The position numbers and the translations under genes are program-made. A DNA stretch of 64,000 nucleotides, from the NCBI GenBank assembly GCA_012845835.1, contig JABAKD010000025.1, positions 3,207,819 to 3,271,818 of the forward strand, read 5' to 3'. Each line of letters begins with the position of its first letter. Position 1 is the stretch's first letter. Shown here piece after piece: positions 1 to 64,000 of this stretch. Source of the DNA: Undaria pinnatifida. Taxonomy: Eukaryota; Sar; Phaeophyceae; Laminariales; Alariaceae. Below the pieces are notes generated by a model. The model made no database searches, had not been told where the DNA came from, and saw only the letters and a list, made by a program, of their open reading frames with translations.

Positions 1-404
1 AGGGATCCGGTGGACTTCATTCGCATTCGGTGAACGAGGAGGAGGGGGGGGCATGACAGGGGCAACAACAGCAACAGGACGGACAAGCGCTGTGCTTCCA
101 AGCCACGCTTGGGATGTTCCTGCTTCAGGGATTGGTCAGCAGGCGTAGCACCGATGTGAAACAAATGGTGGAACCACAACAAATGTAGGATGGGTTAGCG
201 ATGGCTTGAATGTTCTGGTCGACAGGTGATGCATCAAAAGTGAAACGAATGATGGTGAAAAAAACACTGCATGTGCATGGCTGACTGAGAATCGCGGCTC
301 TGACGCGGATTTTCAAGCGGACACTATCGAAAGCTCGGGTGAACTGTTATTGTTTTCGGAATCGCATCAAACACTTGACAGGAAGCTTTTGCACTACTGC
401 AGGA

Positions 405-625
405 ATATGAGGAGTACTAGTACCAGCAGCAGTGACAGTAGTGGCAGTAGTAGCAGTAGTAGGTGCCGTAGCTTTAGTGGCGGCAGTTGTAGTCGTAGCA
501 GTGGTGGTGGGGCGAAGTACGTGTATTAGCGGTAGTAGCTGTAGTTGAAGTAGTCGACGTATAAGTAGTAGTTGAGGTATTAGCAGTACAACAGTAGTAG
601 CCGTAGTGATAGTAATACTAGGAGC
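405..625. repeat. Imperfect trinucleotide microsatellite (GTA/GCA type)
   Basis: The stretch is dominated by interrupted AGT/AGC triplets (tagtagcagtagtag type) with scattered substitutions. No coding signal goes with it. It is a simple-sequence repeat in the gene-poor left flank. Confidence 0.75.
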
Positions 626-2265
626 CGTGGTTGAGAGCCCTAAGTGGCCTTCGCAACGTCAACATGGTTCCCTATGCCATCCGATTTTCAATCGAAGCTT
701 GCGAGGCATACATTTGCCGCCACCTACTCAAGTTGACCAAAAAACCGCACAGTATATGCTTGCCGCCACCTACCCAGTGGAGAGCGGTCTGCGTTTTTGT
801 CAACGAAACTGTTGCTGTCCTCGCCGCGGGTTGATGGGTTGCTGCTGTCGCCCCGGCTTCGGCGGGTCTGGCTGATTTTGGCCCCTCGCGGTTCTTTGTT
901 GACACCCGCACGAGCACCACATCCTCCTTGCGGTTCACCCCTGTGCATTTCCAACATGAAATTCAAACCTTGATGCACGTTGAGAGGATTTTTTCAACAT
1001 GCAATTCTGACGTACTTCCACGTTTCAAGAGCATTTTAACAAGCACTTTCAACACGCCTGCAAGTTGAGATCTTGATAATAGTTCACCGCTGTGCATTTT
1101 CAACATTCAATTCCAACATGATTGCATGCTCAGACCATGAGCAAGCAGACTCGCGTTAGACTAGGCGCTTAGTCTACTTTTTTACTTTTCTTGGCATCCC
1201 CCCAAACTTGGATATTATTGCTCTCCTTGAGCAAGTTTCAAATTCCCGATGACGCTCAAGCCCAAGGGCTCCTTTCTAGACTTGCGTGCCCGATCTTCAT
1301 GCGTGTCCCACCCTACGACCAAAATGATGACACCTACCAGGTACCTGGTACCTGGTATTAGCAATTGGTCGTAACGAGGCACGACCTCAACAACATTTGG
1401 TTGGGTTGGGTTGGGCCTTTTCTATTTCCCACCAACGCTTACACTAGACGACACTTACAAAATATCCACCAGCGCGAGTTCCTAGCGAGAGCTACAACAT
1501 CAAACCGAGGTAGGTTATTTTGGCTTATTCTTATTAGTGGACCTATACTGTAATGCGATCCCCACGAGTGCGGCATTCGAGGTTATCTACTTACCGTTCC
1601 CCGAGGGAATTCCGCTGTGCTGCTCGTCGCGGGCGTGCGTCGGTGGAATGGGAGCGCGTGATTACCGAGCGACGGCCTCGAGCTGACGCTGCGATGGACG
1701 CTTCCTGCTGAAATCGTCTCCGCTCCAACTCCCGCTCGTTCTGTCGCGAGATCCGTAGCATAGACCTGACTTCGTTCTAGGCAACACACAAGTGTTTTCA
1801 ACATGGTTGGAGGGCGGTCGATCTATGATGGGTTAACCCACGCATGCATCTAGAATTGTCCCTGTTTCGGCCAAAAAAAGGCTTAAAATTAGAGCCAGAT
1901 GCATGATTTCGTGCAGTACAGCACAGTGGAAACACGGGTATGATGCATCGTACGGAAGGATTGCGTCTACTAAACTTGAAACTCCTCGCTTGAGGATCTG
2001 TACGTCGACGGGCGGACGGAGGGAGGGAGGGAGGAAGGAGGGAGGTCAAAACCTGACTTTTAGACAAAATGAGTGTGCAAACCGGTGAACAAACTCCTGG
2101 CCTATTGTACCAGGTGTAGGTGTACATATAATAAATGGTGAAGTTCCAACGATGTTAGGTAGTTTGTTAGTCTAAAAGTCTAATAGTTTAATAGTCTACG
2201 CTAGCCGCGCCAGCCAGAAGCAGTTTGAGCAAAACTTGCTATTTTATAGACTACTATACTCGTTT
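626..2265. other. No recognisable gene
   Basis: Only short overlapping reading frames occur here, without recognisable domains. A short repeated motif, ggtacctggtacc, lies near 1,335-1,357, and a purine-rich gggaggga stretch near 2,010-2,045. Nothing else is supported. Confidence 0.5.
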
Positions 2266-2269
2266 CCTT

Positions 2270-2668
2270 GTCTTTTCTTTCCTTTCCTTTATCTTCTTTT
2301 CTTTTCTTTGTTCCTTTTTTCCAATTGACTTACGTCTGTCGTGCGTATGCGCAGCGATAGGTACTACGTGCAATATACACGTGGTAGTCTTTCTTGGGTG
2401 GCAAGAGGTAAAGTCGGTTTTTTCCAGGCGCGAGTAGTGAGACGTATGCACCAGTATGGACCTGGCACATCGTAGGCTGCGCAGGCTGATTCCCGATTTC
2501 ACTTTTATATGTTTCTGGTGGAGGCATGAATTGCGTCAGCTGTGATATATGCGTGTACCACCTTTGGTTTGTTTGTGTTTTTTTCCTTGGGGTATTCCTC
2601 AGCTCCAGCGTGACTGAAGCCTGTCCTGTGACCACGGACTTGATTGTGCGAGTTAATGTGAGAACAAC
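2270..2668 (+). repeat. Dispersed repeat, copy A (about 400 bp)
   Basis: This segment recurs in the same orientation at about 44,905-45,287. Both copies run from a T/C-rich tract, through a shared block that includes cgtctgtcgtgcgtatgc, to gttaatgtgagaaca. The two copies are very similar by eye with a few small indels; copy A has a small extra piece (gcgcaggct) near 2,480. No reading frame is shared convincingly. It could be a solo LTR or a transposon end, but no terminal motif decides this. Confidence 0.8.
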
Positions 2669-3504
2669 AACTCGTAGACTATATCCCTATCGTAGCAAGA
2701 GTGCGGGTAATGTGTGTGCCAAAAAGGTTTATCTACGTAGCGGCTGGTAGACTAGACTATACCTTGTATGCTATACAAGGCATGGACGTTTGGCCCAATC
2801 GGGGTTGGAGGAGCACCGCCTGCGGGCTCTCTCCTCACGGCAGGCTGCAACGTGCGAGTGCCTCGTTCTACGGTAGCCCCCCCAGATTTTCTTATACCAA
2901 ATCGCCGGTTTTGAAACCTGCTCCCGGCCGTATCTCCTGGAATATAGTGCCCCTTGCCACCCCGACGTCATATCGAAAGTTTTTTCCAAACAAGAAATTA
3001 ATTAAAGATGTTCCTTTCATAGCATCCTTCCTCGTGTCGAGCAGCCATGAACCATGACCATGAAACGTTCGTTAAAGAAAATCGCTGGTTTGGGGGGGGG
3101 GGTATCGTAGAATCAGTCGAAGTGCACACCTACGATTCGACGGCAATCCCGTCGCAATGGCTTTTTCAACCAATTCGTGTCTCCGCACAGGTTGGAGGTT
3201 GTGCAGCTGTTAGATGATTCGGAAAATAATGCTGGTTAACAGTGGTAACGAAATAAACGTAGATAACAGATACGGGACGTCATCTCCTGGTAACCTTCGT
3301 GCAGCTACTTTTAATCGTTTTGCGGTGTTAATAGTAGTGTGTTAGTTTTTCATGTAAAACATACTGCTGACTACTACTAATAGATTAGTAGCACTCGCCA
3401 GCTCCTTTGCGAGGTCCATATTTTGGTTCCGCAGGGTCGCGTTCAGTGCCCGTAGCCTCGCGTTCTGCTCTTGAGCCTCCGAGTATAAGTTCCTCTGCGT
3501 TGCC
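2669..3504. other. No recognisable gene
   Basis: Short frames without recognisable domains, and one poly-G run near 3,093-3,102. Nothing else is supported. Confidence 0.45.
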
Positions 3505-3830
3505 GGCCAGATCGGCAGCATTGAAAGCAGCGACATGGACATGTTGCAACAACACCCGCCGGCCAGATCAGCGCAGCAGAGCCGTTGACATGTTGCAACA
3601 ACATTAGCGAGCCAGATCAGCTATGATCGACGAAATCTTCTACATACAGTATCTCACAGCTGGAGTGTATTTGTATTTTGATAATAATTATGATGGGCCG
3701 TTGGCATGTTGCAACAATATTATTTTCGTCACCTAGATCAGCAGCAGAGCCGTTGACATGTTTCAACGCAATCTATCAACCAGATCAGCAGCAGACCCAT
3801 CGTAATAATGTTGCATTCTATCAATATGAT
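3505..3830. repeat. Degenerate minisatellite
   Basis: Four to five degenerate units share the cores ccagatcagcagcagagcc and gttgacatgttgcaacaaca. Spacing is irregular, and the unit near 3,640-3,700 is interrupted by unrelated A/T-rich sequence. Non-coding as far as can be seen. Confidence 0.7.
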
Positions 3831-5720
3831 GTAACGCACGGCGCGGTTGAAACGTGACTTTGGAGTGCAAAAACATACTACGCCAGCCACCAATATTCTA
3901 GGGTATGGCGCACGGTGTTTTTCGCTGTGCAGTATTCATACACTCCAGGAAATGACCACGCAAGGTGATATAGCATCGGCATGTGGCGCTGACTGCGATC
4001 GAAGCAGTGCGTCAAGGAGTATCCAAGACCTGGTACCTGGTCGAACTGCACCAGCCCGTTTCCGAGAGAGGGTTTCGTGGATCATTTTCATCGCCCCACG
4101 CCACCACCGGTGCTTCTGGTAGAGCTTCAATGATTATACCGTACGAATACAACACGCAAGATAAACACACACCCTCGAACGCCTTTCTAACGTACCTGGC
4201 CCAGTGGGGTAGTTTTCCCGACAGCGGGCAAAGAAAGGGCAAACATCGAGAGATGTGCCTATGGAAAGCCACTTTTTTTGTTGTGTGGGTCCCCTATGGT
4301 TGGGCGGACATCGCCCCGCCGAGATTCATCGAAGGGGGTGTGTTCTGTCCTGCGTGTTGCCCGTTATCTGATCTGACACCTTTCGCGTGCGTAATGTTTT
4401 TGGATAATTTAATTACATTATAAAAACCAAAAATACACTCCAGCTTTGAGATCGAATATTTTGTCGAAACTCATCTTTGCAAGCTGTGTGTGATACTCCG
4501 ATCGCGCGTATTACGGGTTGTGTGTCCTCATTAAGGATATAGGTCGGCGACTCCCCTTGCAACTACAGTGTAGCTATCAGGTTCAGCGACGGCCAATTTT
4601 CTTGTTTTGACTAGATCGTCGGGTGAGCTACCTCACCTGGGACAAAGATGGGTGCTGCAGACGGGGACGCCCGCTGCGTTGTCCCGATCCAGCGCTGGCG
4701 CCACGGGAGCTCAGGCTGCTGACAAGCTTGCACCTGGAGGAGCTCATAGCGACGCAGCTGCCGCAGCAACCAACCTGCAAGCATGCATGCCAGGTGTGTT
4801 TGTCATGAATTGTGAACAGCATGAGGGAGGGACTGTTTCTGGCCAGCCAATTTCCCCCAGAGCTGCCGGGAAACATGCTGGAAATCAAGAGTCATATTTG
4901 TAGTTTTGAATTTTGTACATAGCTGAGAAGGTACAGACAGGTAGGAGCGACCCACTGCTGTGCCTCCGATCTGTGCGTTGATTGTGTTGCGGCCATCGAG
5001 CTCGGGTTAGAGAGCAAGTCCCCAAGAGCAACGAAGGCCCCTCGCGACCATTTTAGTGTTGGCTGTAAACACACGCACGCACAAACACACACCGGCAACA
5101 ATCCATCGGCTGCTGGATGGGTCGGTGGGAAGAAATGAAGAATTACCAGGCAGACCCCGGGCAGGCGTATCAGGTATGATGCCCGGTATGGAAGAAGGGG
5201 GTGTCTATTACACCACCATTGACTTGGCATTGGGAGACAGTGCTCACCGTAACGGTTGCTGCTTGCTTGACGTCTGATCTACGCTGTGCTCGGTATCTAC
5301 CATACCCTTACAGCAGCAGCAGCAATCCACAGAAGAACCTGCCTACGCAGCTGGGCGGCACGGCGGCGGAGAAACACGCATTTTGCGTCAGCTTTGCGTC
5401 CCGAACCCCCAAATAAACATCCAACCCAAAAACTAACGGAAACCCCAAATAAGCCGAAATCCCAAAATGTTGCCCAAAATCAAACCGGTTTTACGTGTTT
5501 TTCGGAGATCGATCCGTCTCGATTTTTTCCGACGGATCATATATCATCACGTCGTGGAAACGAAAACACCATCATCAGCTAAAGACTGATGCAGCTGAGC
5601 TGGTAGCTGGTGACCGTCCACTGCTCATAGCCCTTGTTAAGGTACCGCATTCCCCTGGACTTGCACCGCTCAAGCTATCCGAAAACCGCAGCCTACGAGC
5701 AACAAACTTCGAACACGACG
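3831..5720. other. Upstream flank of the sulfotransferase gene; no recognised gene
   Basis: No domain is recognisable on either strand. A ggtacctggtc motif occurs near 4,030. The last about 140 bases before the ATG at 5,721 should hold the 5' UTR, but no TATA box or initiator could be assigned with confidence. Confidence 0.45.
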
Positions 5721-5915
5721 ATGAAGATCCGAAAGATCGCGCTGTTGGTCGGCATATCAGCCATAGCAGCAGCCGCGGAGCCGAGCACGCTTGAACAAGC
5801 ACGCGCAGAGGGCGGGTCTGCCAGGCCCGAATCTGTGCGTCCGATCGGCATCCTGATCATGGCGGTGGGCAGGTCGGGCTCGTCGATGGTCGGAGAGTTT
5901 TTCCGACAACACAAG
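5721..5915 (+). CDS. Sulfotransferase, exon 1 (signal peptide and 5'-phosphosulfate-binding loop)
   Basis: First coding exon of a five-exon PAPS-dependent sulfotransferase, 402 residues in all and probably carbohydrate-type. Seen: the ATG at 5,721 opens a hydrophobic leader (residues 6-19, IALLVGISAIAAAA), then GILIMAVGRSGSSMVGEFF (43-61), which is the 5'-phosphosulfate-binding loop of the Sulfotransfer family. The exon is 65 codons and ends in phase 0 at AAG before GTTGGT. Family knowledge: such enzymes move sulfate from PAPS to sugar hydroxyls in the Golgi lumen, which suits the leader. Inference: in a brown alga the substrate would be a cell-wall sulfated polysaccharide, but the sequence does not show which. 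The five exons (195, 83, 165, 195 and 571 nt) sum to exactly 403 codons including the stop. This start was chosen because it is the only ATG in frame that directly precedes a signal peptide. Confidence 0.88.
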
Positions 5916-6648
5916 GTTGGTTCTCGTACAGCTGTTATTTTTTCTAATTAATTCTGAATAATGCTATTAATATCATCATATCCATCCATCCGTAATCGGG
6001 TGAGCCGAGGCATGCGGGTAAAAGAGGAGATACGACTTGCTTTTACTGTACCGATATTAATAGCAGCATAATAAGCCGGCCGAGGCAAAATATCTAGTCT
6101 ATGATACTCATGAGTAGGGCCTTACCCAATAATATACGCTTTTTTTTTTCAGCGGGCATACTATATATAGGCTTTAAAACTGGAAATAAGCTCGCGATTT
6201 ATGCCAGTTTTGCACGGATAACTATTAAGCTCGACTTTATGATCGCTCTTTGTAGCATCTCTAGCTTGATTTTTGTTCGATAAAAAAAGCGTGCTTGCTT
6301 GTCTAACACTCGTTGGGAATCCCTGCTTGTCGTCGATATGCTCGTGAAACATGGGCTCTTCGGCTATTTGTTTTTTTTTTCTACAAGCCATATGGCAGGT
6401 AGGTGCAGGTGTGTCAGTGCTGAAAAAGTAAAATATAGGCTGTAATTGATTCGTATAGTTTATATATAGACTATAGTCTATGCTCCTATAGATCTATACT
6501 TTGAAAGTGTATACTCGTATATTTACGTATATCATACTACTACTGATTGATGTTGTGTGTTATTGTGTTGTGTCCATATACAGCACAGTGCGCACAGCAG
6601 TGCCTTTGCTGCCTTTTCCATACCACCACCCACCATGAACTGCCCACC

Positions 6649-8046
6649 CAAGGGCGTCCGGAAAAAAAATTCCTGGACCCTCACTCACATTTTTACATTT
6701 TAGGCCGATTGGAGGGGGGGTAGGGGGGGGGGTGGGTGCCTCTATACTAAATCCTATACAATAACCACTCAATGACAGGAAAAAGTCCATGGCTGTGTTA
6801 TCCAGGCATAGGGTCAGGTGAATACTCAGTGGCAGAGCACAGAGCAAGCAGAAGAATCGACATGTAGGGCCTAGCCAAAAACAGCAGCAAGCTCTGTGTA
6901 TGTAGGTGAACTTGGGTGAACCGAACGGCCGGGTCCATGCAAATGTATTGTGACAAAATCTTAAACCTAGCAGACAATTGCCTATGTAAGTTTATGTAGC
7001 CGACCCCGAAGTGAGTCGGGTGACTAGAGCCCAGTACCCGAACGCCTTGGGAATACACGAACCAACTTGCAACACAGCAGTAGTGGGGCAACCACGAAAA
7101 TGCGGCGAGATTGGGCTAGACAAAAAAATTGAAACCGTCGATAATGCGGCCCATCATCTGGCAACTTCACGGCTAGAAGTAGCAGAGGTCGGCCGCTAAG
7201 TAAGAAGCGGAGGTGGGAGGAGACCTAACTCAACAAGTAGCAGAGGTCGGCGGCGTAGTAGTAAGAAGCGGCTCCGCTCGGGTAGGTGTGCGGCCAGGGC
7301 GGGCGGTAGCCACGAACCATGTTCTGTTAGTTTCTGACAGCAGCGACCACTCGTACACTACTGTGTGTCCTGCAACGGCCACACAACAACCTGCTTGTCG
7401 AGGTAGCTGGAGGATCTGCGCAAACATTCATTGTCATGGACTCCAACGTGTGCTCTGCTCTCACTATTTCAGAGAGAGGGGGGAGGGGGTTGGATTCGGG
7501 AGGGCCAAGAACGGTTCGAAACAAGAAGGCAGTTAGTAGTATCTTTTCATTTAACACAATGTAACAAGTTCATATCAGTGCCAACGCCAACGTGCCAATA
7601 ATTGGCACATATAATATATCGCATCAACTCCCACACCTAACTCAAGCGCACCTCCAACACTGCCAACAATGTCCAACCGCATGTTTGTTTGTGAAGCACG
7701 GAGAACAGACCACTCATGATAATAGTATATACGTGGCTCGTTTGGGCTCGCTCGCGCGCATTGTTTTCCAGCACACCTCCAACAACAATGCAGCATCCAA
7801 CCCAATCCAAACGCATGTTTGTGAAGCACACAGAGCAGCCCACGGAGGATATATGGCTCGTTTGCGCTCGTGCGCACTGTTTCCACAACATCTTGCTGAT
7901 CAAATGACGACTTAAGACCCTACAAGCCTGGGAAATACATGTCTAGTTTGACGGGAAAAAAAATGAAAATAGGGACTTTTGGGGGGGGGGGTAGGGGGGG
8001 GGGGGGTAGGGTGAGGGTCCAGGAATTTTTTTTCCGGACGCCCTTG
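6649..8046. mobile_element. Non-autonomous hAT-like DNA transposon (1.4 kb)
   Basis: The ends are inverted repeats of about 38 bp: the left end starts CAAGGGCGTCCGGAAAAAAA and the right end is its reverse complement, ending CCGGACGCCCTTG. The same 7 bases, GCCCACC, lie immediately outside each end (6,642-6,648 and 8,047-8,053) as a target-site duplication. The CA(A)GGG-type end and 7-8-bp duplication fit the hAT superfamily, but superfamily placement is inference. The inside holds poly-G runs next to both ends and a roughly 120-bp tandem duplication at about 7,645-7,885. There is no recognisable transposase, so it would need one supplied in trans. Confidence 0.75.
7645..7885. repeat. Two-copy tandem duplication inside the hAT-like element
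   Basis: Two units of roughly 120 bp share cacctccaacaacaatg-like, cgcatgtttgtgaagcac and tggctcgtttgcgctcg-like blocks. They differ by small indels. Confidence 0.7.
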
Positions 8047-8984
8047 GCCCACCATGTCAATTGGAAAACTTGCTTGAACTCTCTACTCGAAACTCGACAG
8101 CAAAAACAGAGCTAGCGAGCTAGCCAAACACAGCCGACTACCCAGTACCCCCGCATCCCGCACGACGCAATGCTACTTTCCCCGCCCCCTGTTGTACTTG
8201 AGGAGAGCGGTTGCCATCGCTGCAAGATCGGAAGATCGGCTGCGTCCCTTGCGCTCTCCGCTTTTTTTGTGCTCGCGTGGGCGCGTGGGCGCGCGCGCGT
8301 GTGTGTGCGTGTTTAAGTATTCTTATGTAGAAGCGTCCAATATCGCGATAAACGGAGCCGACAATGGGTGTAATTAAGCCTCGTGAATTGCATTATTACC
8401 GTGCGGCCACCCATGTGGCGTCTCCACCGTGCTGCCAGACAACCATTCGAACATATTATATACACCTGAAATGGAGGCGGGCATAACAACCTTTTATGCT
8501 CGATTTCCCTTGTTATGCTCCCACATAAGCTATTTGGCATGGTGGCTATGCTCGGTCGGACTAAGCTTTTCCAAAAGCTCGAAAAGCCAATATATGCTAA
8601 AAGATGTGCTAGCTTATTGATTAAGGCGCTACACATGAGTGATTATGTTCCAACATCATAATTATCTCTGAACATATAGACGGCCATATCTTGATGTTAC
8701 TGCAGCGGTATGACTATGGCATCATCACACGGATGACTACTCGTATGTGCATGATGGTACGGGCGGCATGCTTCGTTTTGCGCTGCTCAAACAAAAATAG
8801 ACTAAAAGCGGTAAGCGAGGTGCAGTGTGCAGCACAGCAGCGCGCTCAAAACACCACTTTGCTCCTCCTGTCTCATGACCGCAGGGTATGGGTGTGTATG
8901 GCTGTAGAGCTCAGATACTTTAGTAGAAAGTGTGTCTGTGGTACCAGGCAAAACATATTCACACTTCGAAGTACGGTACCAGGT

Positions 8985-9352
8985 ACAAGGGCTCCGCTCC
9001 GCGGGCGGCTGACGCCGCCCGCTACGCTCGCGCAAGGCAAGGAAGAATGCAACTACAAACATGTAAAGGGGGCAGAAAGAAGAGGCCCACGATTTGGTGC
9101 GAACAGCGATTTGATAATGCCAAGAGCTGCTTGTGCAGAGCAAATTGCCTTGTTGTTGTGCTCAGCTGTGCTGTGTGCTTTTGGTACCGGTGTTACGTTC
9201 TGATCGGCAGTACGGGGGTACTTTGCGTGGGGGAAAAAAGAGGGGGCCGTGCAAGATCGAATACATGTAGAAAAAGAAAAAAGAAGAAAAGTAGTGCACA
9301 ACAACACGTATTCATACCCGGTACTGCTCTATGTTCGAAAGAAAGGACGCAG
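8985..9352. repeat. Dispersed repeat, copy 1
   Basis: About 365 bp recur in direct orientation at 20,223-20,576, from acaagggctccgct to gttcgaaagaaaggac. Parts recur a third time near 21,865-21,935. A GC-rich inverted segment (gcgagcggctgacgccgccc type) lies near the left edge. Copy 1 stops exactly where the gypsy terminal repeat begins (9,353), suggesting the fossil inserted into it. Function and family are unknown. Confidence 0.8.
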
Positions 9353-10162
9353 TGTTAAACTAAAGGTGGGGAACACAGAGTGCCCCCTGCAGGTCTGCCA
9401 ATTGAGCAGGTCCTCGGAGAGTACTCACTTTCGTTCCTTCGTAGAGATGTAGCTTTATTCGTTTCCACCAGAGCCCGGGATAGCTTCTGAGATCGGAGGC
9501 ACGTGCCTCCGATCTACTTCCTAACTTTCCCGAACATAAAATGCCAACCTTATCATACGAAACCCATCCAAATGATCTCAAATTCGGATACTTACAGACC
9601 TTTGAGGCCGTATCTTAACACTAGCCCACCCTGATGAGTCGCATATGCAGAAATATGGGAGATTTGTGCCTCCGATCTACTTCCTAACTTCCCCGAATAT
9701 AAAACGACAATCTTATCATACGAAACCCATCCAAATGATCTCAAATTCGGATACTTACAGACCTTTGAGGCCGTATCTTAACACTAGCCCACCCTGATGA
9801 GTCGCATATGCAGAAATATGGGAGATTCGGGGAAACTCCGGTTCTACGAACTAGACCATGAGTCGAAGATGCGGCTCCTCAAAACCCACTCCCACACCTC
9901 TAACCGTCTGGCTATGGAGCCAGGAACACGCGAAGAAAAGCAGTAGAAAGAAACGCAGACCCTACAACAAGGCAATAGTCACCCATCAAAAACCTGCCGC
10001 GTGCCGCCGGTGTGGCGGGGGGGGCAGAAAAGGCTCTAGAACCTGCCGCATGCCGCCGGTGTGGCGGGGGGGGCAGGAAAGGCTCTACGGCAAACCAACC
10101 ACAGAAAAGGTACTATACGAGGCGAGCCCTCGTCGATATGGAGGGGAACACAGGCGCTAACA
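9353..10162 (-). repeat. Putative 3' LTR of the Ty3/gypsy fossil
   Basis: Read on the minus strand this block starts TGTTAGCGCC and ends GTTTAACA, giving the TG...CA ends and short inverted TGTTA/TAACA of an LTR. It lies just downstream of the integrase/chromo-like part of the minus-strand fossil. A second copy in opposite orientation, lacking about 34 bp at its start, is at 23,642-24,261. This copy contains a 161-bp tandem duplication (9,507-9,828) and a 48-bp duplication near 9,995-10,090; the other copy has the 161-bp unit only once. The matching 5' LTR was not found near 19-20 kb. Confidence 0.6.
9507..9828. repeat. 161-bp tandem duplication in the LTR
   Basis: Two nearly identical units begin cctccgatctacttcctaac at 9,507 and 9,668. 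The homologous LTR fragment at 23,642-24,261 has one unit, so the duplication is private to this copy. Confidence 0.85.
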
Positions 10163-10897
10163 CAAGGGAGAAGTCATGCGCAAAACCTCCCGCGGGCCAT
10201 CGGCAAGGCGGGGGGTTAGACGAGGAAACGACAAATACCCGGGATGGAAGGTGGCAACACCTACAGCCCCGCTAGGGGAGGAAGTGTTTAGACGAAAAAA
10301 ACAAAGTAGAACAAATACAACACACAAAACATAAAAGATGACACACAGACCCGTACATAGCCCTGTACCACGTTACGCGCGAACAGGGTACCCTGGTCGC
10401 CCCCCGGCTCTTGGCTGAGGAGGGCGCCGGCAGGGCGAAACTGAACAATGACAAAACGGCGACAGCCCTGCGCCTCATAAAGCGGCGTTTTACCCAAACC
10501 CTGACCCCGAACTGAGGAGGGGGTTCGGCAGGACAGAAAAAAAATGGAAAGAACCGCCCCAAAACTCGACAAAGACCCTCAGGACACTACGAACAACCCA
10601 AAGACGAAGACGCAAAACTCATAACTAAAAAAAATGAAGAACTATCGAGGAGCGGTGGTGGCTTGGAAGTCAACTGGCCACGGCCGCGCCTCGAGGTTCG
10701 TCTGCGTTACGTTGGATTCCCCGAGGAAACGCACTGGCGATGTGGACTTGCAAGCACCAAGAACCTCGTACGGCTCCCGTTGAAGTCGTGTAGCGCGCCG
10801 GGGGAAGAGGGAGTTAGATCGGTCCCGGGTCGTCCAGAAATCGGACTAGGTATACCTTGTCCTCGGTAGTGCTCGCGCTGATTTTTCCAAGCCACCA

Positions 10898-13501
10898 TTA
10901 CCCATCGTCTCCCTTGTACCAAAAGTAGGCTCCCTTAGGGAGTACTGTGTCGTGGTAGCGACGGAGCCAATCGGCGCGGGGAACACAGGCGTAGCCCGGC
11001 GCTAGGAAACGTTCCCCGTTGTTGCGGGAGAGCTCACGCTGTGCCGCCCCGATCCGCATTCGGAGGTAGAGGCGGTTGGTTTGGCGGTGCTGGTTCGGAG
11101 TTCCGGCCCAATAACGCAAGGTGTGGGAGCGGGAGAGGTGAAGGTCCATTTCCCGCTCCCAGGAAGGTTCGGAGAGTCCCGCCCAATGCGTCTTGTATAA
11201 CACCGCGATGACGCCACCTCGCCCCCGTACCGACTGATGACCAGTGATCTGCTCCACCTCCAGCCGTTGGGGGGGAGTCGAAACGTCGTCTTGAGTGACG
11301 TGATACGGCGGGGATTTCTTGGAAAACTTGTTGAGCACGTACTGTGTCAGCCCCGCCGGTAGGTATTTGGGTATGTCCCCGCTGTCGTGGGGGTTAGCAC
11401 AGGGTTTGCAGCGCTCGATGGCCACACGCCGACGAGCGTCCGAACCGGGTAGGTCGGAAGGGAGATCCAAATAGAGGACGTTGTTCCCGAGAGGCGAGCC
11501 GTCCGGGGTCTCGGCGGTGGAGCAGGGACCGACGGCCAGGACCTTGTACGGGCCCGTCTAGTTAAGCGCGAGTTTGGCCTTGAGTACCGGTGTTCGCCTT
11601 CACACCCTGGCGGATGGTAGAGGCAGAATTGTATACCCATGCCCAACCACTCACAGTTAAGTTAGGTGCTGGACGCAGCGCGTCGGCGAGGACGGAGTTT
11701 CTGCGGTTAATACGGGAAACGGTGAGGGCGTGGTGTGCGCGGACAATGTCGTTCGCGCGCTTTTGCCGGTCGGTGGTCAAGTCGCAATAGGCCAGGGGGT
11801 CACGGGCCAGACTCAGGTGTCCCACGATACCAGTGCGGTCGAAAACCGTCAGGGGGAGCCGTGAGAGTCTGCCCATGTGGACCTCGTTGGGCGCCAGACC
11901 TGTCGCCGCGCTGACTGAATTGTTGTAAGCGAATTCGACGTGGGCCAGATGCAAGTCCCGATCGTCTTGTCGCTCCTTGACGACCATAGCCAGCATTTGG
12001 GCCACTGTGTGGTTTACCCGCTCAACGCCCCCGTTACAGTTGGGATGATAGGGGCTTGTAGCAAGCTTGTGCATGCCCAACAACTTATATACAGCTTGTG
12101 AAAGCTTGGAGCAGAAATGCAGCCCGTTGTTCGAGAGTATGGTGCGCGGGCACCCCCACAAGGGGATGTATTGGTTCGCCAGGATATTGGCTGTACTCTC
12201 CGCGCTGAACTCAGCGGCAGTGACGGGGAACATGTCGGCCCAATGACTGAAGCGATCGGTGAACAGCAGGATGTAGGTGTTGCCTGGTGTGGAAGGGGGC
12301 CGAAGCAGTCAACACTGACGGCGACACCTGGACCTTCCGGCAGAGGCATTGTGATGATGGGCCAGCGGACAGTCAGCCGTGGGGTTTTCCGCGCTTGGCA
12401 CTTCAAGCAGTGGCGAAGCCACCACCGGGTGCACACATTCATGCCAATCCACCAATGAAAACGCTCCAGCATGCGCAACGTGCGGGTGGTGCCAAGGTGA
12501 CAAGAGGCCGTCGAGTGGCAAGCTTGCATGATCCAAGGGCGCATGAGCAGGGGGACGTAGATGCGAACTGGCTCGTCGTTTAGCAGGCAAGCAACTCGCC
12601 CCACAGAGTTGGGTTTGTCAGACCTTGTTGGCAGCAGTGTCGGGTTACGGACGAGTAGGATGATGTCGTCGTCGGTTGTATGTAGTCGACCCTTATCCGC
12701 CATTTCCTTGATGTCTGAGAGGGATGGACGCTTGTGCGAGTGGTAGCACGCCAAAACGTCGGGCGGCAGGACCGATGGCCGGCCGATAGAGACGTAACGC
12801 ATCATGGCGTGGCACGTCGGCTCAGTGTGCTGCTCTCGCTTCCAATCGGCATGTGAATAACGCGCGACGGAATCAGCGAACCGCAATTCAGCAGCGTCGC
12901 TGAGGGCGTCATATCTTGTATGTGCAGTCGGCGTGTCACCAGGAAAAGGCGTGAGTCGTAAGAGAGGAGTTCCTATATAGGCTCTGCGTGGTCGCGGTCG
13001 GACGGTAGTGTCACATTGTGGACCGGCGAGTCGGCAAAAGCAGGGGTCACGGCGGTCGACGGGGTCGGCCGCGGCCGTGGGACTCGCGACGGGGTTGTAC
13101 CTCGTCTGGAAGATGGCCAAGGGGCCCCGCCGGGCCCGAATCCATAATCTACAGCGGGGGTGCATTACCCGTTGTTGTCGCTGTTCGTCGGCGCGTCGTC
13201 GACGACGGAGGGGCTGGAGTGCCAAGCATGGCGGAGACGGACACAGTCGAACCGGTGGTCGCGGCGGGGGCCGTTTCCTGCAAAGAACGCCGGGGTAGAT
13301 AAGTCGACTGTGCGATGGGCGTCGCTGCAGCCAGGGCTTCTGCGGAGCCCGTGCCGCCCTCGATGGGTATGGCAAAAACCGAAGCGAAAACGGTGTCGGC
13401 GGCCTGTGAAATCGACCCGCGGCCGGTACAGCCTTCGGTAGTGGCGACGGAGGCAGAAACACGAGCGACGAATCTCCCCGGAGAAGCAGAAAGGCCGTCA
13501 A
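10898..13501 (-). pseudogene. Gypsy integrase and chromo-like region (fossil)
   Basis: Visible parts on the minus strand are a zinc-binding H-H-C-C module (...CHSTASCHLG... to ...HCLKCQARK), the DDE-type catalytic core (VDCFGPLP; later HPNCNGGVERVNHTV and YNNSVSAATG, typical of gypsy integrases), and a C-terminal stretch with HWAGLSEPSWE, the chromodomain-like signature of chromoviruses. Family knowledge: integrase inserts the cDNA, and the chromodomain can bias targeting to particular chromatin. Present only as a decayed fossil. Confidence 0.85.
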
Positions 13502-13564
13502 TCCTTATACGTGGATCGTGTGTGCGAAAATCGTGAAACGCGGTAGAGGTGAGAGGGCAGCATA

Positions 13565-13690
13565 TTCAGTGCGGGGCACGAGCCCACCCAAGACAGTGCT
13601 TTCGGCGAGGGGTTCGAGTCCACCCAAAGCTGTGCTTTCGGTGTGGGCACGAGCTCACCTAAGACAGTGTTTTCGGCGAGGGCGCGAGTC
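13565..13690. repeat. Short tandem repeat, about 45-bp unit, three copies
   Basis: Three units carry the core cacgagcccacccaagacag followed by tgctttcggcgagg. They lie between the integrase and RNase H parts of the gypsy fossil. Confidence 0.75.
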
Positions 13691-13779
13691 CACCCAAACC
13701 GACCCCTGAGATCGGCGAAGAGGGAGCACGCAGCCCGCGGGTCCTTAGGAGGTAGATACCGCTTTCTCCAACGGGGTTG

Positions 13780-14240
13780 AGGCTTGGCAACCCCACGGGG
13801 TTAAAGTTTGTCAAGCCACTGCGGTTGTACTCCGTAGCAGGCTCTGGAAAACGGAGCAGAAAAATCGGCGATGCCATTGGTGCTGCCTTTGCGGAACTCG
13901 AGTGTGCGATCGAACGCGGTGACGAACTCAAGCTACCGCTGGACTCGTGCATTGAGGGTCCCCACTTTGCCAATGCTCGCCTGTGTCTTGTGGCCGGAGG
14001 ATAAGCGGAACTTTGTTCCCCACAGTACTCTCGAAGGCGTGTGGGAGCCCAAACAATGCTGCCGGTCCCCAACTCTAGAGGAGTCCAGTGCCTCTCCGAG
14101 TCGGGCGTCGCTCGACTGATATACGCGATTTTCATAGTGAACAAATCGTCATCCAGGGTCACAGTACCCTTGACGAAAAAGGGGCCGTGTTCTGACAGCT
14201 CAAAGTCAGGGCCGACGCCAGAAGCTATCTCCAAAACTCC
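13780..14240 (-). pseudogene. Gypsy RNase H-like segment (fossil)
   Basis: On the minus strand, IAYISRATPDSERHW and LELGTGSIVWAPTRLREY match the region of gypsy RT-RNase H where YASR-L-AERNY and E-A-V-A-R-YL are conserved. Just downstream the DNA also encodes a stretch resembling the usual E-Y-R-K-G-N-AD tail. Recognised by motif only; decayed. Confidence 0.65.
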
Positions 14241-14399
14241 ACTTCTTTTGATTGGCCAACGCGCCCGAGAAATAGATCGGAAACGCCGAAGGGGAAGTTT
14301 TGCGAGCGCTGGCCGCTGTTAACGGCCCGGTTGCGGCGCGGACGAGATTTCTTGGTTCTTGCATTCGCAGTGCAGGTGCGGAACCGACTAGGGGAGGCC

Positions 14400-14860
14400 G
14401 GGTGCGCCGACCCGGTCTCATTGTCGCCAATAGCTTCGCGAACGGCAGAAAGTGCCTCACCGAGCAAGGTTTTCCTCTCCCCTGGCATGGGTTGTTGGCC
14501 CTGGGACCATCCGCCCGGAGACCAATGCCCCACGCTGGGTCCAGAGGTCTTGATTCAGCCAGAAGCTTGTTGTCAGAGCTCAAAAGGTGTTTTTTTTTTT
14601 TATGGCTGGATTCTGCGTGAATTTGACGTAGGTGCCAGATAACACGGCTTTTTGCTTCTCCCTGTCCCCAACAGCGGAGTCAAAGTTGCGCACGCCTCGA
14701 CCAATGCGTTTGCGTGTGCTTGGACTAGGCGACGACATGATGAGCCCCACTGCTCGATGGTCTTGGAAAAGCTTGGTATTTTCGGCCATCATGTACTGCT
14801 CCGCGCAAGAATATGGCACGTCGTCCACGGCAAACGACGAAGGGGACCACGGTGGAAAAT
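14400..14860 (-). pseudogene. NADAR (YbiA-like, DUF1768) domain carried in the gypsy fossil
   Basis: The minus strand shows the NADAR signature in order: VLFWQPPSYF and WSPSSFAVDDVPYSCAEQYM, AENTKLFQDH, SPSTRKRIGRGVRNFD, KFTQNP, then LAESRPLDPAWGIGL and the N-LLG-AL--VRE end. Family knowledge: NADAR proteins act on ADP-ribose-type N-glycosidic bonds; E. coli YbiA and fungal and algal homologues share the EQYM-AEKA-LF-D and WGIG motifs. The segment has the same orientation as the retroelement and sits where RT would be expected, upstream of RNase H. It is broken. Whether it came from a host gene or was a regular cargo of the lineage is open. Confidence 0.82.
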
Positions 14861-14935
14861 AGGACGGGGGCTGCCAGAATAACACCACTTTGTCTGTGAA
14901 ATATTCGAGAGAAGGGTCAAAAGCCGTGTTGGAAT

Positions 14936-15480
14936 TTAGGCCTGCAATGTTCCCGTTCGGGAACACCGGGCCTCGGGAGCACGACGCGAATCCGAACCCG
15001 TGGTATCTCGCCTCGGGTCTTTCTTCGTTCGTTGGCGGAAAAGCGCGAAAATCCGCTCTAACTGCGCCCGAAAAATGGCAAAAACCGACGGTGCCAGCCC
15101 GTCGGTAGCCTCGTTGGGTATTTGTGGGTCTGCAATGTCCCCTTCTGGGAACACCAGTCCTCGGCTCTTTGGGCCTGTAGTGTCCCCTTGCGGGAGCACC
15201 AGGCCTCGGGAGCAACATGCGAGTCCGAACCTGGGGTTTCTCGCCTCGGGTCCTCCTCACTCGCTGGCGGAAACTCGTAAGAGGCCGCCCTCGCTGCACC
15301 CGAAAAAGAGTTCAACACTGACGGTGCCAACCCGTCGGTAGCCTTGTTGGGCATTTGGGTCTGCAATGTCCCAGTCTGGGAACACCAGTCCTCGGCTCTT
15401 TGGGCCTGTAGTGTCCCCCTCAGGAACACCAGGCCTCGGGAGCACGACGCGAGTCCGAACCCACGGTTTCTCGCGTCGTG
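14936..15480. repeat. About 230-bp tandem repeat, two and a half copies, upstream of the NADAR part
   Basis: Units begin near 14,941, 15,132 and 15,362 with ctgcaatgtccc, followed by gggaacaccagtcctcggct and gggagcaccaggcctcggga-like blocks. Each unit also holds internal 50-bp sub-repeats. In minus-strand translation they give a repeated GTLQAQRAEDWCS-like phrase, but it is unclear that they were ever coding. Confidence 0.8.
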
Positions 15481-16106
15481 GCTTCTTTGCGTTTTGGCGT
15501 ATAATCGCAAGAAAACTGCTCTAACTGCGCCCGAAGGGGCAGGGGCTCTGAGCTGTTTCTGCTTGACGAGAGGCGCGATTCTTCCGTAAATTTACAGGAA
15601 TAGCGTCCAGCTGATCAGGCTGGAGGCCGTGGAGTCACCACTGGCCCGTCGCGCAGTGTCGGATCTTCTTCCTGTGCCACTGGGGCAGACGTAGCCTGAA
15701 ACACGTGGGTTAGCGTGTTAAAAGACGAAGCAGGGTCCGTAAACGCTGTGGGCGTCTTCTGGAGCGGGGCTCGGGCAAGGCAATAATATTTTTACCCGAG
15801 GAGGCTCTCTTCCCTTATGTCTCTTGGAGAAGGGAGACGAGGTAACTAATCTTGTCGACTCCTCCTTGATGGAAAAAAGGACAGAGCGCCCGCTGTTATC
15901 GCGAGCAAACACCGGATCGAGCCTCGCAAAAGATCTCGGTGTTTTAGTGTTGGCCTTCCCACACCTCAAATCGACCGCCACCTCGTGGTCAGAAAAAGTG
16001 TTTCGAGGGTCGACCGTCCCACACCTCAAACCGACCGCCACCGCCTGGTCAGGGAGAGGGGGGAATGAACACATACGCGTAAAAAGGCGACGCGCCGTCG
16101 CCGCAG

Positions 16107-19100
16107 CTAAATTGTTGCGCGGCGCGTGCCTGGGGGGGGGGCGCGCAAAGCGCAGGCTCTCGTGCCATGGTTGATGGGGGCGGCGTTTGGAGTGCGTACC
16201 CCCATTGCTGAGTTTATGCCGCGGCTGAGGGAAACGGCGCTGGAAACGCGGTTCCCGTCGCCGAACTCAGACCATGACCGAGGGGAACGTCGCTGAAAGC
16301 GCGCGTTCTCGCCGTCGAAAAAGAGAGAAAGAAAGAAAATTACCTGGCTGGAAGAAACCACGCTTGAAGCGCTAGTTTCCGCCGCCGGTACTACGCCGTG
16401 AGAATTGTCCGCAGACGGCGTAGGAGCCCGTGTCGCAGACGACGTAGGAGCTCGTGCGCTCTTGACAGAGGCTATCTGTGCTGCGTTACTGGACAGGCTA
16501 GCAACAGAACACGAGCATCTTCTGCAACCAAAAAAACAGGTACCCCCCGACAGTGTTGTCGACGGTGCCGTACCGCCGTCGAGCTGTCGATTGCCGTTAC
16601 GGAATGTGCCAGGTTGGCGCGCGAGTGTATTTTCGCCCGGGTTGTGGGCGGCTCCAAAGCGCATTCGAGGAGCAGGAGCGGGGGCAGAAGAGGCGGGCGA
16701 GCGCAGGATACCATGGTGATCCGACGTGTATGTGGTATCGTTGTGACAGTTTACCTGGCCCTGATCCTGAAAGATGGCGACGATTTTTCTTGTGGTTGTT
16801 CGGGCGAGAAGATTTGTCGTCTCGGCGGTAGCAGACCATGCGTGTGTGTCAACGTCGGTGAGCGTCATAGTCGTCAAGTTGGCCAAGTTCAGGGTTCAAG
16901 CGGCCACTCGCACTAATGAAAGGATGCCTACAATGCTTGATGGAATGGTTGTCTTCGTGGCAGTTGAGGCAAAGCCCCCAGTTTTCTCGGAGGGCATTAG
17001 CGCGAGGTGGAAGGAGGCCGCTCCAAAGGGGAGGGTCGTCTGTCTTAAACGAGGCCTTAACGGCGAAAACTTCTGCATAATGATGCTCTTCTAGTGGCCA
17101 GCAGTTCGATGTGTGGTCAAGCCAAGGGTCAGATGAATCATCGATGGGCGTAACAGTTGAATGATGACTCGATCCCGTCTGCCACGAAAGCGACTGGGGC
17201 GGCACTCGGCCCTGGCCGCGCCCATGATCGGCGGGCCGGGGCCCCGACAGGGCGCATGATCGCGCTCCCGTCGAAGAAACAGGGAGAGAAAAAAAAAATG
17301 TTTCGCCGTTGACGGCAGGTGTCTTATTAGTCACTAAAAGCCCGCCACATAGCATCCAACGAGGCGTATGGCCGCGGGTCCGTTGCCTTCGAACCAGGGT
17401 ACAGCGCAGGCAAGAGAGCCGGAAATTCCTCATTCGCCGCCACCCGAACCACCTCCAACACCACATCCGTCCCCGGAGACAAAACACGCTCACTCCCCGT
17501 AGCGGTCGGCATAAGTACGCGAAACTCCCGACTGAAATAAGAAAAAGGCATGCCGTTACACATTCCAAAAGTATGCAACTTAGTGTAGCCCTCCTCCGTG
17601 TCAACCCCGTCGAAGTGCGTGATCAGCAGACGCAACAGAAGGGTGAAAGCCTCAGGCCCAGACGCTTCTCCTGCCATGGCTCTTGACACTTTTGCCTGCT
17701 ACCACGACCACCTCGCTGTGGTCCGTGCTCGAGGACGAAGATGAGCGGGAGGAGGTTGACGAGCCGTCCCACGCTGAACGTCCTCTGGCGCCATTCCTCC
17801 GCCCTCCGTTGCCTCCGCCAGAGCTGCGGCCAACTGTCCCGGTTGTTGGACCAAAGTTGCCCCCTCGGCGGCGCCCTCAGGCACACCAGCACCCGATGCG
17901 CTGTCATCCCCGCGGCGGTGGTGGTGGTCGCCACCGCCACCATTTTTTCCGCCACCCCCACGGTTGCGGTCCCCGCGGTCGCGACTGTTGCTGCGTCGCT
18001 GTTTCCCCCGGTTTCGTTCTGCCAGCTCTTCCTCCGGGGTTCGGCCACAAGACAGGGTTGGGGTTCTCGTCGTGGGCTATCAGCAGGGCCTTGACGAGGG
18101 CAAGGGTCGGGGCGGCTCTCGTCTGTCTAGCATAGGGCGTACAATCCACGCGAGCCCAGGCCGCTTCCACTGAGGACGTCCGCTTGCCGCGACGCCGGCC
18201 TCTCTGACGGGCAGAGGGCGCAGGCCGTTTCCACCACCGCGGTCGCCAACGCTGAGGAGAAGTCTACCCTCGGTGCAGACGCCATGCACGCGACGATGCC
18301 CTTGAAGAAGGCGTCGTTCCCGGGTCGTGGTCGCTGGGGTGCGACACCCTGCGGGAGCGACGAAGGCAAGGGGGCCGCGGTAGCTCCCGCCGCAGCCGAC
18401 GCAACTGATTGGGCGAGGAGGGCTTGTTGCGCCCTCTTCGCTACCAGGGACGCCTCCCGCGCAGCGGTCTTCGCCTGCTCGATATCTTCGTCAAACCGAC
18501 GTCGGCGTGCTATCGTCTGGTTGGAGTCGTCGAGCGCCCGCTGGGCCCGCGCTGCCGCGTATGCCAAGTCCAAGGGGGCGGCATGGGCACCCCGGTCCCG
18601 GGAGCTCTGGGGGTGGCGCTCTGTCGAGCGCAGAGAGCCTAGGTGGCGGCGGTGGTGCCCTGTCGAGCGCGGGGGGGGGTAGCTGGTGGTGCTCCCCCGG
18701 GGCTGGCGAGAGCTGGCGTCGAGACGCCCCCGAGTCCGGTGGGGGTTGGTCCGTCTTCTTCTCAGCGCGAACCGGCGAATCGACGCTCTTGGCTGGTGGG
18801 AACGGGTGGAGGTATGGTGCTCCGTCTTCTGTCTCGTCACCGGAACCCGCCTCCGGTGGTTCCCCCCGTCTCGAGTCGCGGCATCTCGAGCGAGCTCTCC
18901 CTGTCTCGTGGACATCCAGGTTGGGGTGCGTGGAAGACCTCAGCCTGCCCCGAGTAGCCCGCTTCCTCACTGGTAGACATGTTGCTTGTTGTCTGTATGG
19001 AGGGCAGCGGAAGGAGGGGGTGTGGGGGAAGGTGGCGGGATGGGAACGACGCGTAAAGAAGCTATGGAGGCAGATATCTGTTGTGGTGTCCCTTCTGTAA

Positions 19101-19138
19101 GTAGCGGTATATTTGTGTTTCAGCAAACAGCAAGACAT
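16107..19138 (-). pseudogene. Gypsy Gag-like region (fossil)
   Basis: The minus strand has a proline-rich N-terminal stretch (about 19.1-18.5 kb), an alanine-rich coiled-coil-like piece with ARAQRALDDSNQTIARRRRF (about 18.6-18.3 kb), a capsid-like piece (17,689-17,327), and a CCHC zinc knuckle CLNCHEDNHSIKHC near 16,935. Downstream there is low-complexity sequence. Family knowledge: Gag forms the particle and binds RNA. Broken fossil. Plus-strand frames over the same DNA are shadows. Confidence 0.65.
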
Positions 19139-19319
19139 GGGCCTCGACTCCGTCCAGCATCAGTGATGGTAGCAGCCACGCCAACTAGCCGTACAAAAGG
19201 AGTACAGCAGTAAGAAGGGTACCATCCACCAAAACCGCAACATAAGAGCAGCGCCCAGTCTGACCGTAGGGTATACGGGTAACGCCGCACGAACCGCAGT
19301 AAAAGCAGCCAAAACTGGG

Positions 19320-19945
19320 CAGCACTGACCCTAACCGCAGTGCAGGGGGTGCAACACAGTAAAGGTACGTCTGCAGCCATCGGACCAAAACAGGCATAAT
19401 TCAATCTAGGCGGGGGGGAGGTAACACAGGAAAGCGTCGCCCAAAACGCCCACGCCCATCGCACCAAAACGGACAGCATTTAACATGGGTGCAGTGTAGG
19501 GGGGCACCACACAGTTAAGGGTTGCACAAGAAGCCCACGCCCATCGCACCAAAACAGGCAGCATATAACCTAGGTGTAGCGTAGGGGTGGAAGCACAGTG
19601 AAGGGTCGCCCAACACGCCGACACTCATCGCACCAAAACAGGCAGCATTTAACATAGATAGGTGCAGTGTAGGGGGGCACCACACAGTTAAGGGTCACCC
19701 AACACGCCGACACTCATCGCACCAAAACAGGCAGCATTTAACCTAGGTGTAGTGTAGGGGGTAGCACAGTGAAGGGTCGCCCAACACGCCGACACTCATC
19801 GCACCAAAACAGGCAGCATTTAACCTAGGTGTAGTGTAGGGGTGGAAGCACAGTGAAGGGTCGCCCAACACGCCGACACTCATCGCACCAAAACAGGCAG
19901 CATTTAACCTAGGTGTAGTGTAGGGGGTAGCACAGTGAAGTATCA
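19320..19945. repeat. Minisatellite, about 80-85-bp unit, seven copies
   Basis: The unit core is atcgcaccaaaacaggcagc, followed by atttaacctaggtgtagtgt and agggtcgcccaacacgccga. Copies near 19,700-19,945 are almost identical; those near 19,320-19,450 are more diverged. Non-coding. It lies at the right edge of the gypsy fossil. Confidence 0.9.
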
Positions 19946-20222
19946 TATGTCGGCAAAATATTTCATACCTCGTAACCTATTGATAGTATTGATTCTAGTC
20001 TATAGTCTAGACTACTAGTTGTAAGTAGTGATTTTTAATAATAGTGAGGCGCGCGACCTCAATACTTGCAGTGGTCCAATCTGCAATGCTGGGCGACTAC
20101 GGAAAATGAAAATACTGAGGCAGAGCAGCGAACGAAAGAACCGCTGCAATTCCATAGCACAACTGGTCATTCATGTCGTAGATAGATGTGAACTGAACAA
20201 ACCAGCACGAACAATATTTAAT

Positions 20223-20576
20223 ACAAGGGCTCCGCTTCGCGAGCGGCTGACGCCGCCCGCTACGCTCGCGCAAAGCAAGGAAGAATGCAACTAAAAACAT
20301 GTGAAGGGGCCAGAAAGAAGAGGCCCACGATTTGGTGCGGGCAGCGATTTGATAATGCCAAGAGCTGCTTGTGCAGAGCAAATTGCCTTGTTGTTGTGCT
20401 CAGCTGTGCTGTGTGCTTTTGGTACCGGTGTTACGTTCTGATCGGCGGTACGGGGGTACTTTGCGTGGGGGGAAAAACAGGGGGCCGTGCAAGATCGAAT
20501 ACATGTAGAAAAAGAGCAAATAAGAAAAGTATAGACCCGGTCCTGCTCTAGTCTATGTTCGAAAGAAAGGACACAG
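20223..20576. repeat. Dispersed repeat, copy 2
   Basis: Direct copy of 8,985-9,352. Beyond the point where copy 1 is cut by the LTR, this copy continues into a GC-rich stretch (gcacagcgcagcacgacac) that is related to the tandem unit at 22,008-22,700. Confidence 0.8.
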
Positions 20577-20739
20577 CGCAGCACGACACAGCACCGCAGC
20601 GAAGGGCACACGGCACCGCACCGCACGGCTCCGCACGGCGCTACGCTGCGCTGCTGGGATGTATAAAGCCGGACTGATCTGAGCTGGGCGTGTGTTGTGA
20701 TCCAACAGCGTAGTAGTACCTGATGGTATGTACAAACCT

Positions 20740-21245
20740 GGTGTAGTAGTACGGGTATGTACTATAAGCTTCAAGGTCTTCTCGTAGGTTCGAATCCCGG
20801 TGTCATCGAGGAAAAAAATGATCCTCATGAAAAAAATAATAGATATCTACGTGACTTTGTGGTCTTCTAGTATATAGACTGTCCGCTTATGAGCCTGGTG
20901 TTCTTTGGTTGAATCCAGGGGTCATATGAAAAAAAAATGATCTTCATGAAAAAAATGACATTTATTTTTTGGTAAAAAATGGTAGAACTGGTAGATACAC
21001 CACTGCTGCTGTGACATATTGTGGTCTAGTACATAGACTGTCTGCGTATAATCCTGGTGACCTTCGCTGGTTCGAATCCGGGTGTCATCGAAAAAAAAAA
21101 TGATCCACATGAAAAATCGATATTTATTTGTCGAAAAAAAATTAGATAGCAATGTGACTTTGTGGTCTAGTAGATAGACTGTCCGCTTATAAGCCTGGTT
21201 TTCGTTGGTTGAATCCAGGCGTCATCGGGGAAGAAAAAATATCCT
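20740..21245 (+). repeat. Array of four tRNA-like SINE units
   Basis: Four units spaced about 120-160 bp apart each end in a B-box-like sequence (ggttcgaatcc at 20,787; ggttgaatcca at 20,907; ggttcgaatcc at about 21,069; ggttgaatcca at 21,207). Three have an A-box-like D-arm 45-50 bp upstream (tggtctagtagatagac type at about 20,860, 21,021 and 21,160). Each unit is followed by tgtcatcg and an A-rich segment with atgatcctcatgaaaaa. Box spacing is right for a tRNA-derived RNA polymerase III promoter, but the stems do not fold into a functional tRNA. This is most simply a tandem SINE or a tetrameric tRNA-derived repeat. Confidence 0.7.
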
Positions 21246-21366
21246 CTTATAAGAATCGATATAAATATTTTATATAAAAATTGAAAAACGTCAGCTGCGA
21301 GTACGACCGACTGAATGGTTGAAACTCAAAGCAAGAAATCAAAGAAAAGCTGGACCAATTGTAAAT

Positions 21367-21800
21367 GTTCAGAAGAAGATGAAAAACGAGTTCGAACGAA
21401 TCAAATTTAAAGGAGATAGTAGAAAATGAACGAGGAAACAACTGAAAAACGAAAAAAATACAATAATTGTCATACTGCCACAGCTTCAGCTTGCTCCTGT
21501 TGTTGCCTTGTTGTGCTGTGTGCCCTTGGGCGCATTACAAAAAAGCTCGTATGGACGTCTATTTATACAGGTTCAACTCCCTCGCATGGACGTCCTTTAA
21601 AATTCATATTCAACTCCCGAAGAAACAAAGTTGCAAGTTCAACTCCCAAAAGCAAAAGTTGCTTGGAAAAAAAGAGTGAAAACAAAAAAGTTAAAAAAAT
21701 GTTCAGAAGAACATGAAAACGAGTTGGAACGAATCAAATTTAACGGAGATAGTAGAAAATGAACAAAGAAAAAAATGACAAACGAAAAAAATGCAATAAT
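21367..21800. repeat. Direct repeat pair (about 100 bp, 332 bp apart)
   Basis: gttcagaagaa, then gaacgaatcaaatttaa and ggagatagtagaaaatgaac, occur at 21,367-21,470 and again at 21,699-21,800. The segment between is AT-rich with no recognised gene. A part resembling the 20,223 repeat (tgcctTGTTGTGCTGTGTGC) sits between them. Confidence 0.75.
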
Positions 21801-22007
21801 TGACGAAATGGAAGAACCAATAAAGTGTGAAAGAAAGCAAAGAAAAGCTGGAGCGGTGAAGTAATGTTGCCAAGAGGCGCTTGTGCAGAGCTAATTGCCC
21901 TGCGCTAGTGGCTTGTCACGTTCTGAACGGCAGTACGTGTGATGAGAACACGGCACGTACATAATAACTTGTACCTGGTGCCTGTATCATACCTGGTACT
22001 ACTGCTT

Positions 22008-22700
22008 GCTGTATGTTCAAAAGAACGCACAGCGCCGCTCGACACAACACCGCAAAACGAAGGGCAAGACACGGCACCGCACTATGCCGCGCTGCACTGC
22101 TGACTATATATAGCCGGGCTGACCGTGTTCGTTGTGATCCAACAACGTAGTATGTACAAACTTATTAATAGTACCGGTACGTGGGATGAGGCATGTACGA
22201 ACTAATAAAAGTACCGCAAAGCACGCAGCATGGCAAAGCAGCCAAGCACGTCAAAGCACAGCGCTGCGCTCTGCTAAGCTAGAGCTGCAGGGCATCACAG
22301 GGCACTGCACGGCGCTGCGTTGCTGCGAGCTATAGCGCTTGCCGTATGTTCAAAAGAACGCACAGCGCCGCACGACACAACACCGCAAAACGAAGGGCAA
22401 GAAACGGCACCGCACTATGCCGCGCTGCACTGCTGAGCTATATATAGCCGGGCTGACCTGAGCTGGGGGTGCGTTGTGATCCAACAACGTAGTATGTACA
22501 AACTTATTAATAGTACCGGTACGTGGGATGATGCTGCGAATGAATGTTACTGGCATGTACGAACTAATGAAAGTACCGCAAAACACGCAGCATGGCAAAG
22601 CAGCAAAGCACGTCAAAGCACAGCGCTGCGCTCTGCTAAGCTAGAGCTGCAGGGCGTCGCAGGGCACTGCACGGCGCTGCGTTGCCGCGAGCTATAGCGC
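22008..22700 (+). repeat. Tandem duplication of a roughly 340-bp unit with TATA-like motif
   Basis: Two adjacent units (22,008-22,337 and 22,338-22,700) share nearly all of their length, including caaaagaacgcacagcgccg, ctatatatagccgggctga, atccaacaacgtagtatgta and ctgctaagctagagctgcag. The second has a roughly 20-bp insertion near 22,530. A related partial unit lies near 20,560-20,760. The TATA-like motif at the same place in each unit suggests an LTR or promoter-derived module, but no coding partner is visible. Confidence 0.85.
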
Positions 22701-23063
22701 CGCGGTGGGGTGCTGGGCGGTGCAAAGCTGATGAGCCAAGCCCAGATCTCAGCTGACGAAACTCGGAGATGCCAGGGAAGCACCAACCGAGTGCTTTCAG
22801 CACGAAGATATATATTTGTAATTTCCCCAGCAACTAATTTTCTCAAGAAACTTCGGGACGGTTCTTTTCCCCAGCAGCTAATTTTCTTTTCGGCAATTAC
22901 GGGCTGAGAAGGGCTGAGAGGGGGGAGGATATGCCGAGCGAGACCTCCGAGGGGGTCGAGAACTAAGTAATTAAGTCTATTTAGTCTAGTCTAGGACTAG
23001 TCTACATGTTTACGTTCTGTTTTCAGAAGCTGACTAACTCGGTACTCGTACTACTGCTGCTGT

Positions 23064-23067
23064 ACTC

Positions 23068-23101
<34 letters not shown>

Positions 23102-23130
23102 CAGCAGCAGCGGTAGTAGCAGAAGCAGGA
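23064..23130. repeat. (GCA)n microsatellite
   Basis: About ten uninterrupted GCA triplets followed by interrupted GCA/GTA triplets. Confidence 0.9.
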
Positions 23131-23641
23131 CACACCAGACCAAGGCCGGGTTAGCGTCGCTGTGCGTGCGTCTCGTCGATCAGCGCCCAAAAATGGCTAA
23201 TTGAAGCAGTAGTAGTGTCGGGATTTTTCGGTTTAATTCTCGAAGGCGAACCATCTGCATCCCCCATCATCAAAACACATCCAACATCGGAGGTGGGTAC
23301 CCCAGCCGCCACCACGGTACCTACAGCAGAGCTTGTCTGTCTCCCCATCCGTACGGTGGGCCGGACTATATCATTTGCAACATGTTTCAGGGACACGGGC
23401 TCAAAGGGTAATGTGGGCAGACGAACACAATGGGCGCTCGGTCGCTTCGAAGTTCAAAAATATATAGAAAATCGTCCTGTTGACCCGCGGACAACATCCA
23501 GGGGCGTCCGACCGATATCTTTCAAGAAAATCAAATACTCCGGAGTATATAACACGCACGAATAACCTTCCGTAAATTTTGTACAGGTACTAGACTATAT
23601 ATTAGCGAAATATAGATATATCGAAATCGTTCAAACCAATC

Positions 23642-24261
23642 ACGAGGGCTCGCCTCGCCATAGTACCTTTATTGTGGTTGGTTTACCGTAGAGCCTTTCC
23701 TGCCCCCCCCCGCCACACCGGCGGCATGCGGCATGTTCTAGAGCCTTTTCTGCCCCCCCGCCACGCCGGCGGCATACGGCAGGTTTTTGATGGGTGACTA
23801 TTGCCTTGCTGTAGGGTCTGCTTTTCTTTCTACTGCTCTTCTTCGCGTGTTCCTGGCTCCGTAGCCAGACGGTTAGAGGTGTGGGAGTGGGTTTTGAGGA
23901 GCCGCATCTTCGACTCATGGTCTAGTTCGTAGAACCGGAGTTTCCCCGAATCTCCCATATTTCTGCATATGCGACTCATCAGGGTGGGCTAGTGTTAAGA
24001 TACGGCCTCGAAAGGCCTGTAGGTATCCGAATTTGAGATCATTTGGATGGGTTTCGTATGATAAGGTTGGCGGTTCATATTCGGGGAAGTTAGGAATTAG
24101 ATCGGAGGCACGCGCCTCCGATCTCAGAAGCTATCCCGGGCTCTGGTGGAAACGAATAAAGCTACATCTCTACGAAGGAACGAAAGTGAGTACTCTCCGA
24201 AGACCTACCCAATTGGCAGACCTGCAGGGGGCACTCTGTGTTCCCACCTATTAATTTAACA
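23642..24261 (+). repeat. Truncated LTR copy, opposite orientation to the gypsy fossil
   Basis: This is the reverse complement of 9,353-10,130. It ends in the same TTTAACA but lacks about 34 bp at its start and has one copy of the 161-bp unit. No coding part of the element is attached, so it is probably a solo or truncated LTR from a separate insertion of the same family. Confidence 0.75.
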
Positions 24262-24390
24262 TATACCACGTTGAGTTTCGACCATTCAATCGTTTGTACT
24301 CACAGCCGACGTAAAAATGCCCGTCTACGTCAGCTGTGAGTACGACCGATTGAATGTTTGAAACTCAACTCTACAAGCTGCGTGGTACAT
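24262..24390. mobile_element. Small hairpin (foldback) element
   Basis: Arms of about 41 bp (24,271-24,311 and 24,328-24,368; ttgagtttcgaccattcaat with its inverted partner) surround a 16-bp loop, and accacg/cgtggt lie outside. It abuts the LTR end exactly. Half of the same arm recurs at about 21,291-21,333, so the element is dispersed. Superfamily unknown. Confidence 0.7.
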
Positions 24391-24901
24391 TTATATTTCG
24401 CTATTTCGAAAAATTGAATCAACGCTTGCAATACGAACCCAGTGGTCATGCCTGCACCTGCCTCGATGAACTCTCAACGACCTGCAGCGAAACCGGTACG
24501 AGAAGTGTCGGCTATTCTTTGTGCGTGCACATGATCCGTCGGGGATGGCCTTGCTGCCGTGTACGTTGAGTGGGGTGAACAAATGTGGCCGAAACAAATG
24601 TGGACTCACACGCATACACACAGACACTAATGAAAGGTACCCTACGCTTGTATGCGATCCGATATGAATAGGCTTTTTTCCCTCGGAAAACCAAGAAAAA
24701 AAGGCTCGCGCTTCTCGCTCGCGAGTCTCATTATGATACCTGTGTGAATACAGTATTATAGTCTATTGTATAACACGACCGGCGGTACCTTTTTTGACAT
24801 GTGCTTGTCGCCTCTCGGGTCCCTTCAGTTTATTGTACTACTACTGCTATGTGTGGGCCCCGGGAATGCCTTCAAAAATAAGACAGGGAGTAAAAGCCGG
24901 C

Positions 24902-24973
24902 GTCCCCGAAGGCTCAATGGAAAGCCGCGCAACTATCGAGGTCGACGTCGTAGGTTCGAACCCCGCAAGGGAC
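24902..24973 (+). other. tRNA-like sequence, probably a relic or SINE head
   Basis: The stretch is 72 nt, the length of a tRNA. It has a possible acceptor stem (gtccc/gggac), a good D-arm (ggctcaatggaaagcc) and a B box (ggttcgaacccc). The anticodon stem does not pair well (cgcaa against ggtcg), so a working tRNA is unlikely. A tRNA-finding program would decide. Confidence 0.4.
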
Positions 24974-25314
24974 TATTTCTCACAAATTGACAAACCGAAA
25001 GTGTGAGAGCGCGAGTTGGCGGAATTCGACAAACCCGACGAGCATAAAAGCTAAAAAGTGGTATTGTTGAACCCTATGCGCAGTAAAAATGAACGCACAT
25101 ACATATCGGGGGGGCGGGGCGGCAAGACACCGGCTATGACCACGGCTTGTCCAGAAGATCGCTAAGGGCAAACTTCTTGCGACTTGAAGCGGCAAGACGA
25201 TGATAAAAGAAAACGTGACAAACGAACTTTTGTTCTGGACTCTCAATAAGGCATTAGAAGAAACAGACAACAGACCGGAAGCATGAACCTGCACGTTCAA
25301 TACTCGTAGGTAGG

Positions 25315-25685
25315 TGTTATAAGGCTTAGTTTGGGTAAGCTATTGGTTAACCTTTTGCAAGTGGTCAAACGGACTAATACCCCACTAATACCTTAACAAA
25401 TGGCGTCGTCGGCAGGACATGGGTTTTTGGGTCGTGGGTTCAATCCCCACATCCACCATAATAAACTTTTTCAGATTTTCCCATGGCGAACTTGAAAAAT
25501 ACTCTTCCTGGTATCCCCAGGAAATGAAACGGCTTGGATATTGACAGAGGTCCGCCGTATATCCGGCCGACCTGCTATCCCGCCGTTTCAGGGGGGGAGA
25601 GTGTTATAAGGCTTAGTTTGGGTAAGCTATTGGTTAACCTTTTGCAAGTGGTCAAACGGACTAATACCCCACTAATACCTTAACA
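25315..25685 (+). mobile_element. Complete TRIM (terminal-repeat retrotransposon in miniature)
   Basis: Two 84-bp LTRs (25,315-25,398 and 25,602-25,685), both starting TGTTATAAGG and ending CCTTAACA, look identical by eye. They flank a 203-bp interior. Two bases after the 5' LTR is a primer-binding site TGGCGTCGTCGGCAGGAC, and a purine tract cagggggggagag precedes the 3' LTR. The 4-bp duplication TAGG lies outside both ends (25,311-25,314 and 25,686-25,689). It has no coding capacity, so it depends on proteins from another LTR element. Matching LTRs point to a recent insertion. The interior also contains a tRNA T-arm-like sequence, gtgggttcaatccccac. Confidence 0.93.
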
Positions 25686-27691
25686 TAGGCCAGTCTTATG
25701 GGAAGAAATTCGTACATTCTGGATGGGAAGCTAATGAATATGCTATGATATATGCGCGGTATGAAAACACGGCTATCCTGCACCGTCCGGTGTCCGCGCC
25801 ACTCGCAGAGAACTCTTCAGGATTCAATAGAACAACAACCTATAACATTCATAAACAAAACAACAATAGATAGAACAACAATTTCGTCTACTCAATTAGT
25901 CTACTCAAATACGGTGGGGTACCTGATTTAGGAGCGCCAATAACTACAAAAAACGGAAAACGGACTTAATCTTTTTAGAACTCCACTACATACGTTTTCG
26001 AGGACTAATTATTTGAACTTAGAGTTGGGCTTAATTTGCAGTTACAAAAGGGTTAAGGACGGTCAAACCTGCTTGTCACACCTTGTTGTGTCGCCTACAC
26101 TACAACCTATATAATGGCTAATCTGGGATAAGAGCGGCACGGATATAAGAGTGGCAACACTCGCCTGTTTCGAGGGGATATCAAAGCCGGGTACCCCAGT
26201 GCTGTTCGTATTGATATTATTGTGTTGTGCGTTTTTCATGTAGCCTTTTGACCATCATCATGCTTGGGGGCAGCTCATTTTGGGTACACAAAACTTTCGG
26301 GCTTAAGACCTGGACGTGTTGGTACAACACAGAAGAGGTACCGCGTAACATGCAAGATAACACAGCACTCCCGCGGACAATTTGAAGGCCGATTTTCTCG
26401 ACAATGGGGACAGCGCAAACGCCGAGCGACGGATCTACGGAAGTATCTCGGCGACATCTCCTCAAAGCCGCCTTTTTCGTCCCCCCCCCCCCCCCCCCTC
26501 CCCTAGTTTGGGAGGAAATCGACTCTGAATTTTATCCCGGGTTGTGCGTTATCTTGCCTTATCTCGCGTGTTGCTACACTGCATGTCAGGGAGCAACAAC
26601 AATACTTTTTTGCTAACGCAACAGCAGAGCAGCAGCGTAGATATACGCCCGTCAGCCATCAGATCTCTATATTATTAACGGCTGCGTTATTGTGACCACA
26701 CGAATCGGTCGCGACATCTTACTGTCCCTCTTGTTGTGCTTCGCGCTCTGCGCTGCAAGCAATGTCATCTGCCACTGCCGGGGTTCCGCAACCGAGGTGC
26801 TACGTGTGCCCAATATCTATGGGCCCGTTATGTTCATAACCTCTTACGTTAGATACCACCCCATACGACTACTGTCCAACGGGCTTATGATAGCTTGTTA
26901 TCTTCCACGAAAGCGTCTGTTGGGTGAGGTATGCGTGAGGCATAGGTGGGGTACACAGCGCCTTAATTTAGGAGCCTCACCAAAATTAGGGCTAACCCCT
27001 ACTACTACTGCTGTGATACTACAATACAGTAGCCTTGATCTAGCATTGACAACGGAAGGCTTTTCCGCTGCTCGCCCACGACAACAGTAAAGTTGTACGA
27101 TATCTCCTTCTTGACGCGTGCTACGATAGAGGCGATTCACCACTATTTTTCTGAGGTTTCTCAATTGGGCAGCTCAAGACCTCTCCCAAAAGCTGAATTG
27201 GAGAAAAAAGAAGCTGCTGCCGGATGAAAAACCCCACGGCCTAGGTACACAATGAGAATCACGCAAAAAAAAATGTCCTACTATTTATTTTTTTTCGACT
27301 TTGAGTTAAGGAGCCCCCTCAGTCAGAAACCATTTTCGCCAAAAAACGGTATACCTCTATCGTAGTACGCGTCCGGTACAGCGTGCAACTCTTTGGGTGT
27401 CAAAAACGATGGTCAGTGCGTCGCCGTGGATTGCGGATTGGTTTTCACTAACATGGACCATAAGTTTAACGGGTCGTAGTGCTATAGTATTTCATATCTT
27501 GCCAGGGTGTTATCTATTTTTTTCACGAGCCTTGTTGTTTATAATCACGATCGTTTGCTGGCTTTTCACCAAGATGGACAGCATGTTTGACCCGTGATAT
27601 GCCCCCGCAGGGTGTTCTATACTTATATTGTATCATTCATACGAAAGACAGTATGCGTGATGTTTATCTTGTCGGTGATATTCTTCGGCAG

Positions 27692-27774
27692 GATGTTCTC
27701 TACTTTTACGAGCCGTGCAGGAAGCTGAGTGGGCAGGACATTAATGGCTTGGAGTGCCTGGCCCTTCTGGAGAG
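27692..27774 (+). CDS. Sulfotransferase, exon 2
   Basis: An 83-nt exon after the acceptor TTCTTCGGCAG, encoding DVLYFYEPCRKLSGQDIN and GLECLALLE. The YEP motif following the phosphosulfate loop is typical of carbohydrate sulfotransferases (FYLFEPL-like). It enters in phase 0 from exon 1 and leaves in phase 2 (AG before GTGCGG). The match of phase and content to both neighbours is the reason to accept so short an exon 21.8 kb away. Confidence 0.85.
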
Positions 27775-28039
27775 GTGCGGAACTAAAGCATTGCGTATTT
27801 TAGGGAGCTTACGACAGCGGGGTTGCGGTGCTGCTATGACTAAACATGTGATAATAAGTTAACAGTCTAGGTAACGTGCAAACGAATTTAGGCAGAATGT
27901 TCGCATGAAAAGAGTTGCCCCGATCACGAAATAAAGCTTGTGCTGGACTTTTCTGCGTTGGAAAATTCTGAAAATAACGGGGATACTACAGTCAGCAACA
28001 TTGACCGACGCCCCAATGAGTGGTAATTCGCGAAGTTGA

Positions 28040-28135
28040 CCACCTCACCCTCACCCCCCCGATCCTCCTTCCCCCCCTCCCCCGTCTCCTCCCCCGCCGC
28101 CCCCCTCCCCGCCCCCCCCTCCCCCCCCCTCACTC
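28040..28135 (+). other. Polypyrimidine (C-rich) tract near the intron 2 acceptor
   Basis: Almost pure C/T over about 90 bp, ending 30 bp upstream of the acceptor TTTCAG (28,161-28,166). It may serve as the pyrimidine tract or branch-point region, or may be simple sequence. Confidence 0.6.
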
Positions 28136-28166
28136 TTAACGAAATCAACACCTGGCGCCGTTTCAG

Positions 28167-28331
28167 GCTGACCCAGTGTGCCTTCACTCCCGAAGATTCC
28201 GCCTGGGTCGCGGACGACCATGCTTCGGTTTCGCGCGGATCGGCGGCGCTGACATCACTGATCAAAGCTTCCGGCGCGGAACAGTTTGCTCAGGCACACG
28301 AGCAACTTCTCGACACGTGCACCCAGAGCAA
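28167..28331 (+). CDS. Sulfotransferase, exon 3
   Basis: A 165-nt exon between acceptor TTTCAG and donor GTGAGC. It completes the split codon from exon 2 and encodes LTQCAFTPEDSAWVADDHAS through LLDTCTQS. It enters and leaves in phase 2. This is the variable segment between the two PAPS-binding motifs; no fixed catalytic residue is expected here. Confidence 0.82.
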
Positions 28332-28985
28332 GTGAGCATCTATCTCCTGCACACTATCAACATCGATACGGTATCCCGGGCTTGTGGATGATGACAATGC
28401 TCCTACATTACGCGCGCCATTTGCTTGAAGGCACCTGTTGAATGTGTTATGTATAGCGCCAACAAATATTAATAAAGCGGTAATGGGTTTAAAAGTCACC
28501 CGAAACTGCATTATACCGGCCGCATTAATCATTGCGCCTCCCTGCCCCAACGCGCAAGTTGATAACACACCTCGTGCTGTCTTCCAGAGGCCCAGATCAG
28601 CGTGTGTGTTCGTTGATCCAATGGAGTTGTAGGTACGCTTGAATAAAATATTTCAATTCACCGAGTGCAACGCGTTTCTAGATGCCACCCAACGCTATCC
28701 TTCTGCAATCGGGGATCGATAGATATCCTTGTGCGATTGGTTGTCGATCGATACCCTAACGGTCGTCGTTCCGGCGCACGCTCTCGTGGATATCGAGGAA
28801 AGTGTCATGGGTTTCCCTCAGGCTTCTTCTATTTTCTGAGATGTTCATGCGTAATCGCCGTTGACGCGCATCCTGCACGTTGGTCGGGGGGCAAATATAA
28901 TAACATATAATAATAGAGAGGGAACCCTTGATGCTTTGCGATCGATAGGAGGAGCTGACCTCTTGTGTGCGTCACCACAAATTAC
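28332..28985 (+). other. Left part of sulfotransferase intron 3; nothing recognised
   Basis: No repeat or coding signal was recognised in this stretch. The rest of the intron (to 29,539) holds tRNA-like palindromes. Confidence 0.5.
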
Positions 28986-28994
28986 AGATAACGT

Positions 28995-29385
28995 GCCTCT
29001 TCTCACACCTCCACCTTTACTGTTGGTTACATAGCACTACCCACTGAGCTACTCAGCCGCGTGACTAAGTAGCTCAGTAGGTAGTGACACATAACCAACA
29101 CAATATACGTTTTCGAGTTCGTTGATGGAGTCTCACGGACTTCGCAGTAACAGGGATCTCCGGGGCTCTCCCCTCGCCACGTACTACAGTAGTATTCAGG
29201 AGCACACTATCATAACTATTCGTAAGGTCTCCAGTGCGTACGCTCGAAAATAACAAACATGAAGTCGGTGAGTATCGAACCCACGACACACCCTTTGTTG
29301 ATTATGCAGCACTATCCACTGAGGTACTGAGTCATCATGTGACTGAGTAGGTCAGCGTGTGGTGCTATATAACGAACAAGCAACC
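28995..29385. repeat. Head-to-head tRNA-like palindromes (SINE-derived)
   Basis: Two palindromes, about 29,019-29,102 and 29,290-29,385, have arms containing an A-box-like D-arm (tagctcagtgggtagtgc) on each strand, joined by a few bases. On the minus strand of 29,257-29,332 a full A box (cctcagtggatagtgc) and B box (ggttcgatactc) are spaced as in a tRNA gene. The anticodon stem is not convincing. The likely origin is tRNA-derived SINEs that have become inverted duplicates. Confidence 0.6.
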
Positions 29386-29539
29386 CATGTAGCACCGTAA
29401 CTCGCGTTTCTTGAGACAGGACACTCGGAAGCAGTGTCGGATGATGGTTGCAGTATTAAGGGGGTTAACTCTATAGCAAGCATACTAGCTATTCTTGGTT
29501 GCCCATAATTCTCCTACCCTATCGACATTTGGCCCACAG

Positions 29540-29734
29540 GGCTGTTGCGGTGAAGTCCATTCGTCTGGACGAGGGCCTGGGAGGAAACGACTACGACGTG
29601 TCGGGACTCAAGGTGTTGCATCTCGTGCGCGACCCCCGAGGCGTTGTGAGATCTCAGCGGGAACATTTCAGATCGTCGTGGGGGGCTTCAGCTGGAGCTG
29701 ACAGCATTACTACGGCGCACCATGGTGGGGAAAG
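29540..29734 (+). CDS. Sulfotransferase, exon 4 (3'-phosphate-binding motif)
   Basis: A 195-nt exon between acceptor GGCCCACAG and donor GTGAGG, phase 2 at both ends. It encodes AVAVKSIRLDEGLGG, then LKVLHLVRDPRGVVRSQREH. The RDPRGVVRS segment (about residues 178-186) is the 3'-phosphate-binding motif that contacts PAPS (family knowledge: R and S of the R-x7-S pattern). An upstream KSIR-like strand fits the family fold. Confidence 0.9.
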
Positions 29735-31541
29735 GTGAGGAGCCATACCCCCTTGACCGATCACTACACATCGTTGTTATTATTATTATTTCCATCCTCC
29801 AATGTGCATGCATCAAGATTTCTACGCCGATCACTCGTACACATTCCTGGAAACAGCAAAACCAAGGGAAACCGAAAATAGAACCCTTGCGCGAGTTCTA
29901 GCTTCATTTCGTCTCGTACAAACATACCTATATTTCAAAGTTTAATGGCGAAAATATTGCTGATAGGGTTCTGCCTCTGTCGGTGATGAACATCGCCGTC
30001 GACAAGGGTATAATAGGTTGTATGTTGTTAGTGTTGCCCATATTATTTTGTGGGCATAGCCTAGTCCGTGGTCTCGGGACAGGAAAAAAAAAACGCATCA
30101 ACGCATGCTGGATTGGTGTGAAAATAAGGGATACGCCATTTATTTGCCCGTTACCAAGGCTACTCTAGGGTGGTCTGTTTTCATTTTTTAGGCTTTGTTT
30201 TTTCGGCAGAGTAGAGCTACTGGCGCGAGTTGTTACACTCTTCTTCTGCATAATTTACGTTTTTCGGCATCGTCCTATGCACCACCAACAGGAGGAAGTG
30301 TGTGTTGCGTTGCGCTAAATACAATGTACGTATGTGCGTGTAAAGTCTGTATGCGAGTGAGGTACACTTGGTGCCCTCTATAGTGCCGGTTGAGTAGAGC
30401 CGGTTGCCCGCTATAGTGCCTATGAAATCGCTTGACGCAGATGGGAACAACCAGTAGTGGCAATGTGCGGAGTAGTTCTGGTTGCCGCTATGGTGCCGAT
30501 ATATTGTGCCGGTATTTCCGGTCGGCACATACATGCCGGCACTATAGAGAGACCAACATGTGCGTACTATCTGGCACATGTGTTTGTGGAAAAGGAGGGT
30601 AGTTGCACTGCCGAAAGGCAGAGTGTGTTCAGATACAACAGAAGAGTGTAATGTCGATTACGGACTCGTAACACGGGCGTGCGGTACCTGCGTTGAAATT
30701 GGAGCTCTGCTAATAGATTATTTTGTGTAGCACAACAGGTACCTGGCAGCAGTAGAAGACAGCCCCAAGAATGTCCAAACTCCTTCCGCCCCCGCCAAAG
30801 TGCTCAAACATTTCACACACACCCACCCCCAAACCCTCCTTGCTTCGGATTTTAAATCCCCTTTTGCTGCAGCATTTGTGGCAGCTACAGGACTCAGCTG
30901 GACTCTTCGGAGAAGTTGGAGAAGGACAGGTACGAGCGCAAATAAAGGGCACATGGTGTCCGATTAAGCAAAACACAAATCATTGTGACAATAAGTGGAC
31001 CCATATATACTGAGCTCGAAGGTGCCAATATGAACGCACGCTTGAACGACGCGTAAAGTTGAAGGCGGGCGTCCTTATGCCGATACATGACGCGTCTCCC
31101 GGTTAGAAGCTCGTTCGCATCTGCCTCGTAGGCCGTCTTTACGGCCCTCGAGTACAATGTGAATCACGCCTAAGAATGCGCGTCCTTAGCATGGTGTTCA
31201 CGTATACAACTATATTGCGGTCATGTGCAGTCGCAGCTACGCGAGCTATCAAATATAATTGCATGTTTGCGCTACCCGTGTCCATCGTGTTTTCGGCCGT
31301 TGACCGATTATTACGAGCGAATCTGATATTATTGCGGCATTCTACCTACACCGCGCTAAACATGGAGACCTCTGTCGATTTGAAAGACGCCGGGTTATAC
31401 GACCGCTGAACGAGATTGATCATTACGGCTCTCCAACAGCTCACACAAGTTGACGGCAGTTACAAATGTCTTTCGCGAGTTCCAGGTGACAGTTACACAA
31501 CCTTATTGATCATACCTAATTTTACCCTCCAACCTCTCCAG
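29735..31541 (+). other. Sulfotransferase intron 4
   Basis: The donor is GTGAGG and the acceptor is ACCTCTCCAG. It contains a MITE at about 30,363-30,562. The rest shows no coding signal. A ggtacctgg motif lies near 30,740. Confidence 0.75.
30363..30562. mobile_element. MITE, about 200 bp
   Basis: The terminal inverted repeats are about 22 bp: left ttggtgccctctatagtgcc, and right ggcactatagagagaccaa with one or two mismatches. Inside are further scattered tagtgcc and ggcacta motifs. The end resembles that of the larger element at 33,844-35,302 (ccctttatagtggc against ccctctatagtgcc), suggesting a related Tc1/mariner-like family. A clean target duplication could not be assigned. Confidence 0.6.
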
Positions 31542-32112
31542 ATACCTTCGGGTGCGATACGAAGACATCGCTACTTCTCCCGAGCTAGCCGTGGAACTGA
31601 TCTACTGCTGGTCTGGGCTCGGTCTTGTCCCCCCCAGCGTCTCGGACTGGGTCGAAAAAAATACGAACATGCCGACTTGCGACGATGGCGCCCGTAGAAA
31701 TAGGTATTTGCGGGAGATGGCTGAGGATAGCTCCTTCGGATACTCTTACGCGACAACGCCGGAATATCCTCACTCCTCTGGAAGTGACGGGGTGAAAACA
31801 ATCGTGCGGGCGGATGAAAGAGCTCTAGGATTCCCGGAGTCGGGAGCTAGCGCGGTAGCTTCAGCCATAGTGTCAAGGAGAACAAAAGGCAGTGGTGGCG
31901 GTGGCCACGGAGGCGACCATCACGTCGGAAAAAAGTCTGCCGAGTGCCTCGACAACACAAAAGAGTTGAAAAATCACCCGTACGGAACAAAAAGGCAGTC
32001 TGCGGCCATGGTCTCGATGTGGCGCACCGTTATGCCTGAACAAGACGCGCAAGCCGTCTGGGAAGCGTGTGAGGATTCCGGGGTAATGGGTGCTCTAGGT
32101 TATGAGCCGTAG
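31542..32112 (+). CDS. Sulfotransferase, terminal exon 5
   Basis: A 571-nt last exon after ACCTCTCCAG, completing the split arginine codon. It encodes YLRVRYEDIATSPELAVELI (the RYEDL-like motif of sulfotransferases), YCWSGLGLVPPSVSDW, then a low-complexity G/H/S-rich spacer (about GSGGGGHGGDHH), and the family-type C-terminus MWRTVMPEQDAQAVWEACED to LGYEP before TAG at 32,110-32,112. The spacer probably lies in a surface loop. No polyadenylation signal was recognised just downstream. Confidence 0.88.
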
Positions 32113-32289
32113 AGGGACTGCCGTGGAGACGACGCATGCTACGATAGGGGTAGCACCTTTTAGTTTTAGTTTTTTTTTCTGGATGGCGGGGGCTCCTTAA
32201 CCTAATACTTGGAAGTATCGTCCGAATGTCATTTTTTTTTTGCAATATTATTCGTTGCATACCTAACTGCAGGCTAAGGGATTGTTCAC

Positions 32290-32491
32290 ATGGTTGCACT
32301 ATCATGTTTTCTCGTTTTTTGTTTGGTAGCTGAGGTAGAGAGCTCCTCCGGTGATGGGCCTCAGAAGAATACGCACGACTTCTATCGTAGCATGCGCCAC
32401 ACGCCATTACGCTTCGAAGAACAAACACTAGGCGGCACGGCTGAATATTTCAAGTGGTCTGAGAATACACGGATGTCGACCTTGCGTCGCT
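32290..32491 (+). CDS. Candidate exon of an unknown small secreted protein
   Basis: The ATG at 32,290 opens a hydrophobic leader (MVALSCFLVFCLVAEV), then SSSGDGPQKNTHDFYRSMRH and LRFEEQTLGGTAEYFKWSEN, ending in phase 1 at a strong donor (T before GTAAGT at 32,492). A good acceptor-like sequence (ttttttgtttggtag, to 32,330) inside the leader offers the alternative that this is an internal or 3'-UTR exon starting at 32,331. No family was recognised and no continuation exon was assigned. RNA evidence would decide. Confidence 0.35.
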
Positions 32492-33843
32492 GTAAGTATT
32501 TGGTAAATCTGTATTTGTGGCAACTACTACCCCTGGGTGCTTCCGTACACCTCCAAAGGTGACATTACAGCCTTTGTCGGCATATTGGGACTCAATATCT
32601 TGTAGCGGGATTGTAACTGGAGGGAGGGAAGTCGGCCTATATTGGAAATGCAACCAGAGAGGATTCGACCGGGGCTATGGGTCGTGATCTCTCGCCCGGG
32701 ATTAGTTGCAGGATGTATTCGGTAAGAAACGGCGATCGCAAAGGCTGTTAAAAATAGTCGATGCCGTGCATGTCTTCAGGGTGGTTGGTGGAGGCATCTT
32801 GCTGTACATATACAGTGGTTGCAGTTGGCGCCTGCATGACTTCCACATGCAGACGTGCGGTTGGTTTGGTCGGGGCGCACTGCCAATAGCGGCATGCTGT
32901 ACTGCTTGAAGGCGCGCACACCTGCAAGCACACTTGTACGTTTGCGCAATGCAATATGGTGGCAGATATTGTTGGTATGCAACGCATGCATGACCCCCGC
33001 ACGCAAGCATGCCGTGTTCGCCACGGTCACTCTGGCGGAATTGTCCCGGCCGCGTCGGAAATAATTGTATTACTTAATCATTTTGATACAGTGCGTCGCG
33101 TTTGTATTGTTTCTCCTTTCACAGGTGTCAATGACACCGGTACGTGCATAGAGTGTGTCAAATCATCACAATGCTGTCGGTGGCGGGTGTTATGGAGTGC
33201 TCTACGTAGACGAATTCGTAATACGTGAGACATATGAAATCAGTTATGTTACGAATCAATGACGGCTAGCTTATCAGAATCCGCCGCCATTGACCCTCGT
33301 CTCAGCTTTCTGGCGTCTCCTTCGCTCAGTATTTCGGTGTTGTCTCCCCTCGCTTTCTTGCGACTTGTCATGGAAGCCTGGTGTCACGTTTTAATTTTCG
33401 AATAAAGACCCCATGCTAGCCTCTCAGGTCCCACGCTAAGGCTCCTGCCACTGCTTCGCAGCACACACGTGGTATTTCGTCCTGGCCTTACATCTTGCCT
33501 TTAGCCACGCAAGCCCCTCACGCCTCACATAGCAGGTCCCAAAATTGTTTTCCCTTCACACTGCTGTGATTTGTCTTCCCGCTTCCCTTTCGACCACGTT
33601 TCAACGTCTATATCCCTCCCTCTTGTTTCCCTTCGCATCCTTGCGCTCAGTTGCCATGCCCTTCGCGCTACAGTGTACCCCCATTGCGGTTGGTATATGG
33701 CTGGTCATACTCGACCTCGGTCTATTTCTTTCGTGAGCTCGATCACGGATTTTGTACGTTACAATAGGCATCTTAGCCTCAGTACCATGTACGTGTGGGG
33801 TGGATCTATGGCCCCTTTTTAGGGTATTTTCAAGACTTGAGTA
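32492..33843. other. No recognisable gene
   Basis: Several moderate reading frames occur, none with a recognisable domain. A short segment with gttatggagtgctctacgta (about 33,189) has a relative near 35,404, flanking the mariner-like element on both sides. Confidence 0.45.
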
Positions 33844-35302
33844 CAGTAGGTGGCCCTTTATAGTGGCATATAGGGGCAAGACCAAATGGTGCCACTATTC
33901 GGGGCAGTGCCACTATTCGATAAAGGGGCACTACTGCCACTATTGGAAGGCCAATAGTGGCAATATTGCCACTATTGCAAGGCCAATAGTGGCAATATTG
34001 CCACTATATCGAATAAGAAGCTTCGATGTTCACGATATCGAAAGCGGTTCATCGGATCTACACTCGCATGCGCTGTTACATGCGGGTAAAGCCGTGTACT
34101 GCTGCACTCCTCGTGGTTGAGCAATTGTGTGCAGCAGTATCCGCATGAAACACATGAAATGACACTTGGTTATCCAAGGGTCGCCGAGCCTTCTGCGGTC
34201 AAAACGTATTTTTCATTTTTCAGTGCAGGCAGACCACCGAAACCACGCCAAAACGTACCGAAGGAGGCACATCATTTATGTTTGTCCGGCGGGCCATGTA
34301 ACATGGGGTTCAACACACGCAGAAGAAATGACAACAGCAACGCAGAAACGCAAACAACTGAAGCAACCAAGCTTGAAGAGCCAAACGCTCTCCACCCCGG
34401 CGCATCAACCCAACCGCCACGATGCTCTGCAACTACGTACGAGCACTTTTGGTGTAGGCGTCAGCCGACTGATTGCACTAGGAGTCGGCAAACGTTCTAA
34501 CGTGCATCTGCCGTGCCGGTCTGGCGGAGTGCGCTGCGAAGAACACCATCTTCGCCTTGCGGAGGTAATGCCCGGCTTCGCCAATGCCACACGACTCTGC
34601 GTACTGTTCTAGAGGACCAAAAAGTTCTGCCAGTTCCGCGAACGACGGCGGCGCCTTCTTCCCCCCACCCCCCGCGCTCTCAGAATTTTTGGCATTGTCT
34701 GGCTCGTCGTGACTGTCCGCCTCTTCTTCGTACGTGTTGTTAACCTTCTCCATGAAAATCTCTTCTGCGTCTTCAGACAGAATGTCAGCAAACGCGGCTT
34801 GCTCCTCCAACCCGGCCCATTCCTCCACGGCCGTCGAGGCACGCTTAGGCTGATTCGAGGAGTCGGGTGTTTTTTGCTTCTTGGCGATGCACGGGTTGCA
34901 GACGCGGTGTATTTCTCTGCCGCCCTCCTCCTCTGGTTCACCACATATTCCATGAAGCCGGCCACCGCAGCCAAGGCGACATCCGTGCCCGCCTTCCTCT
35001 CCCAGTGGTCGGTTTGGGACTTTACACAGTTTTAGGTCCGCGCAGGCTGGCATGATATGATACGTGTAGCGCCCACCGCTGAGGGTGCGTGTGGGCAGGT
35101 GTGGTCCAGCAGTAGTGGGGGCCCGCTGTTTGGAACTGCCACTATTGGGTGTGTGAGATGCCCAACATGCCACTATTGAGGGCCCCGTCCTCAATAGTGG
35201 GAAAGTGCCACTATATCGGGTTGAGATTTTGCCAGGATATTTTTATGCCACTATTCAGGGCACTTCACTATTCAGGTTGCCACTATAAAGGGCCACCTAC
35301 TG
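33844..35302. mobile_element. Tc1/mariner-like non-autonomous DNA transposon (1.46 kb)
   Basis: The ends are perfect 25-bp inverted repeats starting CAGTAGGTGGCCCTTTATAG, flanked on both sides by TA (33,842-33,843 and 35,303-35,304). CAGT ends with a TA duplication are the Tc1/mariner hallmark. Many subterminal tgccactatt/aatagtggca motifs fill 33,880-34,010 and 35,140-35,280. The single long frame inside (34,478-35,194, minus) is not a recognisable DDE transposase, so mobility would need one in trans, or the family uses an unrecognised protein. Confidence 0.85.
34478..35194 (-). CDS. Zinc-finger-like protein of the mariner-like element
   Basis: A 238-codon frame. A cysteine-rich module near residues 50-105 (CADLKLCKV, then HGCRLGCGGRLHGICGE, then HRVCNPC) looks like a zinc-binding fold. 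An acidic middle (DILSEDAEEIFMEK, YEEEADSHDEPDNAK) precedes a basic C-terminal tail (HYLRKAKMVFFAAHSARPAR). A later ATG within the frame (about residue 48, MPACADLK) is a plausible start because it directly precedes the cysteine module. The function is unknown. It could be a transposon-encoded DNA-binding accessory protein or a captured host fragment. Confidence 0.5.
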   Translation of the reverse strand: MRTGPSIVACWASHTPNSGSSKQRAPTTAGPHLPTRTLSGGRYTYHIMPACADLKLCKVPNRPLGEEGGHGCRLGCGGRLHGICGEPEEEGGREIHRVCNPCIAKKQKTPDSSNQPKRASTAVEEWAGLEEQAAFADILSEDAEEIFMEKVNNTYEEEADSHDEPDNAKNSESAGGGGKKAPPSFAELAELFGPLEQYAESCGIGEAGHYLRKAKMVFFAAHSARPARQMHVRTFADS

Positions 35303-35564
35303 TATAAATTTTCTCGTCGGTCCTCCTTTCCGTTTCTGGATGCTTGCTGACATAATTTGATCATCGTGGAATCTGTTTCTGCCACCATTTAGGGTGGGCT
35401 GATGTTATGGAGTGCTCGACGTAGATGAGTAAGCTATAGATGACACATTACATGAGGTCAGTTTTCTCATGAGTTGCAGGATGAGCCATACCAAGGGTCT
35501 GATAGTTGGTGGGGAAATTTGGTGATGCTTCGCGGTGGAACATCGCCGCATTGGATCACAACGT

Positions 35565-35933
35565 TGTTAAGGAAATAGTGGGGTATTAGTCCGTTTGACC
35601 ACTTGCAAAAGGTCCGATAGCTTACCCAAACTAAGCCTTATAACATTCTTCCCCCCTGAAACGGCGGGATAGCAGGTCGGCCGGATATACGGGCGGACCT
35701 CTCAATATCCAAGCCGTTTCATTTCCTGAGAATACCAGGGAGAGTATTTTTCAAGGTAGACATGGGGCAAATCTGAAAAGTTTATTATTGTGGATGGTGG
35801 GGATCGAACCCACGACCCAAAAACCCATGGTCTGTCGACGACGCCATTTGTTAAGAAAATTAGTGGGGTATTAGACCGTTTGACCACTTGCACATGGTTA
35901 ACCCATAGCTTACCCAAACTAAGCCTTATAATA
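35565..35933 (-). mobile_element. TRIM unit at the left of the compound array
   Basis: LTR 35,565-35,645, interior 35,646-35,848, shared LTR 35,849-35,933. The interior holds the primer-binding site (reverse complement of tggcgtcgtcg), the tRNA T-arm-like gtgggttcgatccccac on the minus strand, and a purine tract. Confidence 0.88.
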
Positions 35934-36005
35934 CTCTCCCCCCCTGAAACGGCGGGATAGCAGGTCGGCCGGATATACGGCGGACCTGTCAATATCCAAG
36001 CCGTT

Positions 36006-37056
36006 TCATTTCCTGGGCATACCGGGGAGAGTATTTTTCACCATCTTGCGCGCCACTAGAGCCGGGTCGGCTACATCCACCATCGCAAAGAAATCCGGGT
36101 AGCGGCGCGCGATCGCTCGCGCAATGCGACGCGCGTCACCCGCGTCCATCTGATGCGGCGCCGGTGCCGTCGAGTACCGAGCGATGCTAGCCGCCACCGT
36201 CTCGGGGCTCAGGTACTCTAGGCAGTTCGCTCCTTCTTGAAACGTCATGATCGCCGTCATGCGTTCGAGTCGTGCTGCGAATTCCGGGTGCTCGCGTAAC
36301 GGCCGGAACACGCGCGTTCGCTCAGGCATCCCGAGCGGGCGTTGCCCTTCAGACGTGTATGCGTTCAGATGCCCCACGTGTTGCAATAGGGCTTCGTCCG
36401 CGCTCGAGGCGTTCGCAACGATGAACGCGCGCACTTTTGGGCGCGATTCGAAGTCGGCGCGCGTCAACGTTCCGTAACAGCGCTTCAGCTCGACCAGCCA
36501 CGCGGCTTTCTTGGGCGTCGCCGTCGCGCTCGCTTGGCGCGACGCCTCATCCAGTCCGCGGCCGATCAAGGGGTCTTGAGCGAGCTCTATTGCAGTCGCT
36601 GCTTGCAGCAGCGTCCGTCTCGCGATCGCCGCCATCCAGTCCGCAAACATTGTCGCACCCGCCTCGGCCTGCGCTGCGGGTGTGTGCACCGCGAGCGCGG
36701 GCGGCGCGTCAGGTACGTGTCGCCACGCCTGTCGCAACCGGTGCGTCGTTCTCGGCGGCTTCCTCGAAGACCACCGACGTGAACACCCCTGCCGTCGTCT
36801 TCCCGACCCAATAGGCCGGCTTGCCGTCGCCGGCACCCTCCGCATAGTGGAACCGCAGGCGTCCTTCATCGTCCGCTTCATCGGATATCACCTCTACGTG
36901 GACGTCGCGTTGCAGGAAGTACGCTGCGATCGTCGTGCAGGATTTGAGCGCATCAGCTTCAGGTATCGTCGCGCTCGATTGCAGGATCGAAAGGCTCGTC
37001 ACATTCGCGTCCCACATGCGCGCATGGCGAATCCCCGTCACGCACTCTTCACACAC
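36006..37056 (-). pseudogene. 3' part of the cargo coding region (unknown protein)
   Basis: Two adjoining minus-strand frames cover this part (37,056-36,709 and 36,881-36,006). Visible features: a CEEC pair following a CTC pair just upstream, suggesting a zinc-binding knuckle; a region with VHVEVISDEADDEGRLRFHY; and an alanine/arginine-rich helical C-terminal region (KKAAWLVELKRCYGTLTRAD, HPEFAARLERMTAIMTF, RRIARAIARRYPDFF). The last residues run into the conserved TRIM 3' segment. No family was recognised. Fossil; part of the LTR element. Confidence 0.5.
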
Positions 37057-39415
37057 GTCTGCGTCCGGGGTTCGACCGAGCGCCCCAAACTTCGCCGCAC
37101 GTGCAGAGGCGGGTGCCCAGATAACGGCCTAAGTGCCCGATCAGGCGTTGGGGCATCGTCCCGGCGCGCGCCATCCGGACTACCTCCGCGATCCCGTAGC
37201 GTACCTCGCGCAGCGGCAGGCTTATGTCGGCCACGATCTCCCAGTCTGTGCGGCCCGCCAGCCGCTCGTCGGTCGCCCAGGCCTCCACGTCTCGCGCGTT
37301 CAGTTCAGCTAGCGTCGGCGGGCCGGCTGTCGCTCGCGCAAGCGCCGCCGCCGTTACCCGGCGGCCTTTGCGTGTGCGTCCCGGGTCCCCCCCCGGCTGC
37401 TTGCCCGGCTTGGTCGCGCCCTTCCCGCGCGAACCTTTTTCGCGCTTCCCGCTCGTGCGGTCGGGAGCGCCGGCTATCAAACGTCCCATCCGTAGTGGCC
37501 CTATCACGTCTGCTAGGCGTGCGGTCTGGGCGGTCTCTCGCACCGCGTGGGGCGCGAATGCGCGCCCCGCATCCCCATAAAAGGGTCGCTCCGCCTTTAC
37601 CGCCTCTACCGCCTCTACCGCCTCGTACGGCTCGCGCGCTAGTGCTAGCTCGTCTATCAGAAGCCCCCAGCCGTCTGGCGTCCAAACGATGCTGGTGCCT
37701 CGGCCGGGGGTCGTCAGCGCCAGCCCGACTCTGCAGTGCAACGTCTCTCCTCTATATACATGTACCACGGCGCCCATGCGTCTACAGAATGCGGCCACGC
37801 CGTCCAGTTGCCGGCCGCGTCCCGTCACCGGCTCGGCGCCCGGACCCGCACTAGGACCGCTCGGCCTGGCGGGCCGACCGGCGGGCTGCAGGTCCGTCGC
37901 CTCACCTGTCGCTGCCAACGCTAGGCATGCTTCGGCGGTCGCGCCCCTCCCTCCGGGGCGTTGCAGGTGCACACGGCGGCTGCTCCGCGTCGCGTTTCCG
38001 CGGCGCCCCAACAGCGCCGGAGGCCATCCGAGAAGCCACACGTGTTTCCAGCAATAACCGTCAGCCGCACCGCTTGCATGTATGCGCGTCAACACGCTCC
38101 TCAGGCGTGACTGGCCTGGGCGACCGGCACGTCGATCGCGCCGGTCCCAACGTACGAGCGGTTCCGTTACACGCATACCCACGCGCGTGGGGCATGTTTG
38201 CGGGCTACCCGCCATGTCGGGATCTCCGATCGCCGATATACGATGGGGCTGCTCTGTGCTGGTGACGCACGTCACGTAAGGTGCTTCTGGCTGCCGGGCG
38301 TGCGTGCCGCTGCGTGCGGCGCTCGCCCAGTCCTCACGTTCATCCTCGCTGAACCCGCCGTACAGGCGTAGTGACCCGCTCCCATCCGCGTGGGCCTGCA
38401 CGCACACCGACCACCAGCCAGCGGCGGCCTCGTGTCTGTAACCTTCTAAGTCGCCCACCTCGTCGTAGACCCACACTACGCAGCGACGCGCGCGCGCGTA
38501 TGAGGTCGGTGTCCACTCGCGCGCCGGGCGCCACGACGTCACGTCGGCTCCCTCCGGTGCGTCGGCGGCGCCGAGGGCTCTACTCAAGCCGCCCGGCCCC
38601 TCGTAGCGTACCTCCCGGAAAGGAGCGCGGGGTCCTCCGCGACCATGCGTCGCCCTGCGACTCAGCCACTGCTTGCGCACGCCCGCGGCCGGGTCACACG
38701 CCGTCCGGGCGTCGCGGGCCGCCGTGGTGCGCACGACATCAACTCGCACGGGGCCCGTCGAGCACGCCGCGTGCTCGGGCACCCCTCTGGGTCGGCGCGC
38801 CGGCGGGCGTGCGCGCGCGTGCATGAGCAGCCGCCAGTGACCCGCCATCACCAGCACGCGCACGCACCATCCGTCGGACTGGGGCGCGCCATACCAGGAC
38901 GTCGCGAGCGCCCCATCTTCGAAGACGTGCACATTAGCGGTGTACGTCTTCGTGAACGCGTTCAGCAGGCTCGCCCCAGCCTGGCCCTGGGGCTGCGGCG
39001 CGTGTTCGCATTCGTAGCCACGGCCCGCTAGCCCCAATTCCGATAATAGAGCGCGCGCGCTTTCGCTCGAGCCCACACCCGTCTTGGCTGCTGCGAGGCA
39101 TCGCGCGAGGCAGTCGCCTTCGCCGCCGAAGTCGTGCGCGAACACCCCGAGCTCGGCGTCCGCTTCCAGCACCGACACTCTAGACGCGCCTCCGTATTCC
39201 GATGCGTGCCACACGTTCAGCCAGTCGCTACCGTCCAGCCGCGTTCCTGAACGGCACGCTAGCCGGCCCACTCGCGTCTCTAGTGGGTCGTCCCACGACG
39301 CTACCGCCTCGTCCTCGCGTGCTTCGGGGCCCTCGGTCGCGCAGCCGCCGCGCGTAACGTTGAGTGGACTCGCCTCCATTGAGCGTCCCGACCACCCGCC
39401 CCGGTGGACCAACAT
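37049..39415 (-). pseudogene. 5' part of the cargo coding region with OTU-like domain(s)
   Basis: A 788-codon GC-rich minus-strand frame. Near residues 97-197 it shows FGGEGDCLARCLAAAKTG, then YTANVHVFEDGALATSWYG and AGHWRLL: a G-D-C motif (Cys102), a NVHVF strand and a GHW motif (His193), in the order seen in OTU-type cysteine proteases. Two later segments (around RCVVWVYDEVGDLEGY, and ADGYCWKHVW followed by AVVHVYRGETLHCRVG) look like diverged repeats of the same fold. A basic G/K/R-rich linker (KREKGSRGKGATKPGK) and a C-terminal CTC pair follow. Family knowledge: OTU enzymes cleave ubiquitin-type bonds and also occur in RNA-virus polyproteins and transposons. OTU assignment is by motif only. 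The plus-strand frame over the same DNA is treated as a shadow. Confidence 0.6.
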
Positions 39416-39473
39416 CTGGCCCCACTCCGCCAGACGCCCCGGGCTTCCTCCGGGTCCTGCCGACGACGATGTT

Positions 39474-39850
39474 TGTCAAGGTATTAGTGGGGCATTAGTC
39501 CGTTTGACCACTTGCAAAATGTTAACCAATAGCTTACCCCTACTAAGCCTTATAACACTCTCCCCCTCCTGAAGCGGCGGGATAGCAGGTCGGGCCGGAC
39601 ATACCGGTGGACCTGTCAATACATCCAAGCCGTTCCATTTCCTGGGGATACCGGGGGGAGTATTTTTCAAGTTCGACATGGGGAAAATCTGAAAAGTTTA
39701 TTATTGTGGATGGTGGGGATCGAACCCACGACCCAAAAAACCCATGGTCCTGCCGACGACGCCATTTGTAAAGGAATTAGTGGGTTATTAGTCCGTTTGA
39801 CCACTTGCAAAAGGTTAACCGATAGCTTGCCCAAACTAAGCCTTACAACA
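39474..39850 (-). mobile_element. TRIM unit at the right of the compound array
   Basis: Shared LTR 39,474-39,557, interior 39,558-39,766, outer LTR 39,767-39,850. The interior is collinear with that of the 25.3-kb copy. On the minus strand the primer-binding site TGGCGTCGTCGGCAGGACC follows the outer LTR. Confidence 0.9.
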
Positions 39851-41000
39851 ACGTTCTATAGAGGAGCTGGATCCACCCCACCGTGGTAACGGTAGTAACG
39901 GTACGGGTTGCAGTTGTTGGATTAACTAAGAATGTACCTAGTCGGTGGAGCTCCTCAAGTAAGGAACTGCCGGTTAGTCTGATACTCATCGAGCGCATGC
40001 TTGTTTCAGGAATGAGCGAATGGAGAGTTTGTCGGATTGCGCTAGCGAATACCTTCGAAGTATTATTTCGGGTGATGTTGATGTTGATGTTCAGCTTGTT
40101 CCTCATGTTAGGAGCTCAGAAAATTCTTAGAATCTTCTGCTGCACCCCTACTGTGGCACGACTCAGAGAGTTCTCAGATAGTGACCTTCCACCTCGCCCT
40201 TTGTGTGTGATGTTTGGTGAGCTACAAGCGGATGGAGAATGAATGAGATACCATGCACCACGAAGGAGGGCGAGCTACCCCGCACTGACACCCTGCGTCG
40301 TCACTGCCGGGGCAAGATTTACCATGGGGCGTAGCGTCGAGAGATATTTGCTTTGAAGGTCTTATTGCTCGTACATTCGCACGGAATCCGCGGTTATCTT
40401 GTGCGACATACCGGTACCCAGCAGGGCCTCTCTATAAAACGAACTTTTGGTGGAAATTTGATTGATGGGGTGTGGTAAAAGGCCTATTTATGCTAATAGT
40501 GGGAACAAGTTATCGAATTTTTCTTTTTTACACCATTTTAAATCGGCTACTGTACCTCGCCGGCAACTTAGTATGATACGACTTAATGTGTCAGGACTCT
40601 AGTCCACTCTTTCCGCGAGAGATTACGATAGGAGTTGGCAGTTCATACAGGGCCCGGGGTCGATTTGTTTTTGGAGGGTGCAGGGCTGTGGTGAGATTGG
40701 GTAGCGAGGAAGTAAGCCCCCCACCCGGGGTACGAGGCCAGTACACTCTTCTAGCCTTGCTTCTCATCGATGTAGAGACATTTAATCGCTCAGGAAACAA
40801 TTACCTCTCCTTGACCACGAGCTGAATGGGCACAATGAATCATCTCATCAGTTGATTGAGGTTTAACCAGCATCGTTTTCGAGGAGTAACACCAAGCTCT
40901 CCCTTTCAAAAGGTCCAAAGGTTTGCCTAACACCGACAGGCTGGCATTCTGGCACTCCAACTCCAACTTGGTCAGGAATTAGTTTGCCAAAATCTGTGGC
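39851..41000. other. No recognisable gene
   Basis: No domain, repeat or RNA gene was recognised between the compound TRIM and the LINE. Confidence 0.5.
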
Positions 41001-41003
41001 CTC

Positions 41004-44000
41004 TTGGCAAGATCTTACGCCGTAAAAAAAATGGAACCCAAGACCTGCAGTGTGTGTGTTGCCTTCTGTGATGGTACTCCGCGTGGGGGATGCGTGGTTG
41101 GTTGGTGTTGGGAAGCGTGCCCCTCATGGGTTCCGGTGTCTTTATTAGCTCTCCACAGGTTCGTGCGGGTGCATACGTCTCAGTACAACTCAAGGGGGAA
41201 AAAAACTGTCTGGGAAAAACGGAGGGTGGAAGGGAGGAAGTTGGATGCTTGGAAGGAGAGGAGAAGACGCAAGAGGATTCGAAGGGCTGCTCAAAGAATA
41301 CGCACAGGCGCAAGGGCTAGGTCGAGAGTAGGGGAACTCGTCGAGGGTACGTACAACGTTCGCACACTTGATTTCAAGGGCACCAGCGGCGTAGGCCACG
41401 CCGAGGTGATACTGAAGACTCGCGAGGACGCAGGTTGTGATATCATAGGATTGCAGGAGGTGAGGTGCAACGGACAAAGTGCTGTTACGGCGGCGGGGTA
41501 TGTTGTGTTTTGCTCAGGAGCAGACGGAGGAAATCACGAAAAGAAGGGGAACCACGGAGTAGGCTTAACTGTTAGAGAGTCTATCGTGGCAGAGATGGAT
41601 AAGGGTGACGTCGGGGTTGAGTGTATCAGTGCTAGATTGATGAAGGTTCGCATCCAACTCAAAGGGAAATCTAACGGTGTGTCTTTCATTGTAGGCTATG
41701 GTCCCACTCTCGACGAGGGCATCAGATAAAATTATTACTTTTGGAGTTCACTTGACTAGGTGGTCAAGGGGATACCCAGTAGGGACCACGTCCTTGTTCT
41801 GATAGACGCAATTGCTCGTATAGGCATGAGAGGGATCGGGTGGACCGACAGAAAGGTGTTGGGTGCATACGGACGTGACGAGCTGAGCGACAACGGAGAG
41901 CGACTATTGATTCACGCAACTGATAACACACTCGCCCTCCTCAACACGTACTATGCTACACCTGCTCGTGGTATATCGTACACGTTTCAGAGTCCTAACC
42001 GAGGAAAAGCCCAGTACAGGCTTGACTACATACTGACACGGCAAGTGGATGGACGATTGGTACGTAGTGTCACTGTACGGACCCCACCCAGGGAGAACGC
42101 TGAGTCGGACCACAACCTCGTATTTGGCAATATTCGCCTTTTGGGCCGCATCGCACCAAATCTTCCAAAGAGAGTCGTCAAAAACCGGCGAGCTATTGAT
42201 CTACCAAGATTAATGGCGGACCCGCGTCTCCGGATCAATTTCCAAAACGCGATAGCAGCCAAGCTTGCCTCCCCGATACCTGGTACTAATGCCGGAAGCG
42301 TTGATGACATGACTTCATTACTGACCGAGACGCTACTGTCGACTGCGGCCGACATTGCGCCCCCTATTAGGCGCAAACAAGTACCGAGGGGCTGATGTGC
42401 GACCGAGGAGACGAAAGCGGAGTTGAACGCACGATGGCAGGATAGGGAAGACGCGAGGAAACGCGTCCGTTCTGCTCCAAACGATCGTGGTCTACGGCGA
42501 GCCTTGAAGGCGACCACCAAACAGCTGAAACGCACGCGGGGGGAAGCTGTACAGAGGTTCTTCGAAGATTACGTCAGCCAACTCGAAGGGCGTATCCCAG
42601 AAGGTGCTCAATTTGGCTTCTACAAACACCTCAAGGGGATGGATGTGGAAGGGAAGAGGACGTTCAACTCGCAGTGCATCAAAAACGAAGAACGTCGATT
42701 GCTGCGGGATACCGAAAGGCGGTAGGGCCCGATGGCCTCCCGGCCGAGCTTATGAAGGTTTTGGCCGACGAAGGAGAATTGAACACTCTCGGAAAGTGGA
42801 GGGGAGGTGGCGTGCCGCAACAATGGAAAGATGCAACGATTAAGGTGCTTCATAAGAAGAAAGATCGGACTGAGTGTGACAATTATCGTGGCATCTCCCT
42901 CATGGCTCACGCCGGCAAAGCACTCCTCGAAGTCATCGCGGGTCGCCTGAGTGACTATTGCAAACGCGAGGACATTCTGCCGGAGGAACAGTGTGGGTTC
43001 AGACGCCAACGCTCGACGGTTGGCATGATGTTCGTAGTACGACGACTGCAGGAACAGGCGCGGAAGAAGGACACCCTTTTGAACTTGTGTTTTATCGACC
43101 TCACCAAAGCATATGACTCCGTCGACCGAATCCTTCTGTGGGATGTCCTTGCTCGTTTTGGCGTGCCACCGAGAATGCTCGCCGTCATCCGCCACTTCCA
43201 CGACGGCATGCAAGCATGCGTGCGGTTGGATGATGGAGAGTGCTTGCAGATAAGTTTGACGTGGGGCAAGGTCTCAGGCAAGGGCGCGTGCTCGCGCCAC
43301 TGCTGTTCAACATGTTTTCACGGCGGTACTGCGTGCGACCGAGAAACGTTCCTCGCTGGTGCAGCCATCACGGACAACATGGTGCAGCTCCAACAAAAGG
43401 AGAAAGGCGAGAAGAATGGCACTTCGCGCACAGGCAAAGTCGACGGGCGGAGGGGGAAGGAGGGGGAGAAGGTGCAGAGATTGTGGGGTATGCTGTACGC
43501 GGACGATGCGGGCATCGTATTGCGATCATCAAAAGGGCTGGAGAGGATAATGGCGGTGATCGTGACTGCGTGCTCGTCGTTCGGGCTTACGGTCTCCGAG
43601 GCGAAAACAGAGATGATGTGCCTGCAAACCAAAGGCGGGGGAAAGGTGTCTTTCACAATCAATGCAGCCGGCCAGGTATACTAACAAACAATCAAGTTTG
43701 TGTACTTGGACGGCGCAATCACTGCAGACAGAGTCCTTGGCATTGAAATAACGCGGCGTCTTCAGAGGGCCTGGCGTGCTTCCAGCGGTACAAGATGGAA
43801 ATCTATGATCGCCCGGGTGTGCATTTACGGTTGAAGGTGTGGTTGCTGAAAGCTGAGGTGGTCGAGACACTTCTTTACGGTTGCATGACGTGGAGCCCGA
43901 ACAAGCCCGACTATGACAGGCTACGACGGGTTCACCACTCCATGCTCCTCCGATGCCTCGGATGAGGGAAACGGAAACGCGACGACCACTCTCTATCGTA

Positions 44001-44385
44001 CGCCGACGCGCTTGCCAAGACAGCTTCCGAGAGCATAGAGGCGATAGTGCGCAAACGGAGGATACTGTTTGCGGGATTTGTAGCACGTATGGGGGAGGAG
44101 CGCCTGCCATAGAGGGTGATGTTTGAGGAGCTTGTTGGGGGTAAGGGCTACTCAGGGGGGCAAGAGAAAGACTGGATGGATCATCTGAAGGAGGATATGT
44201 CGGTCTTTGGAATGAAATTCGAAGGATGGTGAAAGGCTGCTCATAAGGCTGGCAGATGGTTTCGACGAGTAGAGGAGGGAGCCAAATTGTTCATGCGGGA
44301 TTAGCATAAAATGGGGAGACACAAAGCTGCAGAGCGACGCGCAAAGACAGCGGCAGCGCCATCCACCGTCGGCATCTCTAAGCGG
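41004..44385 (+). mobile_element. APE-type LINE, near full length but broken
   Basis: Parts in order: a basic N-terminal segment; an apurinic-type endonuclease (YNVRTL at about 41,353; IGLQEVR at about 41,446; later RLDYIL and SDHNLV near 42,020-42,120); a linker; reverse transcriptase (KAVGPDGLPAELMK at about 42,720; [30 protein letters not shown] at about 43,495); and a C-terminal region with ETLLYGCMTW, LRCLG, RKRRILFAG and MGRHKAAERR. It is interrupted: a stop at 41,727 within the endonuclease, another before 42,396, another at 42,723, a frame change near 43,240 after GECLQ, and several after 43,681. Family knowledge: such elements copy their RNA at a nicked target. The clade is not assigned; no RNase H domain was seen. 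Confidence 0.88.
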
Positions 44386-44597
44386 CCGGGGGGAGGGGGG
44401 AAGGGGGGAGGGGGGAAGGGGGGAGGGGGGAGGGGGGAGGGGGGGAGGGGGGCGGGGGAGAGGGGGGAGGGGGGGAGGGGGGAGGGGGGGAGGGGAGAGG
44501 GAGGGAGGGGGGAGGGGGGGAGGGGGGAGGGGGAGGGGGGGAATGGAGAGGGGGGGAGGGGGGGAGGGGGGAGGGAAGGGGGGAAGGGGGGGGCGTC
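44386..44597 (+). repeat. Purine-only G-rich tract (GGGGGGA/GGGGAGG)n
   Basis: About 210 bp are almost entirely G with single A interruptions every 5-8 bases. It lies immediately after the LINE C-terminal region. Runs of 4-7 Gs make G-quadruplex formation plausible. Long frames across it on both strands are artefacts of the repeat. Confidence 0.92.
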
Positions 44598-44904
44598 ATG
44601 CCCAAGAGACTAAAGTCTGGGTTTTCCAATCATCGTCCTGAAATTTGTGGGCCTTTCAATTGCCGTCACAAGATAGCGTAAGACCGCCCTGACTTCTTCG
44701 CCATGTTGCGTTCTCTCCCCAGTGCCATTGATTATGCACTTGATACTCTTTATGAGCCCAATGCCGTCTTTAGTCAGTTCCGAGGGTCTGCTAGTATGAG
44801 TTTTTCTTATCTTTCCCTTTCCTTGCCTCCTCTTCTTGTCTTGTCTTTTCTCGATTTTTTTGTTTTCTGTTTTATTTCCTTTCCTTTTTTGTATTTTCGC
44901 TTTC

Positions 44905-45287
44905 TTGTATTTTCTTTCCTTTTCTTTATCTTCTTTTCTTTGTTTCTTTTTTCCAATTGACTTGCGTCTGTCGTGCGTATGCGTAGCGATAGGTACTACG
45001 TGCAATATATACGTGGTAGTCTTTCTTGGGGGGGAACCGGTCTAGTCGGTTTTTCCAGGCGCGAGTAGTGAGACGTATGCAACAGTATGGACCTGGCACA
45101 TCGTAGGCTGACTCCCGATTTCACCTTTATATGTTTCTGGTGGAGGCATGAATTGCGTCAGCTGTGATATATGCGTGTACCACATTTGGTTAATTTGTGT
45201 TTTTCCCTGGGGTATTCCTCAGCTCCAGAGTGACTGGAGCCTGTCCTGCGACCACGGACTTGATTATGCGAGTTAATGTGAGAACAA
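44905..45287 (+). repeat. Dispersed repeat, copy B
   Basis: Direct copy of 2,270-2,668, lacking one small internal piece (gcgcaggct). It is followed by a caacaacaac run. It has a T/C-rich tract (from about 44,800) at its left. Confidence 0.8.
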
Positions 45288-45299
45288 AAACAACAACAA

Positions 45300-46640
45300 C
45301 AACCCGGTGGTGTTCATCCCGATATTCTTCACTCTTAAGAGCTAGTGCATAATATGTGGCCACAGACTGTGAAACAGAGAAACCGAAAACAAATAATCGT
45401 AAACTAACAGAGAAGCGCAACTGAAATGGCAGCGTACCGCGCACAAATAACACACAGTAAAAAACAACCTGAAGAAACTAAATCGGGTAGTAGTGTTTTA
45501 ATATTCAATAGTGTAGGACAAAAAAAGAACAGAAAAAAGTCGGAAGTCCTGGAATGGGACATAATAAGCAGACAATAAACCAACGTAGCAAGACGCAATG
45601 AGACAAGACGAAACAACGCAGCTTGCAAAGATGAGTATTGACCTGAAATTCGTCAAACTCACGGCTGACGTCCTTGAAAATGAGTTATAAAATGAACCCT
45701 CTCTCGCGTATATCCTCTCTATCTGTGGTTGAAGTCCTCTCTCTCTCATGTGCCGCGTATAGGCTTTGGACGAGTGTGATGCATCACTATCAACGCGAAG
45801 AAGAAAGGGAAGGAGCGGCAGATAGAGATAACGAAATAACGAAATAAAAAAAAAGATAACTACAAGGTCAGACCAAAAACGAACTACGGACCCAGGCTAC
45901 GGTACCATAAGGGTTATGTTGTTTTTTTCGGGACTTTTTTTTGGCAGGGGCTCGGGGTCACTCGCGCGAGTGATCTCCCCGTTCCTTTGCGACTTTAAGC
46001 GCTGTTGAGTTGTTTAATTTTTGCGACATGGATCCGCAACGGAATGGCTAGCTACGCCGCGCCAAAAGCCCGCCTCAAGTCTTTGTGTCCGTGAGGTAGA
46101 GAGTCCCGCGTGCAAGTGGCTCAAATTCTGTAGTGAAAATGAGGGTGTGATACTACAACAACACCGTACCCTTGGTCTACGCGTACTGGTACCACAGAGG
46201 ACAAGCACGGGCAGCATAGCTTTCCAGCTCTCTGTTACCTAGATGAGCCTACAGGCTAGACACACGGTCTGTCACCCCCTTCATATTCCCGTCGGCAGCG
46301 GCCTCCAAATTGAGTGCTTCCACTGTGTTCCACTGTGTGTCACCCCCCCAAGGGAAAAAGAAGGCAAAAGAACAAAACTAGCAAGCCGAACAACAGCAAA
46401 AGAAAAAGAGACGTCTGTCGAAATCCCCTTCGAATTGGGGGGCAGCAAACAGATAGCGCAGGGTTCTACGTGCTAATCACATTTTTGTCCCTTGCTACAC
46501 GATATGCCAGATATTTTCTTCTTTCATCGACAGCGGTATCAGCACGACTGCCGCCCCCCGCGCCCCCCTCTCCCCTCGCCCCTCTCCCCCCCCCCCTCCT
46601 CCATCTCGCCCTTCTTCTTGGCGTCCTCGCTTACATCGCG
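45300..46640. other. No recognisable gene
   Basis: AT-rich with short frames. A C-rich tract is at 46,553-46,612. No domain recognised. Confidence 0.45.
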
Positions 46641-46643
46641 TAA

Positions 46644-46859
46644 TCAGCTCTTTTCCACCTCGGCCCTGTGCCACCTCGTCATGAACCCATCCGTCGCTTT
46701 GGCGATCTTCTGGTACCACATGCTGGCCTGATTAGCCGCCGTGGGCCATAACACTCTCGGTACCCCACGATGTCGTCTACCAGGCATCGGGTCTAAGTCT
46801 TTCCTGGCCGACCCCGTGCCGGGTTCTCCCCATCTGCTATCGTCCCGAACATCACCCAC
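46644..46859 (-). CDS. Unrecognised reading frame, possibly element-derived
   Basis: A 71-codon minus-strand frame ending MWYQKIAKATDGFMTRWHRA EVEKS, preceded by GRRHRGVPRVLWPTAANQAS. The tryptophan- and arginine-rich, helix-like composition is more protein-like than surrounding frames, but no family is recognised and neither end is certain. It lies downstream of, and on the same strand as, the LINE remnant at 46,950-48,575 and could be part of another element. Confidence 0.25.
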   Translation of the reverse strand: MGDVRDDSRWGEPGTGSARKDLDPMPGRRHRGVPRVLWPTAANQASMWYQKIAKATDGFMTRWHRAEVEKS

Positions 46860-46949
46860 CAGTTGGTCGCTCAGGTTTTTCCCGCTATATCTCGGTTGAT
46901 TTGGTTTACAGGGTACTGAGATGTTTCACTTCCCCCTTGATACTGCCTA

Positions 46950-48575
46950 AACAGTGGGCTTTTTAGCCCCGGTTTCTCATTATAGGTTGGTTAACGTCAC
47001 AGGCTTTCCTCGTGTCAACACTTTCGCAATTGTCCGCGCCTATATTTTTCTTCCACGGCATCCACGCTGTACGCCCCCCGCAAAAAGGAGACACCGTTTG
47101 GGGATATTCGTCCCAATGCTCTCGCACCGCGTCTTCTTGAGAGGACGTTGGCATACGACATGCGGTGGTCGGTGCGTTGTCGGCGATGGAAGACAACGAT
47201 CCGAAGGAGGAGCCTGTGGCACGCGCTGTGGAGCACAGCGAAGTGCTCCATGCCGAGAGTCCTCGTCACTCACCCATACAGCAGCGTCTCCATCACCTCG
47301 GACTTTAGCATGCGCACCTCCGGTGCAAAAAAAGCGGTCTCCATATCGTACAGCTTCAGCTTGAACCGATGGACGCATGCCCACGCGAGTCGGACCCGTC
47401 GTTTGCTCTCTGGCATAATGTCGGTGGTCTCGTTGATAAGGCCGTCCAAGTTCAAACATTGCACTGTCTGTTTATATCTCTGGCCTGCTGCTTCGACGAC
47501 CAGCGGCGAGCTAAGGGGTGTCTGGCTCGGTGTCCGCAGCAGCATGGTTTCAATCTTCTTCTCCGACACCGTGAGATCCGATGCTTGGAAGACGTTCACA
47601 ATGTATGACCGTCATCATCTTCGCAACGCCTTTCCCCGGCTTGGAGACAACGCCTGCATCGGCGTAGAGCATGCCCCAGACTGCGCTTCGTACACGATCT
47701 AATGGCCCAGCTTTTCCCCCCACGCCGTCGTCATCCAGGTATAAACCAAATCCCCTTCAAGGTATAATGTCTGGGTCTCCTCACTGAAGCGTTTACTAGC
47801 ACGGCGTGAATCGCAGCGGCGAAAAAGACAAAGAAAATAAGCGGCGATATCACGCATCCTTGCCGCAATCCTTGGATGATGATGGCGAATCATTTTGGGT
47901 ACTCGTCGTCGTCATCAGTGCGCACGCAGGCTTGCATGCCGTCGTGGAACTGGCGGATAATGATTAGCATCTTCTCTGGCACGCCAAAGCGTTCGAGCAC
48001 CACCCACAACAGTTTTCGGTCGACGGAATCATACGCTTTGTGGAGATGATAAAGAGATACAGGGGGATTTTCCTAGCGTGTGTCCGAGTTCTTCCAGTCG
48101 GCGCACCACAAACAACATGTCGACAATTATTAGCAATGCTGTTGTTGATGATCGTGTCTGGCGAAAGCCGCTCTGTCACTCGGAGAGTGTTCCTGCGTCC
48201 CCACAGTATCATAGTTGCTGAGGCGAGATGCGACCATTTTCAACAGTAATTTGCCTGAACAACAAGCGAAATCCCCCTGTATGTAGTTGGTGCAATCAGA
48301 ACGATCCTTCATTTTTGTCAAGAGTCCTGATGGTCGCATCTTCTTTCCATTGCTGGAGACTTCTGCTCCCATTCTCCACACACTTTCATAATAATAAGCA
48401 TGACATAGACTGTTGTGAAAGCATCGGATTAATTCGGGGTGGTCGACTTTCAGTAACTCTGCCGGAAGCGAGTCTGACCCCAACGCTTTCCGGTGCGGCA
48501 TGCATGCTTCAAATTACCCACGTCATCTATCTCGTTCATGGCTGGTTCATCGCCAAGCGATAGGGCGAGCGCTCG
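46950..48575 (-). mobile_element. LINE remnant, 5'-truncated
   Basis: Minus strand, same general family as the LINE at 41.0-44.4 kb. It shows KALGSDSLPAELLK (RT start, about 48,490), KMKDRSDCTNY, LLLKMVASRLSNY, an F/AYDSVDRK-like segment near 48,030, DLTVSEKKIETM (about 47,570) and METLLYG (about 47,275). A C-terminal segment with KRTDHRMSYANVL (about 47,180) follows. There is no endonuclease part. Many stops and frame changes. Inverted relative to the first LINE. Confidence 0.75.
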
Positions 48576-50400
48576 TCGTGGGAATAGGGTGCTGATGATC
48601 GTAGGGAACTCGTACGAATTCCCTATCGTTATCCAAAAGTCTCCTACGTCAGCAGTAGTAGAAAGAACGGACGGGTTGCTCCTGACAGCAGGCGCAGACA
48701 GCTTTACTCCAAGTTCCCAACATACAGCCCCTGCACGAGTACATGCATAGCTGATGCAGACAGTGAAGACTCCGGATGTATTAGATACGGCGGTGCCACC
48801 AGGTACCAGGTACCAGAGATACTAATACTACCACAGGCACCTTGTACCTGGTACTATTTACTTCGAAGTATTTTACAGGGGTTTTTAGGGGACCAGAAGA
48901 AATATCCCCGGATTTTAGCCCATCCGATACTCCCTCTGAATGTTTAAAAAACTTTTCGACCGAACGTGCTGGTACGAGAGGCAGGCATCAGTTGCCCTCC
49001 CGCACCTTAGGCAAACTTGCACGTGTCGCTGCCACTCCAAGCGCTCGTGCGCTACGCCAACGTTGGCTTATTGCATGGGCAAAAAAACTGTGCTTCGGCC
49101 TCCCGAGGATCAAGAAATTCGCGCCGTCGTCGAGAGCAGTAGAACGAGTTCTACTGGGATGAACAGGCAGATAGGAAGAGCTTGGCGTCCTGTCCGCAAC
49201 GTCATCTCCAGGGGCGAGTCCTCCATGACAGGCACGGGAGAGAGGGTGGCAGGACGGAGGGTCCTACGAGAAGGTGTGGAGATACATGAGAGGGAGCCCT
49301 TTGCTTGGTATGTTTGCAATATGTTGTAGCTTGTAGTATATACTAGTTGCTGGTTTTAAGACAGCCTGTATGCAAGGTACCTGGTACTACTGCTACTGCA
49401 AGGATCACGTTTCCAACAGCGTTTCCACATTCAGAGCAACCCTTGTAGGGAAACTTGGGAAATATGAAGCTGTGATGCTGCACGGCAGCAATGTGACCCT
49501 TTGGCTGAATCGCCCGCGTACACTCGTTCTCCGGAGGATACAATAAAAACTCGATCTGCATAACAGAACGCTCTCCCAACAGTAGTGCAGTACAGCATAT
49601 TTGCTGGTGTGATAAAGTACGAGGTACAGCAGCAGTACCGCGTGCAAGGTACACACCAAGGAACCGGCATGCACCTCTCTATCCAGATTGTAAGGACCGT
49701 GTTGATATCCAGTCTAATATAGAAATGGTCCTTAAATTTCCGGATCCAGTGGTGCACCAGGTTTTGTCCGTACCTGGAACGCGATGCAATGGTCATACAC
49801 ATCACAACACGACAGCAATCACGTTCATTGCACCGTCATGCGTGGCACAGACTGACGCCTCTAGCCACTCCTCTTCTTCCTCGTCATACAGCGGTTACGT
49901 ACGTACGATGACGATGGATGGCGGACTTTTTCACGCTGAAATTTTCCGCCATGAGCCTACAGTATAGGCTAGTCGTGCGACGGGGTTTTGTTTCCGGTCT
50001 GGCCGAAAACATTCCGTCCCCTACGTGCATACGTGCCGTGTGTTGATATGTTGTTGTTGTTGTTGTTGTTGTTGGCGTCGCCGGATGATAACAAGACCCA
50101 CGAACTATCGGTGCAGCAATACTCGTACGAGGTATGCACTACACAGCGATCTTTTCATTCCCAGAGATGAACACCGCGCTGAGCACGCAATCAGCGCAGA
50201 GTATTTCCAGGGCGAGGATCCGATGCTTGAGGGCAGGATCGTGCAAACTCAAGAGAAAAGAGACACACGTCACGTGCGGCAAGTAAGCGGTAGCGTCACG
50301 ATATGTGGCATTTTGCCGGTGGGCGCTAAGCTCCCCGAGTAACAGCGGAACGCATCTCCCTCGTGTGCACTGCTACTGCATTCTATTGGCTAAAATGACT
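48576..50400. other. No recognisable gene
   Basis: Moderate frames near 48,840-49,330 (plus) show no recognised domain. Scattered ggtacctggtac motifs occur near 48,800-48,855 and 49,375-49,385, and a (GTT)n run near 50,049-50,073. Confidence 0.4.
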
Positions 50401-50409
50401 GTCTGGAGC

Positions 50410-50585
50410 AAATATATGTGTCGGTTGACGGCACTCCCGCTCCTTGACGGACAGCCGTCAAGGAACCCCCCACACTAGAACTGGTACATTGCCCCCTTGG
50501 CGGACAGCTGTCAAAGAAGCTCCTACGGTAGAACTGGTACTGGTGCAATATTAGGCGACAGCCTTCAAGGGACTTCCCAGACAGT
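50410..50585. repeat. Short tandem repeat, about 65-bp unit, three degenerate copies
   Basis: Repeated ggacagccgtcaaggaac and gtagaactggtac blocks, spaced about 65 bp apart. A C-rich tract follows at 50,597-50,634. Confidence 0.6.
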
Positions 50586-50929
50586 CCTCCTTACCCCCCG
50601 ACCCCCCCCCCCCCCTCCTTCTACCCCCCCCTCCCTTCTTATCCGTGGCAGCAGCAGCAACAGAAGCGGTAACGGCTAGCCGCGTTCTTCCAGCAGTGAT
50701 CAAGCCGACCGCAGATGCCGACTTACCTGCTCCGCTCATCGTGAGTACTCACCCCCTGCAACAACAGCGGAACTACAAGGGTATACAAGGGTATCTTTAG
50801 AAGGGTAACTACTCTAGGATACCCGGGTAAGCTACCTACCCAAATATCGTGCAATACGCTCACGCAGCAGTGTGGCGACCCCCCGTTCCCCCCTTTTTCG
50901 CTCCCCGTATTACGTGCCTCAAACTCGGG

Positions 50930-51060
50930 GCGTTCAATAACTCCTCCCTCAATCCTAGGAGATAGATGGTGACCACAGACGACAAAACGGGAAGGAGATC
51001 AGATGAGCAAACAATTTTTATGTAAACCATTATTTCCCGTGGAAGTCGTACAACAATAAC
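50930..51060 (+). mobile_element. LINE 3'-end fragment
   Basis: The stretch with cctaggagatagatggtg and ggagatcagatgagcaaac is collinear with the C-terminal end of the LINE at 59.95-61.27 kb (61,075-61,150; translated ILGDRWWPQT-K-EGDQMSKQFL). It is a short 5'-truncated piece. Confidence 0.55.
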
Positions 51061-52412
51061 GAGGTCGACGCAAGAAATAGAAAGTCCCAGATCAACCTGC
51101 CTGAGTATTGCACTCATGTACGTTTATATTTTATATTTGGTTCGTGTAAGACACGGTTTTCTTTACAACGCTGGCGGCCTGTGTTAATAGTGTTGGTTAC
51201 ACAGAACGTGAAAACTGTGAGTAGAAGAAGAGCAGGTGGCGAAAGCAGTAACAAGCGCAAAACAAAATAGCGTGGCACACTTTTTTTCTGCTACAGGCGG
51301 AACACAGCGGCAGCAGCGACGAAATAGTGCCGAAAAATGAAGGAGTGTTTGTTGATCCCTACGAAGCGTAGAGAGCTTACCCGTTGAGCTGATAATAATG
51401 GGGTAGTGGAGTCACCGTTATGAAGACAAGTAAAAGACGTACCAATATACTCGTATATATTATGTTGTTCCTAGCCAAGGCGCAGCGTGGAGCGGAGAAG
51501 GCTCCCTCGGTAGAAGAAGCACAACAAGGAGTGACGGCGAAGCAGCCAAAATAATGCCACCATCCCGATATACCGCTATGGTGTAGCCAACCTATCACTG
51601 GAAACCCCTACTATACTCGATCGTCATCATATCCGCGTATCATATCCAAGCATACAATCAACAGCCTCCCTGCTTCGTAAATGATACGGTATGATGCTAT
51701 ATTGTCATATCATCAGGATAAAACGATTCAATGAAAACTACGGTCAATCAATATCCTCCCAGTACTACTGTGACAAGGAAGAAAGATTGCAGCACAATAG
51801 GCCTTGAAAAGCACTCCATAAATCTAGAGATACAATTCAGGGACAATATCTAACATCAATCTTCACGAACCTAAGATCTAAGTGGTAAAATCCCAAGTTC
51901 CAAAACAAAAACTCGAATCCGAAATTCATAGACCGGAAACTCAAATCTGAAATCCAAACTACGAAATCCAAAAACTCAAACATCGGCCTTATACTCAGCA
52001 CTCAGCCTTCCTTATAAAACAGTTGTCAGCTCCCTAAAATAGGGGTGCCAACAAGTGTGATCGGACAGCAGTCTCAAAACTCACTTTCGAATTAGACAAA
52101 TGCCTCCCGGCTGGGTACATACTAAAAATCCATTCAGATTCCAAATGCTCAAATCAAGAGCAAAATAATGTCATACTAGACAACGCAATCGTGAAAAATT
52201 ATTATTTCACTAGTCAAGAAACAGTTACTTGCCTCCCTAAATACCATGCACTCTTAAAAGTACCAAAATCCAGCTAATATATGCAGAACAATCCGTCAAG
52301 AAACAATTCAAATCAGCTCGCAAAAAAGTTAGTCGCCCTCGGGTTTACACGTATCGAACTGGTCGAGTTTGAGACCTTTTTCCTGCTCACGAGCCATAAT
52401 CCTCATAAGTGG

Positions 52413-52889
52413 TCAAGCGAATCCTGCCCCGCACAAGCGGTAACAGGTGGGCGTGACCCCTCCTTGCACGATAAAAACTAAACGATTTGGCTCAGCTGGG
52501 TCTCATTACGGGGCTAGTAGAGAAAACCATAAGCTGATTACGCAGGGATGATCCCGGGTACTTTACCAAAAACCGTTGCCGTCCCTAAGTCCCAAAAATC
52601 TCATACTTCCAGCTCATAATATACTCCGTATCAAATCAAGCGAATCCTGCGGCAAGATTCGCTTGAGTTGATACGGAGTATATTTATGAGCTGGAAGTAT
52701 GATATTTTTGGGACTTATGGACGACAACGGTTTTTGGTAAACTACCCGGGGTCATCCCTGCGTAATCAGCCTATGGTTTTCGCAACCCGCCCCGTAATGA
52801 GACCCAGCTGAGCCAAATCGTTTAGTTTTTATCGTGCAACGAGGGGTCACGCCCACCTGTTACCGCTTGTGCGAGACAGGATTAGCTTG
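52413..52889. mobile_element. Large foldback (MITE-like) inserted in the LTR element
   Basis: Two arms of about 238 bp, 52,413-52,650 and 52,651-52,889, are near-perfect reverse complements. The arms carry tcaagcgaatcctg, ggtcacgcccacctgttacc and tttggctcagctgggtctca. At the centre is a short inverted motif with tactccgtatcaa on the left and ttgatacggagta on the right, and a further ttgatacggagta follows the right arm (to 52,904). TA-flanked ctccgtatca ends resemble Stowaway/mariner MITEs. The left outer end is less clear. Confidence 0.8.
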
Positions 52890-53366
52890 ATTTGATACGG
52901 AGTATAGTATGAGCTGGAAGTATGAGTCAGAGTCCAAAGCTTCCAGCAAAAACTCCCAAGCCATTCTAGCATGAACGATTGTCGAAGCCGAGTGCCTCAA
53001 CAGCAAGTCCTCATTAGTGAGGGAGTCATCCGCTACTCTCACTGGGTTGGGTGTCTCTCTATTGGCATCTCTGCATCCTTTTATACTCGTAAACGATGTG
53101 AATTTCTCTTTCCAGAGGGGCCACGTGTTCCTCTTATTATTAAACTTGGGGGGACGGTTGCTACCTAAATACCCGCCCGAATGGGCCAGGCCTTGCACAA
53201 CAGGCGCAAGCGAAGGGGAAGAAGCTGGGGCCTCGCGTACTTCAGCTCCCGGTGTGGCTCCTTCCAGGAAAACCACTCTGCTCTGGAAGTCTGCCAGCTG
53301 CTCCAAAATGGCGGGTGTAATCCCGCCGCTGCTTCCTTGGGCTTCACTCGAATCGGTGTCCCCCAT
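52860..53366 (-). pseudogene. Copia-like Gag part (fossil)
   Basis: The minus-strand frame begins MGDTDSSEAQGSSGG. It has a coiled stretch (PAILEQLADFQSRVVFLEG), then PPKFNNKRNTWPLWKEKFTS and AWEFLLEAL, which fits the W-x-W-x-F and L...A...W..L pattern of Ty1/copia Gag proteins. Its end runs into the foldback. Confidence 0.6.
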
Positions 53367-53779
53367 GGCTCCGGTTGATATCTCCAGCTAACTCTCTTCC
53401 GCAGAAAAGCCCACGTCACTCAACACCCTTTGCTTCTAATAGGGATAGTACCGCGCACGCGATAATTATCGTGTTTGTTGATCCCTACGAAGCGTAGAGG
53501 GCTCACCCGTTAAGCTGACAATAGTGGGGTAGTGGAGTCACCGTTATGAAGACAAGTAAAAGACGTACAAATATATATTAAGTTGCTCCTAGCCAAGGCG
53601 CAGCGTGGAGCGGAGAAGACTCACTCGGTATAAGAAGCACAACGAGGAGTGACGGCGAAATAGCCTAAATAGCTCCACCATCCCGATATACCGCTACGAT
53701 GTAGCCAACCTATCACTGGAAACCCCTACTATACTCAACCGTCATCATATCCGTATCATATCCAAGCATACTATCAACA

Positions 53780-54500
53780 AAGAGGTACGAGTAAAGTACT
53801 CAAAGCGTTTTCGCCAATGGCGCGGGAATGTAATCGTATAGTTATCGCATCATACAGCTACGTACAACAGCCACAAATGCATCCTGTGGAGAACTGAAGA
53901 AGCAGTCAGTGCATATTGCTGCAGAAAGCCACAAACGAAACAAAACGAGGCCAAAAATACAACTTGAAAAAGTGGCAACTCTTGTACGGCTAAACATTGA
54001 CAAATGATACGTTCTCGTACTATAATAGGTAGAGTACGAACCTGTATTGAAAATTGCACTACTGATCTCCATAATGCCGGTAAAATCGCCAGGCACGACT
54101 TCAGCTCTCTGTGATAGTAACAATGTACCTTTTCCAATAGTGCCTGTTGTCGAATGCATCCACTTTTAGGTGCCCGGGTCGGAATAGGTTCACAGAAGGG
54201 CACTCAAGACGTACACACGGATAAAAGGAAATGTATATAACATCGTCGTCCCGTGGGAACTCGTAGAAGAAGTGCCAGACAAGGCACCACATAATAAGAA
54301 ATCCTCAATAAAACATCTCAATTGCGTTTGTGGAAAGCTCACAAATACGGTTACATGTGTATCCCGACACCGAGTACGTTATCATCCTCAACAGCCCCTC
54401 TGGCCCCAGCTCGGGGAACGGGATAACACACCATCGCTCATCATACCACGGTGACGTACATCGATGTGCTTCGAGTTAGAGTTAGTTACGGGGTTAACCC
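53780..54500. other. No recognisable gene
   Basis: Between the LTR element and the copia fossil. No domain or repeat was recognised. Confidence 0.45.
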
Positions 54501-54599
54501 CCATTTTCATCGCACCGCTGTTGTCCTCAAGACCTGGATGCACGTGTCCTCAAAATCGGCAAGAGAAATCGCCACACAGAACGCAGGAAAAGTGCCTCC

Positions 54600-55410
54600 T
54601 TAAAACCCCCCCGCCGTCGCAACATACTCCGCCTCACTCGAGGAGGGCATGGTGCACTTGTGCGTCCTAGACATCCATTGGATGGCCGCACCCCACACAT
54701 CACGGCTCCATCCGATACGGACTTCCGTTTGTTTCTTTGGGGGCATAGGCTGCATCGGCGTAACCTCCAGCTCCCGACCACTGCCCCTCTGGAATGTAAC
54801 GCCGTAGCTACTGGGGGCCTTCCAAGTACTCCCTGAGGATTGGAGGCGCAACGCACTTGTCGGCAGGGGGTGTAACACCGCCGGTGTTGCACCCCCTGCC
54901 GACAAGTGCGTTGCGCCTTCAAAGTTCCTTTTCACGGCCTTCAGGTGCTTTTGCTTGGGGTATGCGCAGACCTCGCTACGGCCCTCACGGCTTTCGAGAT
55001 ATCGGGTCTCGTCTGGTTGGCAAGCCACATCAAACTCCCTACCTGTTCGTGAAATAGCCACACCCCATCGGGCTCATCGTGAAACTCCTCAAGAGAAACA
55101 TCAGTCGGAAGTGGGGTGTTCCTACCTGCGGTCGAGCCAAATTGCTTGATCGTCTTTTCAATAAACAAATCCTGTGAGATCGTCAGTAAAAACAAATCCT
55201 GTGAGATCGTCAGTAAAACCGCGACCATGTCTTGGGAAAAGTGACCACCAGCGTACCATCGTAGCTCGCCATGGTTATTGATGGGGACAAGGTTGCCGAA
55301 GTCCTTGCAAAACGGGTCACATTTCTCTTTACGGCCTACCACAAGAATATCGTCCACGTGCACCACTGCAATAACAGAAACAGACCCTGCCTCGATCAAC
55401 CGAAACACAC
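54600..55410 (-). pseudogene. Copia reverse transcriptase and RNase H part (fossil)
   Basis: Shows VVHVDDILVVGR (palm catalytic motif region), LPTDVSLEEF, VGSLMWLANQTRPDIS and SSSEAEYVA in the usual order. Two adjacent near-identical lines (cctgtgagatcgtcagtaaa at about 55,170 and 55,200) form a 30-bp tandem duplication. Confidence 0.85.
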
Positions 55411-56149
55411 AGGGATCCGCAAGGCTCTGCTCGAAACCAGAACTATTCAGACCGGTGACTAGGTGTTTGTGCCAAGACCTCGACGCTTGTTTCAGACCAT
55501 GCAGGCCGCGATATAGGCGTACTACTTTGCCTCATGAAGCTCCACAGCCTTTAGGCATGCGCATCAAGACCACCTCTTTCAGCTTGCCTGAACCAACGCT
55601 TGTTGTACGTCAAAATAACAGGTCTAAATGCAATTCGCATGCAATAGCAACCGTCAAGCAAGGTGCGGCGGGGGTTGGGGCACGTCTTATTATACTAAAC
55701 CCCCGGGCGCTAGCTAAACCCTCTAGCTACCAGTCGCGCTTTTGTCTTCACTACCTTACCGATGTCATCTGACTTCCACGTGAAGACCCACTCGGTCAAT
55801 ACCACGTCCCCGCCTTTTAGTTGCTATGCTACTCCGAAGGTTCCCGCCCATTGAAACCCAGAGAGCTCCTGATCGATCGCATACGACCAGTTTGTACTGT
55901 ACTCAAGGCCCGTGCCCTCTTGGTACGTCGCGGGTTACGAAAGCTCGCTCGCATGGCAGGTTGGCAGGGGAGGGCGGCTGTTGGGTGGGTGCTGGTTGGA
56001 GAGGGCATGGTCAGCTGGCCCCGCAGTAGCCGTCGCCTGGTGGTACGTTCTCGTCCTCGCACGTGTTTGTCCCGGTTGCAAGAACTCATTGTCCAGGGGA
56101 CCTTCGTCGGCCTGAGGGTTTTCGGTCCCCGGTGGGGATGACGGCGACA

Positions 56150-57207
56150 TTACCCCCGGCGGTGGCGGCAGCAATTTACCGGCAGCACCGGTGGCACCTG
56201 CGGCACCGGCGGCATGTATCTGCCTTGCAAATCGGCGTCCCACGCCTCCGGTACGGCGGCCATTCCCGTGTCTAGCGCAGCCGCGATGATCGGCACACCC
56301 TCCACCTCCCAGATGACGTTCCACGTGTCGCTCGTTAGGCCGGATGGCGTGGGGACTTTGACGTAGTCCCGCGTGTGATTCCGCCCCCTGTTGAGGTAGA
56401 AGCACTGCTCGGCCTTGGGCTCCGACTTATTGGTGCGTTGTACGCGGCCAAATCTGGGTTGCATGAAAGCGATGGTGTTGGTCGGCGGCAGTCTCCCTAA
56501 ATACGCTTCGTACAGTGACTTGTGGCCAGCTTGGACGTGGTTGTCGTGGTTATCATGCAGTCGTTCATTTAGAAGGCCGCTTCCACCCAAAACAAGTTAA
56601 GGTCCTTGAGTTACCCGGGGAACAGCCGGGGGGGCTCAAGGCAAGCAGCCATGCCGCCTTTCTGGATCAGGCCGAGCCCGCGCTCGACCAAGCCGTTGTG
56701 TTTTGGCCCGTCGGCCCCCCTGCACTCATGGCGAATGGTCTTTCTCGCTGCAATCCTCGCGAACGTCTCGTTCACGAACTCGGCGCCGTTGTCCGTTCGG
56801 AAGCATTTGACGGCGTAAACAACGTTGGTCAGGAATTTCGTCGCTACCGCCGCCACGTCGACCGCATTCTTGCTTCTGAGGGGACAGAACCATCCCATGC
56901 GCGTCGCGTCATCCTTGAGCAGGATCAGGTACAGAACCCCCCCAGCAGAAGCAATTTTCCTCGGGCCCGCAAGGTCGACGAAAACGCGCTGCAGGGTTTG
57001 GGTCATCCGAGAGGACGTCGCCGTCCGCACCGACGCACGTCTACCCTTCGCCTGCACGCACCCTCTGCAAGTGAGCAGCCCCCCCGTGAGCTTGACGTGA
57101 TGCTGCCTGGTCGTCTCGCGTCGAAGGCCCTCGTGTGCGTGGGCGTTGCACTCGTGGAGAACATTGGTGTCCACCTTCTTAAAACGTCGAACACCGGGGA
57201 CGAGCAC
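56150..57207 (-). pseudogene. Copia integrase part (fossil)
   Basis: Contains H-x-H and CRGCVQAKGRR of the zinc-binding module, then QRVFVDLAGPRK, YLILLKDDATRMGWFCPL, KCFRTDNGAEFVNETF and the GLVERGL region: the D, D and E neighbourhoods of a copia integrase. The C-terminal part (56,590-56,150) has SLYEAYLGRLP and FGRVQRTNKSEPKAEQCFYL, typical of the copia integrase tail. Confidence 0.87.
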
Positions 57208-58029
57208 GACAGCAGCAATGGACGGGCGTAACGCGGGAGAGGGAGGAGCTCTACCGAGGGGTTAGTCCGCGGTAGTCCTGAGGCAATATGCACCGACTTG
57301 GGGAAAAGGGGGAGAAAATCTCTACTCCTGCGCAGTCTGTTGCCCCCACCCCCGGTGTCGGTGGCGTGGGCAGTAGTGCCGGCGAACTCACCGGCGGCAC
57401 CACCACAGGTACCGGTGCACGGGGGTTCAATGGGGGGTGCTCTATCGCTACTGAGCGGCCTACCGCTACTATCTCCCCCGGCGACGGTGGCATGGATTGT
57501 AACGCCGACGTCCCCGGCGGCGGCATCACCACAGGCACCGACGCACGGGGTGAAGGGGGGTTAGCTCGGCCGTCAACGCCGGGTCGCGAAGCATATGATA
57601 ACGGAGGGGGGGAAGGAAGACGCGTTGCGTATAGTAGGGAATGTTCTCTTTCCATAGGGAAATATAGACGACCACCCAACAGGTGGACACCTGTTGCATC
57701 GAGGGTGATTGCCCGGTTCGCCTGGACAATGCGCATCGACAGCAAGTTAGCCGACATGGCAGGAACGAACGATACAGTCTCTAGGATGACACGTACGCCT
57801 TGTTTGCTGAGAAATATCAAGTCCAAACTCGCCACGTACTCTACTGCCTGGGGAGTACCATCGCGATGTCCACTTTGGCGTTCTCGGGGGAGGGGGGGCG
57901 CAGGTTGTACAGACCGTGCTTGTTCGGGGTGATATGGTTCGTCGCCCTTTTGTTTGGCTATCCAACTTTCACTACCTTAATACCACTCTAACCACCCACA
58001 ACTAACGCAAGACCCATCGCAGATTTCGC

Positions 58030-58350
58030 CGTCAAGACATGCGACGGCTCGTCGGAGAGTAGGTACTGCCGCACCTGCTGTTGCTGCTGTTGCTGCTCAT
58101 AGTGCTGTGGTTGTTGCTGCAGGTACTGCTGTACCGCGTACTGCTGCTGCCTCTGCTGCTGGTACTGCTGTATTTCGTACTGCTGCTGCCGCTGCTGCCC
58201 AAGACGCTGCCGCTCCTCGAGTGACTGCTGTTGCTGTTGTTGCTGTTGGTGCTTCTGTACCTTGTACTGCTGTAACCGTTGCTTCTCAAATCGCTGCTCA
58301 AGTTGCCGCTGTTGCTCATGGTATTGCTGCTGCTACTGTTGCGCCTCTTA
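58030..58350 (-). repeat. Glutamine-rich (CAG/CAA) low-complexity tract in copia Gag
   Basis: Interrupted CTGCTGTTG triplets on the plus strand correspond to Q-rich coding on the minus strand. A second low-complexity tract, (GCC)n, is at 58,670-58,785. Confidence 0.75.
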
Positions 58351-59819
58351 TTGGGGAGTCAGAGCGAGGTTTGCGAGTAGTGGTGTGGCACTTGTCGCCA
58401 CGTGGCTATTATTGATATACACGTGTCGCCGTGGGTTGGGATCTTCGTTGAGAGTGACGGCGGTGTTACACTTATTCATGAAGTGACCGACCTGGCCGCA
58501 TCTGAAACAACGTGGGCGGGGATCTGCTCCGTGAGTGGCCTTCTCATTGCCTTGCGGTGGGCGTAGATTGGGGGGGTACCCGACTGCGTTATGCAGGCGG
58601 TCAATACCCGGGAGGTGTCCCTCGGGTCCCACGAAACACGCGTTCCGCACATGCGACCACGCGTGGTGACCGCCGCCGCCGCCGCCACCCCTGCCGCCGC
58701 CATTGCCGCTGCCGCGCCTGCGGCCGCCGCCGCCGCCACTGTTGCCGTCGTCACCGCCGCCACCACTACTGCCGCTGCCATCGCCTTAGGCGCGCGGGTC
58801 GTGCTTTGGCCAAACCTTCTTTTTGTGCCCCCCACCCCAGCCCTGACCTTGCCGCTGTTGCTGCCCAGTACCGCCCTTCTCTGAGCCGTCGCAGTCGCCC
58901 TGGTGACCGGGCGTGGCGAAATTCCCGGTCCCGCCAGTCGCGATCAGAACGTATACTGTGCTGTCAACCGCGTTCCTGCTCTCTTCCAATTTCCGGTGGT
59001 TTTTACGCGCTCGGTCTTCAATTTGGGTCAGGGTCAGGCTGGGTGCGTGTTGCAACAACTTCTTGTCGAGCGCAGATTCCGACGAAAGGCGTTGCAAAAC
59101 GTGGAGGTTTGCCTCTTGGTCAGACTTAGCAATTCGTACTTTTGCCATTTTCCGCCTAATAATGCTCATCCTCTCAAAACACAGAGCAGATGCCTCCCCA
59201 TCGATGACCTCAGCGAATGTACTTGCACAGATAGGCCTGCTTGTCTAGGTCGTCGTTTGGTACGTGTGTCCGGCGGATTTCGGCCATCGTGAGGCTGCGG
59301 CTGCCACGTTCGTAGATTTTGCGCAGCAGGGACGAGTTGGTGATCGCGGTGGTTATGCCTCCGTAGGCCCTGTGAGTTGACGCTACCTTCTCTCGCCCAA
59401 AATGGTAATCCAAGTCCTCCCTATTTTAAGCGTTCGGACCCTGAAAACAGTGGGGTCGTGTGTCCTTGAATGCACCCTCGCAAACGTCTGAGTAGTCCCA
59501 AGACGTCATCTGCTTCGTCCAGGTAAAGAAACTCCCTAACTTGTCGTCAAGTTTGGGTGCGGGCGCCCCAAGATCAATTATAAAATATCCTAGTTGGATA
59601 TGCTCCTCAGATTGCGGTGATCCCGTACCCCCTCCTCCATGCCGGGGCCTCTCCTATCACCTTCTTCGGGCTATTCGTTCGTTTCGTAAGTCGCCTGCTG
59701 TCGCCTGCTGTCAGCCAGAAGCACGCCTGCTTGGGCTAATCGGGCTAAGAAGTGTTTAAAAGCAAGCCTGGTTGAGCTAGTCCTAGCGGACACTCCGGGC
59801 ACGGTTTTAGTTGTTTCTA

Positions 59820-59945
59820 TATGGAAGGAACGTCGTAAGCGCCCAAATGTTGGAGGTGTCTCTTTTTGGAATAAGAATGGTGCTCCGTCTTGCGAGGGGT
59901 CTGCGGACAATTATCAAATGACTACGGCAAGCCACAAATGTTCCC
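59820..59945 (+). mobile_element. LINE 3'-end fragment next to a second copy
   Basis: gcgcccaaatgttggaggtg followed by gctccgtcttgcgagggg and caaatgactacggcaagc is collinear with the end of the LINE at 61,165-61,268 (translated PNVGGVSFWNKNGAPS). It is the tail of another copy of the same family, placed immediately upstream of the next copy. Confidence 0.75.
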
Positions 59946-59949
59946 CCAC

Positions 59950-61268
59950 TCCCGCCTATTAGAAACACTAGAAAGATTGCACAAACATAGAGAAAGCACT
60001 AGAGTGCATTAGGAAATGGAGAGTGACAGCGAACGTGAATAAATGCGCATTAGTTGTATGTAACGAAGATAAGGTTAATCCGGTAAATTTCAAGTGGAAG
60101 TGGGGAGAAGATGAGTTACCGATCGTAGACCAATATATTTACCTTGGCGTAGAGATCTCAAAGGACTGCTCTTGGAATGCACACATAGCGAAAGTAATAG
60201 GAAAGGGTAAATCACAAGTAGGCAAGATGGATGCGATCCTAACAGACCCGCACCTTGATACTAGGATTAAAATATGTATTCTGATGAACGTGATTGTACC
60301 AAAGTTAGAGTATGCAGGGAAAGTATGGGAAGGGAAAGCGAAGTTCGTAAAACAACTGGAAACAGTGCGGATGATAGTAGCTAAAAAGATACTAGGTTGC
60401 TCAAGTACGACGAGTAATACAGCAGTATCAAGAGCAGAACTAGGAATGTACCCACTTAATATAGACCTAAATAGATATGTAAGAAAGTTGAAATGGCAAT
60501 ATAAAGTAAAGACGATGCCAGAAAATAAGTTGGCAGCCATAGTTGGTAGGGCTGTATGGGAGAAGATAACAAAAGGGCGAGCTGGAATAAGATGGGATAA
60601 CGTAGTCGAGAAAATATGGAAGGATTTAGGGGGAGACCAAGAAGAGGTACTGTCCATAGAGAAGTTTGGCGGGTAAGGAGACAGAAGTAAAGAAAAGAGT
60701 AGAAGAAAGGGAAAGGCAAGCGCTAAGAAATACGGTGAAAAAGGAGAAGCATTTAAGAGATATACAGGGAGTTGAGGGAAGATATTGGAATGAAAACGTA
60801 TCTGCACGGCCCAATGGACTACGCGAAAAAGCTGAAACTGCGATTTCGTGTAGGGGATCGGGACCTACCAGAAATAAGAAAAAGACATACCAGTAGTCGG
60901 GAGGAGGACGTGGCTATAAATATGTACCCGTGTGGCACAACAATAGAGAGTAGGACTCACTTGAGAATGTGAAATATACGAGGAGGAATGGGATGCGCTA
61001 GAGATGAGGAAATTAGACGTTTGTGACATGGAAGAGTTTGGTAGACTAGAGAGTCGCGAGAAAACCATCGCTATCCTAGGAGATTGATGGTGGCCGCAGA
61101 CGGCGAAGCAGGACGGGGATAGGATAAGCATACAGTTTCTATGTAGTCTATGGAAGAAGCGTAATGAGTGCCCAAATGTTGGAGGTGTCTCTAATAGGAG
61201 TAGAAACGATGCTCCGTCTCGAAAAGGATGCGTGGTCAATTGTCAAATAACTACGGCAAGCGACAAAT
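59950..61268 (+). mobile_element. LINE of a second family, 5'-truncated
   Basis: Begins within the RT C-terminal region: RVTANVNKCALVVCNEDK, VDQYIYLGVEISKDCSWNAH, KMDAILTDPHLDTRIKICIL, KLEYAGKVWEGKAKF and KKILGCSSTTSNTAVSRAEL form a 217-codon open frame to 60,676. After a frame change it continues with LKLRFRVGDRDLPEIRKRHT (about 60,830), a C-x-C-type MYPCG..IESRTH (about 60,920), AILGDWWWPQTAKQDGD (about 61,075) and PNVGGVSNRSRNDAPSRKGC to 61,230. It is unlike the LINE at 41 kb. The upstream endonuclease and most of the RT are absent. Confidence 0.82.
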
Positions 61269-61271
61269 GAG

Positions 61272-61305
61272 TACCCCCCCCCCCCCCCCTCCACCCCCCC
61301 CCCAC
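61272..61305. repeat. Poly-C run
   Basis: Two runs of ten or more Cs directly after the LINE tail. They also precede the acceptor CCGGCTAG at 61,308-61,315. Confidence 0.85.
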
Positions 61306-61315
61306 TGCCGGCTAG

Positions 61316-61483
61316 ACTACGTCCCGAGGACTCTTCGGAAAACGCGTGACCTATGACAACCCTTGGGCTCCCGGCGCAACAGACAAAACGGTTGGCGACC
61401 TGTACAAGGTGATGACATGTAAGGAGGGGTTTGGGGAGTCTCCGACGGAAGAGCTGGCAAAGGAAGCGCTACCAGCGGCCGAG
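61316..61483 (+). CDS. NAPE-PLD-like metallo-beta-lactamase-fold protein, upstream exon
   Basis: A 168-nt exon between acceptor CCGGCTAG and donor GTCAGT, phase 0 at both ends. It encodes TTSRGLFGKRVTYDNPWAPG, then KTVGDLYKVM and EELAKEALPAAE. The F-x-NPW motif followed by a helical linker matches the region that precedes the catalytic domain in NAPE-PLD-like phospholipase D proteins. The downstream exon at 62,594 continues in phase. Family knowledge: NAPE-PLD releases N-acylethanolamines from membrane phospholipids with a two-metal centre. The first exon(s) were not found; a LINE lies just upstream, in what would be the preceding intron. Confidence 0.6.
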
Positions 61484-62440
61484 GTCAGTGTCCAGCAATG
61501 CTACCAGGCGTATAATACGTAGCGGTGACCACCGATAGTAGTAGGCGTATTTTTTCCTCCCGTCCAAGTAAAGGAAGGAAGTAAGGAAACATGGACGGAC
61601 GGAAGGAAGGCAGGCAGGAAGGAAGGATTAGTTGTAATCAGGACTTGGTCCAGCTTCGACATGTTTGATATTGATACTTTACGTTAAGTTATCGTTTCAT
61701 CTTCATTTTATGAGAGATTTCCCGGACGGTCGAGGTCAGGGCTAGGGTTAGGATTTCATGTTATGATGTTTGAGGAGGCTTTTGGCGAGTCTCGAGCACG
61801 CGAAGGAAGCCCTCCCAGTGGCAAGAGATCAGCACTCTCGATGTACGCGACTTGACCCAGCTTGGACAACATGGTCGATAGTGCACGCTACAGTAACTCC
61901 TCGCTGCATGTTATTTTACGAGAATTTACCCATGCGGCGGGGGGTAGGGTTAGGGGCAGGCTGAGGGGTAGGGTTATGTATAATGTATGACATCTAAGGA
62001 GGCATTCGGCAAGTCTCCCGCGGCAAGAGCAGGCGAAGGAATCGCCACCCGCGGCCGAGGTCAGTACCCGTGTTGTTGGCTACTTGGCCCAGCTTCAACA
62101 TGGTTGATGTTGATAAATCACACTGACTGGTCAGAGCATCTTCATTTTACGATGAATTTCCCATACGGTTGGGTTTCGCGCTAGGCGTAAGGTTTGTTCG
62201 AGTCTCCATTGGAAGAGCAGGCGGAGAACGCGCTCCAGGTGGCCGGGATAAGTAGTGTCTACGACCTGGCCCAGCTGCGACAAAATGGTTGGTAGACCAC
62301 ACTAGGGAACTTCTAATGACATGTTCATTTTCCGAGAATAATCGCAGGCTGTCGGAGTTCGGGTTAGGGTGTGAAGTCCTAACTCCTCGTTGCATCTTCG
62401 CCCCGAAAATTTTCCCGATCGGTCTAACTTGAGGTCAGAT
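61411..62440 (+). repeat. Degenerate tandem duplication of exon tail, splice donor and intron (about four copies)
   Basis: The unit of about 185-230 bp starts with the exon end (gatgacatgtaaggaggggt, 61,411) and runs through the donor into intron sequence ending with a cattttacgagaatttccc/ggttaggg module. Copies begin near 61,411, 61,765, 61,988 and 62,197. The third keeps gcggccgag plus gtcagt perfectly at about 62,053-62,067; the second and fourth have altered donors. The end module recurs at about 61,700, 61,911, 62,144 and 62,328, with a further partial at about 62,390. Confidence 0.7.
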
Positions 62441-62593
62441 TCATGTTTTTTAAAGTTATTTATCGTTTATCGACGCTGGGCCAAGTGTCCTTATATGATG
62501 GTACGTGATGCGATGGGATGGGAGCTTATGTTATATGGTGTGGTATGGTGTGGCTTGTTCCCTCCCCTGTTTTGTTCTGCTTTGCGCACGCAG

Positions 62594-62677
62594 GTGGAGT
62601 TGGAGGAGATCGCGGGGCACTGCAAGGATGATCCCATGCGCGTAACGTGGATAGGACACGCCACCATTTTAGTACAG
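62594..62677 (+). CDS. NAPE-PLD-like protein, catalytic-domain start exon
   Basis: An 84-nt exon between acceptor GCGCACGCAG and donor GTAAAT, phase 0 at both ends. It encodes VELEEIAGHCKDDPMRVTWI then GHATILVQ. The MRVTWIGHAT-LVQ motif is the conserved first beta-strand and GHAT signature of NAPE-PLD and related metallo-beta-lactamase-fold hydrolases (UlaG/NAPE-PLD group). The following exon with the metal-binding HxHxDH motif was not found in the remaining 1.3 kb, so the gene continues beyond the window. Confidence 0.75.
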
Positions 62678-63640
62678 GTAAATATGCTCGTGCAAATATA
62701 GATTTATTGACACCATTGAGTAGATATTTTGGTGGTGGGAGACGGGGGGAGGGGTAAGACAGGAACAAAGGCGGGGGGATTGGGGGGAGGGGGGGGCAAG
62801 GGGGGCGAGGTACTGAGGGTGCAGTGCTGGACTTGTTGCGGGCGGTTGTGCGTCGCGCTATGTGACGGAGTGAGTTGCCGGCACCCGCTAAACGTCGATT
62901 ACGTCGACCTTGTCTCCAGGCGCGTCTTGAGTCTTTGTCCGGGCAAACCTTTCACTTGCATGCGCGAGGGATGAGCTCAATGATCCAAGCCAATTGAAGG
63001 TTAACTTTCAACCTTCTTGGGACACATTTGTAGCGACCAAAACAACGTCATTCGCGATCAAAACAAGTGCCTAGGAAGACCGTGCAGCAGTACTACTACG
63101 ATGATATCCCCATGCTGCACGCGTCGTACAGCTCGTTACGTGGCAGTCGGACCCCTACCCCAGTGACCCGGCCGCTCCGTGTAGTCCATGTTGTAGTCAT
63201 CAGTTTTTTTTGCCGGTAGCGTTTTTCCACTCTGAAGCCCCGAAACGGTGAAGCACTGTCCGACTGTATTGTTTGTATGCTACCCCCAGACAAGCATGGT
63301 TAGCGGGGCATCCTGCGCGTTGCAGGGTTGGATTGACAGATTGCAGTGTGCATGTTGTAGGTCATATCGCTGGTTGCTGTTGTTTCACGGGATGGTTGCT
63401 GGTGGTTAGCTTTCCAGGGTCCGGTCGTTGGTCGTTAGGCGTTTCACGGCCTGGTCGCTAGGTTTTGACGTTAATCAACGCACTTTGCCAGTGATGATGT
63501 GATCATGCTGTCTTTTGCTGGTGAAAGCTGAGGGTATGCCCCTCTCGCTTTCAATGTCCATCGGTCCGCCGCCCCACAAGGGCAGTCGTGACGCGTTGTG
63601 TGCAAGCGAATTATTGAAATTTTCCCTTGTGAGTGTGCTC
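62678..63640 (+). other. Probable intron of the NAPE-PLD-like gene; nothing recognised
   Basis: Contains a G-rich stretch (about 62,729-62,812) and no recognisable exon. Confidence 0.5.
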
Positions 63641-63940
63641 CCCCCGCCTCCCCCAGTCCCAACCCCGCGCTCCCCCCCTCCCTTCCTACTTCCCCCGTCC
63701 CCACACCGTTACGCCAATCCCAACCCCAACGCAACCCCTTCCCCAATCCACCCCCAACCTTCGCTCCAACCCAACCCCCATCCCGCCCCAACCTCACCCC
63801 AGGTCTCACTCTAACCCCAACCCCAACGCTAAAACACCGCGTCCTAACCCCCACCCTATTCCCATCGCCAACCCTAGAACACCGCACCCGAACCCACACC
63901 CCAACCCACAGCCTAACCCACACCCCCCGTGTGCGCTACT
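63640..63940. repeat. Degenerate C-rich (CCCAACCCC/CCTAACCC)-type tract
   Basis: About 300 bp of irregular ccaacccc and ctaaccc motifs with no fixed unit. The long proline-rich frames on the plus strand are compositional. It is loosely telomere-like but lacks a regular telomeric unit. Confidence 0.7.
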
Positions 63941-64000
63941 TACGAACGTGCTTGGCGAAACTCTATCATAAAAAATAATGGATTGACGGATGGGATGTTT

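Follow-up and report, generated by a model that had tools for sequence, protein, structure and literature searches.

A four-LTR TRIM array enclosing a coding sequence found once in the genome of a brown alga

Plant TRIMs (miniature LTR families) such as Zma-SMART, Wukong and Cassandra can form tandem arrays (TA-TRIMs), in which several same-direction LTRs alternate with small interiors. In the parts of the literature available to us, a recombination origin is described for these arrays, and outer target-site duplications (TSDs) for most Wukong arrays and for the Zma-SMART examples (PMC4717578, PMC4528315, PMC7215508). The available part of PMC4717578 also reports 30 gene-carrying TRIMs in plants, from seven subfamilies and with exons only. 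These measured 1,172-1,449 bp, and all but two were present in two or more copies. Larger relatives were recorded there for 11 of the 289 plant TRIM subfamilies, and seven of these 11 had short or truncated proteins.

The locus described here lies in a 64-kb window (the whole stretch of DNA analysed, 64,000 nucleotides) of the brown alga Undaria pinnatifida. It resembled the plant TA-TRIMs, as far as these are described in the available parts of the papers, in its same-direction LTRs, small interiors and outer TSD, but differed in that coding DNA of 3.4 kb took the place of one interior. Its TSD was 4 bp long, unlike the 5-bp TSD of the Zma-SMART examples (PMC4717578, PMC4528315, PMC7215508). 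As in GmaRetroS15 and other gene-carrying TRIMs, intronless coding DNA was present between TRIM LTRs (PMC4717578). GmaRetroS15-type TRIMs, as described in the available part of that paper, contain recognisable exons of host genes, are flanked by 5-bp TSDs and are mostly present in at least two copies (PMC4717578), whereas the present cargo unit measured about 3.7 kb with its LTRs, carried an apparent orphan cargo and was found once. Small LTRs, a primer-binding site (PBS), a purine tract (PPT) and A-box-like and box-B strings were shared with Helenus (TRIMp3), and a 4-bp TSD with animal Helenus (PMC10886601). Unlike in Helenus, the box-B/T-arm of the present family was located in the interior and not in the LTR, and its A-box match was weak (PMC10886601); the family did not have both tRNA-derived boxes, A and B, in its LTR, as Helenus/TRIMp3 does. 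The locus adds a well-defined and very abundant TRIM family of a brown alga, with 4-bp TSDs and an interior tRNA T-arm, as well as an apparent orphan gene.

Structure of the array and of its TRIM family

Repeat comparison in the 64-kb window identified four same-direction LTRs of 81-85 bp and three interiors, with the sense on the minus strand (Table 1). This agreed with the original prediction of four such LTRs, two plain outer interiors and one inner interior of 3.54 kb, as the interiors measured 203, 209 and, between LTR2 and LTR3, 3,540 bp. With more than the three same-direction LTRs required of a TA-TRIM and a single outer TSD (ACGT/ACGT), the array belongs to that class. An outer TSD was also present in six of seven other TRIM arrays of the genome, in a selected sample. 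No TSD of its own was visible for the inner LTR pair, because the inner LTRs adjoin TRIM interiors.

Table 1. Coordinates of the array, its cargo and the isolated family copy in the window
Feature	Position	Strand	Remarks
Isolated plain TRIM	25315..25685	+	371 bp; reference copy of family; TSD TAGG at 25311-25314 and 25686-25689
Outer TSD, left copy	35561..35564	.	ACGT; 4-bp TSD is the family rule (24/29 copies)
LTR1, outer	35565..35645	-	81 bp; 3' LTR of unit 1 in sense
Plain TRIM interior 1	35646..35848	-	203 bp; purine tract at low-coordinate end, PBS at high-coordinate end
tRNA T-arm / box-B-like string of interior 1	35797..35813	-	GTGGGTTCGATCCCCAC
Primer-binding site of unit 1	35830..35846	-	TGGCGTCGTCG...
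LTR2	35849..35933	-	85 bp; 3' LTR of cargo unit in sense
TRIM-derived 3' part of cargo unit	35934..36040	-	107 bp, with purine tract
Open frame, 293 codons	36006..36887	-	coding signal enters near 36,760; end lies in TRIM DNA
Cargo	36041..39454	-	3,414 bp; 68.3% GC; coding; found once in genome
Open frame, 139 codons	36709..37128	-	coding signal enters near 37,100
Open frame, 808 codons stop to stop	37049..39475	-	first ATG codon is residue 21
TRIM-derived 5' part of cargo unit	39453..39473	-	primer-site segment
LTR3	39474..39557	-	84 bp; 5' LTR of cargo unit in sense
Plain TRIM interior 3	39558..39766	-	209 bp
LTR4, outer	39767..39850	-	84 bp
Outer TSD, right copy	39851..39854	.	ACGT

As had been expected, the long interior kept the primer-site region and the purine-tract segment of the family at its ends, and 75-76 bp of TRIM interior were replaced by the cargo. 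The counterpart of the interior-1 string GTGGGTTCGATCCCCAC falls in this lost stretch. The primer site of the cargo unit was not intact, as it begins with CAT instead of the TGG of the window's three plain units (units 1 and 3 and the isolated copy). On inspection by eye, neither a TSD nor a terminal inverted repeat was seen at the cargo ends.

The array is not a chance arrangement, since an isolated two-LTR copy with identical LTRs (84/84) is present in the same window and matches occur genome-wide. At least 54 matches were obtained with the TRIM in the 511-Mb genome (2,722 first-look candidates, 40 of which were scored). The proposed TRIM family is genuine, and it is very abundant. A TSD of exactly 4 bp was found in 24 of the 29 copies analysed and none in the other five; this sample consisted of the 30 best-scoring loci and was not random, and one locus (L018) was dropped for want of a full LTR pair passing the filter. 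The 27 two-LTR copies span 369-375 bp, with interiors of about 205 bp. The family has the short direct LTRs with TG...CA ends that are typical of TRIMs (84 bp, TGTTA...TAACA), and, as a whole, the high copy number and non-coding character. The string GGGGGG was present somewhere in all 27 two-LTR copies, and a purine tract directly preceded the 3' LTR in all three array units and in the majority string of the family. By pattern alone, the LTR and interior patterns matched at two genome-contig loci and at three viral-contig loci; neither the 22-base LTR pattern nor the TRIM interior pattern had a match in viral contigs.

The box-B-like string of the interior read GGTTCGATCCC in 14 and GGTTCAATCCC in 13 of the 27 two-LTR copies, corresponding to GGTTCRATCCC with G in 14 and A in 13, while TTTTGCAAGTGGTCAAACGG was located in the LTR (25/27 copies). 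As in other TRIMs, the PBS was complementary to a tRNA 3' end: the corresponding tRNA pattern (T-loop, T-stem and acceptor) occurred 70 times, compared with 0 in the reversed control. An exact TGGCGTCGTCGGCAGGA was present in 8/27 copies, and the majority deviates at positions 12 and 16. ARAGORN called a tRNA at one of five fetched loci (L050, Pro, ggg), the 3' end of which fits the PBS, left the other four uncalled, and detected no tRNA in the 64-kb window. Solely on our reading of L046 and L050, the primer would be a serine tRNA. Rfam yielded nothing at gathering score over the window; on the isolated copy it gave a tmRNA match of 16 bits (gathering 47, E 0.00014) and two weaker matches, which were taken as the T-arm. 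A tandem tRNA-SINE array was considered because of the T-arm/box-B string, and was ruled out by the direct terminal repeats, TSDs, PBS and purine tract of the isolated copies.

Coding content and uniqueness of the cargo

The suggestion that the middle of a TRIM had been replaced by GC-rich coding DNA held, and the frame of the cargo runs in the TRIM sense. By codon usage, the cargo reads as a single gene, about 1,130 codons long, that changes frame twice, with zero stops in the frame followed by the coding signal along its whole length, and with no introns in its open frames. The long frame, 801 codons within the cargo, exceeds chance (median 278, maximum 638 in 500 Markov-1 simulations). The TRIM-derived 3' part of the unit encodes the last ten residues and the stop codon. 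Set against 107 further windows of the same length, which overlapped, the cargo had the highest GC content (68.3% versus at most 61.2%) and the strongest dinucleotide deviation (142.8 versus at most 118.3), compositional oddities that any coding DNA would partly share.

A single copy of the cargo was detected in the 511-Mb genome, whether by DNA search or by protein searches with the 808-aa frame and with a 214-aa protein related to its last frame. Several loci with the same cargo between TRIM LTRs, which would have indicated movement as an element, were thus not found, and a single occurrence had been named beforehand as part of the counter-evidence. The unit showed neither a second copy nor a TSD of its own at the inner LTR pair, either of which would mark a mobile gene-carrying TRIM. 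Two other explanations had been named beforehand. An assembly misjoin appears unsupported, and a junction artefact unlikely, because the tail KNTLPGMPRK, encoded by TRIM DNA, is retained in P0002, a near-identical protein present on three ENA contigs. Two chance TRIM insertions on either side of a host gene are also unlikely, given the single TSD common to the outer LTRs and the 107 bp and 21 bp of TRIM interior directly beside the cargo.

P0001, which is encoded on an ENA contig of 27,658 bp, and P0002, both near-identical to the cargo frames, were the sole protein relatives found, with none beyond them among 5.8 billion proteins (about 8,000 word-sharing candidates scored per search). The ENA relative differed from the cargo frame at 6 of 788 amino acids, shared its first frame change and ended at the same residue. 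Against the rest of the window, the cargo proteins gave weak short matches only (best E 0.061).

Concordant with the original prediction, no significant match to reverse transcriptase (RT), integrase or Gag was obtained for the cargo in Pfam, PHROGs, NCBIfam or PDB sequences, and no other domain was recognised. The unit showed neither these proteins nor a multi-copy conserved interior, the marks of a large autonomous or LARD-like element. A GDCL...GHW pattern, seen by eye in the 808-aa frame, resembles that of OTU cysteine proteases, but Pfam gave no OTU match at E up to 10. AlphaFold2 models made without alignment had pLDDT values of 44 (the 808-aa frame, with no usable fold match) and 42, and Foldseek returned nothing with E ≤ 0.001 in PDB or viral structures. 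The 214-aa protein matched terminase small subunits over the same 24 residues in PHROGs (E 0.023) and Pfam (E 0.19; 12.3 bits against a cut-off of 27); these sub-threshold matches were taken as chance. A viral origin was considered, but no relatives of the 808-aa frame or the 214-aa protein were found in IMG/VR, where records near the alga's own genome may be omitted. Bacterial transfer was discarded, as none of 12 pattern matches in GTDB contigs was a relative. No donor of the cargo was found, and it looks like an orphan gene. Neither TRIM nor LARD appears as a whole word in the available part of PMC3145265, and such absence in the literature on brown algae is weak evidence.

Age and origin of the cargo unit

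LTR2 and LTR3 differ at 12 of 84 sites and by one indel. As this is the most diverged of the six LTR pairs within the array, any transposition of the cargo unit as an element would be old. Compared with the isolated copy, the TRIM DNA of the array contained 17 frame-changing indels in 840 bases, versus 2 frame changes in about 3,400 bases of the cargo gene (Fisher p about 1e-10). The cargo gene has decayed much less than the TRIM DNA around it.

The locus is probably an ordinary tandem array of TRIMs that gained an orphan gene in a one-off event, by insertion or capture, and not a member of a mobile gene-carrying TRIM lineage; the event is read as one-off because only a single cargo copy was found genome-wide. 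One TRIM insertion with a 4-bp target duplication would have founded the array, and LTR-LTR recombination would have enlarged it to four LTRs and three interiors. The middle interior would later have received 3.4 kb of an orphan gene that is GC-rich and single-copy, losing 75-76 bp of TRIM. We infer this order of events, entry of the DNA from a foreign or distant source by end-joining (less likely by a template switch during reverse transcription) and the present immobility of the unit. The neat position of the cargo between primer site and purine tract, in the TRIM sense and like an element interior, argues against a late one-off insertion, and an old insert kept by selection would account for the intact cargo no less than a young one. 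On the preferred reading, coding DNA between miniature LTRs can arise from an ordinary tandem array and one irregular insertion, which copy number and LTR divergence can tell from a true gene-carrying element.

It is possible, if doubtful, that a template switch on TRIM RNA captured a cellular or viral RNA, that the chimera (LTR-PBS-cargo-PPT-LTR) was integrated, and that plain units were added on both sides by LTR recombination. The primer-site and purine-tract segments that border the cargo, the shared sense and the intronless open frames are consistent with such a capture, for which the 30 gene-carrying TRIMs of plants offer a precedent (available part of PMC4717578). LTR2 and LTR3 would, however, have been identical at integration and now differ at 12/84 sites, yet the gene has just two frame changes and zero stops in the frame followed; the gene-carrying TRIMs described in that part of the paper are also smaller and nearly all multi-copy (PMC4717578), against one copy found here.

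It is unlikely that the cargo is a single-copy, TRIM-captured orphan gene of about 1,100 residues, with frame changes and with its 3' end and stop in TRIM DNA, which under selection in a dead carrier has outlived its 14%-diverged LTRs. Quite unlikely, judging from sequence, is a functional single-copy gene, foreign or host, selected inside an old TRIM array that would supply its stop codon and perhaps an LTR promoter: zero stops in the frame followed over about 1,130 codons and 6 differences in 788 amino acids from the ENA relative would agree with this, but not the two frame changes (the first common to the ENA relative) or the lack of anything recognisable in the cargo. A large coding relative (LARD-like or Gag-carrying) with the short TRIM as its deletion derivative is very unlikely, as neither a second copy, by DNA or protein, nor a significant RT, integrase or Gag match in the four databases was found, despite the shared LTRs, PBS and PPT segments and the larger relatives of 11/289 plant TRIM subfamilies (available part of PMC4717578). 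Of the original alternative of a large relative or a coding capture, the presence of coding cargo in a TRIM is supported, but neither a large relative nor a TRIM moving with its cargo (one cargo copy found against very many TRIM copies, the most diverged LTR pair of the array, and a gene much less decayed than the TRIM DNA).

Compared with the family majority, the two plain units showed 10 indel events, rather than the 17 counted against the isolated copy. As L016 and L028, copies with identical LTRs, stand 4.6% and 5.4% from the majority, part of the divergence of the array from the isolated copy is subfamily variation. The outer LTR pair differs at 5/81 sites, about 3% per lineage; by arithmetic, this divergence alone would lead to only about 3.6 expected stops in the cargo (P about 0.03).

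Anatomy of the array and of its TRIM family

As predicted, repeat comparison resolved the array at 35565-39850 into four LTRs, two short outer interiors (203 and 209 bp) and one long middle interior (3,540 bp). The sense of the array is that of the minus strand, and in the two plain units, which have ordinary short interiors, the LTR was followed by two bases, a segment beginning TGGCGTCGTCG, a purine tract and the next LTR. The motif ACGT flanked the array at both outer edges. The mismatches between LTRs were 5/81 sites for LTR1-LTR4, 7/81 for LTR1-LTR2, 8/81 for LTR1-LTR3, 10/84 for each of LTR2-LTR4 and LTR3-LTR4, and 12/84 for LTR2-LTR3, the most diverged pair, which flanks the cargo (the GC-rich coding stretch of the middle interior); indel events numbered 0-2 per pair. 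LTR1 and LTR4 may represent the original LTR pair, a reading with which one base absent from the family majority, and common to these two LTRs alone, agrees weakly.

Features of the array and its neighbours in the window
Feature	Position	Strand	Length	Remarks
LTR1	35565-35645		81 bp	Same direction as other three
LTR2	35849-35933		85 bp	Same direction as other three
LTR3	39474-39557		84 bp	Same direction as other three
LTR4	39767-39850		84 bp	Same direction as other three
Cargo	36041-39454	-	3,414 bp	Replaces 75-76 bp of TRIM interior, T-arm/box-B string included
T-arm/box-B string, TRIM interior	35797-35813	-		Also in family copies L006-L035
Ty3-like element	8984-20531	-		Matches to RNase H (sub-threshold), integrase zinc finger, integrase core (sub-threshold)
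LINE	40983-43684	+		Endonuclease/exonuclease/phosphatase-type match and reverse transcriptase; near array
Second integrase core match	56614-57261	-		Surroundings GC-rich
Tandem pair, SINE-like	21010-21266		unit about 141 bp	With tRNA-like GGTTCGAATCC
Inverted repeat pair	9353-10141 and 23636-24261			About 95% alike

The genome (511,146,479 bases, 68 contigs) was searched with an isolated two-LTR copy from the window (25315-25685; LTRs identical at 84/84 sites, TSD TAGG); 40 of the 2,722 first-look candidates were scored, and the matches listed, with the window's own copy, numbered 54. The best 30 among the matches listed, which are not a random sample, were analysed, except for L018, in which a full LTR pair was absent by the filter used. 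The TSD was exactly 4 bp in 24 of the remaining 29 best-scoring loci and absent in five. In three of these five the right flank was made of TRIM-like bases, and two of the three, L024 and L030, belong to arrays with an outer TSD (L042 and L041, respectively). Among the 27 two-LTR copies of this best-scoring set, GGGGGG was found in all, the A-box-like string of the LTR in 25, and the T-arm/box-B string of the interior as GGTTCGATCCC in 14 and GGTTCAATCCC in 13. The A-box-like string lies upstream of the T-arm/box-B string, and the two may form a pol III promoter split across LTR and interior. TRIMs with tRNA- or 5S-derived promoters are known from PMC10886601. At the sequence level, the family differs from Helenus by its T-arm in the interior and A-box-like string in the LTR. 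Within the reach of the literature searches, it appears to be a new family among TRIMs.

Seven other arrays were fetched, picked from overlapping or adjoining rows among the matches listed; some others, on contig C24 and on C19 near 4,349,000, were left out. Six had three LTRs and the remaining one was a complex of LTR pieces. Since the outer 4-bp flanks matched in six of the seven (all except L038), an array of several LTRs with a single outer TSD is nothing unusual in this family. TA-TRIMs, and multi-LTR arrays with one outer TSD in plant TRIMs, have already been described in PMC4717578, PMC4528315 and PMC7215508. The array at L037 (G000:C48:6590500-6593500) was built of eight pieces of TRIM LTRs whose layout is near-palindromic, and its outer 4-bp flanks matched.

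Coding content and relatives of the cargo

The GC content of the cargo was 68.3%, compared with at most 61.2% in 107 other equal-sized, overlapping windows, and no other window had so deviant a dinucleotide signature (142.8 for the cargo, against a median of 55.1 and a maximum of 118.3 elsewhere). The C-terminal half of the 808-codon frame served to train a codon-usage model. In the other half, where the coding signal was weaker, this frame was best-scoring in 11 of 12 windows and above zero in 9. The signal moved into a second frame at about 37,100, and from about 36,760 to the cargo end it lay in a third frame, top-scoring in 7/7 windows. No stops occurred in the cargo, provided that the frame changes fall within open-frame overlaps. 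As the signal passes from frame to frame without a stop, the cargo is most simply read as a single gene, about 1,130 codons long, whose frame changes twice. Its final ten codons and stop are TRIM DNA.

The absence of recognisable RT, integrase or Gag noted in the original prediction was confirmed, as the cargo proteins had no significant match in Pfam, PHROGs, NCBIfam or PDB sequences. The nearest match, sub-threshold in two libraries (E 0.023 and 0.19), paired 24 residues of a 214-aa relative with phage terminase small subunits. Two AlphaFold2 models of cargo proteins were both poor. An OTU-like cysteine-protease pattern was seen by eye; it was unsupported by any profile and is not claimed.

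The same cargo between TRIM LTRs at multiple loci, which the original prediction named as the sign of a moving element, was not found in the genome. Only one locus was found with the cargo DNA (one candidate, one match, the cargo itself), the 808-aa frame or the 214-aa protein (four candidates and one match each); these searches skip common words, which makes the single-copy result strong, not absolute. Searches of 5.8 billion proteins, three in all and each with about 8,000 candidates scored, gave two relatives alone: P0001 (782/788 identical, encoded on a 27,658-bp contig) and P0002 (214 aa, the longest of its three contigs again measuring 27,658 bp), whose C-terminal end consists of TRIM-encoded residues. 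As one cargo copy was found in the genome itself, both relatives probably represent this one locus in other assemblies. The alternative that the assembly joined unrelated sequences is thus unlikely, because P0002 keeps the TRIM-encoded end. In PMC4717578, gene-fragment TRIMs comprise 30 elements in seven subfamilies (1,172-1,449 bp), and larger relatives are known for 11/289 TRIM subfamilies.

Age and mobility of the cargo unit

Had the cargo been present throughout the divergence of the LTRs, it would be expected to show equal decay. Over 840 compared bases, the TRIM DNA of the array differed from the isolated copy by 48 substitutions and by 17 indels that change the frame. At this indel rate about 69 frame-changing indels would be expected in the gene, and about 34 at half the rate; 2 were observed. 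The expected number of stops was 6.6 at the TRIM divergence (P 0.0014; at half the divergence, P 0.037) and about 3.6 from the outer LTR pair alone (P about 0.03, arithmetic). Part of the TRIM divergence lies between subfamilies and does not reflect age: L016 and L028, each with an identical LTR pair, are nevertheless 4.6% and 5.4% from the family majority. The plain units differed from this majority by 7.9% and 9.2% substitutions with 4 and 6 indel events, and from the isolated copy by 7 and 10 indel events, more than from the majority.

Either the cargo arrived after the array had diverged or it stayed under selection. Later entry is preferred in view of the foreign composition, the single copy and the lack of any sign of function. 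Neither TSD nor inverted termini were seen by eye at the cargo ends, an absence that would fit end-joining with loss of TRIM bases.

Movement of the cargo as an element was not supported by the data. The cargo unit (LTR2-middle interior-LTR3) would be immobile, without recent movement together with its cargo, because its primer site is altered at the bases predicted to pair with the tRNA CCA end, no second copy was found and its flanking LTRs are the most diverged.

Primer sites and tRNA partner

At the primer-binding site, TGGCGTCGTCGGCAGGA was exact in 8/27 two-LTR copies, the majority string deviating at positions 12 and 16. A pattern of the tRNA 3' end as predicted, made up of T-loop, T-stem and acceptor, matched the genome 70 times (33 forward and 37 reverse matches), against 0 for the reversed pattern. 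ARAGORN, run on five fetched loci, called a tRNA (Pro, ggg) at L050 and none at the other four. The 3'-end matches and this call support a tRNA as the PBS partner of the family; in our own reading, L050 and L046 resemble class-II, serine-type tRNAs. Some of the 70 matches may be tRNA-derived repeats rather than genes, as CCA is encoded in the DNA at both loci and L046 is palindromic.

Elsewhere in the window, the Ty3-like element is bounded by 310-bp direct repeats, 95% alike, beside which no tRNA primer site was recognised. The tRNA-derived palindrome of L046 (G000:C1, around 448119-448211) consists of two inverted tRNA-like 3' ends within about 90 bp.
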